Assembly: GCA_963930775.1 (NCBI GenBank)
Contig: OZ005689.1
Span: 27,850,044 to 27,914,043, forward strand
Length of the DNA: 64,000 bases
Reading direction: 5' to 3'
From: Cliona cf. orientalis
Lineage: Eukaryota > Porifera > Demospongiae > Clionaida > Clionaidae
Positions 1 to 64,000 of the stretch are shown one piece after another (position 1 is the stretch's first letter; every line of letters begins with the position of its first letter). The translations under genes and the position numbers were made by a program. The notes under the pieces are model-generated. The model did not search any database. It had not been told where the DNA came from and saw only the letters and a program-made list of their open reading frames with translations.

Positions 1-852
1 GAAATATAAGCCCCCCTTGGCCAGTGGTTTTCTAGGGTTTACTAGATGTTGTAGCTGAAAAAAGCGGCAGCGAGATGACCTGTCTAGTAGAGGGCAACAG
101 ACAACGATCAGCGGTGGGGAAAGGACTTGTTCCACGTGTGTACGTCTTCAGAGGAAAGCAAAAGCATCTTGACTGGCTCATAAAAGTAATTGAATTTCAA
201 GGAGCTGCAACAGGATACTAACCTACATGTAAACTAATCAAAATCAAAAACAATTGTATGAACTTCAATACTTATTTCCATAATATAATTGTGTTCATTG
301 TTTATTAATGGAATACCATATTCGTGAAATTAAAATTTAGCCAAGCCCTGCTACCTTTGTTTGCTAAACGTTTGGTGGAATAAATTTCCGCCTCCATGCA
401 ATGTATGTTTAACACAGGACAAAAAATTAGCAAAATAAATTTTCACCAGTGACAGTAGTTGGTGAAATTTGCGAAAATTTCGACATATACGATAACTTGA
501 CCGCATCCCCGGTAGGTACAGATTCAGATCGACTTCAATTGAATTCCTAAATGCATGTATGAGCACATCTTTTCATACATTTAAAACTGCCGAGTCACAT
601 ATAAACTTAAACCACAAAATTTTATATTCTCTATTGTTTAACCACATAACCACTCCCAGTCCCACTGAGGCACATCCAAAACCATAGTACATAATAATAT
701 TATATTATTTAACTGTTGCAATCCTAATATTATATAAGTTTACAATAATCATAGCAGTCCTACAACAAAACGACTTCCCCCTTCCAAATTAAAAAAAAAG
801 AAAACCTAGAGGAAAAAGGCATCAGTTCTATTAGTTTCCAAATTTAATATTA
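1..852. other. no gene recognised
   Basis: AT-rich sequence with no convincing reading frame. The first 30 bases contain an ATAAGCCCCCC motif like the one inside the inverted-repeat element at 6287-6660, so the left edge is probably a fragment of that MITE family. Confidence 0.5.
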
Positions 853-3107
853 CTAAAAGTTTAAGTCCGCTGATTTGGCGTATTTTTTCTTTAAATTTGA
901 ACACTTTTTCAGTGATTCCATACATTTGATCCATACCAACCCAAATTCCATGTCATTCATATTGGCTCGACCTTGAATAATGTACTTCAGTTTTTCGGGG
1001 TCAAATTGGCACGTGTTATTTCGGCCACTTAAAGAGGATCTGGCCAAAACATCTTCACTTTCTCAAACTTCCAACTGCTCTGCCTGGAAAGCGAACCATA
1101 ACTCGTTCTAGTGACATCAATCCACCTGACTGTTGCACACCACTCACTGAGGGTTGTTGGTAACCACTAGCAGACAGTTGTTGTTCTATGACTTTTCTAT
1201 CAAATTCTGGGGACAAATGTGGGGAGATAGGCGTATGGAAGCTGTTGTCGGACAGTAAACTCTCTATATCCTCATTGCTCCATGACATCTCAGGTGATTG
1301 CAGAGTGTTATATCCACTTGCTAATACCTGTGGTGAAAAACTCGGTGGAGGCATGATGTTTAGAAGTAGCTGAGACTGAGACTCGCATTGACGGAGGTTA
1401 ACAGACTGAGTGGCGGTGGCAGGCTGTAGCATTGGCTGAATGGTGGGGGCGGCAGGCTGCGGCATTGGCTGAGTGGCGGGGGCGGCAGGCTGCGGCATTG
1501 GCTGAGTGGCGGGGGCGGCAGGCTGCGGCATTGGCTGAGTGGCGGGGGCGGCAGGCTGCGGCATTGGCTGAGTGGCGGGCGGGGGTGGTAGGCTGTAGCA
1601 TTGGCTGAGTGGCAGGGGTGGCAGGCTGCGGCATTGGCTGAGTGGCGGGGGCAGGCTGTGGCATTGGCTGAGTAGCGGGGGTGGTAGGCTGTAGCATTGG
1701 CTGAGTGGCAGGGGTGGTAGGCTGCGGCATTGGCTGAGTGGCGGGGGCAGGCTGCGGCAATGGCTGAGAGGCGGGGACAGGCCGTATGATTGGCTGAGTG
1801 GCAGGGGTGGCAGGCTGTAGTACGGGTGGAGCAAACACATTAGGCTGATTGCCTCGTTCTAAAAATTCCAAAATTTTGTTTGAAGTCATTTCCACTTTCT
1901 CCATCCTGTCATTCATTCCTTGAGGACTGGGTGGGGGATTGATTTGCAATGAAAAATCAGGATTTTCATCATCATCCAAAAAGTGGGCTTTCTGTTTGCC
2001 TGTGTAAAGTTAAATAGGTATGTACATGTGTACATGTGCATGTAAACACAGGTAATTGTGTTATTTAAACCCCGTTGGCATATAGTGGGCACTGTGGCTA
2101 ACTATGCTTTAAGGTCACCAACAGAAGCTGGGAGGTGTACAGTGCATGCAATTTTAACTTGGAGTAGAAGCTATGAAAAGCCACAATATGTACCACCCCT
2201 TTTAATTATTTACCTTTCTTAGATGATCCTTTGGAATTCTTGGACTTAGGTGTAGATGCTTGCTTCTTGGACTTGGATGTAGACGCTTGCTTGTTTGACT
2301 TTTGTGGTGGTGATGGATCCTCCTTAGGTTGCTTTGCTGCCATATTGAATGAAATAATTGAATTATAGTATTTCTAACTAGTGTGACTCGGCTATCCCGT
2401 TAGTGTATGTGGAGTTCTTGATTTTCGAGGAACCCAAAGATAATATTATATATGCAGAAAAAAGTATTGCTGTGACAAAGCATTAGATCATTCTGCCTAC
2501 CCCTAAAATAACAATGACCCAAAATCACTGCTCTAGCTATGATCTTAATTTCTTTCCTTTCTTTATCAAGGCTTCATTTGGAGCACTTCCCCCCTTGGGA
2601 TATTATCACATGCATATAGCCAAGAAATCAGTAATGATAATAAGACACTAAGAGCATTCAACGTGTCTGCTGAGTAATGCTATACGTTTCAAAAATAGTG
2701 TCAAATTAGTGCCTGAGAATGCACCAGAAGCAATCTCAGAGTCTAAAATGCAAAATTTCCTGGGAAGCATGCCCCAGATCCTCCTAGGAATGGCCTTGCC
2801 CCCCCTCCCCCTCCCCCCTGGAAACTTTCTAAATGAAGGCCTGTTAACTGTTAATGTGTAACTACTTAGTGTGTGCTCTATGCTGTGATGAATCATCTTC
2901 CAATATACCAGTCCAAGTGTCTGGTTCACGGCCCTTTCGTGGCCAAAGAACTGTTGCTTTACCATGACCATCAACCTCTTTTATTAGAAATCTGTTTACA
3001 AACTGAACCACTCCATCATAAACACTATTTTTACGGATCCATCTAATGGCAACCATATCAAGTCCAAGTTCTCGTTTCTTGCACTTTCCTTCACTATCCA
3101 TCCTCAT
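853..3107 (-). pseudogene. proline-rich repeat protein gene, degenerate
   Basis: A minus-strand gene model assembled from pieces. A TATATAAAG box at about 3147-3156 precedes an 81-codon frame starting at 3107. A Lys/Ser/Pro-rich exon at 2343-2215 ends in a GT donor, and an AG acceptor lies near 2000. Joining these two in phase gives a short acidic stretch (DDDEN) followed by a Pro/Gln/Ala-rich repeat. The conserved-looking tail (FPGRAVGSLRK, then SLSGRN and a DPEKLKYI-type helix) resembles a short C-terminal module seen next to coiled coils in cnidarian and sponge proteins, possibly BEN-like; that likeness is from memory and weak. Two breaks are visible: a 4-base insertion in the repeat near 1575, and a shift plus apparent deletion near 1050 between GSLRK and the SLSGRN segment. 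The exon 1 link is uncertain. Function unknown. Confidence 0.4.
1425..1830 (-). repeat. coding minisatellite, about 27 bp, Pro/Gln/Ala-rich
   Basis: About 13 to 14 imperfect copies of a unit of roughly 24-30 bp containing GGCTGAGTGGC, encoding P-A-T-Q-P-M-P-Q-P-like units on the minus strand. One copy near 1571-1590 carries extra bases (GGCGGGCGGGGG), which throws the downstream repeats into another frame, where they read as Ala/Cys/His-rich. Confidence 0.8.
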
Positions 3108-3119
3108 CAGTAGGCTACA

Positions 3120-4283
3120 CCAAACACTCTAGCATAGATATGGCCGCTTTATATACCCATGCTGGTTCCCTTATTTTTTATTTACCATATTATTCTAATC
3201 AGCACATGAACATGTAGCCACAGTGTACAAGGTGTGAGTGTGTGATCTGGAGTGCCTCAAAGGCACAAGGGTACCCAAGTGCCCCAGTGGGCCTGGCTCC
3301 AAGGTTTCACCTAGTGTTGTTAAGTCAACACAAAAAAACCCTATAAGTCCTGACTGGGCACTTCCCAAGAAAGTTGGGAAGATGAACCAGATAAGATAGG
3401 CCAGAAACAATGTGACCATGTCTTGACCTGACTAAACTACGAACTACTGGGGGAAGGGAGACCCGAGATTCCTAAGGGACCTGACCATATTCCCAAATGG
3501 TTCTGAAAGTCATGATTGTCTTGTAACCTTTTTTGTGGCACATACTGTAATGAAGCACTATAGTGCAAAACCCTCGGCGCGCAAGCACTGAGCAATACTG
3601 CCTAGCTGTCAAACATTACTGCAAGATGCTTACAAATGGATCAGGCTTCCTTGCACACTATCAGAGTAACCACAAAAATGCACATTGCACGCGATTGCGT
3701 AATGTCCAGCAATATCACGTGTGCAATGCTGTGTCAGCATTTTGTAGCATGCAGAGATAGCCACGAAGCCTCTCTGCCAGTGTACTAAGATCAGTGATGA
3801 ACCAGTCGTGTTGTTGGGTTTATAACCAACCATATATACTTTCGAGTTGAAAAGAAGTCATCGCTGTCTCGTTTGGCCGTCAAAAGTTCGCCAGGGAGCA
3901 GCGGTGACCGGCAAATGACGCCAGAACTCTTGAATGAAGCGTTTTCAGGGAAAGCCAAACCGTAAAAACGTTGAAAACACCACAAAGAACCCTATAAAAC
4001 TTTGTTTGCTACGTAGAAACGAGGTAGGCGGCTGATTTTGTGGTAACAGACAGACAGACACACACACACACAGAACGACTACCGTAACCCTGCGGCGCAT
4101 GCGCCGAGGGTTAGAATTCAGGGCCTTGATGGAGCCCTTCAGGGACTTGAAATTCAGTGAAATATATAAGTATCTTGCGCGTGTATCCAGCGAATACCTT
4201 ACAAGCAGCGTGTTGCCTTCTCTGACGAGCAGCGATGGCCGAACTTCATGCGTTTTCTAGGCTGACGTAATCCCGTGGATATA
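3120..4283. other. intergenic; one repeat-family fragment
   Basis: No gene recognised. About 4117-4283 (starting near TTCAGGGCCTTGAT and including GTATCCAGCGAATACCTTACAAGC) is a diverged copy of the sequence split by a MITE at 39291-39341 and 39819-39930. Confidence 0.5.
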
Positions 4284-4560
4284 TGTGATCGGATTTGGGA
4301 AAACCCTCCGTAACGCACGCGCGCCCAATTTCGCTATAGGTGTTTTTAGTGAGTCATCTCATATCCTATGAAAATCGAGTTTTGGATATACGATGCCGGT
4401 GCCTCAGTCACAGACTAGCCTCAGATCATCGGGAATCTGATAGTGTCTCTGGACCTCGATAGTAAAAATTTTCAAAAGAAATCAATAGCGCAGTACAGCT
4501 AGACTGGTCCGGCGGCACGCTGCTCACAGTGCGTGCTATATATAGCACAGGGCTATCTAT
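4284..4560. mobile_element. TGTGATCGG left-end fragment of a TGTGAC-type element
   Basis: Begins TGTGATCGGATTTGGGAAAA and CCCTCCGTAA, nearly the same as the end of element A at 4564. No matching right end is seen, so this is a truncated copy lying directly outside A. Confidence 0.6.
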
Positions 4561-6286
4561 ATATGTGACCGGATTTGGGAAAACCCTCCGTAAGCGATTT
4601 TTCAAGAAAATCGCAATCGCTATTTAGATCGTTAGAGTGACCTTTGAACTAATCTCCCAGCAAGTTTGAATGCGCTAGCGCAAGTAGTGTTGAAGTTATA
4701 AACGTTTTTATGCGCTCGCGCGAGAAATATTAAAACGGAGAAATTACACCCGCAACGCGTTGCTAGGGGCTGTATTACATTTTCCGTATACTACCCGTTT
4801 ACGCGCGCGCGCAATGCGCATGCGCATGACGTTGTATTACGTAATAATCAGCTGACCTGAGGGCCGGCCAGCTACCCTATACAGTATTACTGAAGTAGCC
4901 ATGAAAGTAAGAGACTTACACAGTGGACCAGGATCTCAGGAGTGCGAAAGGACAAGGTACGCTACTGTATGATTCACTATGGAGAGGGTAATGGGCTAGT
5001 TTTTAGCCCTCTTCGTACTTCAATACTGTACGAAGCAAGGTAGAGAAAAATAGTAGCATGACATACAAGGAGTAATAATTAAAAATGAGTCTATAAATGG
5101 TGCTCAGTTGTGGCGCTTTCTTTTAGCCGGTGGAGGCGTGGTGTGTTCGGCCTGCGTCGGACATGGACACACGAGATCCTGGCACTCTGGTGGACAAAAT
5201 TCTCTGATTTTGTCATAGAGATACTGCCGGCACTCTAGTGAAAGACCCGATGGAGGAATGATGGGTGGAAGATCGGCTGCAGCAGGTTTCCAGTTATTGT
5301 CTCATAGGAGATTCAGTGCTCTCTCTGGACTGGTTACAGAATCCTTCACTACCACAACTCCTGGCTCATGACGTGAGAAGATTAAGTGGTGCATGGCTTT
5401 AATGCCTTTCAGAGCTGTCTGCTTGAAGGGGGTGTCAAAAAAATGTGCCCAATCGTAGGTAGGTACCACTACTTGGCCATCTTGTGTTCCTACTAGCTGT
5501 GCATGATTAACAACTGCAGAACTCTGTCTTCAAGGCACCCAATCTTCGCCTGATGATATGTCTGCTTAAAAGGCCAAAACACCAATCGGGCGAAAACTTG
5601 GTGTGCCCTACTACGAGGAACGACAACGTTATCCTGTCATTAAGGCCAACCAGGACTCGCCACGCAAGGTATTGCATGACGAACCGGTTTTTGTTCTGGC
5701 CACTGCAGTTGTCTGCATGGAGGTGCAGCTCAGCCTCCCCTAGATTGTGGGTCTCAAGGAAATGGTGTAGCATACTGATGATATTTGCCCCTTTGCCTGT
5801 GTTTACGGCCTCATCAATGAGGTAGTTGACCTAAAAGAAGTGACATTTTACATATTATGACAGCTTACTAATCATGAATAATGTATTAATCCTACCTGTC
5901 TTGTTACAGCCTCACAACAAACACCAAAAATGGCACATTTGCGAGGTGTAAGAAAATACATAGGCCCAGGCTGCTGAGGATCACTAGGATAATGCACCTA
6001 CATGTGTTGCATCAAACGTAAGTTATTAATAAGAATTCAGCTATGTGCACCGTACTTGTTGGGCCATGTCAAAGCTGAAGTGCATTTGTATCTTAAGACA
6101 TGCAGGTCGTAAGCAGCTGCCAATTGATGGGACTTGAAGGTGGCCGTCAACAGTAAAGGTGGTCTTTAGCACCTCTTTCGCAGCATCAATGGCACTTCTA
6201 TAGAAAGACCTCTCTTGAGTGGCCAGCTGTAGATGTTCCTCCGCATCCTTGAGCACCTACGAATCACAGGCAGTGGTAATGTTAAG

Positions 6287-6660
6287 TACCGTAGAATCCC
6301 GCGATTACGCCCCCCCCTCGCGCATAAGCCCCCCCTGCATTTTTAGCTCAAGTTCCTGCATAGGTAGTTTTGTCTTGTGTATAAGCCCCCCCCCCCTCCC
6401 TGACTGTAAAATGGAGTCCATAAGTCAATAAAAATAGTAGCTACAGCTAGCAAACTAGCTATTTGTGTCATGATATGCCTACTTTGTCGTTTTTCTCGAA
6501 TTTTGCCCACCAAATAGCCAGTACAGAGATCGCGCGCCCACGTGGGTTGGTAATGGTCGTCACACAGAAATGTTAGGATCCCGTGTATAAGCCCCCTCCC
6601 CACTTTTTCCCAATCCTGGCATGCACAAAGGGGGGGGCGTAATCGCGGGATTCTACGGTA
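6287..6660. mobile_element. MITE with TACCGTAGAATCCCGCGATTACG termini
   Basis: Left end TACCGTAGAATCCCGCGATT and right end AATCGCGGGATTCTACGGTA are perfect inverted repeats of at least 23 bp. The interior is rich in C runs and ATAAGCCCC motifs. It sits in an intron of copy A. Confidence 0.9.
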
Positions 6661-6949
6661 CATGTATTTCATAGTTACTTGTGACTTCGCTGAGTCTGGG
6701 GTGTTAGCAGCCCTCATGATCTTAACACTATTCTGTTGGCACACCCAGCACAAATCTGACATAGGTTTCCATGACAGTTATGTGGGGTGCCAACTGACGC
6801 CAGAGGGAGGTGAAGGTGGTATAGGCAGCTGCTTTGATGTCAGCCTCGTCGGATGCCAACTTGTATTCAATCCATACTGCCTACAGCATACAGATAATAT
6901 CAAGTATCTACAGGAGTGTGTACACATGCACTTGCGAGTTGGTGTGCAT

Positions 6950-7450
6950 GTGTAAGTGAGATGGAACTGGTATGTGTGTGTGCATGAGATGGCACTCGTG
7001 TGAGTATGTGAGATAGCACTCGTATGTATGACATGTATGTGCGTATGCAAGAGGCACTCATATGTATGACGTGTATGTGCGTATGATGGCACTTTGTGTG
7101 TGCACATGTGTATATGAGATGGCACTTGTGTGTGTATGCACATGTGTATGTGAGATGGCACTCGTATGTATGACATGTATGTGCGTATGTGAGAGGCACT
7201 CGTATGTATGGCATGTGTATGTGCGTATGCGAGGGGCACTCGTATGTATGACATATGTATGTGAGATGGCACTTGAGTGTGCACATGTGTATGTAAGATG
7301 ATGGTGTGTATGTGTGTGCGTATGTGAGATGGCACTAGTGTTGTGTATGGGTGTATGTATGTGAGATGGCACTTGTGTGTGCGTGCATGTGCGTATATGA
7401 GATGATACTCGTGTGTGTATGTGTATGTATGTGTGTGTGGGTGAGATGTT

Positions 7451-7482
<32 letters not shown>

Positions 7483-7540
7483 AGAGGGCAACACAGGCTA
7501 CTTCGGTGTGTGTTTGTGTGTGTATTACTGTGTGTACCTT
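6950..7540. repeat. TG-rich minisatellite in an intron of copy A
   Basis: Irregular units such as TATGTGAGATGGCACTCGTATGTATGACATG, merging into (TG)n near 7445-7480. Long reading frames on both strands here are compositional artefacts. Copy B has TG-rich tracts in the equivalent intron at 30490-30890. Confidence 0.9.
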
Positions 7541-8861
7541 CTTAGTTGTGCTTGATTGCAACAGTTGAATGGTGTCCCGTTTATACCCAGGAATGCGGCC
7601 TGGTAAGAGAATAGCATTATTCTCTGCATAGTTGAAGAGAAAGGTAAGGATATTTTTGATCTCCTCCATCTTCAGGGCATTCTTGGGTTGGTGTTTGGTA
7701 TTGCCATGAACCCGTGCCGTCAAGCCAGTAGCCAAATAGCTTGCCTTCAGGTTTTTGAAGCGATCTAACCCTATGATGGAACTATTTGACAGCTACACAT
7801 ATTCTGCAATTCCTGTCTTACCTATCCCATGTAACTTCAGAAACGTTTCCCGGCAGACTGGTACTCCGTGATGATGGAAGGCCATGCGGTGTCGCTGTGT
7901 GGATGGTCTGCGAGAGCTGCTGGTCTGGGAACTACTTGGCAAGAGAGCTGAAATCTGGCCGAGGATGACCAAGTCTAACTCCTTCCAACTCAGCTCTGCA
8001 CATTCCATCCTTGATTCCTCATACTGCTCCCTCGTAAAGGATGTGTAGCAGGGTTTGCCAGCATTCCACAAGGTTGAGGCAGGTTCTGTCCGTGAAGCGG
8101 GCTCTGGTGGAGTGGGATGTTCCTGCTCTATTAGCTCAGGTGGCACTTGGCTGACAACATCACCTAGGTCGAGCTCTTGTATCAGTGGCTCATCACAACC
8201 ACCATCATCAAAATTGCAGCTGTTGTCATTCTCAAGCTCTGTATACATAGCTAGTTTATTACTGTATTGTATTGTATCTGTAGTTTAGTTGTGTGTGTGA
8301 ATTTTACCGTTGAAGTTAGAAATTTGCTCTTCCACTTCATCCTCTATAATAATAATTATTCGGTAAAGTACGGTTAAGTTGAGTACATTCCACTTACCGT
8401 CGCTATCAACAGGGTCATCCCCACAAAAGAATTCATGGACAAAGTCCGAGAGGGCAGGGCCATCGCAATCTCAAAAAAGGTCGTGGCCTTCTCGAAACAA
8501 AGTGTTGAGAGCACGAGTGGCGTCTCTGGCGTTCGATATGGCGAGAAGACAAGAAACGAAGAAATCTGTCGTACACCCTCAGCTGCAAGTACCCGCGCGC
8601 GCGCTTCGTAATCAGCGTCCCTAGCAACGTGCTCCGTACACTATACAAGCTGCTGCTCGGTGTCTTGGACATGTCGGGACGTTTTGGCTTATACTGGTCT
8701 TGTCAGGAAGAATTGGCCTCTATAACTGCTGTTTCATAGAGAAGAAAGGTCAGTCAACCCATTTATACTGTACAGTGAAGTGAACCCACAATATTTATGA
8801 CCTTTACCACATACACCATTTCAACTATGCAGCTACTGAGTGCATGGTCAAGTTTTCATAT

Positions 8862-9495
8862 ACCGTGTTTATGCTAATAGAACGCATGATCCAATTACCG
8901 CAAGAAAATTCAATTCCAGGAATAGTTCGTATTCGGAAGCGACTGTCTATAATTATTTTCTATGAATCCAATTAGCGCAATAGTGCTAAGGTGAGGCTAT
9001 TGCGCATGCTCAAACCGCGTGCTGCACGGTTAAACCACACCTGCTTAATAATAAACCGTTCTGGAAGCCTCTATAATATTATATCTTGCTCTGTCTCTCG
9101 GACTCGTTGCTAGCTATAGTTAACCAAATCGCAAGTGTCGTTCGTCGTTCATGAGGGTACTAAACTACACTCGGGACTGACGTTAGTTCCAGCAGCCAGG
9201 GCCTCAGGCTGCGATTAGCATGATTCAGTGGCATCGCTAACCATGCGGCGCGGCTGTCAGAAGGCCTTTCTCAGGCTACCCTCGTGATGATCGGGGCCAG
9301 GGGCACAGGTACGATACCATCGATAGCCACTATTCGTCGTCGCTCATGACAAAGCTATGCTAATTGTTCTATTACAACGCAACATCTAATTAACGCAAGA
9401 AAATTCACTTCCTGGAATTGTTTTGACTCTAATTGTGCGCAAACCAGATTTGAAATTATTTTTTTTACTTGCGTTCTATTTGAATAAACACGGTA
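8862..9495. mobile_element. MITE with TACCGTGTTTAT termini
   Basis: Left end TACCGTGTTTATGCTAATAGAACGC matches the reverse complement of the right end (GCGTTCTATTTGAATAAACACGGTA) with few mismatches. The motif CAAGAAAATTCA-CTTCCAGGAAT recurs inside both arms. No coding capacity. Confidence 0.85.
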
Positions 9496-9562
9496 AAGAT
9501 AATTTATGAGTTTCCTGTCAGCTTGGTTCTGTTTTGAAATGTATATTGCTGTCAATTTGTAT

Positions 9563-9812
9563 TGTGATGAACTGGCCCTATAGAACACTAATCTGTTATG
9601 ATTTGTAGTCGTGTACCATATTATTAATAATATCTCATGGACTTGTTATTCTCATGTAACCCTGTCTGTTCATCTTCACCTAAGCCCTAGTTTCGTTGCC
9701 ACCCCTCCATATAAATAGCACCCCTTGCATTCTATCAGTAGAGTCTCTCATTATCCAATAAAGTCTGCTATTTCATTGAGGAGCTAGCTACGCACTGCGG
9801 TAATCCAGTACA
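9563..9812 (+). repeat. 5' LTR of the gypsy element
   Basis: Runs from TGTGATGAACTGG to CCAGTACA. It holds a TATAAATA box at 9710-9717 and an AATAAA polyadenylation signal at 9757-9762, giving a compact U3-R-U5. Confidence 0.95.
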
Positions 9813-9813
9813 G

Positions 9814-9831
9814 TGGTGTCAGGAGTGGGAT
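9814..9831 (+). promoter_or_regulatory. primer-binding site
   Basis: TGGTGTCAGGAGTGGGA lies one base after the 5' LTR. It has the usual TGG start complementary to a tRNA 3' CCA end and is like primer-binding sites of many animal gypsy elements. The tRNA was not identified. Confidence 0.8.
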
Positions 9832-9835
9832 TGCA

Positions 9836-11098
9836 ATGGTTACTACTAGATCTGCCTCAAAGATGGAAGAGCAGTTGCAGTTGCTGATAGCGAAAATGGA
9901 TGAGCAGGCTGAGCAGCTACAGTTATTGACCAAGCAGCAGTCACAAAAAGTAGATGAGGTGGCTAAAAAGCAGGAGGAGACTCAAGAACAAGTGCGAACT
10001 ATGGCAGGAGATTTAGACTCCGTCAAGACGACAGTGCACGGGCGACTAGGAGAGGTGGAGGAAGCTGTTTCCAATGTAAAAAAGTCGCAAGCAGAGCTGG
10101 AGGAGAAACAGAAGACCCTTAAAGCTGAACACGATGAATTATTGCGAGAACTTTCGGGAACAGTTGACGGGACAGGTCTACGTCCTACAGCCCCACCGTT
10201 TATCCCGGCGGAGGGAACTACGCCTGAGATAGCAGCAGCTAATGGATCTAGCGAAGGAAGCACATTGAGCTCCCATGGCCCCAGGGCTGGAAACTCAGCC
10301 AGTACCGCCATGCAGCGACCAGCCCCCTTTGACGGGAAAGGGACGTGGGATGCGTATCACACGCAATTTGAGATGCTGGCCCGAATCAACAAGTGGAATG
10401 ATTTAGACAAAGCTGCCTACCTGGCGATCAGCTTGAGGGGCTCTGCTGCCACAGTGCTGGTGAACCTACCCCCTGATCACCGGCAAGACTACAACGCACT
10501 TACAGCAGCGCTGCAGGCCAGATTTGGCTCCGCCCACCAGACGGAACTAAACCGAATGAAATTAAAGGCCCGTATTCGTAGGAGAGAAGAAAGCCTCCCG
10601 GAACTGTCGGAAGACGTCGAGCGACTGGTCCGACTTGCCTATCCTGATGCTGCTGAGTCAATGGTGGAAGTGCTGGCAAAAGATCAATTCATTGATGCCC
10701 TACCAGAGGAGGATATGCGCCTGCGGATAAGGCAGAGTCGTCCCGTAACACTGAGAGCTGCATTGGAGACTGCATTGGAACTCGAATCATACTAGTTGGC
10801 AAGCAAGCAGAGGGCTAGAGTTGTACGAGAAGTGCAGCTGGAGAAACAGCCGATTCAGCAGCAGGAGTGCACTCCATCCAAGCAGAATGTGAATGCAGAC
10901 CTTCTACAGCAGCTGGTGGATGCACTGAGACTTAGTCAGGAGCCTGCTGGATCTTCCCCACAGAGGTTCAGGAGAGAGAGGGCACAAGGTGGCAGGAGCA
11001 ATCTGATCTGCTGGAATTGTGAGCAGAAGGGCCACCGGAGGAAGGACTGCCCAGAGCTGAGGAAAGAAGAGGTTTCCCATTCGGGAAACAGGAACTAG
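9836..11098 (+). CDS. gag: gypsy Gag with an in-frame UAG
   Basis: Starts at ATG 9836, soon after the primer-binding site. Residues 1-110 are coiled-coil-like (Glu/Gln/Lys-rich). Residues about 155-319 form a Retrotrans_gag-type domain (WDAYHTQFEMLARIN, LPELSEDVERLVRLAYP). A TAG at 10793-10795 interrupts the frame, which stays open in the same phase to a stop at 11096. The part beyond the stop carries a zinc knuckle of the C-x2-C-x4-H-x4-C type (CWNCEQKGHRRKDC), expected for a nucleocapsid. The TAG is therefore either a recent nonsense change or a readthrough codon; I favour a mutation. The last 50 codons overlap pol. Confidence 0.85.
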
Positions 11099-14000
11099 CC
11101 GGGCTTGCGGGGCAAAGTCCTGCTGAGAAATCTCAAGCCCCTATTGAAATTTTTAAAACCGGTTCCATTTATGCAGGTGGTAGCAGTCTTTCTATTTCAG
11201 GGACCGTCAATGGAGCAGCCTGTGAGATCACAGTGGACACCGGCAGCAACATATCTATTGTGAGACCAGACATCTTGAGTGGAGAGGACCAAAACCTCAT
11301 TGAGCCAGTGAATAGCTGCCTCAGGACAGTCACTGGGGAGAGAGCACCCATTCATGGGAAAGGCCAACTGCAGCTGGGTATTGGATCCTTGCTGGTTCCT
11401 CAAGAGTTGTGGGTAGCTGATATTCACGATGATTGCATTCTTGGTCTTGACTTTTTACAGTCCCATGATCGTCTTGTTAATCTCAAGGAGGGAGCATTGA
11501 CAATTGCTGGAGAGGAAATTCCACTGAAAAAGCAACCAGCCGCTATAGAGGCCACTTGTTGCAAGGTTGTGCTAGCAGAGCACGTGCAGCTACCTCCTCG
11601 ATCGGAAACCGTAGTTCCTGTGAAGCTAGAAGGAGCCAAAGCTAACTACCAGTGGGGACTGCTTGAGCGATCCACAACATCAGCTAGTATTGATGGTGTA
11701 CTAGTGGGAAGGACGCTGGTGAATATTCAGGAACAATATGTCCCACTACGAGTGGTTAACCTCTCTCATCAGCAGCGAATGATCAGTAAAGGAGCTGAGA
11801 TGGCTCACTGTGAGAATGTGAAGTCCGTTCATATTCCTGAAGCCAACGTCCATGAACGGCTAGCTGGTGATGTTAGGAAGATGCATGTCTGCGAGATACT
11901 TCCACCACATCTGAAGGAGTTGTACGATCGCAGCACTAGTGATCTGGCAGAGAATGAATGCCAAGAAATACACAAGCTCTTGTCTGAATTCTCCGACATT
12001 TTCTCTACAGGCCCACATGACTTGGGACGTACTGATATGGTGCAACATCACATTCCCACTGGAGAAGCGGCGCCAATACGGCAGCAGCCAAGGAGGTTGC
12101 CACTGTGTAAGAGGGAGGAGGCAGAACGGGCTATCAAGGAAATGAAAGAGTTGGATGTGATTGAGCCATCCACAAGCCCCTGGTCCTCCCCCATAGTCCT
12201 TGTGAGTAAGAAAGATGGGAGTACCAGATTCTGTGTGGACTACCGCAAGCTGAACAACATCACACACAAGGACTCTTATCCTTTGCCTCGTATAGATGAT
12301 ACCATTGAGGCCCTGGCTGGAGCAGAGTGGTTTTCTGCTCTTGACCTCAAGAGTGGATATTGGCAAGTGCCCTTGGATGATGCCGCTAAAGAAAAGACAG
12401 CCTTCTCGACTGGAAGCGGATTGTGGCAGTTCAAAGTAATGCCATTTGGGCTATGTAATGCCCCAGCAACTTTCGAGAGGCTGATGGAGCAAGTACTCCT
12501 CGGACTGCCCACATCCATTGCTCTAGTCTACCTGGATGATATTGTTGTGCCAGGATGTACCTTCTCCCACCAGATTAGCAATCTACGCCAAGTATTCAAG
12601 AGTTTGAGGAAGGCTAAGCTCAAGCTTTCCCCTAAGAAATGCACACTCTTTAAACGAGAGGTGAAGTTTCTAGGCCACACAGTGAGTGGAGGAGTTGCGC
12701 CAGATCCAGGCAAAGTCGAAGCAGTTGCTCAATGGCCCCGCCCCACTACACCCGAGGAGATCAAAAGATTCCTCGGACTCTGCTCATACTACCGGCGCTT
12801 TGTACCCTCCTTTGCTGAAATCGCACACCCTCTGCATCAGTTGGCTACAGCCAATCCCTTCGATTGGACACAGGAAGCAGAAGACGCCTTTCAGAAATTG
12901 AAGCTGGTTTTAACAAACCCTCCCATCCTGGCCTATCCTGATCCAAATCATGTGTTCATCCTTGACACAGATGCAAGCGCATTTGGAATTGGGGGTGTGC
13001 TGTCTCAAAAAGTTGACGAGCAAGAAAGGGTCATAGCATATTTTAGCCGAGCACTAACCACAGCTGAGCGTCATTATTGTGTGACACGGAAGGAATTGCT
13101 AGCCATGCTGAAGTCGATTGAGCACTTCCATGCATACCTTTATGGTAGGAAGTTCCTACTCCGCTCGGATCATGCAGCACTGCAATGGCTGCTACACTTT
13201 CGTTGCCCCGAAGGACAGGTGGCACGGTGGATACAATCCCTTCAGCAATATGACTTCACTGTGCAGCACCGACCCGGTTCTAAGCATGGTAATGCAGACG
13301 CTCTCTCAAGACGACCGTGTCTGAATGAAGCCTGCAGGCATTGTGACAAGTTAGACTCACAAGAGCAACAGAAAATCCAGGGAGAAAGTGATATCCCTCA
13401 AGTTGCTACACTCCAGCTAAACCAATCGGATTCAGTTCACAACAAATCTGCACACGAGCTCCGACAAGCCCAGCTCGACGATCCAGATATCAAGCCAGTA
13501 CTTGAGTGGTTTGGACAAAGCAGCAACAAACCAAGCTGGGAAGAGGTTGCACCATACAGCTCTAAGACCAAGATATGGCAGAGTCTGAGAGTCTTTGACG
13601 GAGTTCTCTACCGGCGTTGGGAAACTCCTTCAGGAGATGACACTGTGAAGCAACTCGTTCTCCCAAAGTCTCTTTGGCAAGAAGTACTGCAAGAGCTCCA
13701 TGATACACGCACAGCTGGTCACCTTGGCAGGGCCAAGACCTTGGGCCGTATTCGACAGAGATTTTACTGGGTCCAGTGCCGAAAAGATGTGCAGGATTGG
13801 TGTCACAACTGTGACCTGTGCGCACAAAAGAGAGGGCCCCAGAAAAAGATCAAAGCACCAATGAGGAAATACATCGTTGGATCCCCCATGCTGGGACCGC
13901 TCCCCCTCACAGAGTCCGGAAACAAGTACATAGTCGTCATTGCAGACTATTTCACCAAATGGGTGGAAGCTCTCCCAATACCCGACCAGGAAGCCACCAC

Positions 14001-14646
14001 AATTGCCGAGCTACTCATCAAGGAAGTCATTTGCAGATTCGGAGTGCCCCAGCAAATACATTCCGATCAGGGGAGGAACTTTGAATCGATCTTATTTGCA
14101 GAAATGTGCAAATTGCTTGGCATCAAGAAGACAAGGACTACCCCTTACCACCCGGCTTCGGACGGAATGGTCGAAAGATTTAATCGGACCCTTGAGATGC
14201 AGCTGTCCAAGTTTGCAGATCACAATCAAAGAGACTGGGATTTGCATCTCCCATTTCTCGTAATGGCATACCGATCAGCTGATCATGATTCTACTGGCTG
14301 CTCCCCATCAAAGATGATGCTGGGAAGAGAAATAAAACTGCCAATTGACCTGATGTTTGGCCGACCTGAAGAAGAGCCACACCAAGGAGCAAGTGACTAT
14401 GCACACGCCTTGCAAGAGAAGATGGAGGCGGAGCTCATGCCCCAGACTGGTACCAACATGAGGCATCAACACCCGGAAGTACCAATCACCAGAATGTGGA
14501 TACAGACACCAATACTCCTGGTGAGAAACAAAATCCGGAACTGCGAAGAAGTAACCGAGACAGACGCCCACCTGTACGTTACGGGACCAGCTTGTACTGA
14601 TTGCTGTGACTTAAGGAGGGGAGAGTGTGATGAACTGGCCCTATAG
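11041..14646 (+). CDS. pol: gypsy Pol: protease, RT, RNase H, integrase
   Basis: Expressed from the -1 frame relative to gag; open from at least 11041. The order is an aspartic protease (DTGS at 11236), reverse transcriptase (VDYRKLNN near 12235; YLDD at 12529-12540), RNase H (DTDASAFGIGG near 12965, and RSDHAALQWLL), an integrase zinc region (H-H then CHNCDLC, 13696-13822) and an integrase core with SDQGRNFE (about 14065) and MVERFNRTL (about 14170). Oddly, the core start reads YIVGSPMLGPLPLT. Relatives carry roughly eight more residues before GPLP, including the first Asp of the D,D-35-E triad, and these are absent. Past about 14400 the protein no longer resembles the usual GPY/F or chromodomain tail and runs into the 3' LTR, suggesting a second deletion. 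Confidence 0.9.
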   Translation, partial: EGLPRAEERRGFPFGKQELAGLAGQSPAEKSQAPIEIFKTGSIYAGGSSLSISGTVNGAACEITVDTGSNISIVRPDILSGEDQNLIEPVNSCLRTVTGERAPIHGKGQLQLGIGSLLVPQELWVADIHDDCILGLDFLQSHDRLVNLKEGALTIAGEEIPLKKQPAAIEATCCKVVLAEHVQLPPRSETVVPVKLEGAKANYQWGLLERSTTSASIDGVLVGRTLVNIQEQYVPLRVVNLSHQQRMISKGAEMAHCENVKSVHIPEANVHERLAGDVRKMHVCEILPPHLKELYDRSTSDLAENECQEIHKLLSEFSDIFSTGPHDLGRTDMVQHHIPTGEAAPIRQQPRRLPLCKREEAERAIKEMKELDVIEPSTSPWSSPIVLVSKKDGSTRFCVDYRKLNNITHKDSYPLPRIDDTIEALAGAEWFSALDLKSGYWQVPLDDAAKEKTAFSTGSGLWQFKVMPFGLCNAPATFERLMEQVLLGLPTSIALVYLDDIVVPGCTFSHQISNLRQVFKSLRKAKLKLSPKKCTLFKREVKFLGHTVSGGVAPDPGKVEAVAQWPRPTTPEEIKRFLGLCSYYRRFVPSFAEIAHPLHQLATANPFDWTQEAEDAFQKLKLVLTNPPILAYPDPNHVFILDTDASAFGIGGVLSQKVDEQERVIAYFSRALTTAERHYCVTRKELLAMLKSIEHFHAYLYGRKFLLRSDHAALQWLLHFRCPEGQVARWIQSLQQYDFTVQHRPGSKHGNADALSRRPCLNEACRHCDKLDSQEQQKIQGESDIPQVATLQLNQSDSVHNKSAHELRQAQLDDPDIKPVLEWFGQSSNKPSWEEVAPYSSKTKIWQSLRVFDGVLYRRWETPSGDDTVKQLVLPKSLWQEVLQELHDTRTAGHLGRAKTLGRIRQRFYWVQCRKDVQDWCHNCDLCAQKRGPQKKIKAPMRKYIVGSPMLGPLPLTESGNKYIVVIADYFTKWVEALPIPDQEATTIAELLIKEVICRFGVPQQIHSDQGRNFESILFAEMCKLLGIKKTRTTPYHPASDGMVERFNRTLEMQLSKFADHNQRDWDLHLPFLVMAYRSADHDSTGCSPSKMMLGREIKLPIDLMFGRPEEEPHQGASDYAHALQEKMEAELMPQTGTNMRHQHPEVPITRMWIQTPILLVRNKIRNCEEVTETDAHLYVTGPACTDCCDLRRGECDELAL
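11083..11089 (+). promoter_or_regulatory. -1 ribosomal slippery site GGGAAAC
   Basis: In the gag phase the bases read TCG GGA AAC, giving the canonical X XXY YYZ heptamer G GGA AAC. It lies seven bases before the gag stop at 11096, and the pol frame is the -1 frame, open across it. The same heptamer is used at a gag-pro junction in some retroviruses. A downstream stimulator was not examined. Confidence 0.75.
14611..14625 (+). promoter_or_regulatory. polypurine tract
   Basis: TTAAGGAGGGGAGAG lies directly before the 3' LTR, the expected place for plus-strand priming. Confidence 0.85.
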
Positions 14647-14873
14647 AACACTAATCTGTTATGATTTGTAGTCGTGTACCATATTATTAATAATGTCTCA
14701 TGGACTTGTTATTCTCATGTAACCCTGTCTGTTCATCTTCACCTAAGCCCTAGTTTCGTTGCCACCCCTCCATATAAATAGCACCCCTTGCATTCTATCA
14801 GTAGTCTCTCATTATCCAATAAAGTCTGCTATTTCATTGAGGAGCTAGCTACGCACTGCGGTAATCCAGTACA
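14626..14873 (+). repeat. 3' LTR of the gypsy element
   Basis: TGTGATGAAC to AGTACA, matching the 5' LTR except for one substitution and a 2-bp deletion (CAGTAGTCTC versus CAGTAGAGTCTC). Confidence 0.95.
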
Positions 14874-15284
14874 CTATTATCAGTACACACAATACTAAAC
14901 ATAATTATATTTGAATCCTGCATAGCAATAATAATATTGTAGCAGATGGAAAATTAGTCCTAATACAACACAGCTTGGGAGTACCACTCATTCTCCAACC
15001 AAGCCGTCCCTAGCACTAACCAACCAGCAACCAATATGAAATGAAACAGTATCTATGGAAGCAAAGGTTTGTTAAAAAGAGAATATTGCATAATCATTAC
15101 TCATGCTCTTCAGCGTCCACACACTCAGGCGATCGATCAGTTATACATCACTTAGTGTAGCATTCTCATCACCACCCTTTCAACCTCACAGCAGCAAATG
15201 CATGTTCCTGGTTGGTAAATAATTACACACTGGCACCTAAAGTTTATGTATACTTATTCATGCATTCTCATTAAGAATCTTTAC
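14874..15284. other. no feature recognised
   Basis: Unique-looking AT-rich sequence without a supported reading frame or inverted repeat. Confidence 0.4.
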
Positions 15285-15491
15285 CAGACTCTGCTGTGGA
15301 GCCTTTCCTTGTATCCAGAGTGGTCATCTCCTGCCTCTGCTGTATCCTCAAACCATTCTCCTGGTGAATGATAATTTAACCTCGGGCTCAAACTGATATG
15401 CTTCGACCGTTTCCAGATCTCCTTCTACCTCTGATGCTTCATAGTCTTCACTTTCGACAGAAGAAACTGAAGAAGATAGGCTAAGGTCCAT
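15285..15491 (-). pseudogene. fragment of a YQFEP-motif (P2X7-C-terminus-like) gene
   Basis: On the minus strand an ATG at 15491 opens a Ser/Glu-rich stretch ending in AYQFEP. Sponge and cnidarian proteins with a P2X7-like cysteine domain often start this way (from memory). After YQFEP the sensible frame shifts by one base to read a GEWFEDTAEAGDDHSG-like acidic segment, then ends at a GT donor (15284-15283). The expected cysteine domain is not seen downstream. Best read as a first-exon fragment with a frameshift. Confidence 0.3.
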
Positions 15492-15842
15492 AGCTATTGC
15501 TCACGGTAGCCAACCCCTCTCTTTCAATGCTCAAGGATCCGTTCTATGTTCCTTTTCTGACATCACGTCGAAACCGTGCCCCACACCACAACCGGATGCA
15601 GCAAAGGCGGATGTAATTATCAGTGAAAACTGACCTTGTTTTCTGCAAAGTTGCAGAGCAAAAAATCTCCAAAAAATTATGTGAATATAACTCGATCCAA
15701 GGTTCAAAAGTCTCCAATAAAAAAATTAAATATTTTTCATGCCACCTTCCCTTTACAAAGAATGTGAATCAGATACTGATATTACTTGATGTACGTAATG
15801 TACTATATAATGTGTTCTGACTTAGTCTTTTAAGCTGACTTA

Positions 15843-17338
15843 CAGTGCTACTGAGCAAGAGAGTACATTTTTTTATAACTTTGCATGTGCACTTATTTTG
15901 ACCAGTAATCAACAGAAATAGTGATTTTAGCTGCAGTAGTAGTGCATAAGGCTCCAAAGGAAGACCGTTCCGTAACAGAAGGCATGACGTGTCGTGACGT
16001 CGATGTAATATCACGTGCACAATATATAGCAATGTAAATCATGAAAAAATCGGCCGTTGGAAGATTTGGAGAGCATATGGCAAGACTTAGTAAGTAGAAA
16101 ATGCCTAGTATATGCCTATTTCTCTACAATATTAACGTACAAGGGTGATACGAGCGGCCGTCTAGTCAGGCACAAAGAGTCTGCCCTACCCATAGGCTCC
16201 AACTGTCCCTGAATCTCCGGGACAGTCCCGAATTTTAACAACTGTCCCGCGTCCCGGAAGGCTCCACTACAATTGTATTATTGGTCCCGGAAGAGGTCCA
16301 GACACTAGCATAAACACTGTAGTAGTAGTACAACTAGTCACTTACTTGTGGTAAAATGAACAAGCTGCTTGTGGTAGTGCCTTACAAACTTTGGTTTTTG
16401 CAGTAGCAACACTACAGGAGGTCTACTAGGCTTGCAAATTCATGCTCTAGACAGTATATATTCTGGCCATTTAACGTTGTCATCAAATTCAATCATATTG
16501 GGTGTGGTATGGGTGGAGTTTTAATTAATGATGGGCGTATCTAGTGGGTGTGGTCTATGTCCCTGGAGCTGTTCAGGAAAAGTTGGAGCCTATGCCTACC
16601 ACACTTCTTTTGAGGCTTTGGAGGAAAAAAACGTTATTGACCCGACTATTGCTAGTATCTTACCTCGTTTTGATCGATAAGCGATGAGCTTCTCAACGTT
16701 CGACGTTTACAACGCCATTCTCGCCATCGTCTCGTTTCAGATCGCCAGGGGGCGTGGTCAATTACAACGTCATTTTAATTCACGTGCGTTCAGGGCAACG
16801 TCATCAATGAGGACCGTGACCCGTCTGGAGCAACTGGCGGAAATGTTTGCTTCCGGATTCGGCGTTTCCTGCAAAACATTCGCAGTTTCATGCATGCATT
16901 AGGATTGTTAATGCATAAGGATGCACAAAGTGTAATATCAGCTCTTAACTAAAAGTTTCATGCAAGATTGAGTGCCTAACTTAAGTTGGCCTTATTTTAT
17001 ACTATTTTTGTAAATATCTCCACGACTGTTTATAGTTAAGACTTCATATTTGGCACAAAGATGTGTCCTATTGGTGCCTATCTTCATCTCAAATTGGTGT
17101 TCGTAACTATAATCGAGTGTTGTGATAGAGTGCCTAACGTAAAAATCAATAATTTTCGGACATTTTCGCATGCTGAAGCGCTATGAAAGGTGAGCTCAGC
17201 CTGCCGCTTGAGATGTAGATAGTCCATCCATTGACCTAACTGGGTACCAAGTGGGAACAGAATACATGCAAGTTTCACCCGAAAAATTTGCAATAACCAT
17301 ACACTGGTAATTATGTACTCTCTTGCTCAGTAGCACTG
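15843..17338. mobile_element. 1.5-kb TIR element, CAGTGCTACTGAGCAAGAGAGTAC ends
   Basis: CAGTGCTACTGAGCAAGAGA at the left is the exact reverse complement of TCTCTTGCTCAGTAGCACTG at the right, over at least 24 bp. Both ends are flanked by TA, as in Tc1/mariner-type elements. No transposase is visible inside, so it is non-autonomous. Confidence 0.9.
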
Positions 17339-20073
17339 TAGTCTTTTAGGCAGAGAAACTACAGTGCTGCCAAAGTTTAGCCCCTGAGCATTGAGCTGTC
17401 AGTTGGACCTCCACCCTGCTGCTCAGCCACCAGGTGGAGGACGAGATCCCGGTGCGGCAGGGGGCGCATCCTAATGCTGAAGGTTTGGGGTTCATAACAC
17501 CAGGGGGAGTGGCGACTCTTCTCCCACATCTAGAGATACAATTCCCGACATACCTAAGTAAGCGTGTTTAATTAGGTAATTCCTGCAAATTGATCTTAAG
17601 GTACCATTAAATTGTGTGGGCGTGAGCGTGAGGATTGGCTAATTCAATTACTGAATCGTGAGGGGCGTGGCCGAAGAGGCCATACAAGTGCTTTTGGTCG
17701 AAGGTGGACGTGTCCAGAATCGGCCAGGGATGATTATGCGCGTGTAATTAGCGACCGGAAGTGGCCCCTGAAGAAAAGGCTGGTAATTGCCCACATCAAA
17801 GCATTCTTTCTTAACTATTAACCATAACGACTTATTAAACACTAAGTAGAAATAAAAAAGATTACCTGCGCAAAAAATGTTTGGGGGAATTGGGAGCACT
17901 TCGGGAGATAATTTTTATACCGGCGCGCAGACACGGGTGTTTCACGCGGACATTTAGTCTTTAATTAGAATTTACGGTACGGTTGTAAATTTCAATTACA
18001 CGCATAGCAACGCGAACTCATTAGCGACCTTAGTGGTTGCTATATATACTACCAGAGCCTTTTGCCATAGAAGGCAATAAAAACAGTCTTAAAATAGCAA
18101 ACAAAGTCTCCTGATTCACCCAAGACCTAGTGCGCAAATATAGAACGCTTTATACTGTTATGCGCATAGGTACAACGGTTGCCACCCCTGAACAAGATTT
18201 TTACAATGGTCATGTTTGACAGCCTATAGTGCATCTCCTAAAGTTTTCCTGGCTTCTTCTCCACTTCTAGCAGATAGTTGAAGGCCTAACAAATCCAGAC
18301 ATACCATGAGTCACTTGCTACTATTTTTTTTACATGTGGATATCAAGGTCCAAAAATTCACCAATAATCGCTAATAAATACACTGAAACAAGCTAATCTA
18401 CAGATCCAGTAGCATCATGAGACACCAGTTGAGTTCCCTGAGACTCAGTAAAGGTGTTGTGGAATGAAGTCTTGCCTAGCCAGGCCTAATAGTCCTGTTG
18501 AGTGTGTGTAAATGTACGATAGTACTGAAATATGCAATGTCGTGATGTATTGTACACAAAATGCTTATTGCACATGGCATGAGAGAGTAACAGGCAAAGA
18601 CAGAAGGGAAAAAGATGGAGAAAGAGAGGGAGTGAGGGATAGGGGGGATAGAGAGAGAGAGTGGGTAGGAGAAGAGAGATGTACTCTTGCATGTTCACTG
18701 TACATATTGACTATTGGGCCTATACGAATACATGGAGTATACAAACCCCCATAATATCCTCCCAAGAACTGAAATATACAGGTTTTGAATGTTACCTGAG
18801 GCTGTTTTATCAACTAACTGCCTCTACACAACAAAACTACCTTCATTCCGGGCTTACCATTCTCACAAACGGCCAGAAACCATAGTCAGAGCTTGTAAAT
18901 TTCAATGATGTTCCATCGCGTAAAATCCCAAGTAAAAAAATAAGTAGCAACACATACTATGGCTTACAGGTAACTTCAGTCATAGCACAAGGCTACTCAA
19001 AAACTCACCTTGGCAGGAAAACTTCACAAGAGCCAGCATAGGCTGTCAAAGAGACCCATCACAAAAAGATTAGTGTGCGCGCGGAGCTATAACTCGATGT
19101 AGGAATGTCGTAGAAGAGTCAACCTTGGACCACTCAACTCAGCTTGAATTGCTCCATCTTGCTATGCTGTGGATAACCACGTGTTTTTAACGATATTCAC
19201 AGCATACCAGTGCAAAGTGCATAGAGTGGTTGCTAGGAAAGTGCATCCCTCGTTGCTAGGTGTAGGAAAAAATTATGCGTGGGTGACTAAGTGTCCGCAT
19301 GCGTATTGCGCTGAAACACCCGTGCAGAATGGGTCGAAACACGAGATTTGACATGAGAAAAATTTAAATCACGCCTTAGAATTAGTTACGGCCCTTTGAA
19401 GTTTCCCCATATGTTTGTATAGGAAGCCATGCATTTGCAATGTTTTCTGCCCACGCGCTACGTGAGGGGCGGGGCCATCAGCGCACAGAGAAGTGATGAC
19501 CTTTACCCAATTTGGTCAGAATTGGAATATAAGCTGTCTGCTTACATTGTATGGCTCTACTAAGCATCCAGCTTGACTATGTGGTTGTTTCCGGAAACTT
19601 TTTTATTCTGCTTAGTATTCTGGTCTCCTTGTTATACACTAATTATTATACACTAAGTAGAAAAAAAAAGAGTTTACATAATTAATTAATGTTGGGGGGT
19701 TGATGTATAGGCTGCCTGCTTGGGGAGATAATTTTTACACGGGCACGCAGAATGGGTTGAAACTAGAGGTTTGACCTTGGGAAATTTTGATTCACGCCTT
19801 AGAATTAAAGTTATGGCTCTTTGAAGTTCTCCCATGTTTGTATAGGAAGCCATATATTTGTAATGTTTTCAGCCCACGCGCGCACATTAACGTGACGACC
19901 ATTACCCACTTTGATCAAAATTGATGTATAGGCTGCCTGCTTGCATTACTATGCATGTATAGGCTGCCTGCTTGCATTGTATGGGTCTACTATGCATCCA
20001 GCTCAACTATGTGCCTGTTGTTGAACAGTTTTTTTTTCTGCTTAGTGTTCTGGTCTCCTTGAAAAAAAAAAAG
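17339..20073. repeat. repeat-rich intergenic stretch
   Basis: No gene supported. 17597-17631 (TTAAATTGTGTGGGCGTGAGCG) recurs inverted at about 49766-49798. 17880-17935 (GGGAGATAATTTTTATACC) recurs at about 19720-19750. 18590-18660 is a GAGAGA-rich tract. Confidence 0.5.
19300..20060. repeat. diverged direct duplication
   Basis: 19300-19640 and 19745-20060 share in order GCAGAATGGGT-GAAAC, CTTTGAAGTT, TTTGTATAGGAAGCCAT, CCCACGCGC, TACTA-GCATCCAGCT and TCTGGTCTCCTTG, with many substitutions. Confidence 0.7.
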
Positions 20074-20095
20074 CTAATTAGGCCTGATTAAGCAT

Positions 20096-20374
20096 GTGGG
20101 CGTGTTCCTGGCACTGTGTGCAGTGTCTGCGTGTGCGTTAATGCAGAGTTTATTGCTTCCGATTGGGCGTGGCTTCACTGGCCAGTGCTTGGACATCGGC
20201 ACCTGGGACTTGGCCGCAGCGATAGGTGGGCGTGTCCCGGAAGCGGTGGTGACCTTTGAACCCCGCGAGGAGGCTTTGGGGGCGTGGCAGGAGGTCAAAG
20301 GTGAGGCTGTGTCAGTTAATGAGGCACTGTACACCGGTGTGATTAAGGGGACCGTACGGCTGGACGGAAGCTGA
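20096..20374 (+). other. 92-codon open frame, doubtful
   Basis: An open frame beginning MGVFLALCAV, which could pass for a signal peptide, but it is full of GGGCGTGG motifs common in this region's repeats. No domain recognised and no splice context supports it. Listed because the stretch before the piggyBac gene is otherwise empty. Confidence 0.12.
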
Positions 20375-20955
20375 CGATGGTTTGAAGCGGATGTGGTTGC
20401 GATGGCGTGTTGTTACCCCACCCACAAAGGAAATGAGGTGAGCTCTTGTGTGGGCGGTGTGGCAGAACGGCCTTGAAGTGTTTGTGTGTTTTGGCCTTGA
20501 GGAAGCTGTATGTTTTAATTGGGATTGATTGTGGGCTTCCGGTGGATATCCAGTGGCCAGTCGGCACTTGATCGAGAATGGTGGTCCTCGAGGCACAGGG
20601 TGGTGCTATTTTGGGCGTGGCCAGGCCCTCCCTTCCGGCTCGGCTTCCGGTCCATTGAGGATATTAACTGAATAGTGCCGAGAGACGCATTATTGCGTCA
20701 TGCATGCGCGCGCATGCCGTTAAGGGCGGGAGATGCAAAAAAGCATCAGCTGCATAGCGCTATACTATCTGGATGATGTCTCGCTAAAGAGGACTGGGCG
20801 GTGATGATCTTTCTACCGACGACAAACCACGATAGTAGAGGTAAGTATTTGTATCAAAAATAACAATACATACAGCTATACACGCTAACGCCTACGCTAT
20901 GTACGCTACAATACTACCATGCAAAAACGCTAACTAACTCTAGAAGCGCTAAACA

Positions 20956-21795
20956 ATGACTAAGAGGCTGTACACTGCTGAGAAGGTGCTGAAAGCTGTG
21001 TTGGAGGATGTAGATGATGACCAGGACTATGATGACCCTGATGACCGTGATGAACCGGTCATGGAAGGCTCTGATGATGACTTCTCCGATTTGCAGCTCG
21101 ATGAAGATGATGCTGGCACCACCAAACTCCCCCCTTACACCGTCAGTAGCTTCACCACTGCTGCTGCCACCTCCACTCTATCCATTGCCTCAACCCCCAC
21201 CCCAAAGCTCGCCACAATCATCACCACCTACTTCACCATCCGAACCTGCAGTGTGGACTACAACACTGAAACCAGTGGAGGTGAAATCATTCAACTCACC
21301 AGTATGTCCAACAACAGCCATCCCAGAGACCCCCAGGGATGTCTTCGAGATCTTCTTCACTGACGAGTTGATGATGCTGATGGTGACTGAGAGTAATAGG
21401 TACGCCGAGGACGTCATGGGAAGTGAGAAGTTCGCCAAGTGGACGAAGATCACCGAAGAAGAGATGAAGGCCTTTCTGGGGTTCTCCATTCTCATGGGTA
21501 TTAACCAGCTCCAGGCAATCAAGGACTACTGGAAGAAGAACGAGTACCTCCACTATAGTCCCATTGCTGATCGGATACCACGAGACCGCTTCTTGGAGAT
21601 CTCGAGATATATCCACTTTGTGGATAACAGCACCCTCCAACCACGTGGCTCTCCAGGACACGATCGGCTTGGTAAAGTTCGCCCCATCATTGACCACCTT
21701 TCGACCAAGTTTGCGGAGGCTTACGATCCACACAAAGAAGTTGCAGTGGATGAGGCGATGATTAAGTTTCAGGGCAGGTCATCGCTGAAGCAATA
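20956..21795 (+). pseudogene. piggyBac transposase, N-terminal half
   Basis: An acidic N-terminus (DDDQDYDDPDDRDE) from ATG 20956, then a one-frame change between about 21125 and 21250, then a clear DDE_Tnp_1_7 body: VFEIFFTDELM, WTKITEEEMKAFLGF, LMGINQL, DYWKKNEYLHYSPIADRIPRDRFLEI, and VDEAMIKFQGRSSLKQY holding the first catalytic Asp. The frame breaks off at KQY, where element B begins. The next residues of the family (M-x-KKP-x-KRG) resume 25 kb downstream at 46906. Gene disrupted by insertion and also frameshifted, so inactive. Confidence 0.92.
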
Positions 21796-22171
21796 TGTGA
21801 CCGGATCTGAGAAAACCCGGCATATTCGATTTTTCATGAAAATCACCATTGCACTCTAGTACCTTTCTATGACCTTTGAACTAACTGCCGTTCAAATTTA
21901 AAAGCGATTGCCCGCTTCATTTACGAGATATGACGCGCTCGCGCTTGAAATATTGAATTCGAGAAATTACGTTGTAAACGCGTTGCTATGTGCGCGAATG
22001 ATGCTTCCGTATACCAATCGTATACGAGCGCGCATTGCGCTCGGCGCAGAATTAGTGATTACGTAATTGTCACCTGATCGGCCGGTCGCTCTATAATCTA
22101 AAGATCAAGCTAGCTCTAGCGAGCTATTAGCTCGATATCGCGATTGAACACGAGGCCAGAGAGAAAGTTCT

Positions 22172-22344
22172 ATGGGTGAAGGAAGGAAAGAGGTAAGCTT
22201 AAGAGTCAGTACGGAGAGGGGGGGAGTGTTATGCTTACTTTAGTAACGCCCTTTTGCCGCTGTCTTACAGTCCACGTCAGGTGATACGCAGGATCTACTA
22301 TTAGAGAAGGCGATTGACCCCTTCGAATTATTAGGGGAGGTAAG
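22172..22344 (+). other. possible short exons near the left end of B
   Basis: An ATG near 22172 opens MGEGRKE followed by a GTAAGC donor. CTTACAG at about 22264-22270 is followed by an open stretch (STSGDTQDLLLE...) ending GAG|GTAAG at 22340. Short ATG-plus-donor segments recur near the left ends of related MITEs (about 61105 and 61950). Whether they are transcribed is unknown. Confidence 0.25.
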
Positions 22345-22522
22345 TGTTCACTGTTACTTTCGTTTGGTTGTGGTCGTCATAGTCACAAACACTACTTGTG
22401 TTGATTTTTGTTCAAATTTTCTCTCTCGCATAATAAGATTAAGTTTAGTGAAGAAGTGAAAGTGTGCATGGTCTAACTAGTAGTGTAAATCTACTCTAAT
22501 CCGGTAGAGAACTCCCCGAACA
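22345..22522 (+). repeat. 5' LTR of the BEL element
   Basis: TGTTCACTGTTACTTTCG to CCCCGAACA. Followed directly by TTGGTCCTTCGAGCCGGA (22523-22540), a typical BEL-type primer-binding site. Confidence 0.93.
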
Positions 22523-22664
22523 TTGGTCCTTCGAGCCGGATACTAACCTCCTTGGTCATATTTGTGAACTAGTTCTCTACTCGGGTCCCCCTTGTCGTAT
22601 TTCGTCGTTTCGTTCGACCACGTGTTCGACCGATAATCATCTTCTCTACTGTCGCCTATCGACC

Positions 22665-25600
22665 ATGCCCGAGACTGACGCACGAGCTCTCGCTAATCAT
22701 AAGAAGAGAAGAGGCGTTGTACGTGCCTCTCTCACTCGCCTTGGCACCAAACTAGGCGAATTGGAGGGTTCTACAGATCAACCGGACACACTCGATCACG
22801 CCAAGCGTCTAATCACTAAGCTGGAGTGTCTGGATGCCGAGTATAAGACCCATCACTATTCCATTGTTGACCTCACTGACGATGAAGGAGGTCTAGCAAC
22901 AGAGCAAGCAGAACTTGATGATCATGATGAGAACATAGCCCAGCTGGGCATACGTATTCAACGTTTAATTGCTGCATGCTCCAAGTCCCTTGACTCTAAC
23001 CACAAGATCGCATCGAAGCAACTTGGATATCTTAAAGCCAGGTTGTCAAAGGTGGAGGAATCCATCTCTTCCATGTCATCTGATACCGACAACACTTGTC
23101 TACTTAAACAACACGAGGAACAGATCTCGGAGTTCAAAAAGGAGTTGAGTGACGTACGTACCTCCTTGCTCTCACTCGATCTCAAAGACGATGATGAAGT
23201 CCTTCAATTACAAGCAGCTGTTGAGAAAGCCATTTTTGATTGTTCCTTGAACATAAAGAAGCTACTCCACGCACAAGTGCGCAGCTCATCTCCATCATCA
23301 TCTGACACAAAGGGTGTCAAGCTCCCGAAGCTCGATGTTCCCACATTTAACGGAGAAATACTTGGTTGGAAAACATTCTGGGAGCAATTTTGTATCTCTG
23401 TACATGACAGGTCCACACTTTCCGACTCGGAAAAGCTCGTTTACCTTCGACACGCTCTCAAGGACGGCACAGCCAAACGTGCCATAGAAGGATTATCCAG
23501 GTCCGGGGAGCACTATGCCGAAGCGATCGACAGTCTAAAGTCGCGATACGATCGACCACGTTTAATCCACCAGACCCACGTTCGCACAATCCTAGAGACA
23601 CCCAGTCTTAACCGATTATAGGCCAAGAGGTCATGACGTCATACATATTGCCAACGCCGAATTGTATTCAAGAAAGTATACTGACACAAATAAAGTGTTT
23701 TGTACAGCATAGCAGCACAGCCACACAGCCAGTACAGACCTTCGTGATATGCAAGACAGGTAGCTGCTACATTCTAGTACGCCGCTAGGGCGCTACTATA
23801 CACACTATAAGCTACAAACATACACAAAAGCTTATAAGCTTACTTACCTCCATAATGGCCGCCGTCTTCGAGTCGCTCCCAGGTAAGCGCTTGGCTCTGT
23901 TGAAAAGCTCGTCATCTCTGTGTAGGTATAGACCTAATCTAGCTATATACTTAGCGATAGAGCTGTAACTCCTGCCCTGTGGTAGAAAACGTACCGCTCT
24001 CGTTACCCGGGATCAATCGCCATTATCGTCAATCTTCACAAAATCATTTTTAGTAGCGAGCGGTGGGTTGGGCCAACCGTGACCTCACGCCACAGGTATG
24101 CAAGGGAGGCCCCCTAGTAGTCATTGACAGGAAGCCAAGCCTATGGCTCCTCATTCTTTGGAATATAGGCGGTGCCATAGCGCTAATATAGCTGAACTGG
24201 CTCGATATCGCGCCTATGGCGGTTCGCGTGCACGACACGAAATCGCGCCTATGGCGTATAATCAGTTAAGGATGGATCTGGAAAGGAACTTCGTCGCCTT
24301 CACGACACGGTCCAACAGCATCTGCGTGCACTCAAAGCTCTGGGCCACGAGCCTTCGTCTGCCTTCATCACTTCCACGCTCGAACTCAAGTTGGATGTGA
24401 CTACCATGTTCGAGTGGCAGAAACAGCCAGTCATCCACGGATGTCCCTCCTTACCAGGAGTTGCTAGAATTCCTCGATCTCAGGGCTCAAGCCTCAGAAG
24501 CCACTACGTCTGAGCCTAGTAAGAAGGTGCACGCTCCCAAGAATGAATCTCGTCCTGCGACTTTCAGGAGCAAGCCCATTGCGTCTCACGCTGCTGCTGC
24601 TGACACAGCTACCAGCAACTGCATTCTCTGTAAGTCAGACAAACATCCATTGTACATTTGCACGAAGTTCAAAGCTTTACCGCATGACAAAATGGTTTCT
24701 GTTCTCAAGTCCAATGGCCTTTGCCTTAATTGCCTGCGACCAGGGCATTTTGTGAAAGATTGTGTATCAGTCCATCGTTGTAAAAAATGTCAAAAACCAC
24801 ATCATACGTTGCTACATATTGAAGCTAAGGAAGAGAATGCTGCTGTCGCCCCAAGTCCTCCAGCTACTTCAACTACTACTACTCCCATTCCCTCTCATGC
24901 CGCTATGGGAATCAAATCGAATCTCTTGCTCATGATTTGCCGCATCGCAATCGAAGCTCCAGATGGCTCATCGATTGAAGCTCGAGCTCTACTTGACTCG
25001 GCCTCATCTGCGTCATTTATCTCTGAGCGGTTGGCGCAGTCCCTACGACTTCCTTGCTCTCACCAGAGTGTTCATATCTCTGGTGTTGCTGGACTCATGC
25101 ATAACTCGTCAACACAACATATCACTGATTTCAAGGTCTCCTCTCTCCACTCCCCATCCAAGAAGTTTGCGGTGTCTGCTGTCATCGTCCCTCGCGTTAC
25201 GTGTGACCTACCTCTTCACCCTGTTCCTCTCAATCTAGCGTGGGACCACTTGGCTCACCTTCAACTTGCTGATCCAGGCTTTGGAGTGCCTGGGAAGATT
25301 GATCTCCTACTAGGAGTAGAGGTATTTGTGGAGGTAATGCGTCATGGCCGGCGGATAGGAGTTCCTGGCTCCCCCGTGGCACTCGAGACGGAGTTTGGAT
25401 GGGTTCTGGCTGGTGGTACTGACTCTTGTTCTCCTACTCAACAAATCACCACCCACCATGTCTCAGTTTTAAGTGGAGACGACATTTTGCGTCAAATCTG
25501 GGAGGTGGAGGAGAAACTAACGGCCCACAACTGTCTTAGTCCTGACGAGCGTCTAGCTCTCGATCATTTCAACACTCAACATTCACGTACGGCTGATGGA

Positions 25601-28600
25601 AGATTCATTGTACCACTTCCAAAGAAACCTGGAGTCAAGCAAATCGGTGAATCCAGGTCACAGGCCGTCCGAAGATTTCTCTCGTTCGAACGTTCGCTCC
25701 ACTCGAAGGGGCACTTCCAAGAATTTGAGTCGGTCATGGATGAATACTTTGAAGCAGGGCATGCTGAATCTGTGCCTGAAACCGACTTGGAGAAGCCTAC
25801 TCACAGTGTGTTCTACCTCCCTATTCATGTTGTCCGAAAGGAATCCAGCACGACAACTAAGATTCGGGCAGTCTTTGATGCCTCTGCAAGGTCTCTAACT
25901 GGAGTATCATTGAACGACATACTAATTGTCGGACCAACAGTCACCTCACCCCTCATCAATGTTCTGCTGCATTTTCGATTCCACCGTATCGCTCTGACTA
26001 CCGATATCAGTCGAATGTATCGTGCTGTCGCTCTTGACCAGTCTGACCGAGACTTGCATCGTTTTGTGTGGAGGAAAGATCCAAGTGAGCCTCTCAAAGA
26101 TTATCGTATGATAAGGGTCACATTTGGCGTTTCTGCGTCGTCCTTCATAGCCAACATGTGTGTCAAGCAAAATGCTATCGATCATGCCTCAAAGTACCCA
26201 CTCGCAAGGAAAGTAGTGGACGAATCCTTTTACGTTGACGACGGTCTGACTGGGGCAGATACTGTCGATGAAGCAGTCGAATTGCACAACCAACTGCAGT
26301 CACTGTTCAATGAAGGTGGATTTCTACTTCGTAAGTGGAACTCAAGTGATCCAACCGTGTTACAACACATCAAGCCAGAGCTTCGAGAGCTGCAGCCTAT
26401 TCACCTTATGCCTGATTCCCAAGAATATACGAAGACACTGGGGATCGAGTGGAATGTTGCTCTTGACCACTTTCGTATTACTATATCTGACCTACCCCCT
26501 CTCGATCACCTGACGAAACGTATGCTTGTATCTGACATAGCCAAGACGTTCGATGTCTTAGGCTGGGTCTCTCCAACCATCATCAAAGCTAAGATCTTCC
26601 TGCAGAAACTATGGGAAGAAAAGGTCGGTTGGGACGATCCTGTGCCATCAACCATTCGCCAAGCATGGTCGCAGTGGAGAGCTGAACTCAGCCTTCTTTC
26701 TGAACGACACATCCCGAGATGTTACTTTCCCAAAGATGCCACAATTGTGTCTGTACAACTACACGGATTCAGTGATGCCTCGGAGCAAGCTTACGCCGGA
26801 GTTGTATACATCCGTATGGTCGACTCTGCTGGCGGTGTACACACTTCCCTCGTCATGTCCAAGACTAAAGTAGCAACTATTAAACGACTCACCATACCAC
26901 GCTTGGAGTTGTGTGGAGCGCATCTACTTGCCCAGATACTTCATCATTGCAAAGAAGTGTTCTCTCTACCGCTAGAGGATGTGTTTGCGTGGACAGACAG
27001 TACAATCGTGCTCAACTGGCTCGTGGGCAGTCCACGCAGATTCAAAACGTATGTTGGCAATCGTGTCTCCTCCATCATGCAACTCATTTCTCCTGACCGT
27101 TGGAGCCACGTCAATGGCTTGGAGAACCCGGCAGACTGTGCCGCACGAGGTTTATTTCCCTCAGAGCTCTTGAACTTCGCCTTATGGTGGGATGGACCAA
27201 GGTGGCTCCGACTTAATTCGGATGAATGGCCTAAGCAATCTAATTTTCCACCAAATGACCCCTCACATGAAGGAGACGAAATATGTCTACACACAACCGT
27301 CGTTTCTCGCCAACCAGTCATATTGATCGATCGTTTCTCCAATTTCACTCGACTAATCAGAATCACTGCCTGGTTGATGCGTTTTGCTCGCAACTGTCGT
27401 GCCTCCAAGGAGAGTATCGCTCGAATTGCTGGTCCCCTCTCTGTTCAAGAGCTGAATCGAGCTAAATCGTATTGGATTTCCCTCTCTCAACGAACACACT
27501 TCGGAAAGGAAGTGAAACCTCTCGAAATGAAAGCTCCTATTTCGCAGTCTAGTCCTCTGATATCTCTTAATCCATTTCTGGACAAGGAACAGTTGCTACG
27601 AGTCAGTGGACGAGAAAGTAATTCCAAGTTATCATACGAAAACCAGCATCCGCTAATCATTCATGGTAAGCACCCCTTGACTAAACTGCTCATTCGCTCA
27701 GAACACACTCGCTTGTTGCATGCTGGTCCCACTCTCCTCACCGCTTCACTCTCACGTCAATTTCATATCATTGGATGTCGAAAGATCGTTCGATCAATCA
27801 CCCGTAGCTGTGTAACTTGTCGACGGAAGTCTTCAAGGCCTCAACCTCCAATCATGGGCCAACTTCCAATGGAACGTATCACTCCAGATGCCGTATTTGA
27901 CAAGGTAGGCATTGACTATGCCGGGCCAATCTACATAAAGCAAGGTTCTGTTCGTAAACCAACGATTCTCAAGGCATATGTCTGCGTATTTGTTTCACTT
28001 TCTGTCAAGGCTGTGCACCTGGAACTGGTGTCAGATTTAACCACTGATGCATTCATTGCCTGCTTGAGGCGATTTATTGGCCATCGTGGTAAACCATCCA
28101 CCATTTGGAGCGATCACGGATCCAACTTTATTGGAGCTACACGACAGATCAAAGAGTTAATTCAATTTCTTCAGCAACAAAAGGTTAACGAAACGATTTC
28201 CGAGTTCTGCTCATGTCAAAACATTGACTGGGTTTTCATCCCTGAACATGCCCCACACTTTGGTGGTTTGTGGGAGGCCGCTGTGAAGAGTTTCAAAACT
28301 CACCTCTCCAAAGTAGCGGACAACGTAAAGCTGTCATTCGAAGAATTGACCACCGTACTAGTCCAGATCGAAGCTTGTCTCAATAGCAGACCCTTAGGTG
28401 CCTTACCTTGTGGAGACAATGGTGTTGATGCGCTGACTCCTGGGCACTTCCTAATCGGACATCCGCTCGAAGCACTTCCAGACCCCTCTTTTTCATATCA
28501 GAAATTCTCTCTCCTCCGTCGCTGGCACCTGTGCCAAGCTCTAGTGCGGCATTTTTGGAAGAGGTGGTCCTCTGAGTATCTCACTACTCTCCAGAAGTTT

Positions 28601-28816
28601 GCTAAATGGCGTCGACCCACAAAGGATATCTCTGTTGGAGATGTAGTTACCTTGCGAGAAGACGGAATGGTCCCAACGAGATGGCCACTCGCAAGAGTTG
28701 TTGACGTACACACGGGACGTGATAGAGTTGTCCGAGTCGTAACTGTAAAGACTCGTGATGGAACTTACACTAGACCCGTAACAAAGATCGCTATGTTGAT
28801 CCCTTGTGAGCAGTAA
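22665..28816 (+). pseudogene. gag-pol: BEL gag-pol polyprotein, interrupted
   Basis: From ATG 22665: a helical N-terminus, then a DUF1759 Gag domain (LPKLDVPTFNGEILGWKTFW). At 23611 a TTAA-flanked MITE splits the frame. It resumes at 24270 (DGSGKELRRLHDT) and loses one base near 24425 between FEWQK and the ELLEFLDLRAQ segment. From 24461 it is open for 1451 codons: three Cys/His knuckles (24630-24830), a DUF1758-type aspartic protease (LLDSASSASFI, about 24990), reverse transcriptase (TTDISRMYRAV; YVDD at 26231-26242), RNase H (FSDASEQAYAG; AWTDSTIVLNWL), an integrase H-H-C-C zone (27710-27825), catalytic GIDYAG, SDHGSNF and HFGGLWEAAVK, and a C-terminal DUF5641 domain. Pol looks complete; the Gag lesions should stop translation of Pol. 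Confidence 0.93.
23612..24265. mobile_element. piggyBac-type MITE inserted in BEL gag
   Basis: Flanked by TTAA at 23608-23611 and 24266-24269. Ends are CCGATTATAGGCC and GGCGTATAATCAG, imperfect inverted repeats. Taking it out with one TTAA leaves CTT AAG GAT in frame across the BEL Gag. The interior has several GCGCCTATGGCG motifs near the right end and no gene. Confidence 0.9.
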
Positions 28817-29037
28817 GTTTGTTCACTCATACCAATTGAACTACTAACCTTGTATCATTCATTGTTAATTGTTTTTGTTAATTATGTTTGAATTTTGTCA
28901 ATGCCCTTGCTTATTGACATCCAGGTTATTGATTGCTTAATGGTTAGGGTTAGGTGTTATCTCTGAGATTGTTAATTTATTTGGATTTGTTAATTTGTTA
29001 AGTTTTGTCAAAGACCATCTGGTCTTGGCCGGCGGAA

Positions 29038-29214
29038 TGTTCACTGTTACTTTCGTTTGGTTGTGGTCGTCATAGTCACAAACACTACTTGTGTTGATTT
29101 TTGTTCAAATTTTCTCTCTCGCATAATAAGATTAAGTTTAGTGAAGAAGTGAAAGTGTGCATGGTCTAACTAGTAGTGTAAATCTACTCTAATCCGGTAG
29201 AGAACTCCCCAACA
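29038..29214 (+). repeat. 3' LTR of the BEL element
   Basis: Same sequence as the 5' LTR apart from one missing G. Preceded by the purine-rich GGCGGAA. The 220-base 3' untranslated stretch before it shows nothing else. Confidence 0.93.
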
Positions 29215-29289
29215 GTAAGTGCTCATGAAAGAGAGAGAGAGGGCCCCATGGCTGGAGTAATAATTAAGGCACGTACTGATATACACCCC

Positions 29290-32216
29290 TTCAAAGCTCT
29301 TTGTCGGAAGGGCTCATCAAAAAGCTTGCCCAGTCGTAAGTGGGAACGATCACCTTGCCGTCCTGAGTGCCAACGAGCTGAGCGTGATTCACAGCTGCTG
29401 ATGACTCTACCACTCGAACGATGATGTCATCGAGGCACCCAATTCTGGTTCTTCTGTATGCTTGCTTAAACAAGCCGAAACACCAGTCAGGTGAGAACTT
29501 CGTGTGTCCCACGATTAGGAATGACAGTGTGATGCTCCTGTTCAGGCCAGACAAGACACGCCATGCAAGATACTGCATGACGTAGCAATTATTATTCTGG
29601 CCTGAGCAGTTGTCAGCATGGAGGTGGAGATTGGCCAGAAAGTGGTGTAGCATACTTATAATATTGTTGGCTCCTTTCCCAGTGTTGACTGCCTCGTTAA
29701 TAAGATAGTTAACCTGCATTTATATGCCACATTAAAGTTGAAGATAATGCTTTGCTTTCTAATTAACTTGCACCTGTCTTGGTACCGCCTCACAGCACAA
29801 GCCAAAGATGGCACACTTGGCGTGGCGTGAGGAAGTACATAGGTCCTGGTTGTTGAGGGTCACTGGGATAATGCACCTACATGCAAGTTACATGTACATG
29901 TACTGGTAGTGTGTATTGAGATAACAAAGGACATACTTGCTGAGCCATACCAAAGCTGAAGTGCATTGTGATGTTGGTTGTAGGGGGCAGGCATGCATAG
30001 ATGGGAGGGACTTGGAGTTCGCCATCCACAGTGAAGGTTTCCTTCAGGGCCCCTTTGGATGTGTCAATCACACTCCTATAGTACGATCTCTCCTGGGTGG
30101 CCAAACGAACATGCGCCTCCGCATCCATTAACACCTGATGTTAGAACAAGTAAATTGGTGTTATCTGTGAACTGGTGTGATTGTTACCTGTGTCTTCTCT
30201 TCGTCAGGTGTGTTAGCAGATCTCATGATAGCCCTACTGTGTTGTTGACACACCCAACAGAGATCGGACACGGGCTTCATGACCATAACCTGTGGGGCCA
30301 GCTGTCGCCAGAGTCGACAAAAGGTGGTGTAGGCAGCTGCTTTAATGTTCGCCTCATCAGCTGACAGCTTGTACTGGACCCAAACTCCCTAGTTTGTACA
30401 GGTATGAATGCAAGGATAGTAAGTCTGTGTACATGTAGATCACATGACACATACAGTGTGCTGTATAGTGTTACAGTGACAGTGCATGCTCTTGTAAAAC
30501 TTGGTCCAGTTTGTGTGTGTATGTCTGTCTGTGTGAATGTGTATTGGGGGGGGGGGGGTAGTGTATGTCGGAGTGTGTGTGTGTGTGTGTGTGTCTGTGT
30601 CTCAAGTGTGGGGGGTGTACGTCTGTGTGTTGTGTATGGGGGTAGTGTATGTTGGAGTATGTGTGTGTGTGTCTGTGTTTTGAGTGTGTGAGTGTGGGGG
30701 GTGTACGTCTGTTGAGTGCGTGTGTGTATATCTGTGTGTCTTGAGTGTGTGTGTGTATGTAGGGTGTATGTCTGTGTGTATTGAGTGTGTGCATGTGTAT
30801 GTGTCGAGTGTATGTCTGTGTGCGAGTATATGTGGGGGTGTATGTCTGTGCGTGTGAGGGGTGTATTGCTGTGTGTGTATGTCTGTGGGAGTCTTGTACC
30901 TTCTTGGTTGTGTTAGATGGTAGTAGTTGGAGGTCGTCCCGTTTGTAGCCAGAAATCCGATCAGGGAGGAGGATGGCATTTTCCTCTGCGTAGTTAGATA
31001 AGAAGGCTACCAGGTTTTTGACCTCATCCAGCTTCAGTGCATGTTTTGGCAGCCTCCTTGTATTCCCATGCACTCGCATGGTCAACCCTGTAGCCAAGAA
31101 GCTAGCCTTTAGGGCCATGAAGCGATCTTTTCCTGTGAAGTACATAGTATTACTATAAGCATGTGCACTAGTTTGTGTGTGGGTGTACGTCTGTGTATAT
31201 GTGTGTGTGTGGGGGGGGGGGAGGGGGTGTGGGTGTATGTGTTGAGTATGTGTGTGTGTGTGTGTGTGTGTTAGGAGTGTGGGGTGTGGCAGTGTATGAA
31301 AACTTAAGTAGGTGTGTGTGTGTGTTGTGTGAGTGAGTACACATAATTCTTATACCTATTCCATGTAACTTTTGGAAGGTGGTCCTACAAATTCTTACTC
31401 CTCCATGGTAAAAAGCCATGTTGGAGCGCTGTCGTGCTTTCTTTGAGTTGGTGGCCTGGTTGTTGGAGAGTAGAGCAGATATCTGCCCTAGGAAGACGAG
31501 ATCTAGCTCGTCTCTGCTGAGCTCCTTACACTGCAGCCTCACGCTCTCATAGTGAGCTTGAGAAAACTGCGTGTAGCAAGGGTTGCCATCATTCCTTTTA
31601 CACCCACACCCTTTACCCAGGAATGCAGCAAGGTCAGCATCAATGTCGGCCTATTACAATTATACCATAGTATATGGCTAGCTTTGTATGTTGTATTGGA
31701 CTTTTATAGGTACCTCTCTCACTCCCTCTCTCTCTCCAGGACTCTCTCCAGGATTTGGAGTCGGGTCAGCTGTCGTCTCTTCAGGCTCAGCAGTAGGCTG
31801 AGAACGCTCAAGGAGCTCTGGTGGCACTCTAGTAGCAAGATCATCCAGGTCCAGCTCCCTGATCAATGGGTCATTACCACCATTGTCCCCATCATCAATA
31901 CCACCATCATAGAAACCTACAGCCATACTTTTGAGCATTATTATCATATTTTCGTTTGTTTTGTTTACCATTGAATTGAAAGAGAGAGTCTTCCTCCTCT
32001 TGCTCGTCTACAGCAAGTGGTATTGATTCGGTAAAGTGGGGTCAACGCTATAAGTCAGTAACTTACGTGAAGAATCATACCAGGGTCATCCCCACAAAAG
32101 AAGGTGTGGATAAAGTCCGTGAGGGCGGGGTCATCTGCACTGCCGACGTAGGTGCGGCCTTCTCGAGTCAACGCGTTCAAAAGCCGGGCAGTGTCTCTGT
32201 CTCGCGACGTGGACAT
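29290..32216 (-). pseudogene. DUF7869-like putative transposase, copy B (broken)
   Basis: Nine exons can be followed on the minus strand with GT-AG borders: about 32067-32216 (MSTSRDR...FFCGDDP), 31971-32035 (acidic), 31700-31925 (NDPLIRELDLDDL), 31373-31640 (a CGCKRNDGNPC zinc-like motif and ELDLVFLGQI), 30903-31133 (RVHGNTRRLPKHA), 30190-30395 (VSDLCWVCQQ), 29937-30133 (coiled coil, MHFSFGMAQQ), 29776-29880, and 29290-29713 with LHADNCSGQN and VGHTKFSPDWCFGLFK. Defects are an extra base near 29815, Gly where A, C and D have Asp (SFD-x-AQQ), and loss of the C-terminal 100 or so residues after YDWASF. Inactive, but the clearest exon map of the spliced form. Confidence 0.8.
30490..31335. repeat. 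TG-rich tracts in two introns of copy B
   Basis: 30490-30890 and 31180-31335 are GTGTGTGT tracts with GTATGTCTGTGTG variants. They lie on either side of the exon at 30903-31133. Confidence 0.9.
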
Positions 32217-32879
32217 AGCTCGCAAAGGACGATACAGACTGGTTCAGCTTTGGAAAGTCCTGAAGGCTGCTCAGCGCAGGTGGCGTTTACCCGCGCACGC
32301 GCGTTTCAATTAGCGTCCATGCCAACGCACTCCGTAAACTACGGCCGCTCACAGAGACCTTGCCCGATATGCCGGCACGTTCGAGCTTATTCTGCTCTTT
32401 CCACTCATGTCCGGGATTGCCATCAGTGTTCTCAGTTCTCCAAGTTCCCTACTTGGCACTTCACAAATATATCCTTCCTACCATACACCCTTGGATTTCC
32501 CTACTTCAGTGTATACCTGTAATCATTAGTTCCCAGCTCCCAAATACATACTCTAAGGTCCACCATGCACCTTGGGATTTCCCCCACTTTAGTCTAGTTC
32601 CCACTACACACACTAAGTAAATGCATCCCGAGATTTCCTCAGTTCCCAACTATACAGTCTATCCAAATTATATTATGTACACCCATCATACACTAAGGGA
32701 TTTCCCCACTTAGGTGAGTATACTCTTAAACCCTTCCCACTGCACACACTACCTAAGTACTTAGTATAATAACTATACAGGTAATCCTAACTATACCATC
32801 TACACCAATACACTTACGTACCATAGACCTGAGATTTCCCCACTAATGTCCTCAGGTGCCTCTCAGTTTGAAACTACCT

Positions 32880-33620
32880 AAGTATACCCTGGGATATCCT
32901 CAGCTTGGTGTACACAGGTAATCCTTTGTTCCCAGCTATACCTTCTACCCAAGTACACTGACCATACTGGCACCCAGGGATTTCCCCACTTCATGTGCCC
33001 CTCCGTTTGAAACTATAGACCTAAGTATATCCTGGGATATCCTCAGCTTGGTGTACACAGGTAATCCTTTGTTCCCAGCTATACCTTCTACCCAAGTACA
33101 CTGACCATACTGGCACCCAGGGATTTCCCCACTTCATGTGCCCCTCCGTTTGAAACTATAGACCTAAGTATACCCTGGGATATCCTCAGCTTGGTGTACA
33201 CAGGTAATCCTTTGTTCCCAGTTTTACCTTCTACCCAAGTACACTGACCATACTGGCACCCAGGGATTTCCCCACTTCATGTGCCCCTCCGTTTGAAACT
33301 ATAGACCTAAGTATACCCTGGGATATCCTCAGCTTGGTGTACACAGGTAATCCTTTGTTCCCAGTTTTACCTTCTACCCAAGTACACTGACCATACTGGC
33401 ACCCAGGGATTTCCCCACTTCATGTGCCCCTCCGTTTGAAACTATAGACCTAAGTATACCCTGGGATATCCTCAGCTTGGTGTACACAGGTAATCCTTTG
33501 TTCCCAGCTATACCTTCTACCCAAGTACACTGACCATACGCCCGGGGATTTCCCCACTTCATGTGCCCCTCAATTTGATACTATACACTCGACCTAAGCA
33601 CACCCTGGGATATCCCCAGG
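32880..33620. repeat. 143-bp minisatellite near the left end of the KDZ-like element
   Basis: GGGATATCCTCAGCTTGG recurs at 32891, 33034, 33177, 33320 and 33463, exactly 143 bases apart, and in a variant form at 33607. The region before it (32440-32880) has looser related motifs (GGGATTTCCCCACTT). Confidence 0.93.
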
Positions 33621-34132
33621 TTGATGGGTGCAGCTAATCCTTTCACCAGGCATTTCTGCATTTCTGTGTGTACCCTTAACCCAACTACACCTTGTGTAGT
33701 ATACCTACTGTACATTCTGGGGGTTCCAAAGCCATCCCACTTGATCCTAACTTTCAAGTACCTATCTGTATTTCTGATTTACAAGCTTCCAAATCAAAAA
33801 AAAATGAATATCACACTCCATACAGTGTGTTATTAATTCATTCAACAATAACTGAGTGGTTAGGGTTAGGTGACAATGCCATTCAGTTAAATGGCATAGT
33901 ACGTAACAATATATCTTCAGTGTGTACATACAATGTTCAAGCTGATAAACAAAATAATAGCTGCATGTACATGTTTGTTACACGTACATGCATGTCTCCA
34001 ACTGGCATCAATGTAAAATATAGTGATAAATATTCAATCAGCAATAATTAAACTAATGATTGTAACTGTTACCAGACTGAAGTACTTCCATAGCTAGAAA
34101 GTTGATATTAAACTCTTGCATTTAACATTCCA

Positions 34133-37100
34133 TTACTCGCCATCACTGACAGGTGGATTCGGTCGTCTTTTGTATGGGGAATTAGTATTGCGTTCAGAGA
34201 TCCTAATGTCACTACTTCCATCATCCTTTCCATCACTGAAACGAGGTTTCTTATTTGGAGGTGGATCACTGTAGTTAGGACACAAGCATGTAGGAATAAT
34301 TAAGTCAATACCTAGTTACTAACTCATACAAATAATAATATTATTATACACAACATGTATCATATAGTGTCCCGGGTAAGCACCCATGGGTGCTTAAAAA
34401 CATCTCATAATTTTGGCCCACATGGGTGCTTACCCTGGAATATCTTTGTATAGAAGCTGCTACATTGGCCCCTTGAAACGAGCCACATGGGAGCCCAGGA
34501 CACTACTGTAACTTAACTTACCAAGTTATCTCTTTCTGCTCCAGTGAAGTAGAATATGAACGCAATGTCACACCGAATTGGGCCAACTTATCAGCAAATC
34601 TGGCTTTTCCTTCAAGATTCTCAGGAATAGGATTCTTCTTGAATTCATATTTCTATGAAGAATATTCATAATTAACGCTTAGCCTACCTAGAGTAAACTT
34701 ATTGCATGATTACCATTGCAACGCCTCGAGAACTTCCAAGTTCAAGCAGTTTTCCAATACCTGCCTCCTCTAGTTTTTTGCAGGCCTCCAGGGCAGCAGG
34801 CTTGTTTCCCTTGTTCTTAAATTTTTTTGCTTTAACAACTGCACTGATATCTAATTTTTTTCCCTGGTAAAATAGCAGTATAGCCAGCAATGTCTGGATT
34901 GTCCAGTTGATGCTCTCTAACATCTATATTCAATTTAAGAAAGTTTGTATCATCATACATTAAAAATATCCCCCATCTAGAAAGCATAGATAATATTCAC
35001 TCAGTATGTCATTGTGTATTCTAGGTGCTGTACAGAATTTGATATGCTGTAGTTGATGCACTTCTCTACAAGGGTGTACATGTATGGATAGAATACCACA
35101 TGCATGGTGATAATTATCATCGCCTACTTAAAACAACCACAAGTGAGACACACAGTTAGCTATAGATCACTCAAACGTACCACATTCAGCAAGTTCAACT
35201 TCCTTTGCAATGGTTGACCTTCCAGCAATATAAGCTGCATGCTGAATGCTAGTCTGGACGAAGTCAATAGCTGCCCTCAAAGCTTGGTCAGACACTTCAT
35301 CCTCAACATTCACGTCCTCTACTGGAGCATCACCAGTGATTTGGAACAGTACATGCATTGCAGCTGCTATGCGGAGGCATTGACCTTTTCCTTTACTGAG
35401 CATTCCTATAAGGGTAATATGGATTGAGAATGAAAAGAAAGGGCAGAGTATGATACAATCATACACTTGAATATAGCTTAACTTGTTTTCAACACTAGTG
35501 GTGTTCTATATTGAGCACAATCTATATACTGTATAGCACAAAATTTTCGCTGGATAAAAATTTCGCTCAATGCTCATACTTTGTATTGGCACAAAAATTT
35601 CGCCGAATTTAATTTTGCCCACAGCGCGAGTTGCTCACCAGGAAGTAGTGGGTGGAGCTCTTGAATAAACACGCCACGCACGGGCCCGAACATCGCGTAC
35701 AGTGTGTATGATCCTCGGCACGATCGATCTCTCGCTTCTTTGTTTCCTTGGTCTTAGCTTGCTACACACCGTTGACAGCAGTGTTGGCCTCTGCGATGGC
35801 GGAAGGCTATAGCTTCGATGACAGGGGTCCCGCAGGATCAGACAAACCCGAGGTGTACTGTGGAAGTACGACAGTAGTGACATCAAGCTAGGCTTCAGAT
35901 CGAGAAAGAAGTCTCAAGAGGTTTTGAATACCAGGTAAAACAGCTGATTGATGATCATGAGGTACTACAACTACTAGTACTAGTACTGCTTGGCAGCCAC
36001 GTGTAAAAAATTTCAGTGTGACAAAATCTTCACTGGGTAAAATAATTCGCCGAAAAAATTTTCGCCCACGAAGCGCCTGGGCGAAAAAGGCGAAAATTTT
36101 CTCCAGGCGAAAATTTCCGGCTATACGGTATATTATGTACATGTGCACATATGTACACACAACTTCAACTTACAGCCTATTGTTAAAAGTAATTACTACC
36201 GTTCTTGCTATAATTGGGCTAGGTATGAAAGTAATGCTTACCACAAAGTAGCTCATCCATTCCTCCAAGTGCTCGCAATTGATGCTGAATCTGATTGTAA
36301 GTATCTTTGAATATTTTGCAATCCTTAGTAATATGGAAGACTCGTTTGTGTCATCAGCAGGTCTCCACTGCTTGCTAAGAAGATTCACTATAATAATAAA
36401 ATGGATATACAATGGTTACCACAATAACACATACAAAATCACTGCAGTAGATTAGCTAATTTGGCTACATGCAGCAAAAATTAAATTTCCAAATTCCACC
36501 ACTGGCCACCACAGGAGTAACCACAATGTTCATCAATATAGACTATTAGTTTTACTAGCAAGCCACATGTCTATTTAGTGGTTAGTAGTGTTGGGAGGTA
36601 TTATAGTGTTATCCACCAAACAGGGGGTAAGCACCCATGTACCATATTATTTGATGGGGTCATTGTAGTAGCTTCTATACAACATATGGAACATATATCC
36701 GGGTAAGCGCCCATGCAGCTTAAATTGTGGGTTGTGTTTAAGCACCTATGGATGCTTAGCCGAGACACTACGGTAACTAACATTTAATTATGCAGTTCTT
36801 ACCTAGAGCAGAAGAAAAACTTGGATCTACAGGTTCCAAAGTTTCAAAATCAGCATAGGTTGGTTTTGGAAATGTCCAGATGAACCGTTGAGATAAACCC
36901 TTCTCAGCATTGAAGGAAGCTCGATAATGCTTCTTGCCACTGTAGGCTGGGTAAAACCTCCAAGTGTGAGGTTTGTTGAAGCCATTGTAAAATTAGCTTC
37001 CCCAGTAACTGCAGATCGTAATACATATCAGTATATAATTAGCATTATACTGCAATAGTGATTATTATTACCTGTATTTCTGGTCCAGGGATACCCATTG

Positions 37101-37737
37101 TAGAGTTGAAGAAATAATGCTAGCTCGTGTGAATCAGCTAACCCTCTACCACGGTACAAATTTATTTGAGTGAGAAATGTTGTTAGTTCGTCATACATGC
37201 CAAGAATGCGGCTACCATTCTCGGACATCAATTCCCCCATTTTTTCGAAAGTGGCATCTTCAACCTGCCAAGCTGATTTATCACCCGTCTTGCTTCGTAT
37301 ATCCTGCAATAGCTTGGCTATATATGTACAGAGAGGAGACTTCCCACTACCAGTAGGCATGCATACACATTCCCAGATCAATACTGGCTCCTTCCAGTCG
37401 GTACCATCCACTTGGACCATTGAAGGGGACAAAAGAAATCCAGTAAGGCCTAACAAAGAGGATAGCACAGCTGTGGGAGGGATACTGAGTGCTTTCCCCA
37501 CTTGGATGCATCCCTGTTATAGTAAATATGAATAACTGATGAACACACCAGTATCTTATAGTTTGCTGCTCACAGTTTTGATCATTTCAGGATAAAGATT
37601 CCAGTCTATATCCTCAGACCAACATCTATCCAAACGTTTCCTGGTTTCCACTGTTTTTTTTCCAGTTAGCTTGGTCTGTTGCTGTCCTCCGAGATGGAGT
37701 AGATAGTGCCATGCTATTTATTTCACCACCTCTATTT
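34133..37737 (-). pseudogene. DUF3987-like P-loop protein gene of the KDZ-like element
   Basis: Eight exons with matching GT-AG borders: 37574-37737, 37072-37513, 36803-37008, 36242-36387, 35181-35405, 34714-34923, 34522-34652 and 34133-34268 (stop TAA). Exon 2 has a Walker A motif (PTGSGKS) and a YDELTTFL acidic motif, exon 3 GGFTQP, and exon 5 a helical LRIAAAMHVLFQI. In this order they fit DUF3987, a primase/helicase-associated ATPase family of phages and mobile elements. The tail is basic and Pro-rich (NKKPRF, YKRRP), like a nuclear signal. Single-base shifts occur near 36915, near 36330 and in an A7 run near 34858, so this copy is decayed or misread at homopolymers. The 5' end is unclear: no ATG in frame before the first exon. 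Its role in transposition is unknown. Confidence 0.65.
35527..36130. mobile_element. MITE with TACYGTATAGC termini
   Basis: Left TACTGTATAGCACAAAATTTTCGC matches the reverse complement of the right end (TACCGTATAGCCGGAAATTTTCGC). It is TA-flanked, with AAATTTTCGC motifs repeated inside both arms. Sits in intron 4 of the DUF3987-like gene. Confidence 0.85.
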
Positions 37738-39341
37738 CACTTTCTAGACCACTATCTTTTCAGGCTATAAAGCAGCTAGTACACTAGATAGCTCAGTAAA
37801 CTGCCATGTGCTCTAGATTCAGCCCATGTGATCAACTTGTGCTACTACCATGACCTTTGCTGGAGGTAATTACTGTCTGATAACACACACATCAAAGTAT
37901 TGATGAAATATTAACACTATGACAAGGTCAAAAAATATTGATGAGTCATCAGCACTCTAAAAAAAAAAAGTGGGTGGATAAATGGATCAAAAATATTAAT
38001 GATTGCATCATCAATACTTTGTGCACAGCCACATGCTTGAATTAGAAACATCATTCTACAACTTCGAGTAATATGGATACTTTCAGTGGCAACAGCCTGC
38101 TCCGTGAAGCGTCAAGGTACATAAGTGATACTTCAGTGCTCCGACGCCTTCTGTTCGCAGCAGCTACACTTCCCGAGGATACACCAAATTTTTGGGAAAT
38201 CGTGACAAAGTTTGCAGTTGCTAAAGGTACAAGTGTCCCTCTCTTCAGCCAGATCAAGCGAAGTTGGTTATTGATAACATCATATTCACTGATGAACATG
38301 TCTTGACCAGTGATGACTCACTGCAGAAAGAGCTTGCATACATGCCATATGGGAAAAAAGAACATGTAGGTGTTGTGTTAATGTCCAAAAAGAAGAGTTG
38401 CGTTGAATGTGGGGGAAAACTGCTGTTAAGAGCTGACCGTCCTAGTAATGTTACACTATACACTGATTCCTACGGAACACTTCCCGCTGCTCATTACCAC
38501 AAGTATTGCAGAAATCACAAGAAAGGCTGTGGCGTTGTTCAGTATTATGGATATCACACAAATGGGCTCTTTCAACTGCACTTTGATGATGACTGGGAAG
38601 TAAACAAATACTTTGTTTCGTCACAAGAATCGGCCTTTGAGCTTCAGCTGCTTTCCAAACTTGATGTTGAATTGCTTATTGGACAAGTGAGCTACAAGCA
38701 AAGAGCCGAGATATACAATGCAATTCATAATTATGAAGACGTTAAGAAAAAGTGCTCCATGAATGAAGATAATGAGAGTGATGCTTCAGATGAAGAGGAT
38801 TTGTAAGTGAAAATATAGTTTATGTAGTTTAATGAACTTATCACTGCTTCCTACCCTACCAGAAACGACCACAGACAGAAGCTTGACAGACGCAGACTCG
38901 AAAGTGCACACCTCAAGTATGCAATGTTGAAGACAATAGCTCAGTATCCAGATATGTACGAGCACAAGTGTGCTGTGATTAGTACGACAATAAGTGAGGC
39001 TCTCGATTCTGTTACCCCAAGATTTTACAAGGCATTTATGAGCAGATATACAGGTATCAGTTGAATTATACGTATGTAATAAAGTGTAGGCACAACCTCT
39101 TATTATTGGCATAATTATATGTCGTGACCAATCTCTTGTGGGGAGGGGGTGGCTTGGATCCTTCCTGAAACTCTCGATGATAATTATATCCCCATTAGCA
39201 ATTTACTACTCTGTGGTTGTGAGGTAATGATGGTGGAATGTAAGATAAAACATAATGTAATCTGTGAGGTAATCTAAGAGATAATTATTCAGGGCCTTGA
39301 TAGAGTCTGAGACTTAAAAATCATATATATTATATTATATA

Positions 39342-39818
39342 CAGTGGAACCCCTCTAAAGCGGACACCATTGGGACCAAAAATTTTGTCCGTTGCAGCGA
39401 GGTGTCCGGATCCTTAGCTCAGGGGTTAGTGGTTGACCATATCCCTCCTACAATCGTGGCCAGCTATGATAAAGCATTACTGTGGACGACGATAAAGACC
39501 GTATTGATGAGAGATCTGTCAACTGACAGCGTATAAGCAAGAATATGAGACATATTTAGGCTTTACTGTAGTTACTGGCCGACCGATTATAATGGTGGGT
39601 GTGGCCTAACTGTCCGTTATGCGAGGTTGTTCACTATTGCGCAGGCTCAAATGGGACCAAAGTAAGTGTCCATTATACGGAATAGCGGGGTGTCCACTGT
39701 TGAGGGGGTTTGAATGTATTGAAGTCTATGGAAATACAATCCGGACATACATTCAGAATTGTCCGTTATATCGCAGGTGTCCGCCGTTGAGGGGTGTCCG
39801 CTAAGCGGGATTCCACTG
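39342..39818. mobile_element. MITE with CAGTGGAACCCCTCTAAAGCGGACAC termini
   Basis: CAGTGGAACCCCTCTAAAGC and the reverse complement of the right end (CAGTGGAATCCCGCTTAGC) are inverted repeats flanked by TA. Inner GTGTCC-type units repeat in both arms. It splits an older repeat (39291-39341 and 39819-39930) that is related to 4117-4283. Confidence 0.88.
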
Positions 39819-40262
39819 TATATATTATGCATGCAGAGTACCTAACGCATGTATCCAGCAAATACTTAACAAGCTGTGTGCTACTTCCTCTGTCTAGTAT
39901 GGCTGGTCGAATTTTCTTGGCCTATGTAATCCAAATAAAACTCGTCTGTGTACAGTGTTATAATAAAGCATGCACGGATTCATACACATGCACACATAGT
40001 CCACATGACCAATTGAACTCTGTGACCAAAGCATCTATCACTATCAACGTCAAGAGTCGGTTTTAGATCCATTGGGGCATCCAACGCATCGACTATGTAT
40101 ACACTATATACCATAGTTAATAGAGTACAACGTATGATCCAATCTAATGTAAGAAATTAGCATTTTACGAATTCTCATAATGTATATAATTATATGGAGC
40201 AATTGACGACGCTTACCAGAAAAGCGCGCATCTTTCAAAATTGAAATTATTTTGTTTCCATA

Positions 40263-42793
40263 TGTGACAGTCCATAGGAAAAGGGTGTATTAGGGATATT
40301 TTGGCCAAATTGAGTTAAGTACACCTGGTGATCCCTTACCATGTACTAAATATAAAAAAATCATTTTGGAGGCATGCAAGTACACAGTGGTGGAGTAATG
40401 AGCCAAATTGTAATTTCCTGTCTACTTCCTCATGTACAGGAAGTCGCAAAAAATCAATAATAATACATTTGTACAGGCACAAAACAACATTCTACATAAA
40501 CTACCTATCAGGACTAACATTCTGCATAGACTACCTATCTGACCTATCTGGACAAGTTCTTTTGGTGTGTCCAACAGCATGACATAGTCCACATGTAGTT
40601 GTTCGTTTTCGTTTTCCTGTGATTGTAGAGCTACCAGTGGTATTCGAACTGGCCATAGTTGGGGTAGAGGGAGTTTGAGGTGCCGTTTTAGATGTTTTTG
40701 CTGTGGGTTTAGGTTGGGTGGGTCTGGGACAAGTGAGATCAGCAGCAAGAGCAGACTTGCAGTGCAATCTGATATTATCATACAAGTACCACTGCCGGGT
40801 AAGATCTAAACCAGGAATATCAGTTTCTTCTGGCTGACCTTTAAGGTCAGAGACTCGTACGTTGGGCTTCAAAAGCTTGATTTTCTCTTCGCTGGAATCT
40901 GAGTATTGCTTTACTGTGACTGTCCCATCAGTTGACACCTTAAAGTTATGGTATGAAGTGATGTTGGGGATGGTGCGGAAAAATTGACCGAGATATGTAC
41001 TCCATTGGTAAAATGTCACCAATTTCTTCCCAGCTACATCGCGGATAATCTGTGGAACAATCTGCCCTGATGTTGTTGCTCGCTCTGCAACAGCAGAAAT
41101 TTCAGCAAGGGTTGAGACTGAAGATCGACGAAATACCTTCTTGAATAAACCAAAATAACGATCAGGGGAAAATTTCGTGTGCCCCACCAGCATGAACGAT
41201 AGCTCAATGCTTTCTTCGTACCCATTCAACACCCTCCAAACAAGATACTGGATAGAAGCATTGTTCTTGTTTTGTCCTACACAATTATCTGCGTGGAGGT
41301 ACACACACTTTTTGCCATGGCTGTGTTTAGTGAAGTAGTGATGAAGGAGACTGATGACACAGTCAGCTCCCTTTCCCGGATTTTCTGCTTCATCAATGAG
41401 ATACAATACCATTTGCCGCTTTCCATCGTCGCTTACGCCAAAAAGCCCACATTTTCGAGCGGTTTTAAAGTACTCGGGCCCTGTTTGCTGTGAATCGTAT
41501 GGAAAATGAATTTGCTGCGCGAAGTCGTAAGAGTAGTGAGCTATCCTTGAACTCGATAATTGTTCTGCACTTTCAGCTGCTTGGACCTGACTCTTGTAGT
41601 AGTCACGTTCTGTTTTAGCACGTTGCAAATGCTCCTGAGCTGACTCAAGACGCTCAGACTTCTCTTCTTCTGAGAGGCAGCCTGACTTCTGAATTGCAAG
41701 TGAATTCTGTTGGCACGTGAAGCAAAGGTCTGAACTTGGAGTACTGATAGAGATATGAGGCAATAGTTCACTCCATAGATCGTAAAATTTACTCCTTCCA
41801 ACTGCCTCCCACTCATTCTTTTCACAAGCAGACTTGTACTTTGAATAAACTAAGGCTTTCGTCACGTCGGAGGGAAGAACTGTGGTCTTATCTCTGTGAC
41901 CAGGAACTCTACCTGGCAGTGGCAAGCCGTGCGCTCGAGCATAGTTAGTTATAAAAAGTGTTAGATGGTTGACTTCTTCAAAGGGGGTCGTATTATTAGG
42001 GAGACGCTTCGAGTTGCCGTGCTGTCTGGTATCTAAACCAACGTTATCAAAATGCTGAATCAAGTGCTCTAGGCGCTTGTGACCAACACAATGGAGAAAC
42101 ATGAATGTTTTTCGGCAAATCAAAACACCATGAATGTTGTATTTTGACATTGATCGATTGGCTGTCTTCTCATGATGGGACCTACGAAGGGTAGGTTGAG
42201 TATCCATACTACGACCTGCTCGAATTTGTGCGAGGATCACCAAGTCTAGCTCATCCCTGCTGAGTTCCAGGTTGTCAGCTCTACACTTTTCTATAGTCTG
42301 TTTACTCAAAAAGCTAGAACAAGGGGAGTCTCTAGGACCTAGCTTACACCCACAGGTAGACCGTATAAAATCTTCAACACTCCTTTGTGCCCTTTCATCT
42401 TCCATGCTATGATCAAAATTCACACTTGCCTCGAAACCTGGATCCTCTGAGAGAGAGAAAGACTCAGCACCACCTAGAGCAGGAGTAGAAGTGGTAGCTG
42501 GCTGAAAGAAGCGAGTAGAGCGAGGAGTAGTCGCGGTAAGACTTGCTGTTTCCATCGCGGGTTGGTAGTGGAGATAGATTTTGAAGCACAGGCAGGTGGT
42601 AAAATCTTCAAATTTAGCTGATCTAGGCATCAACAGAAAGCACATGGCCTGCTCTATGCAATGATGTCATTTTTAGGCTCATGTGAGCTTCCATGATGTC
42701 AGTACAGGAAATTAAACATTCTCGAACTTTAAACCCGTTTTTCTCAAAAACGTAAAAAATCCCTAATACACCCTTTTCCTGTGGACTGTCACA
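40263..42793. mobile_element. DNA transposon C, DUF7869-type, apparently complete
   Basis: Left end TGTGACAGTCCATAGGAAAA then GGGTGTATTAGGGAT; the reverse complement of the right end is the same apart from one C/T change in 35 bases. Flanked by TA on both sides (40261-40262, 42794-42795). At 2531 bp it carries one long minus-strand gene filling most of the interior, with 268 bases after the stop and 148 before the start. The well-matched ends and unbroken frame make it the youngest of the four copies and a possible autonomous element. It lies in intron 2 of the KDZ-like gene. Confidence 0.93.
40531..42645 (-). CDS. DUF7869-like putative transposase, copy C (intact, 704 aa)
   Basis: One uninterrupted frame. 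From the N-terminus: a Ser/Thr-rich acidic leader; a zinc-like motif CGCKLGPRDSPC (residues about 100-110); helices with ELSRDELDLVILAQI; an HTH-like stretch (CRKTFMFLHCVG, RQHGNSKRLP); LPLPGRVPGHRD; a C-x2-C motif (DLCFTCQQNS, about residue 310); a coiled coil (EHLQRAKTERDYY); then the RNase H-like core with YDFAQQIHFP, LIDEAENPGKGAD, LHADNCVGQNKNN and VGHTKFSPDRYFGLFKK. Near the C-terminus is a CCHC knuckle (CGLCHAVGHTKRTC). The core fits DUF7869, usually annotated as unknown. The Asp residues of FD-x-AQQ, HADNC and GHTKFSPD are my candidates for catalysis. In-frame ATGs at 42645, about 42628 and about 42555 are all possible starts. Confidence 0.85.
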   Translation of the reverse strand: MCFLLMPRSAKFEDFTTCLCFKIYLHYQPAMETASLTATTPRSTRFFQPATTSTPALGGAESFSLSEDPGFEASVNFDHSMEDERAQRSVEDFIRSTCGCKLGPRDSPCSSFLSKQTIEKCRADNLELSRDELDLVILAQIRAGRSMDTQPTLRRSHHEKTANRSMSKYNIHGVLICRKTFMFLHCVGHKRLEHLIQHFDNVGLDTRQHGNSKRLPNNTTPFEEVNHLTLFITNYARAHGLPLPGRVPGHRDKTTVLPSDVTKALVYSKYKSACEKNEWEAVGRSKFYDLWSELLPHISISTPSSDLCFTCQQNSLAIQKSGCLSEEEKSERLESAQEHLQRAKTERDYYKSQVQAAESAEQLSSSRIAHYSYDFAQQIHFPYDSQQTGPEYFKTARKCGLFGVSDDGKRQMVLYLIDEAENPGKGADCVISLLHHYFTKHSHGKKCVYLHADNCVGQNKNNASIQYLVWRVLNGYEESIELSFMLVGHTKFSPDRYFGLFKKVFRRSSVSTLAEISAVAERATTSGQIVPQIIRDVAGKKLVTFYQWSTYLGQFFRTIPNITSYHNFKVSTDGTVTVKQYSDSSEEKIKLLKPNVRVSDLKGQPEETDIPGLDLTRQWYLYDNIRLHCKSALAADLTCPRPTQPKPTAKTSKTAPQTPSTPTMASSNTTGSSTITGKRKRTTTCGLCHAVGHTKRTCPDRSDR

Positions 42794-42891
42794 TATGTAG
42801 TATTAGATTAGGTAGATGACTTCTATCACATCCACTATTATTACTATAGTAATGTATGCAGCTACTAGGGATATGGTACAATATTTCATAG

Positions 42892-43114
42892 TACCGTATA
42901 GCCGGAAATATTGGCGGGCATTAAATTTGGCGGTTGAGCCCCAAATCGCTATAAGAAGAATATTGGCGGATTTAAATTTGGCGGTTCGGTACGGGATCGC
43001 CATACGTATATATGCGAGTAGGAAATTTTGGCGGATTTTAATTTGGCGGTTGTAATATATAGACCGCCAAACCGCCAAATTTAATTCCCCGCCAAATTTT
43101 CCGGCTATACGGTA
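42892..43114. mobile_element. palindromic MITE, TACCGTATAGCCGGAAA ends
   Basis: Ends TACCGTATAGCCGGAAATAT and AAATTTTCCGGCTATACGGTA are inverted repeats. The interior repeats TTGGCGG and CCGCCAAA. Terminal motif shared with 35527-36130 and 60549-60756. Confidence 0.9.
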
Positions 43115-45229
43115 TAGTGTAATCAACACTTCAAACCTTCTGGTAGATACCAATTTGCTCAAAATTAAATGGCCATCTGAGATGTCTTAATTTCATACAA
43201 GCTGAACTTTCTGTAGAGTACATGTCTGGATAAAAATTATTTGATATTTATTATCTCAAACCCTTCCCAAGAATATTTACTTCTTGGATAATAAGAATGA
43301 ATGTTACAATGGTTGTCCCTACATTTCTTGCAAATATCGGACATCACAGATCATTGCTGCTCATATCCTGGATGTCAACTTGCTCTAGTGATTGATGGAA
43401 CCCAAAAGAATAGGAGAGCAGTTTGCATGGCATCAGAAGCAGGATATATAGAATATCCCAGCCTACGAGGATCAATCAAAACTGGTTGCATTAACAGTCC
43501 AGCGTATGTATCAAGATTTTGTTTGCAGCACTCTCCCAGATCGTGCGTAGCTAAACCCAGATATTTATCTGAAGATGATCTTGAAGGATCCGATGTGGAT
43601 AAATTGCATCACAGGACATCAGAAGATGGAGAGCCAGTTGTACACTTATTGCTAGAAAAGAAGACTACTCGTAGTGGTACATACTACAAGGTAAATTTGA
43701 GCATGTTACCAAATTGCTGGCATAAGTATATTATATCATCCCAACCCACGCGTGTGTGCAGGAGATAAAGCAGTCAGTTTAGCTGAATAGTATTATACTC
43801 TGTGGTGTTTCACTGCTTCTTCATTAAAATCAACATCATTGACATTATCAAGAGAATTAGCACACTCTTGACAGTATCTATTAACACTATAGGTTGCTTG
43901 GTTAGGCAGTCCTAACCTAAAGGTATCTTGGGAACCTGCCTCTAACCTCAAAGTGTGATAGACGAATATGAGCATGGAGAAGTTGTACAGGTGGATGATG
44001 ATGTTGATTTCCGATACGGAAAGATGGCGCACACTACAACAGTCGTCATGGAACAAATTCAAGGTTCTCCACAGAAAAAAAGGAAAACTACTCAATTTCC
44101 ACCAACATCTGGAACTGGGTAATTACATACTTAAATGACTATAATTTTATTTTTTAACTACAAATTAATCATTAATTGTCACTTATAGCTATTAATTTAA
44201 AACTTTATAATAGAGCTTTTTTGGATCAAGCAAGTGACAAAGACACACCTATAACCTGTAACACTGTTAAGGATAAAGGAATCCGTCTCAATTACATAAC
44301 AGCAGGTTGGTTCTTATGTAATTAGTTACATAATTGTGCTTATTTACATTTCTTTCTCCCGGATTCCCACACACAGGAATTCTTGCAGGTGCTAAGCCAT
44401 GTGGAATCATTGTGATTCTCTCAGAATTATTCCGAGCTGAGTCAATGTCCCAAGTGTACGCAAATTTACATCAATATTTTAGTGACCATCCAGCTGCACT
44501 CGAAAGATTAGGTACATTGTGATTTTTACAATCTCTCTTCATCTTCTCTCTCCATTTCTGTCCCCACCCTCCCTGTCTGAATTTTCTTCCAACATGACAG
44601 TCTTGTTCACACACACATACAATATGATATTATTATTATTGTAGGTTATGTAATTTATGATGATGGTTGCCATCTTCAAAGATATGCCCGAAACCCTTGC
44701 AGAGCTCATCTGACCAAGACAGCTGAAAAACTAGGGCAGGTACATTTTGTGATCGACAGAATGCATTTTAAAGGTCACACTGATGAGTTTTGCAAGTGTT
44801 CTTGTGATCCTAAACTTTTTCCGGACCTCGAAAATGTAAGCTGATACCATATAGTTAAGTCACTAAATGCACGAGTAAATATTATGTGCATGTATATCCA
44901 GGTAAACACTGAGATATGTGAACAGACATTTTCGTGGCTATCACGATACAGTCGCATTACAAGACACATGAATAGAACCAATTTTATGTTTTTTTATTTT
45001 GTATCTTTGTGATCTGCATAATCAAAGAGAGATTAAAAAACTCACTAATGCAAAATTTATGTAACTTTAGCATTACTAACATTATTATAACCACATAGTA
45101 TTGTCATTAAATTTATAGTATAGAGTCCTATTCATTGCATTTTATCAACATTTGTGTATCAGTGCAATAGAATGGCAAATTCACTGAACTGTAATTACAT
45201 AGAGTAGCCATAAGCAAATTATTGATAAT

Positions 45230-46330
45230 ATATACAACTGGGGAACAAGGCACAGCTTGGACGTAGGTATACAATTGGGTATATGGCATCCTTGCTTATC
45301 CTGAGATGGACCTAGTTCCTCTGTACAACTGGGGAACAAGGCACAGCTTGGACGTAGGTATACACACGGGTATATGGCATCCTTGCTTATCCCGAGATGG
45401 ACCTAGTTCCTCTATACAACAGGGGAACAAGGTTCAGCTTGGACATAGGTATACACACGGGTATATGGCATTCTTGCTTATCCCGAGATGGACCTAGTTC
45501 CTCTGTACAACTGAGGAACAAGGTACAGCTTGGACGTTGGTATACACACGGGTATATGGCAACCTTGCTTATCCCGAGATGGACCTAGTTCCTCTGTACA
45601 ACAGGGGAACAAGGTTCAGCTTGGACGTAGGTATACACACGGGTATATGGCATTCTTGCTTATCCCGAGATGGACCTAGTTCCTCTGTACAACTGAGGAA
45701 CAAGGTACAGCTTGGACGTAGGTATACACACCGGTATAATATGGCAACCTTGCTTATCCTGAGATGGACCTAGTTCCACTGTACAACTGAGGAACAAGGT
45801 ACAGCTTGGACGTTGGTATACACACGGGTATATGGCAACCTTGCTTATCCCGAGATGGACCTAGTTCCTCTGTACAACAGGGGAACAAGGTTCAGCTTGG
45901 ACATAGGTATACACACGGGTATATGGCATTCTTGCTTATCCCGAGATGGCCTCTGTACAACTGAGGAACAAGGTACAGCTTGGACGTAGGTATACACACC
46001 GGTATAATATGGCAACCTTGCTTATCCTGAGATGGACCTAGTTCCTCTGTACAACAGGGGAACAAGGTTCAGCTTGGACGTAGGTATACACACGGGTATA
46101 TGGCATTCTTGCTTATCCTGAGATGGACCTAGTTCCTCTGTACAACTGGGGAACAAGGCACAGCTTGGACGTAGGTATACACACGGGTATATGGCATCCT
46201 TGCTTATCCCGAGATGGACCTAGTTCCTCTGTACAACTGGGGAACAAGGGAACAAGGTACAGCTTGGACGTAGGTGAACACTCTGGTATAGGGCAAACAT
46301 TGTTTGTCCAGAGATGGACCTAGTTCCTCA
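45230..46330. repeat. 91-bp minisatellite near the right end of the KDZ-like element
   Basis: About 12 tandem copies of a unit containing GAGATGGACCTAGTTCCTCT and GGAACAAGGTACAGCTTGGAC; successive units at 45306 and 45397 are 91 bases apart. Two or three higher-order variants alternate. One copy near 45950 lacks part of the unit. Reading frames across it are artefacts. Confidence 0.93.
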
Positions 46331-46905
46331 AACTCCTTAAGGAAAAATCACACATATTATGTGGGTATATACACACTGGAGCTCTATCTGGCTATATTAT
46401 ATTCACTATCATAAACTGATATACCACATATTATAGGGAATTGTGGTACCTAGAGAGCCTAGAGTGCATGCATAATAATTTCATATATATGCTGAAATAG
46501 ATACAGTATCTGGAATGTGAACTGTGTGCATGCAATTTATGCACAACCTCCCCATACTATATAGGCTATAGTAGAGTTCAGTTTTGTACTAGGCCATAAT
46601 AACACTGCAAGACATGATGGCATGAAGTTAGGCTTCATAGCACAGTGCTTTTGCCATTAAAGTTTTAATTTTAAAATTGAGGAACAGAAGAAAAGTGGGA
46701 ACACTGATGGCAGATCTGGACAACCCTCGCTCTTTCCGTTGAGAACTACAGTCTATAACGCCTATATTGCGTAGATAAAAGGTCAGTCTATTGGTTTATG
46801 TTGATATCTCGGTTTTCATAACGTTTGACCGGTGACACTAAAAACGCCCATAGCCATAATAGTGTATGCGGATGATATGCCAGGTTTTCTCAGATCCGGT
46901 CACAT

Positions 46906-47935
46906 ATGACGAAGAAGCCTGTCAAGCGTGGTACAAAGGTGTGGGTGTTGGGAGACAGTGAGACGGGATATTTCTCCAAGTTCGATGTCTACTGCGGCAA
47001 GGGAACATCACCCGAGAAAAGTTTGGGAGCTCGTGTTGTGAAGACCCTTACTGAGCCACTGAAAGGGAAGTTTCACCATGTCTACTTCGACAATTTCTTC
47101 ACGAGCGCAGAACTGTTGATGGACTTGGAGAAGGATGGAGTGTACGCATGTGGGACAGCGAGGAAGGATCGTTGAGGTTTCCCTAAAGAGAGTCAACCTG
47201 AAAGAAAGGTAAATACGGATAATGGAAATTGTTACTATACATAATAATATATAATATACAGGGGTGAATCAGTCACTGTTCAGAAGGGGAAGTTGTCCGC
47301 TTCAGCTTGGCTGGATCGCAGGACAGTCACTGTTATGGCTACTAACTGTCAGCCAGATGACACCGGAACAGTGCTCCGTGGTACACAAGATGGCTCACGC
47401 ATACCAGTGCCATGCCCCCAATCCATCATTCTGTACAACACATACATGGGAGGAGTAGACAGAGGAGATCAGTTACGGGGATACCACCGCTGTCGTACTA
47501 AGAGCCGAAAGTTCTGTAAGTATTATTTTTTACTTCTTACTTGATGTAGCCATCACCAATGCTTTCATCCTGATGAAGAACCACACAAGCAAGGCTCCAA
47601 AATGACCATCAAGGACTTTCGGCTTGAGTTGGCATCCGAACTGATCGGTGACTATTGTAGTCGTCGCAGATGTGGACGTACTTCGTCCTCCTCCATCCGC
47701 TCCCTTCCTCTTTGACACTTTCCAGTGAAGATCGATGACGACAGTTGCCCCCCTAAGAGGAAGAGAGGCAATTGTGCTCAATGCAGAAAGACCAAGCACA
47801 GTCGCATGAACATGAGCTGGTTCTATCGAGAGTGCTCTGCATGGCTGTGTCGCTCGGGAGATCCAGACGATTGTTTTTTGCAGTGGCATACACGTCTACA
47901 TAACATGTACATATACATATTCAAGCCCAATCAAT
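46906..47935 (+). pseudogene. piggyBac transposase, C-terminal half
   Basis: Resumes directly after the right end of element B with MTKKPVKRGTKVWVLGDSETGYF. It contains the second catalytic Asp (YFDNFFTS, about 47085) and the third (GGVDRGDQL, about 47450), and a C-terminal Cys-rich domain (CAQCRKTK, WLCRSGDPDDCFLQWH, 47768-47890). A short intron-like gap lies near 47175-47262. Frameshifts follow near 47525 and at CCAAAATG near 47600. Together with 20956-21795 this was one gene of ordinary piggyBac length. Confidence 0.9.
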
Positions 47936-47989
47936 AATTATTGCAATGGGTACACAAGAAGAGTACCCTTTACTGAGAATGTATTATGT

Positions 47990-48960
47990 CAAGGGTGTGT
48001 GCACGTATGTAGGGTGTGTGTACATGTATGTGTGCAACTACACGTGCAAGTATTTCATACGCGACTTACTACACATACGGTTATCTCTCAGTTGTGTGTG
48101 TGTGCATAAAATGTTGTAGCCTGGCCAAGCAATTTGGACCGGTGGTGTGTATAAAATAGTGTCATAATATATACCATGCTCTAACAACAAACCTACATAC
48201 ATGAACAAAAAACATGCGTACATGCACTACCATACGCAAACACTAAACTAAACGTACATGCACTCACACACAATCATTCACAAACACTAAATACAGGGGG
48301 TGTGCATGTATATGTACATGAGTATTATACGAGTATTATGTAAATGACTTACCATCCAAAAGATGATCACTTGGTGTATAGTGTGTGTGCGAGTATGTAT
48401 GTGTGTGCGTGTGTGTGTGCACATAATATGGTAGCCTGGTCAAGCAATTTGGACCTGTGGTGTGTGTCATGATTGAAGGTGAGACAGTACACAGTATCAT
48501 GTGATAAGATAACTAATATTAGTCCATAAAAGGAGAAAAGGCATACCTTAAATTTTGTATACACATATTATGGTGTGTACACATAACACTATAGTCCAAG
48601 TGCACAAATTGTGTGCACACATACCCTCCACAGTACAGTACACACCCTTGCATAGTACATAATATTACACGCAAAAAATACACATACACAAACAAACAAC
48701 ATATGTACACAAATATGCACACTTGCGTACACACATACACACCATGCACAAACACTAAACATACGTACGTATACATATGCACTTGCATACGCACACACAC
48801 ACCATGCACAAACACTAAATACACGTATGTATACATAACAATAATACACTCACACACACACACACCATGTAAATGATTATACATATGCGCATACACCATG
48901 CTCAAACACCAACACGCACACACTCACAAGCATACACATACTGCTATAGCACACAAGGCA
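47990..48960. repeat. TG/CA-rich region with an internal duplication
   Basis: 48095-48160 and 48400-48470 both contain GTAGCCTGG-CAAGCAATTTGGACC-GTGGTGTGT. 48610-48940 is dominated by CACATAC/CACACA units. Reading frames here are compositional. Confidence 0.85.
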
Positions 48961-50400
48961 AACTTACATTGGTTGTGAAAATGCCAGGCAAGTTTTAAAT
49001 GTGACATCCATTGAACAGACCTTTTGTAAATGAAAGAGAAGAGTTTATAAAGGAAGATCACTAGTTATCGTACTACTGTAGCACACAGACCTAAGGAGGC
49101 CACACTGTAAGGCTTGAAACACAGACAAAAGCTATAACCTAGACTTGTACGTACAAAGCTTCAATCAGGCAGGGCTAGTCACAGACACTCGGCATGCACG
49201 ATCATTAGCTAGCGCTAGCTATGTATCCAGTGGCCAGCGTGTACTATCAACGATCGGGTAAGTCCTACAAAATATGGGAAAGATCTAAAGCTTTTACTCA
49301 CTCAGTTGCTTATATCATGGAGAACTGAAGGAGACAGAGCAATGAGCTACGCTGTCAGTACACGCTAAGTCAAATGGAGACTGATATTTCAAGTTTATTC
49401 CCCTTCGTACCCCCCCTTATCTTACGAATTCACTTACCTCTTGGCTTTTGTCCCTCGAAATTCCTTTGATTCACAAGATCGGCTGGCTTTCTTGGTATCA
49501 ACGGGTAGCTTAGGCAACCATCTCTTTGAAAAATGCGTGTTGCTAATACAAAAAGTTGATCGTTTAGGCGATATGACCTCCAGACTTCCGTGATGTCATA
49601 TTTCTCTCTGCCCATGCGCGCATATATTATTCCGGCACTAATCGGTTAAATGAACACTTCCGGCACTAGCAGCCACACCCCTGAGACCTGGACAATTAAA
49701 AGGGCGTGGTCACACAACATGTACCTCACTAATGACTTTGATGTGGTTTAGGTGTCATATTCCCCACGTCACGCCCACACAATTTAATGGTACCTTAATG
49801 TAACTGATATGCATTGCTTTCCCATCTCCCCAGGGTCTTTATCAGACTGTTCTCCATACCGTTAGCCGCTACTTTGGATGCTGCTCCTATCAGAAAACTA
49901 TGCCATTGAAATCTGAAGCATCTGCCCAGTGCCTTCTTGACTTCTTAAATAGCAGGAAAATATGCAGTTCAAAATTTATCAAGAGCCCATAGGCAGTAGC
50001 AAATCTTTTGTGCACTCAGTTCGAATGATCAGCCATCCTCCTCACGTTTAAACCAGCTAGCTGCACATAGCCACCGAATAAAGTAGTTTCGTCTACACTA
50101 GAATACCGGCAAAACTGGGCTGGCTTTTTATAGGAGCTGTACTTGCTACTATAAGTATGTGCTCAAATACGTAAGCACAACCCAGTGCTGCAGTATTAGA
50201 ACATCTTGCAATCGAACTGCTACTAACACTCGCCACCATGCAAAAAATGATTCTCAGGGGATAGTGACTGAAAACTGTTATTCACGGCATGCAGTGCAGC
50301 ACAAGGTAAGGGGTGATACTATAAATTGCTCTTTTATCAAGTACTTAATCGCTCAGAAGTACAGTGCTTAAAAACCCCAATATGTGTTGAATTTCATAAT
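48960..50400. other. intergenic; one repeat end
   Basis: No gene supported. About 49766-49798 is the inverted match of the 17597-17631 repeat. 49590-49760 has GGCACTA and ACTTCCGG motifs typical of a short element but no clear ends. Confidence 0.4.
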
Positions 50401-52300
50401 AAAAGAAGTACTCACATTCCAGGTATGATTTCTCCAGCCACTTTGATGCGGATAGGTGGGCGGGCTATCCACCACACCTTGAGGTATGGCTTCTTTCACC
50501 AACTGTTGTACTTGGCAACTAAAACACCCTCTGCAATATCAGGTAAGGCGAAGTGAGTTGATCACCTGTGACAAGAATAACGCTGTCTCCGGCCTGTTCC
50601 TTGTGTACAATACATGCTTCGATGTATATACAGATTTTGTTTGTACCTCTTTCCAAAATTGCATTGTCGGCAAATGCATGAACTGCTGGATCAAGGGCAT
50701 TCCTCTGAACGTCCGTAAGACCAGGCCTCACAGCGGTGGCTTCCATCAGCTTTGAGTGAAGACAGGATAGGACGTTGGTTGCCACCTTTTGGTCAATGTT
50801 GTAGTCAGATGATCCATAAAGCTCCTCTATTCCCACCTTCTCCCAGCATTTCCATGCATGATTTCGATACTGGGAAAGAATTAAATTATAGAAAATCACT
50901 CACCAATCAATAACAAACTACACACTAAGGAAAGAAGGAAATGAGGTCAGCTATAGACAAGATTCAGGGCATACGAGGGCATCACCAATGTATGCCACAC
51001 AGAGGAGTTATCCCAAGGTATAGACAAGGGTGGAAAACAGGTAGCAAAGGGGGGGGGCTCAGACCTTTGACTGTGTACTATGACAACAGTTAGGCTGTGT
51101 GCATATGCCCACAGCCCACCTATCACTCACCAATCAATAACAAACTACACACTAAGGAAAGAAGGAAATGAGGTCAGCTATAGACAAGATTCAGGGCATA
51201 CGAGGGCATCACCAATGTATGCCACACAGAGGAGTTATCCCAAGGTATAGACAAGGGCGGAAAACAGGTAGCAAAGGGGGGGGGGGCTCAGACCTTTGAC
51301 TGTGTACTATGACAACAGTTAGGCTGTGTGCATATGCCCACAGCCCACCTTGGGGGGTCTGGGGGCATGCTCCCCTGAAAAATTTTGGAAATTTTAACTC
51401 TCTGAGAGAGCTTCTGATGCAATCTGGCAGCAGTTTTTGGACTGATTTTTAGTGGCAATTTTTACTCGAGCACTCTTGCAAACACCTAGAATTATTACAG
51501 AACTACGTTGCTCTAAATTGTTTAGTATGGGGGGGGGGGGGATGGGGGGCTGAAGCCCCCTTGCCCTCACCTATTTCTCCGTCCCTGATAGATAGTACAA
51601 TTGTATACTAGACAGATGTCACAATGCAACCAATTTGAAATGCCAAGCGTGTTGATCTCTACACACTTCTTTTTGCTGTAAGGTTTTTATCTAGACGAAT
51701 TTCATTTATGGATGGTCACATACCTGTTATTGTACACATGTGAAAATACCGCATTTTCTCATTATAGGCGCATTTTGCTTATAAGCGCATATTCGTTATT
51801 AACCGCATGCTATTTTGTTGGCCTAAGCACTCACTATTAGGCACATTTCACGTATAAGTGCATAATATTATGTGACCCTTGACCTTGATGTCTACACGCT
51901 TGCTACATGTAGCTAGCTTGCCCAGGGTTCCAGCCTTTTCAAGTTAGTCGATAACGATGGCTACTGTCAATCTTCAGCTTCTTCCATTAATGAATGCCAT
52001 TTCAATCTGGGTGGAACACAATAATCGTGCGAGCGATCAATCGATTGGCCATGCCCCTTAAATGATATCGTGAACGTGCATGCGTTCTCTTTGTAGCTAA
52101 TTTTTATTAGGCGCATCTCACTGTTAGGCACACTTCGCTATTAAGCCCAGGTTTTATTCCAGTGGAGATGCAAGCGCATACGCTAAATAGCGGGAAAATA
52201 CAGTATTGAAGGGAAAAAACTCACCTCCACAGCTGAGCTAGTCCTTGCACCAGTGACAGGACAGATCCCATCACTGCCACTGGTGTACACAGGATCCTGT
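50400..52300 (-). CDS. unrecognised spliced gene, partial
   Basis: A minus-strand exon ending near 50567 (donor GTGATC) and starting after an AG near 50877 encodes YRNHAWKCWEKVG...GLTDVQRNALDP...FADNAILERG. A smaller exon at about 52227-52300 encodes DPVYTSGSDGICPVTGARTSSAVE; a diverged copy of it lies at 59374-59450 with a 4-base deletion. The intron between them holds the 227-bp tandem duplication and a MITE. No domain recognised. Because the exon is duplicated with repeats around it, this may belong to a mobile element rather than the host. Confidence 0.35.
50895..51351. repeat. tandem duplication, period 227 bp
   Basis: ATCACTCACCAATCAATAAC begins at 50895 and again at 51122. The two copies match almost base for base, differing mainly in the length of a G run (AAAGGGGGGG). 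It looks recent. Confidence 0.93.
51747..52205. mobile_element. MITE with TACCGCATTTTCTC / TACTGTATTTTCCC termini
   Basis: Left TACCGCATTTTCTCATTATA and the reverse complement of the right end (TACTGTATTTTCCCGCTATT) form an imperfect inverted repeat. AGGCGCAT and TATAAGCGCA motifs recur inside both arms. Confidence 0.8.
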
Positions 52301-52614
52301 ATAAAAATTAAGATATAATTTGCTCAACTGCAAAAGTTGCTAAAATACACATAAATAACTCCCAAACTTGAAGGCACTATTTACACCTGGAACCGAAACC
52401 GAACCCGAACCCGAACCCGAATCCGAAACCCGAACACCAGTAACAGGATGGCTAGCATGCACTGTGAGCCACCTTGTCGCAGCAAGGAGTAGTACATGTG
52501 GGGAAGGGGCTATTTGAAATCCACTGGTCACAGATCACACATTTTCCATTGGGCTCTTTTCTCAAATCCACTCTTATTTTAGAGTACAGAAATAGGATTT
52601 ACATAAAACAAATA

Positions 52615-54188
52615 GGCCGTTACTATTGCCACCGGAGAATCGGTGGTTACTAGGGCCACACACTGCTGCCACCGGCCGGTGCCTTTACAGCTGAAACAAT
52701 GCTCCTGCCACCGATTATGCACCGACTGAAGGCGAATGCGGGCTTTGAGTCCGTGACTCCGCCTACCTGATGGCATGTCGCTCCATCGCGCGCGCGCATG
52801 CATGTACTACATGTGGCCCGGAGAAAGCTGACAATCAGGGAGCTATGGACTATCTGTGCTCAAAAATGAAATGAAAATCAAACCACATGTCAAGGCACGT
52901 GGTAGGCCAAAACACACTGCCATCAAAGAGTAAAGCCAAAAACGGGAAACGGAAAAAAGTACTCATGAATGCCGGAAAGGAGAATCTTCCACCCAACAAG
53001 AAGGTGTGTCTTGATAAGATGATGCTAGAGAAAAGCGAATCGAACCAGGAACTCCTGCTTATTTAATTAAGATGAGTAGGAAGCGTGTTACAGACTCAAA
53101 GCCGAGAAAAAATGAGATGGAAGTTGACCTTCTTACCAATTGTGAGTCTTCAGGTGGTGAAATGGAATCAGCAGAACTTACCATAAATGGTCAGAATGTT
53201 TATAAAAGCGATCTTCAACTGCTAAAGTCAGATCATGAATGGTTGAATGAGCGTCTTATTAATGCTGGACAGCGAATGCTGCTTGAGAATTTCCCTAACA
53301 CGGCAGGTCTTCATGACATATGCTTTTCTGATACCCTGGCTTTTCCTTGTGATCCTCCTAAAGATGTTGTGGAAATATTGAATGTTATAAGTACACACTG
53401 GATTTGTATCTCAAACGATTGTAAGCCAGGCACTGTTAAGGTTTATGATAGCCTACAATCAGGAGATTTGCCCTTGTCTGTTAAAGAAATCATTGCAGCT
53501 TTGGTAAAGTGTGATATAAAGAAGATTTTTCTCCTTTTTCCTGATGTCCAGCAACAGCCTAACTCATCAAGTTGTGGACTGTTTGCTTTGGCTTACGCTT
53601 CTACTCTATGCGAAGGAAAAGATCCAACCAAATTGAATTTTGATTTTCCTCTTATGTGAATTCATTTTCTCAGTTGTCTTCAGAACAAGAAATTCACTGT
53701 GTTTCCATCAACTAGTTCCATGTACCTCCCAGCTAAACCACTATCGACCAGTTTTAAAATCTACTGTTTGTCGTCTACCAGACAGGGGTGATAAAATGGT
53801 ATCCTGTGATCAGTGCAAAGAGTGGTTCCATTTCGTGTGTATAGGCTTGGATCTAGATTCCGATCTTGAAGATACATGGATGTGTGCAAGTTGCGGTGAC
53901 TAAATATAACTAGCTATAATAATAATATGGCTTATAATAAATTATTATTATTGTGCAACAGTCTTCTATTTAAGTGAACTTGTGAAATTTACAATAATGA
54001 CAGTCTACTGGCTCCGCCTAGTCCACCGGTGTAAGAGTGGCCGCTACGTGCGCAAGTTCAATTTAATCGTTTGTCAGTTGTATACCGGTGGTAGCAGAGT
54101 GATCATGGCTATTGAAGGCACCGACCAGTGGCAGTGGCAGATCTGTGACTTTTTGGACACCGACCTTCCGGTGGTAGGAGCCATTCCG
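52615..54188. mobile_element. Mutator-like element carrying Ulp1-PHD sequence
   Basis: AAACAAATA occurs at 52606-52614 and 54189-54197, a 9-bp duplication as expected for Mutator-like elements. Within it, about 52615-52720 and the reverse complement of about 54080-54188 align as long diverged inverted repeats: CCACCGG, then TCGGTG, then CGGTGCCTT in the same order. Internal palindromes such as CCACCGGAGAATCGGTGG stand out. No transposase is seen. Confidence 0.75.
52872..53903 (+). pseudogene. Ulp1-like (C48) cysteine peptidase with C-terminal PHD finger, broken
   Basis: Upstream of ATG 53072 a Lys/Arg-rich stretch (GKRKK; KENLPPNKK) is open in pieces from about 52872. The main frame shows the Ulp1 catalytic elements in order: THWICIS (His), VYDSLQSGD (Asp) and QQQPNSSSCGLFALAYA (Gln and Cys). 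It stops at a TGA (53657-53659), while the same phase continues with a plausible linker (FTVFPSTSSMYLPAKPLSTSF). A shift then leads into a PHD finger (CRLPDRG...CDQCKEWFHFVC...WMCASC, 53770-53900). Ulp1-PHD fusions are common in animal transposon-associated proteins. Lies inside the Mutator-like element. Confidence 0.75.
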
Positions 54189-55140
54189 AAACAAATATGC
54201 GAGTTGAGCGATGCAGCACAGGATTGCGGCTCCAAAGCAATTCGTTATGTCAAGCTCTTTACCCATATTCACACACACGCACATGTACACTACTGTTCCG
54301 AATGTACCAACAGTGAACTGACACTGTAAAATATATAATAATTGTGAGCGAATTTGAGAAAAGGGCCCACTTCGCGCAAAAATGATTTTTGATTAGTGGT
54401 ATTACGTAAAAGTACGTTGAATTACCTACCTGTTGCACTTTGCTCGTCGTCGCTAGCTGCTTCTGTCATGGAGATATGCGTCCTCAAAGTCCAGGAGTGC
54501 GCGGAGAACGATTTCGAGAAAAACGCGATCAAACGTTGCACTTCCGGGTGAAATTTACATACTGTCACACTATACACAGAGTACAAAGTACAGTCTAAGG
54601 GCTGAATAATTATTGTTATCAGATCGAGTTAAGTGGATAGCTGCTATGTAGTTCTTCGTGTAGATAGGCTATTCTAAAGCCATTGTTACACCATGGAGAG
54701 TGGACGCTGGGAGAAGGCCAACTATCGGTGTGCTTCATTCAGAAAGCGCTCAATCGATGTTAATGCTGGGGGGAGCTTATGAAACTGGTAAGTAGCATGA
54801 GTAGCTAGACACTGTTGCAACGAATGATTGTAACAGCTAGCTACTATGTGAGAGGGAGAGGTAGTGCATGTGTGTGTAGGGGGGTCTGTGTGCATGCAAT
54901 TTACCTGTGGGTGTGTCTTGTCCCTGTAGTAATGAATAACCATCGATGGGTGCTTGTAAAACTAGACCCCATTGATTGTAACAGCTAGCTAGCTAGCTGC
55001 TAGTGTGTGAGAGGGAATGTGTGTTGGGGGGATCTGTGTGTGCATGTAAAGTGCCTGTGGGTGTGTCTTGTCCCTGAAGCAATGAATAACCATTGACGGA
55101 TGCTTGTGAAGCTACACTCTATTGCAGTGTGTGAGGAGAC

Positions 55141-55892
55141 TCGGGCGAGTTAAGGACTGGGACCAGCAAAATTTTACTGTTTTTACCACGTCTTGAAAGC
55201 ATAGTTACAGCAAATTGAAAAGTAATGAATGTGACAGTTATCCCAGGTTCTTCAACCTTTGATGTGGCTAATGATACTCCTTTTAGCCCCGCCCATCAAA
55301 CCGCAACGGCCCCACCTCCATTTTCGTGGAAGCACTTCAGTCAACATGGATCAGCTAGGCGGTGAACTTCTCGGCCATGGATGAGCTAGATAGCCATAGT
55401 AGTAGTTTCTTACTTCGATTTATAACATTTTTGTCGTTTGCAATTTTTAAAATGACCGTTCATTTGGCAGAGAGAGGTGAAAATCAACAAAAGTGCCACT
55501 CCCACATTCTATTTAAAGCCTTCTTTTGAGAAACTGGAGGGGTAAGTTAAAAATTGCAAACGACAGATCTTTAGATATTACTACGTAAGTACTATGAGCG
55601 ATAGAACTCGTCGAACCATCTTGTTCCAACACCCCGCCTAGCACAGTCTACCTATTCCTATACTTCACTACTAGCGGGTGTGGCTTAGGTCACATGACCT
55701 GTCAGTTAGCTGCTCCAGAATCGTCATTCAGAAGGTCTTCTACTTGGATGAATCATTGATAAAGTCAAAGAATTATCACATATGTACTGGATTTTCGGTG
55801 TAAAATTTGTCGATCTGGGAGATAGCTGTGCGGTGGGCGGGGACCCTGCTATGAATATCATTATCGCGCGGGTCCCAGTCCTTAATGCGCCT
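55141..55892. mobile_element. small TIR element inside D
   Basis: TCGGGCGAGTTAAGGACTGGGACC at the left matches the reverse complement of the right end (AGGCGCATTAAGGACTGGGACC). The flanks GAGGAGAC and GAGGAGAG suggest an 8-bp duplication with one change. No coding sequence. Confidence 0.65.
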
Positions 55893-56384
55893 GAGGAGAG
55901 ACTTGTGTGTACACAATTTACCTGTGGGTGTACCGCCCTGTAGCAATTGACACTGATGTCCACGCTGGAAACACTTGTGAAACTGGTAGGTATCTAGACC
56001 CCATTGCAATGAATTAAAACAGCTACTTTGTGTGTATATTCGAGAGCCAGAGTGTGTATGTGTGGGGGGGGGGGGGGGGAGGGGGGACCCTGTATGTATT
56101 TACCAATGGGTGCTATATAACAGATGCTTGTACCAGCTTCTCCGGGGATGATAGTCCATATTGTATCCGAGTACATGCCCAATGTAGGTATAGTATTAAA
56201 ATATCAACCAGTGGGTTCAAGAGCCATGGCAATCTCTGTTTTAACTACTTTGAGTAAGGATTTGGGGGTGGGGGAGGAGGGATAAACACGAGATACACAA
56301 GATACAATGAAATAAAAAATCGAGTTACTTGTCTGGGCAGCTCCTCCCATCATGGCCCACAGCGTGACAAATTCCACATGTTCT

Positions 56385-58713
56385 TTATCGTTTAGGTGGA
56401 GGAGGTGTTGCTGGCGGATTCAGAAGTTCTTCAGGGTGTGGAGTTCCACGCTTACTTCCACCAGGCCTCGGAACAGTTGGCAGAGGATAAGTCGTATCTT
56501 GATCGTTTGGTGGGTAAAAGGGCCTGATTTGCTCATAAAGATACCACTGACGATCAGAATTCAAACCTTTCAGTGGTATCACATCTGGCTTAGTATCTAC
56601 GTTGGGTGTCCAAGGCTCCTTGAGCAAGTCGATATCCTGCTCGACTGTATCACTCCTCTCTCTGACGAAGACATGCCCGGAAGAAGATGATGTGATGCGG
56701 AAGTGATGAAGTTTCTTGATCCCCGAAACCTTCTTAAATTGAGTGGCAAAAAGGTTGGTCCAGTCCAGTATAGAGACGATAGTGGTGCCATCCTCGCGAG
56801 AAACTAGCTGGGCAACGTTACACTCAGCTGAGGTGTTGACTACTTCAGTGATGTTGTGGAGGCTACCCACTTTCGTCCACCTGTACTGGCGCTTAAACAG
56901 ACCAAAACACCAGTCTGGAGAAAACTTCGTATGACCAACGGGAAGGAAAGACAATGTGATGTTGGAGTGTTGATTCGTCATCACCCTCCACGCCAAATAT
57001 TGCACCATACCGTTGTTTTTATTCTGTCCGGTGCAATTATCAGCGTGGAGAAAGACGTCCTTCTCTCTAAAGCCGTGATTGTGGAAGAAGTCCAGCCGAC
57101 TGACCACAGCATTGGCACCCTTGCCGCAACCACCTGCCTCGTCCGTCAAAAAGTTGACTTGCCTGGGGAGTACCTCGCAGTTGACACCAAACACGGTACA
57201 CTTCCTGGATTTCAAGAAGTAGATCGGTCTAGGCTGCAGGGGGTCTGATGGATAATGGACTTGCTGGGCATAGTCGAAGGAGTAGTGCACTTTGATGTTG
57301 TTGGAGTTGCAAGGAGTGTGTGACCACGGTGCTGGAGGAGTGAACTCGCCATTGGTGACAAAGTGTGCTTGAACACTCTCCTTGCACTCCTCACATACAG
57401 CCTTGTATTGTGCTCTCTCCATCTTCACAACTCGAAGGTGTTCAAGTGCGTCACTGATTGTGGAGGACTTCTCAGTTTCTGAACCATTGGCCATATGCAC
57501 AATAACAGCACTGTTCTGCTGACATTACCAGCAAAGATATTCATTATGACGACTGATGGTACAAGAGTTCGCCACAGGTAGCAAAAGGTCGTGTATGCTA
57601 CTGGATGGATGGTACCCTCGACTTCAGCTGCTGCATGATACACCTTCCAAACTGCTCGCTTTGACACGCTCGATGGTAGGAGCTGGAGGTCATCGCGGCT
57701 GTATCCCGGAATCCTGCCAGGAAGAAGCAATGCGTGCTGCTCGGCATAACTAAACAGGATGCGCACAACGTACTCAGTGGAAGTGAAAGACAGAAATGTC
57801 TGGGTTGTTTGTGTTACCATGAACTCTGGGACACAGACCATTGCTCTTCACATTCTTCGTCAGGTTCTTCAGCCGCTTCTCACCGATTCCGTGGAGAAAC
57901 CGAAACATCTTTAAACGGACTGGTTTGCCCTGGTGTGTGAAGGTGGTGTAGCACTTCTCACGGTCATCCTCTTTGTGTCGTGCTAGGGTGGAGACGATAT
58001 CGCTCGTGTTCATTCCCTCCATAAGCTGACCCATGATGACCATATCCAACTCAGCAGGGGTCAGTTCAGCGCGTGATCCTCTGAATTCTTCAACGTAGCT
58101 CAGTGAGAACTGCTGGCTGCAGGGACTCCCTTTCAGTTTGTGGCAACCACACCTGGTGGACATGAAGGTGGAGATAGTAGCTACTTCTTCTGTGTCAGTA
58201 GGACGTGAGGTGACGGTCACTGTAGATGCGACTACGTTAAGGCCTTGCAGAGCTACATACACTCGCTCCTCCGTATCCACCAGCTCACTAGGTGCAGTCT
58301 TATCTCCGTCATTGTGCATGAGCTTGCCAGCAGAGTCTGTAGAGTTTAGTAGGTAGTATTGTGTATTAGTGTGTATTATTAATTCCTTCGTGTTTGTTCT
58401 TTCAATGTATCCATGATAGCAAATTTTGTGCATTTTAATAGTATTAATTAATATTATCTGTATTTTATGTTATTTTCATGTGCACATAATTCTCTACTCA
58501 ATTCTATGGCTACATTACTGCACCTTCCAAGCTGTGTGTACTGCCAGGTGTGCAGCTGTCATCCTCCAGGTCATCATCGTCCTCAGCATCAGCAGAAGAG
58601 GTAAAGTAATCTTCAATTACCTCTAGGAGGGCCTGCTGATCACCACTGCTGAAGCCTAGGAAGGCATTCACTGCCTTGGCAACCTCAGAAGCACCCACAG
58701 AATTAGAGACCAT
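56385..58713 (-). pseudogene. DUF7869-like putative transposase, copy D (lightly broken)
   Basis: First exon 58520-58713 (FLGFSSGDQQALLEVIEDYF). A second exon, entering near 58340, begins around GKLMHNDGDK and holds CGCHKLKGSPC, ELTPAELDMVIMGQL and FRFLHGIGEKRL. From there to 56385 the coding region has no intron but two breaks: a one-base shift near 57800 between HGNT and the FTSTEYVVRILF segment, and a shift with TAA near 57530 where relatives read CW-x-CQQNS. The last 370 codons are open and contain a coiled coil, YSFDYAQQVHYPSDP, LTDEAGGCGKGAN, LHADNCTGQNKNN, VGHTKFSPDWCFGLFKRQYR and a Pro-rich tail, without the CCHC knuckle of copy C. Candidate catalytic Asp residues are all kept. Confidence 0.8.
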
Positions 58714-59040
58714 ACCATACCATACCGTAGCATATTGTAGTAGATGCCAGCGATTAAGCGCTAAGTACTTCCAAGTACTAGCTTGTGCATAGTATTATTA
58801 GTACTTACCTAGTCCGTGCACGCGGAGATAGATTGAGAGAGGGCTCTATTTCGAAGCTATCGTTCGAATGAAGACAGCCGTTTCTGGATTCGAAATTTCA
58901 CCAGAAGGTGAGGAAAGGATCGTAGATAGTTATGTCATAACCTCAGTTTCCCGGATGTATGACCCGGGCGCCTATATACACGCGTACTGAAAATTTTTAT
59001 AGTGCGCAAAGTGGGCCCTTTTCTCAAATCCGCTCACAAT

Positions 59041-59340
59041 TAATACTCAAGAAGCTTAAAAGGTGAGCGAACATACAGTAGTTCAATGAATCTAGCTGTA
59101 TCTAGATAGCCCGCTAGCGGGTACTGCTACTGTGCTGACTAGGTGGGTCAAAATGAAGGCTTATTTCGCCTTTGTATAGTACGACTAGCCTCCGAAGACG
59201 ACGGCAACAGTTAGAAGGAGGGGTGTTCGACATGTATATGACACAATCTGAACTTTGACAAATTTCTGAGATACTAAAAATGCGCATGGTGTGAACCGCA
59301 CATGGATCCCTTATGGAGGGTTTTCCCAAATTTTTGTTAT
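59041..59340. mobile_element. right-half fragment of a TGTGAC-type MITE
   Basis: AAGAAGCTTAAAAGGTGAGCGAACATACAGTAG through AATGAAGGCTTATTTCGCC to GGAGGGTTTTCCCAAAT matches the right halves of the elements at 60777 and 61623. Element D lies directly to its left. Confidence 0.7.
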
Positions 59341-59373
59341 TGTACACGTTAAAATATTGAAGGCAAAGAAAAC

Positions 59374-60450
59374 TCACCTCCACAGCTGAGCTGGTTCTTG
59401 CACCAGTGATGGATTCCATCACTGCCACTGGTGCACACAGGATCCTGTGTAAAAATTAAGACACAATTTGTTCAACCATAAAAGTTGCTAAAAAGTACAA
59501 AAATACCTCCAGTCGTATCGTTGTCGCTGTCAACAAAAAGCGCCTAATCTCAATATCTGCGCACCTTATAATTAGTGAGTCTTACAAAAATTTGCTTCAG
59601 AGCGATTGATAAGGGCCATGAAGGTTACAAATCGTACAATTGTTTGGCCACGATTGTCTATGGTTGACCACGTGCTTTCTGCTCATGCACGCACACAAGT
59701 ACATAGGTAAAGTTCGTCAATGCAATGGATTGCGTTATGTGCATAGCAACTCTGGGTGGTATGCACAATGCATATCACCCAGCTTTTCTAGCGTTGCCTG
59801 ACCCTACAATAGCAAGCGATGGCTTGCATACCCGTAGAATCAGTGTTCTCCCCAAGCAAACTTTAAGGAATGATAGGAGGGTGTGGTGTAGGTGGAGCTT
59901 GTAGCCACATCAAAGCTTTGGGGTTATCTCCATTCCACACATCAAAGGGAATTCTGCATTGAAGGCTTGTTGGGCTGACATGCCTTAGGTATGCTATGGA
60001 GAACTCTGGAAGATAGGAGCTATAGACCATCCCTGGGAAGGGTCCCCGACCTTTCAGCAATATTTGTGACTGTCTACGGGAAAACCCAGAATATGGGATC
60101 CGCGGGCTGTACTGAACTAGAGACAGAATAATGTACGTTTTCTACCCATGACTTGCCACATTTGTATACTAATAATTGCTCTTGTGCTCAATGTTCACCA
60201 GTATGGTAAAGATCACAATAATGCTCTATGTAACTAACGATCATTTCAGCATGCCTCGTGAACCACCCACCTTAGAGCAGCACGGAGTTATAGATGTGGG
60301 GAGGGGGCTATTAGAAATCCACTGCTCACAGATCATACATTTACAACTTTTAACCTTTTCCAAGTGGGCGATCATTCTTAGCTTACTACGAATTAATCTT
60401 TTGATTTCTCTGGATGATCAACAGGAGACAGCTCCAATGGAGAACAGTTG
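59374..60450 (-). pseudogene. duplicate fragments of the 50.4-52.3 kb gene region
   Basis: 59374-59450 repeats the exon at 52227-52300 with a 4-base deletion that breaks the frame. 60265-60345 repeats 52485-52560 (GGGGCTATT-GAAATCCACTG-TCACAGATCA-ACATTT). The stretch between shows no other gene. Confidence 0.6.
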
Positions 60451-60548
60451 ATTGTCTTGCACAAGCATGCTGTCATCTCCGAATATGCCATATTATAGTG
60501 CGCCAAACGAAACGTTTCAAAATAAAGTTATCATCATCAGGTGGCACA

Positions 60549-60756
60549 TACCGTATAGCGGGAAACTTTCGAGGGAGAAAACTCATGAATTTCACGATTT
60601 TCAGCCATCCGCGAAAGTTTTCTCCACAAAATTCTAGGCATGCCACACCCATTATCCGATCAGTTTTTGCATTCCGTGAAAGTTTTCTTCGCAAAATGCT
60701 CCTTTCCTACCGATCCGCGAAAGTTTTCTCCCTCGAAAATTTCCCGCTATATGGTA
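60549..60756. mobile_element. palindromic MITE, TACCGTATAGCGGGAAA ends
   Basis: TACCGTATAGCGGGAAACTTTCG and the reverse complement of the right end (TACCATATAGCGGGAAATTTTCG) are inverted repeats. GCGAAAGTTTTCTCC recurs inside. It is followed by a short TATGG microsatellite (60752-60776). Confidence 0.88.
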
Positions 60757-60776
60757 TGGTATGGTATGGTATGGTA

Positions 60777-61391
60777 TGTGACCGGATCTCAGAAAACCCG
60801 CCATATTCATCAATCCATGAAATTTTAGTTAGCTGTATATTTGGATAGCTGTATCATAGGGCTAACCTGCCTCCAAGTCTGAGACACGTCGCACGCTTGG
60901 CTGTGGAGCTAGAGCGCTTAGTTTGCGATAGCGCCACACCCTCAATAATCGAGATATTACTGTTTAAAGGCGTTGCTATGCACGTGTATGGCATTTCTGT
61001 ATACTACGCGTGAACCGGAAATCAATTAAATGGACCTGGGCAGAGCCGTTTGAAATAAATGAAAATATCAAGCAAGGGTCAGATTTCAATGTTGACAACA
61101 GTCGGCGATTGTTCTAAGATGCCCAAGAAGCTAAATAGGTGAGTGAACGTACAGTAGCTTGATGAATCTAGCTGTATCTAGGTAGAGAATTCTAATTAGC
61201 ACCCATAGCAACGGGCTCTGTGTATGACGGCCGTACTGACTAGGCCGGTCAAGATGAAGGCTTATTTTGCCTTGGTAACTTACATTTACCCTCCGTAGGC
61301 GGTGGCAACAGTTAGTAGAAGGGTTCTTTGACATAGATATGACAAAAACTGGACTTTGATATTTTTTGACTGTTGATACTAAGAACGCGCC
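60777..61391. mobile_element. TGTGACC-type MITE, right end lost
   Basis: Begins TGTGACCGGATCTCAGAAAA and is collinear with the complete copy at 61623-62250 (GGAGCTAGAGCGCTTAGTTTGCGAT, GCCACACCCTCAATAAT, GGACCTGGGC-GAGCCGTT, GCCCAAGAAGCTAAA) until ACGCGCCATAT at 61391, where similarity stops. Confidence 0.85.
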
Positions 61392-61622
61392 ATATACTTA
61401 ATAACTTCCTTGAGGGGAGCTATGCTCCTCGCCCATTCGACTCCACCTTCCAAGCTGAAAACATTATTCTCTGGATTGTCATGGAACGGCACAACAGCGT
61501 GCAAATAATAGACTTTCATGACAAAATCCAGAGGTACTATGACTGTTCCCAACGTGCCAACAGTGAACTGACACTGCAAAATATATAATTAATAATACCA
61601 TATTATAATGTGTTATGGCATA

Positions 61623-62250
61623 TGTGACCGTCCATGGGAAAACCCGCCATATGGAATTTTTTTATGAAAGTTGAGTTTGATGCATATATGCTAACTCGCG
61701 TTTAAGTTCTAGACTGATCATGTGCTTCGTTGTGGAGATACAGCGCTTTGTTTGCGATCACGCCACACCCTCAATAATTGAGAATTTACTGTCCAAAGAC
61801 GTTGCTATGCACGCGTGTGGCGTTTCCGCATGCTACGTATGACTTGGAAATCAATTAAATGGACCTGGGCGGAGCCGTTCGAAATGAACGTAAAGGTCAA
61901 GCAAGAGTTAAATTTCGTTGTTGACAGCGACAGCCGATTGTTCTTAGATGCCCAAGAAGCTAAAAAGGTGAGTGAACGTACAGTAGTTCGATGAATCTAG
62001 GTAGAGAATTCTAATTAGCGCCCATAGCAACGGCCTCCGTGTACGGCAGCTGTACACACTAGGTAGGTCAAAATGAAGGCTGATTTCGCCCTTTTTAACT
62101 TACGGTTAGCCTCCGTAGACGATGGCAAAGGTTAGTAGAAAGGTCTATGACAAAAACTCAACTTTGACATTTTTTGACTTGAGGTACTAAAACGCGCATT
62201 GGGCGAATAACACGCTGATCTCTTATGCCGGGTTTTCCCGGACGGTCACA
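61623..62250. mobile_element. complete TGTGACC-type MITE, 628 bp
   Basis: TGTGACCGTCCATGGGAAAA-CCCGCCATA at the left; the reverse complement of the right end reads TGTGACCGTCCGGGAAAACC-CGGCATAA. TA flanks at 61621-61622 and 62251-62252. Same terminal motif as elements A and B, so it is likely mobilised by a DUF7869-type protein. Confidence 0.9.
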
Positions 62251-63143
62251 TATGAGAAAAGGGCTTGGCGCAACATAGGATATTGCCAAATTTTGTAAAC
62301 TGTCACCATTCCAAGCCAGTGAGAGCCCTAGCCTTCAATCCTATTAATCCTCGGCACATGCATCTGGACTGCCATCAGACTATAAAGGCTTCTTTTAGAT
62401 TCAAAGGTGTGTATGTATGGCTAGTGATAGATCAAACAAGATGACTGGCTCATCACTGCATGCGTGATCGTAGCACACTGGCAGATAGGCTTCTTGGCTT
62501 TTGGTGCAAACTGCTGACATAGCACTAGCACCATATGGCGCACCTCACAGAACAAAATGCAACTACCATGATGAAAGTGACATGGCATACAAAATTGTGA
62601 TCCTGTACAAAACTGCTGAGCTTAAATCCCTTGAGAGACCAGTTCACTACCTAGTTGAGGGTTTAGCATCTATGGTGTCCAGTTTGTTTAGCAATTTGTG
62701 CCATTTACTTCACGGATCCAACACTAGACGCTTGCTCCTGATCCAAGCTGTGAGCTACCAATGCAAGGCATAAAACGGCATTTTTTAATACGAATGGCTC
62801 GTTCTATTTTGCATGCGCATTTAAGAGACCTAAACTAATGAACAAGGCTAAGAAACCCATTAGATTGGTAACCGTGTCGAAGCTCAAAATCTAATCAGTT
62901 AATTATTGTGTACTAGTTTGTGACTAAATCTAAAACACAACGAACTATAACAGCATGTGCGAATAAGGTTTTTTCTTTATTCCCAAGAGTGTGGGGGAGA
63001 CGTTCAACCTGTTAAACCATTAATTTTGTAGACCGGTCTGTCTATGTTTTGTTCTACTACTCAGAGGTATCCCCCAACCTTAAAAAAATTTCCTAGAAAA
63101 TCCTTGGCATTTATACCAGTGTTGTAGCCAGCATATTATTATA
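62251..63143. other. no feature recognised
   Basis: A 90-codon frame at 62501-62773 has no recognisable domain and no splice support. Otherwise featureless. Confidence 0.4.
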
Positions 63144-63420
63144 TGTGACCGGATTTGGGAAAACCCTCCGTATGGGATTTTTTCAGAAAATTGAGTTTGA
63201 TGCATAGTTGATAAGCTTTACCATAGAGCTAACCCGCGTTCAAGTCTTAGGCCGATTGCGTGCTTGGTTGTGGAGATACAGCGCTTTGTTTGCGATCGCG
63301 CAACACCCCCAATAATCAGGGATAATTAAAATGTAAACGTGGATAGGAAACCCGCCGTATAACATATTGCGCACTCCGCGTTGCGCGCGGGAAGGGAAAT
63401 ATACGGAGAGAAACGGAGAT
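63144..63420. mobile_element. left-end copy of a TGTGACC-type element
   Basis: Starts TGTGACCGGATTTGGGAAAA then CCCTCCGTAT, and follows the MITE body (GTGGAGATACAGCGCTTTGTTTGCGATCGCG). Similarity fades after about 63420. No right end is seen within the window; 63420-64000 shows nothing else. Confidence 0.75.
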
Positions 63421-64000
63421 AATAATGAGCACCTGGAGAAGACTGTTATCTATATACCGCAGCTATGCGGGAAGCTGAAGGGTGTTAATATGACGGAAAT
63501 GCCAGAAGTATCCTCGGAAGTCAACTAGTAGCCGCCTTGACTCGGGTTGGCGGGAAAGCGCGCTCATACAAATAGCAGATTGAGTCCAGAGTTCAGGTAC
63601 ATATGGCTCAATAATCAGTGTATATGGAATTTGTGTTAGGTTATCTATAAACCAAGAGCATGAAAACATGTGAATTCAAGATAGTTAACTTTGTAGTGGG
63701 TGGCTACATGAGGCTATTGCTTTATAGAATCATTATTGTCCCACATTGCTCTATTTTACTCCCGGTTTGACTATTTGCAAGTCAGACTTTCATTGCTTCC
63801 ATGGTGTGTGCATTTGTGTTAGGGTTATCTTTTGTTCATATTGGTTTTAGTCCTAAATAGGGTGATATATAAGAGACTGAATGAATACCATATAAGGTTA
63901 TTTTTGCTAAACTAGTAAAATATTATTAAGCAACTGTTTTATTAATCTCAAATTTAATGCAGATTTGCTTGATAGTAACAATATGCCAATAGTGAAGAAA

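Follow-up and report, generated by a model that had tools for sequence, protein, structure and literature searches.

The DUF7869 protein is very probably the transposase of the elements that carry it, because its gene is linked to inverted ends, 4-bp duplications flank these ends, paralogous empty sites and gene-less copies of the elements exist, and predicted models contain an RNase H core with conserved acids. This role was proposed in the initial annotation of the 64,000-nucleotide stretch of Cliona cf. orientalis DNA analysed here (the window), and linked ends, duplications, empty sites, gene-less copies, predicted core and acid triad all support it. We are confident that DUF7869 is the part of an RNase H-like DDD transposase that carries out catalysis, and the elements are most likely of the Sola type, nearest to Sola2.

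Element C and its ends

Element C occupies positions 40264..42792 on the minus strand (2529 bp) and has the ends 5'-GTGACAGTCC...GGACTGTCAC-3', with the termini 5'-GTG...CAC-3'. Its inverted ends show one change over the first 35 bases, and the arms extend to 44 nt with a 95% match when the flanks are included. Copies of ATAT adjoin the element on the left (40260..40263) and on the right (42793..42796) as a 4-bp target duplication. The single change over 35 bases and the unbroken 704-codon frame of the initial annotation are both real, as is the compact element itself; its extent of 40263-42793 (2531 bp) reaches one base into the duplication on either side. A terminal T was excluded from the element because the base outside CAC is a G in L039, an element from elsewhere in the genome. 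A 20-base end motif, allowing up to 3 mismatches, occurs three times in the window, against 0.02 occurrences expected by chance. A 626-bp element at 61624..62249 has related ends and an ATAT duplication, and is too short for a transposase gene.

Domain, predicted fold and active site

The only frame of at least 200 aa within C is the minus-strand transposase gene, which encodes 704 aa in one frame (40531..42645). The Pfam comparison suggested initially bears out the assignment, with DUF7869 matched over residues 401-581 (40903..41445, minus strand) at an E-value of 2.2e-20. Two proteins of group I and three of group II (see below) were also scanned, and all of them match the domain. A CX2CX4HX4C zinc-knuckle-like motif, recognized by reading the sequence, lies at the C-terminus (residues 685-698; 40552..40593, minus strand), and the same spacing is present in the aligned proteins L045, L047, L048, and L049.

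AlphaFold models predict an RNase H core of strands and helices; the initial annotation had named a fold without such a core as evidence against a transposase, and that result did not occur. The VIA-align structural matches listed (n = 50) are all DDE/D transposases or integrases. Foldseek alone gives no match with an E-value below 0.001, and its list also includes other RNase H-fold proteins, such as UvrC and Argonaute, and NurA. A sequence search of solved structures gave five hits on a PAS-domain protein, aligned over 80 residues (E = 0.0019-0.003), which we take as chance, and a profile search of solved structures matched none.

The putative catalytic residues, all encoded on the minus strand, are Asp374 in strand 1 (YSYDFAQQ, 41524..41526), Asp453 after strand 4 (HADNCVGQN, 41287..41289), and Asp495 before the last core helix (GHTKFSPD, 41161..41163). 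The triad is spaced D-(77-82)-D-41-D in two diverged groups and in bacterial relatives, with 72 residues in one protein and Glu in one, and with site one of group II, which is one column off in the alignment, assigned by motif. The 41-residue interval is kept in 22 of 22 distinct proteins that have all three motifs, including the one with Glu at the second site (L044); this count leaves out three further rows that do not have all the motifs (L037, L095, and one fragment of D). The RNase H core of the predicted models, together with three conserved acids at matching core places, puts the protein among the DDE/D transposases.

Elements A, B, and D in the window

Element D (54344..59037, minus strand) is 4694 bp in length, with both ends, an AATT duplication, and a gene at about 56328-58250. 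Element B (21797..46903, minus strand) spans 25.1 kb with nested insertions, and its 29-bp ends carry one mismatch; its DUF7869 gene copy lies at about 29273-31623. The ends of B are our own assignment, and the pair intended in the initial annotation is not stated there. They escaped the first scans, in which B seemed endless, because they are 25 kb apart, and were then revealed by a piggyBac-type gene that B breaks in two, the left half matching Pfam DDE_Tnp_1_7 over model positions 1-160 and the right half over 146-239. The halves of this transposase pseudogene flank B at 21014-21796 and from 46904-47172 onward. The reading frame of the split piggyBac gene agrees better with an overlap of 2 bp than of 4 bp, unless one AT was lost from an ATATAT run, and B is the one site that speaks against a 4-bp duplication.

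Element C sits inside the span of B, as does a BEL/Pao LTR element (22345..29214, plus strand) located between the left end of B and its gene copy; the BEL/Pao LTRs are about 178 bp long and 99.4% alike, with GTAAG on both sides. Tandem repeat arrays occupy 32774-33643 and 45233-46329 within the same span. Elsewhere in the window, Gypsy-like retrotransposon frames (gag, reverse transcriptase, RNase H, and integrase) are found at 9836-14646.

Element A (4565..8062, minus strand) consists of a left end at 4565 and, at about 5.1-8.1 kb, degenerate pieces of the gene. Its left end resembles that of B over 281 bp (68%); a right end was not found, the best end-pair scores being at the level of control regions. 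In the first scans, two of the four gene copies in the window were left without an end pair. The initial description of B, C, and D as lying between inverted repeats, and of A as having the left end, therefore stands, and its adjoining "TA or AT" does not, the duplication being 4 bp long.

Association of gene and ends across the genome

A DUF7869 search of the 216.8-Mb genome returned at least 165 matches. Most of those listed fall on contig C1, which accounts for 37.5 of the 216.8 Mb, mainly beyond 16 Mb; the concentration may mark a repeat-rich or non-recombining chromosome region. Twenty loci, each with about 4.5 kb of flank on either side, were sampled, mostly on the basis of long open frames. 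In 19 of the 20, inverted repeats enclose the gene and score 19-42, compared with 13-17 for other pairs from those loci; an inverted-repeat search found no ends for L050. Among these 20 loci and the gene copies in the window, those lacking ends, which the initial annotation regarded as contrary evidence, are L050 and, with only its left end, element A.

Very similar copies are dispersed in the genome. The L031-L036 family is near-identical end to end (4-14 differences over about 2550-2600 aligned bases), and its end motif, at up to 2 mismatches, is found at 11 places in the genome, all of them at those six elements. The end motif of B, at up to 1 mismatch, occurs 1132 times in the genome and not once for the reversed control. 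Gene-less miniature copies are represented by at least 15 end pairs about 630-680 bp apart among the sites listed; all 10 that were fetched are flanked by 4-bp duplications (ATAT in nine and ATTT in one).

The elements fall into two groups that are about 20% identical (four group II rows aligned): group I comprises C, D, L040, and L045-L050, and group II comprises L031-L039 and L041-L044. A third, apparently multi-exon group (L001-L016 and neighbours) gives the best DUF7869 scores in the genome. Its motifs read DGMDQ, LQLDN.RENKN, and VGHTHEDIDQ, and its copies are dispersed, several being 90-99% alike. The similarity breaks inspected in its 3.3-kb loci show no GTG ends, and loci of this length may stop short of any ends.

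Target duplications and empty sites

Of 22 elements considered, 19 fetched from the genome and three from the window (C, D, and the 626-bp element), 19 have the same four bases on both sides in exact register with GTG...CAC; when the flank pairings were shuffled 2000 times with self-pairs excluded, such matches averaged 6.5 and never exceeded 12. Both groups I and II make 4-bp duplications. The targets are ATAT (12), ATTT (3), ATGT (2), GTAT (1), and AATT (1). Among the 19 fetched elements, L034, L035, and L043 show no duplication. In both L035 and L043 the left flank adjoins a microsatellite of the AAATT type.

A genome search with the 19 joined flanks combined in a single query gave 62 matches from 40 scored candidates; matches span the junction for 7 of the 19. 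Fifteen candidate empty sites were fetched and aligned, with about 30 bases shown on each side. For six duplicated insertions (L037, L038, L039, L041, L046, and L048), 13 paralogous empty sites contain the target once, without any additional base at the junction. One target base differs at the empty sites of L037 and L039 and at one of the three for L048. Of the four L046 sites, two contain a 3-base gap that lies a few bases leftward. The two sites of L034, an element with no duplication, depart from the joined flanks at the junction itself, where they show gaps and changes.

A 2-bp TA duplication of the Tc1/mariner type was rejected because filled and empty sites, when compared, show 4 bp, as in ATTT and GTAT. 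The target of piggyBac is TTAA, which is seen in none of the 29 duplications (19 elements and 10 miniature copies).

On this evidence, a DUF7869 protein would bind the inverted GTG...CAC ends both of the element that encodes it and of shorter copies, with the N-terminal and zinc-knuckle parts as the putative DNA-binding regions. Excision would be followed by insertion elsewhere through 4-bp staggered joining at an AT-rich target, which has the form ANNT in all but one case seen and is mostly ATAT, and host repair would leave the 4-bp duplication. We infer both the cut-and-paste chemistry and the action in trans.

Bacterial relatives

A group I profile searched against bacterial genome records identified 12 loci, the best eight of which are 33-39% identical (best segment) over 540-607 residues. 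Inverted repeats surround the gene in 8 of the 12, and in seven of these they lie 2.0-2.7 kb apart. As read by eye, three of the eight elements have an exact 4-bp duplication (AAAT in L086, AATT in L090, and ATTT in L096); the other five (L087, L088, L091, L092, and L094) show no exact duplication, though their flanks are still of the form ANNT. The scanned neighbours of L088 (Desulfocicer vacuolatum DSM 3385) and of L087 look bacterial. L093 comes from a sponge symbiont's bacterial bin and might, as a guess, represent host DNA. The family is rare: DUF7869 was found in 1 of 395 sampled genomes from the phylum of L088, and that one is the seed itself. Viral contigs yielded no relatives in protein scans and no places in a pattern scan, and phage records gave no match.

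In a tree of 22 proteins, a branch supported at 100/100 separates group II from the bacteria and group I, which lie together. Neither group I nor the bacteria are resolved as a single group.

Relationship to known transposons

The group has probably been named already, as Sola, and is most like Sola2, an assignment based on published traits. Sola elements are described as having a DDD transposase, 4-bp duplications, sizes mostly of 2-9 kb, very variable ends, and a distribution across bacteria and metazoans (PMC10741241). Sola2 is reported to make AT-rich 4-bp duplications of the form AWWT, such as ATAT, AAAT, and ATTT (PMC3627910), and Repbase is described as holding Sola1-3 in one superfamily (PMC4455052). 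The DUF7869 elements share with these accounts the DDD triad, the AT-rich 4-bp duplication, the inverted ends, the size, and the presence in bacteria and a metazoan (PMC10741241, PMC3627910). Both the DDD transposase and the 4-bp duplication by which Sola is defined (PMC10741241) are found here, as is the AWWT preference of Sola2: 16 of the 19 element duplications and 10 of 10 miniature copies fit it, and ATGT (2) and GTAT (1) depart slightly (PMC3627910). The ends begin with GTG in the eukaryote and mostly with GGG in bacteria, compared with the very variable ends described for Sola (PMC10741241).

Other superfamilies fit less well. Tc1/mariner elements such as Mos1 duplicate the 2-bp TA (PMC10741241), in contrast to the 4 bp seen here. 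Zator is reported to make 3-bp duplications (PMC10045372), again unlike the 4 bp here; a likeness to Zator and ISAzo13 is seen in one relative, L040, which has a weak Pfam match to DDE_Tnp_ISAZ013 (E = 0.034, below the cut-off). The Pfam families listed for the C protein include no match to Tc1/mariner. Ginger proteins have a DDE triad, not DDD, and a match to rve; the C protein has no match to rve at E-values up to 1, which separates it from Ginger1. Ginger1 does resemble the present elements in its 4-bp duplications (PMC10045372) and its RNase H-type catalytic domain.

It is unlikely that the DUF7869 elements form a separate DDD superfamily that shares AT-rich 4-bp duplications with Sola by convergence. 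Such a separation would agree with the low identity of the two groups in this genome (about 20%), the lack of a relevant NCBIfam match in the five proteins tried, and a literature search for the word "DUF7869" that gave no paper; the likeness to Sola is also one of published traits. It has to contend with the DDD triad, the AWWT-like 4-bp duplications, the inverted ends, and sizes of 2.5-4.7 kb, all of which fit the published accounts of Sola and Sola2, and with the presence in bacteria and a eukaryote, which fits that of Sola. We therefore have little confidence in an own superfamily with the signature D-x78-D-x41-D, comprising at least three diverged groups in a eukaryote genome and members in free-living bacteria. 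If it were true, the bacterial members would be compact insertion sequences with no NCBIfam match, and the placement of group I and bacteria on one fully supported side of the tree would point to transfer between domains. The elements are probably not a new superfamily, and the novelty lies mainly in connecting the names DUF7869 and Sola.

Another objection is that elements can carry cargo and that the transposase chemistry is inferred, so that DUF7869 might be a passenger moved by another transposase. This is very improbable: C has no other frame of at least 200 aa, the other frames of L031-L035 and L040 (the three longest of at least 150 aa per locus) fall outside the element, the predicted fold is of the transposase type with a conserved triad, and the domain occurs together with inverted ends in two diverged groups as well as in bacteria. 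That DUF7869 genes are host genes beside unrelated miniature elements has next to no plausibility, and despite the third group, which was not traced to ends within 3.3-kb loci, and the two window copies that initially seemed to lack an end pair, it is already contradicted for groups I and II by paralogous empty sites that join both flanks directly and by L031-L036, whose end-to-end near-identity goes with an end motif found nowhere else in the genome.

Implications

With DUF7869 as a transposase, proteins now labeled "DUF7869, unknown function" could be re-annotated as transposases, and their genes should therefore be treated as repeats in masking and left out of host gene counts. If the link to Sola is true, it gives Pfam a name for the domain and Repbase a profile. 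For tests of the group's chemistry, the bacterial copies would offer a simple form.
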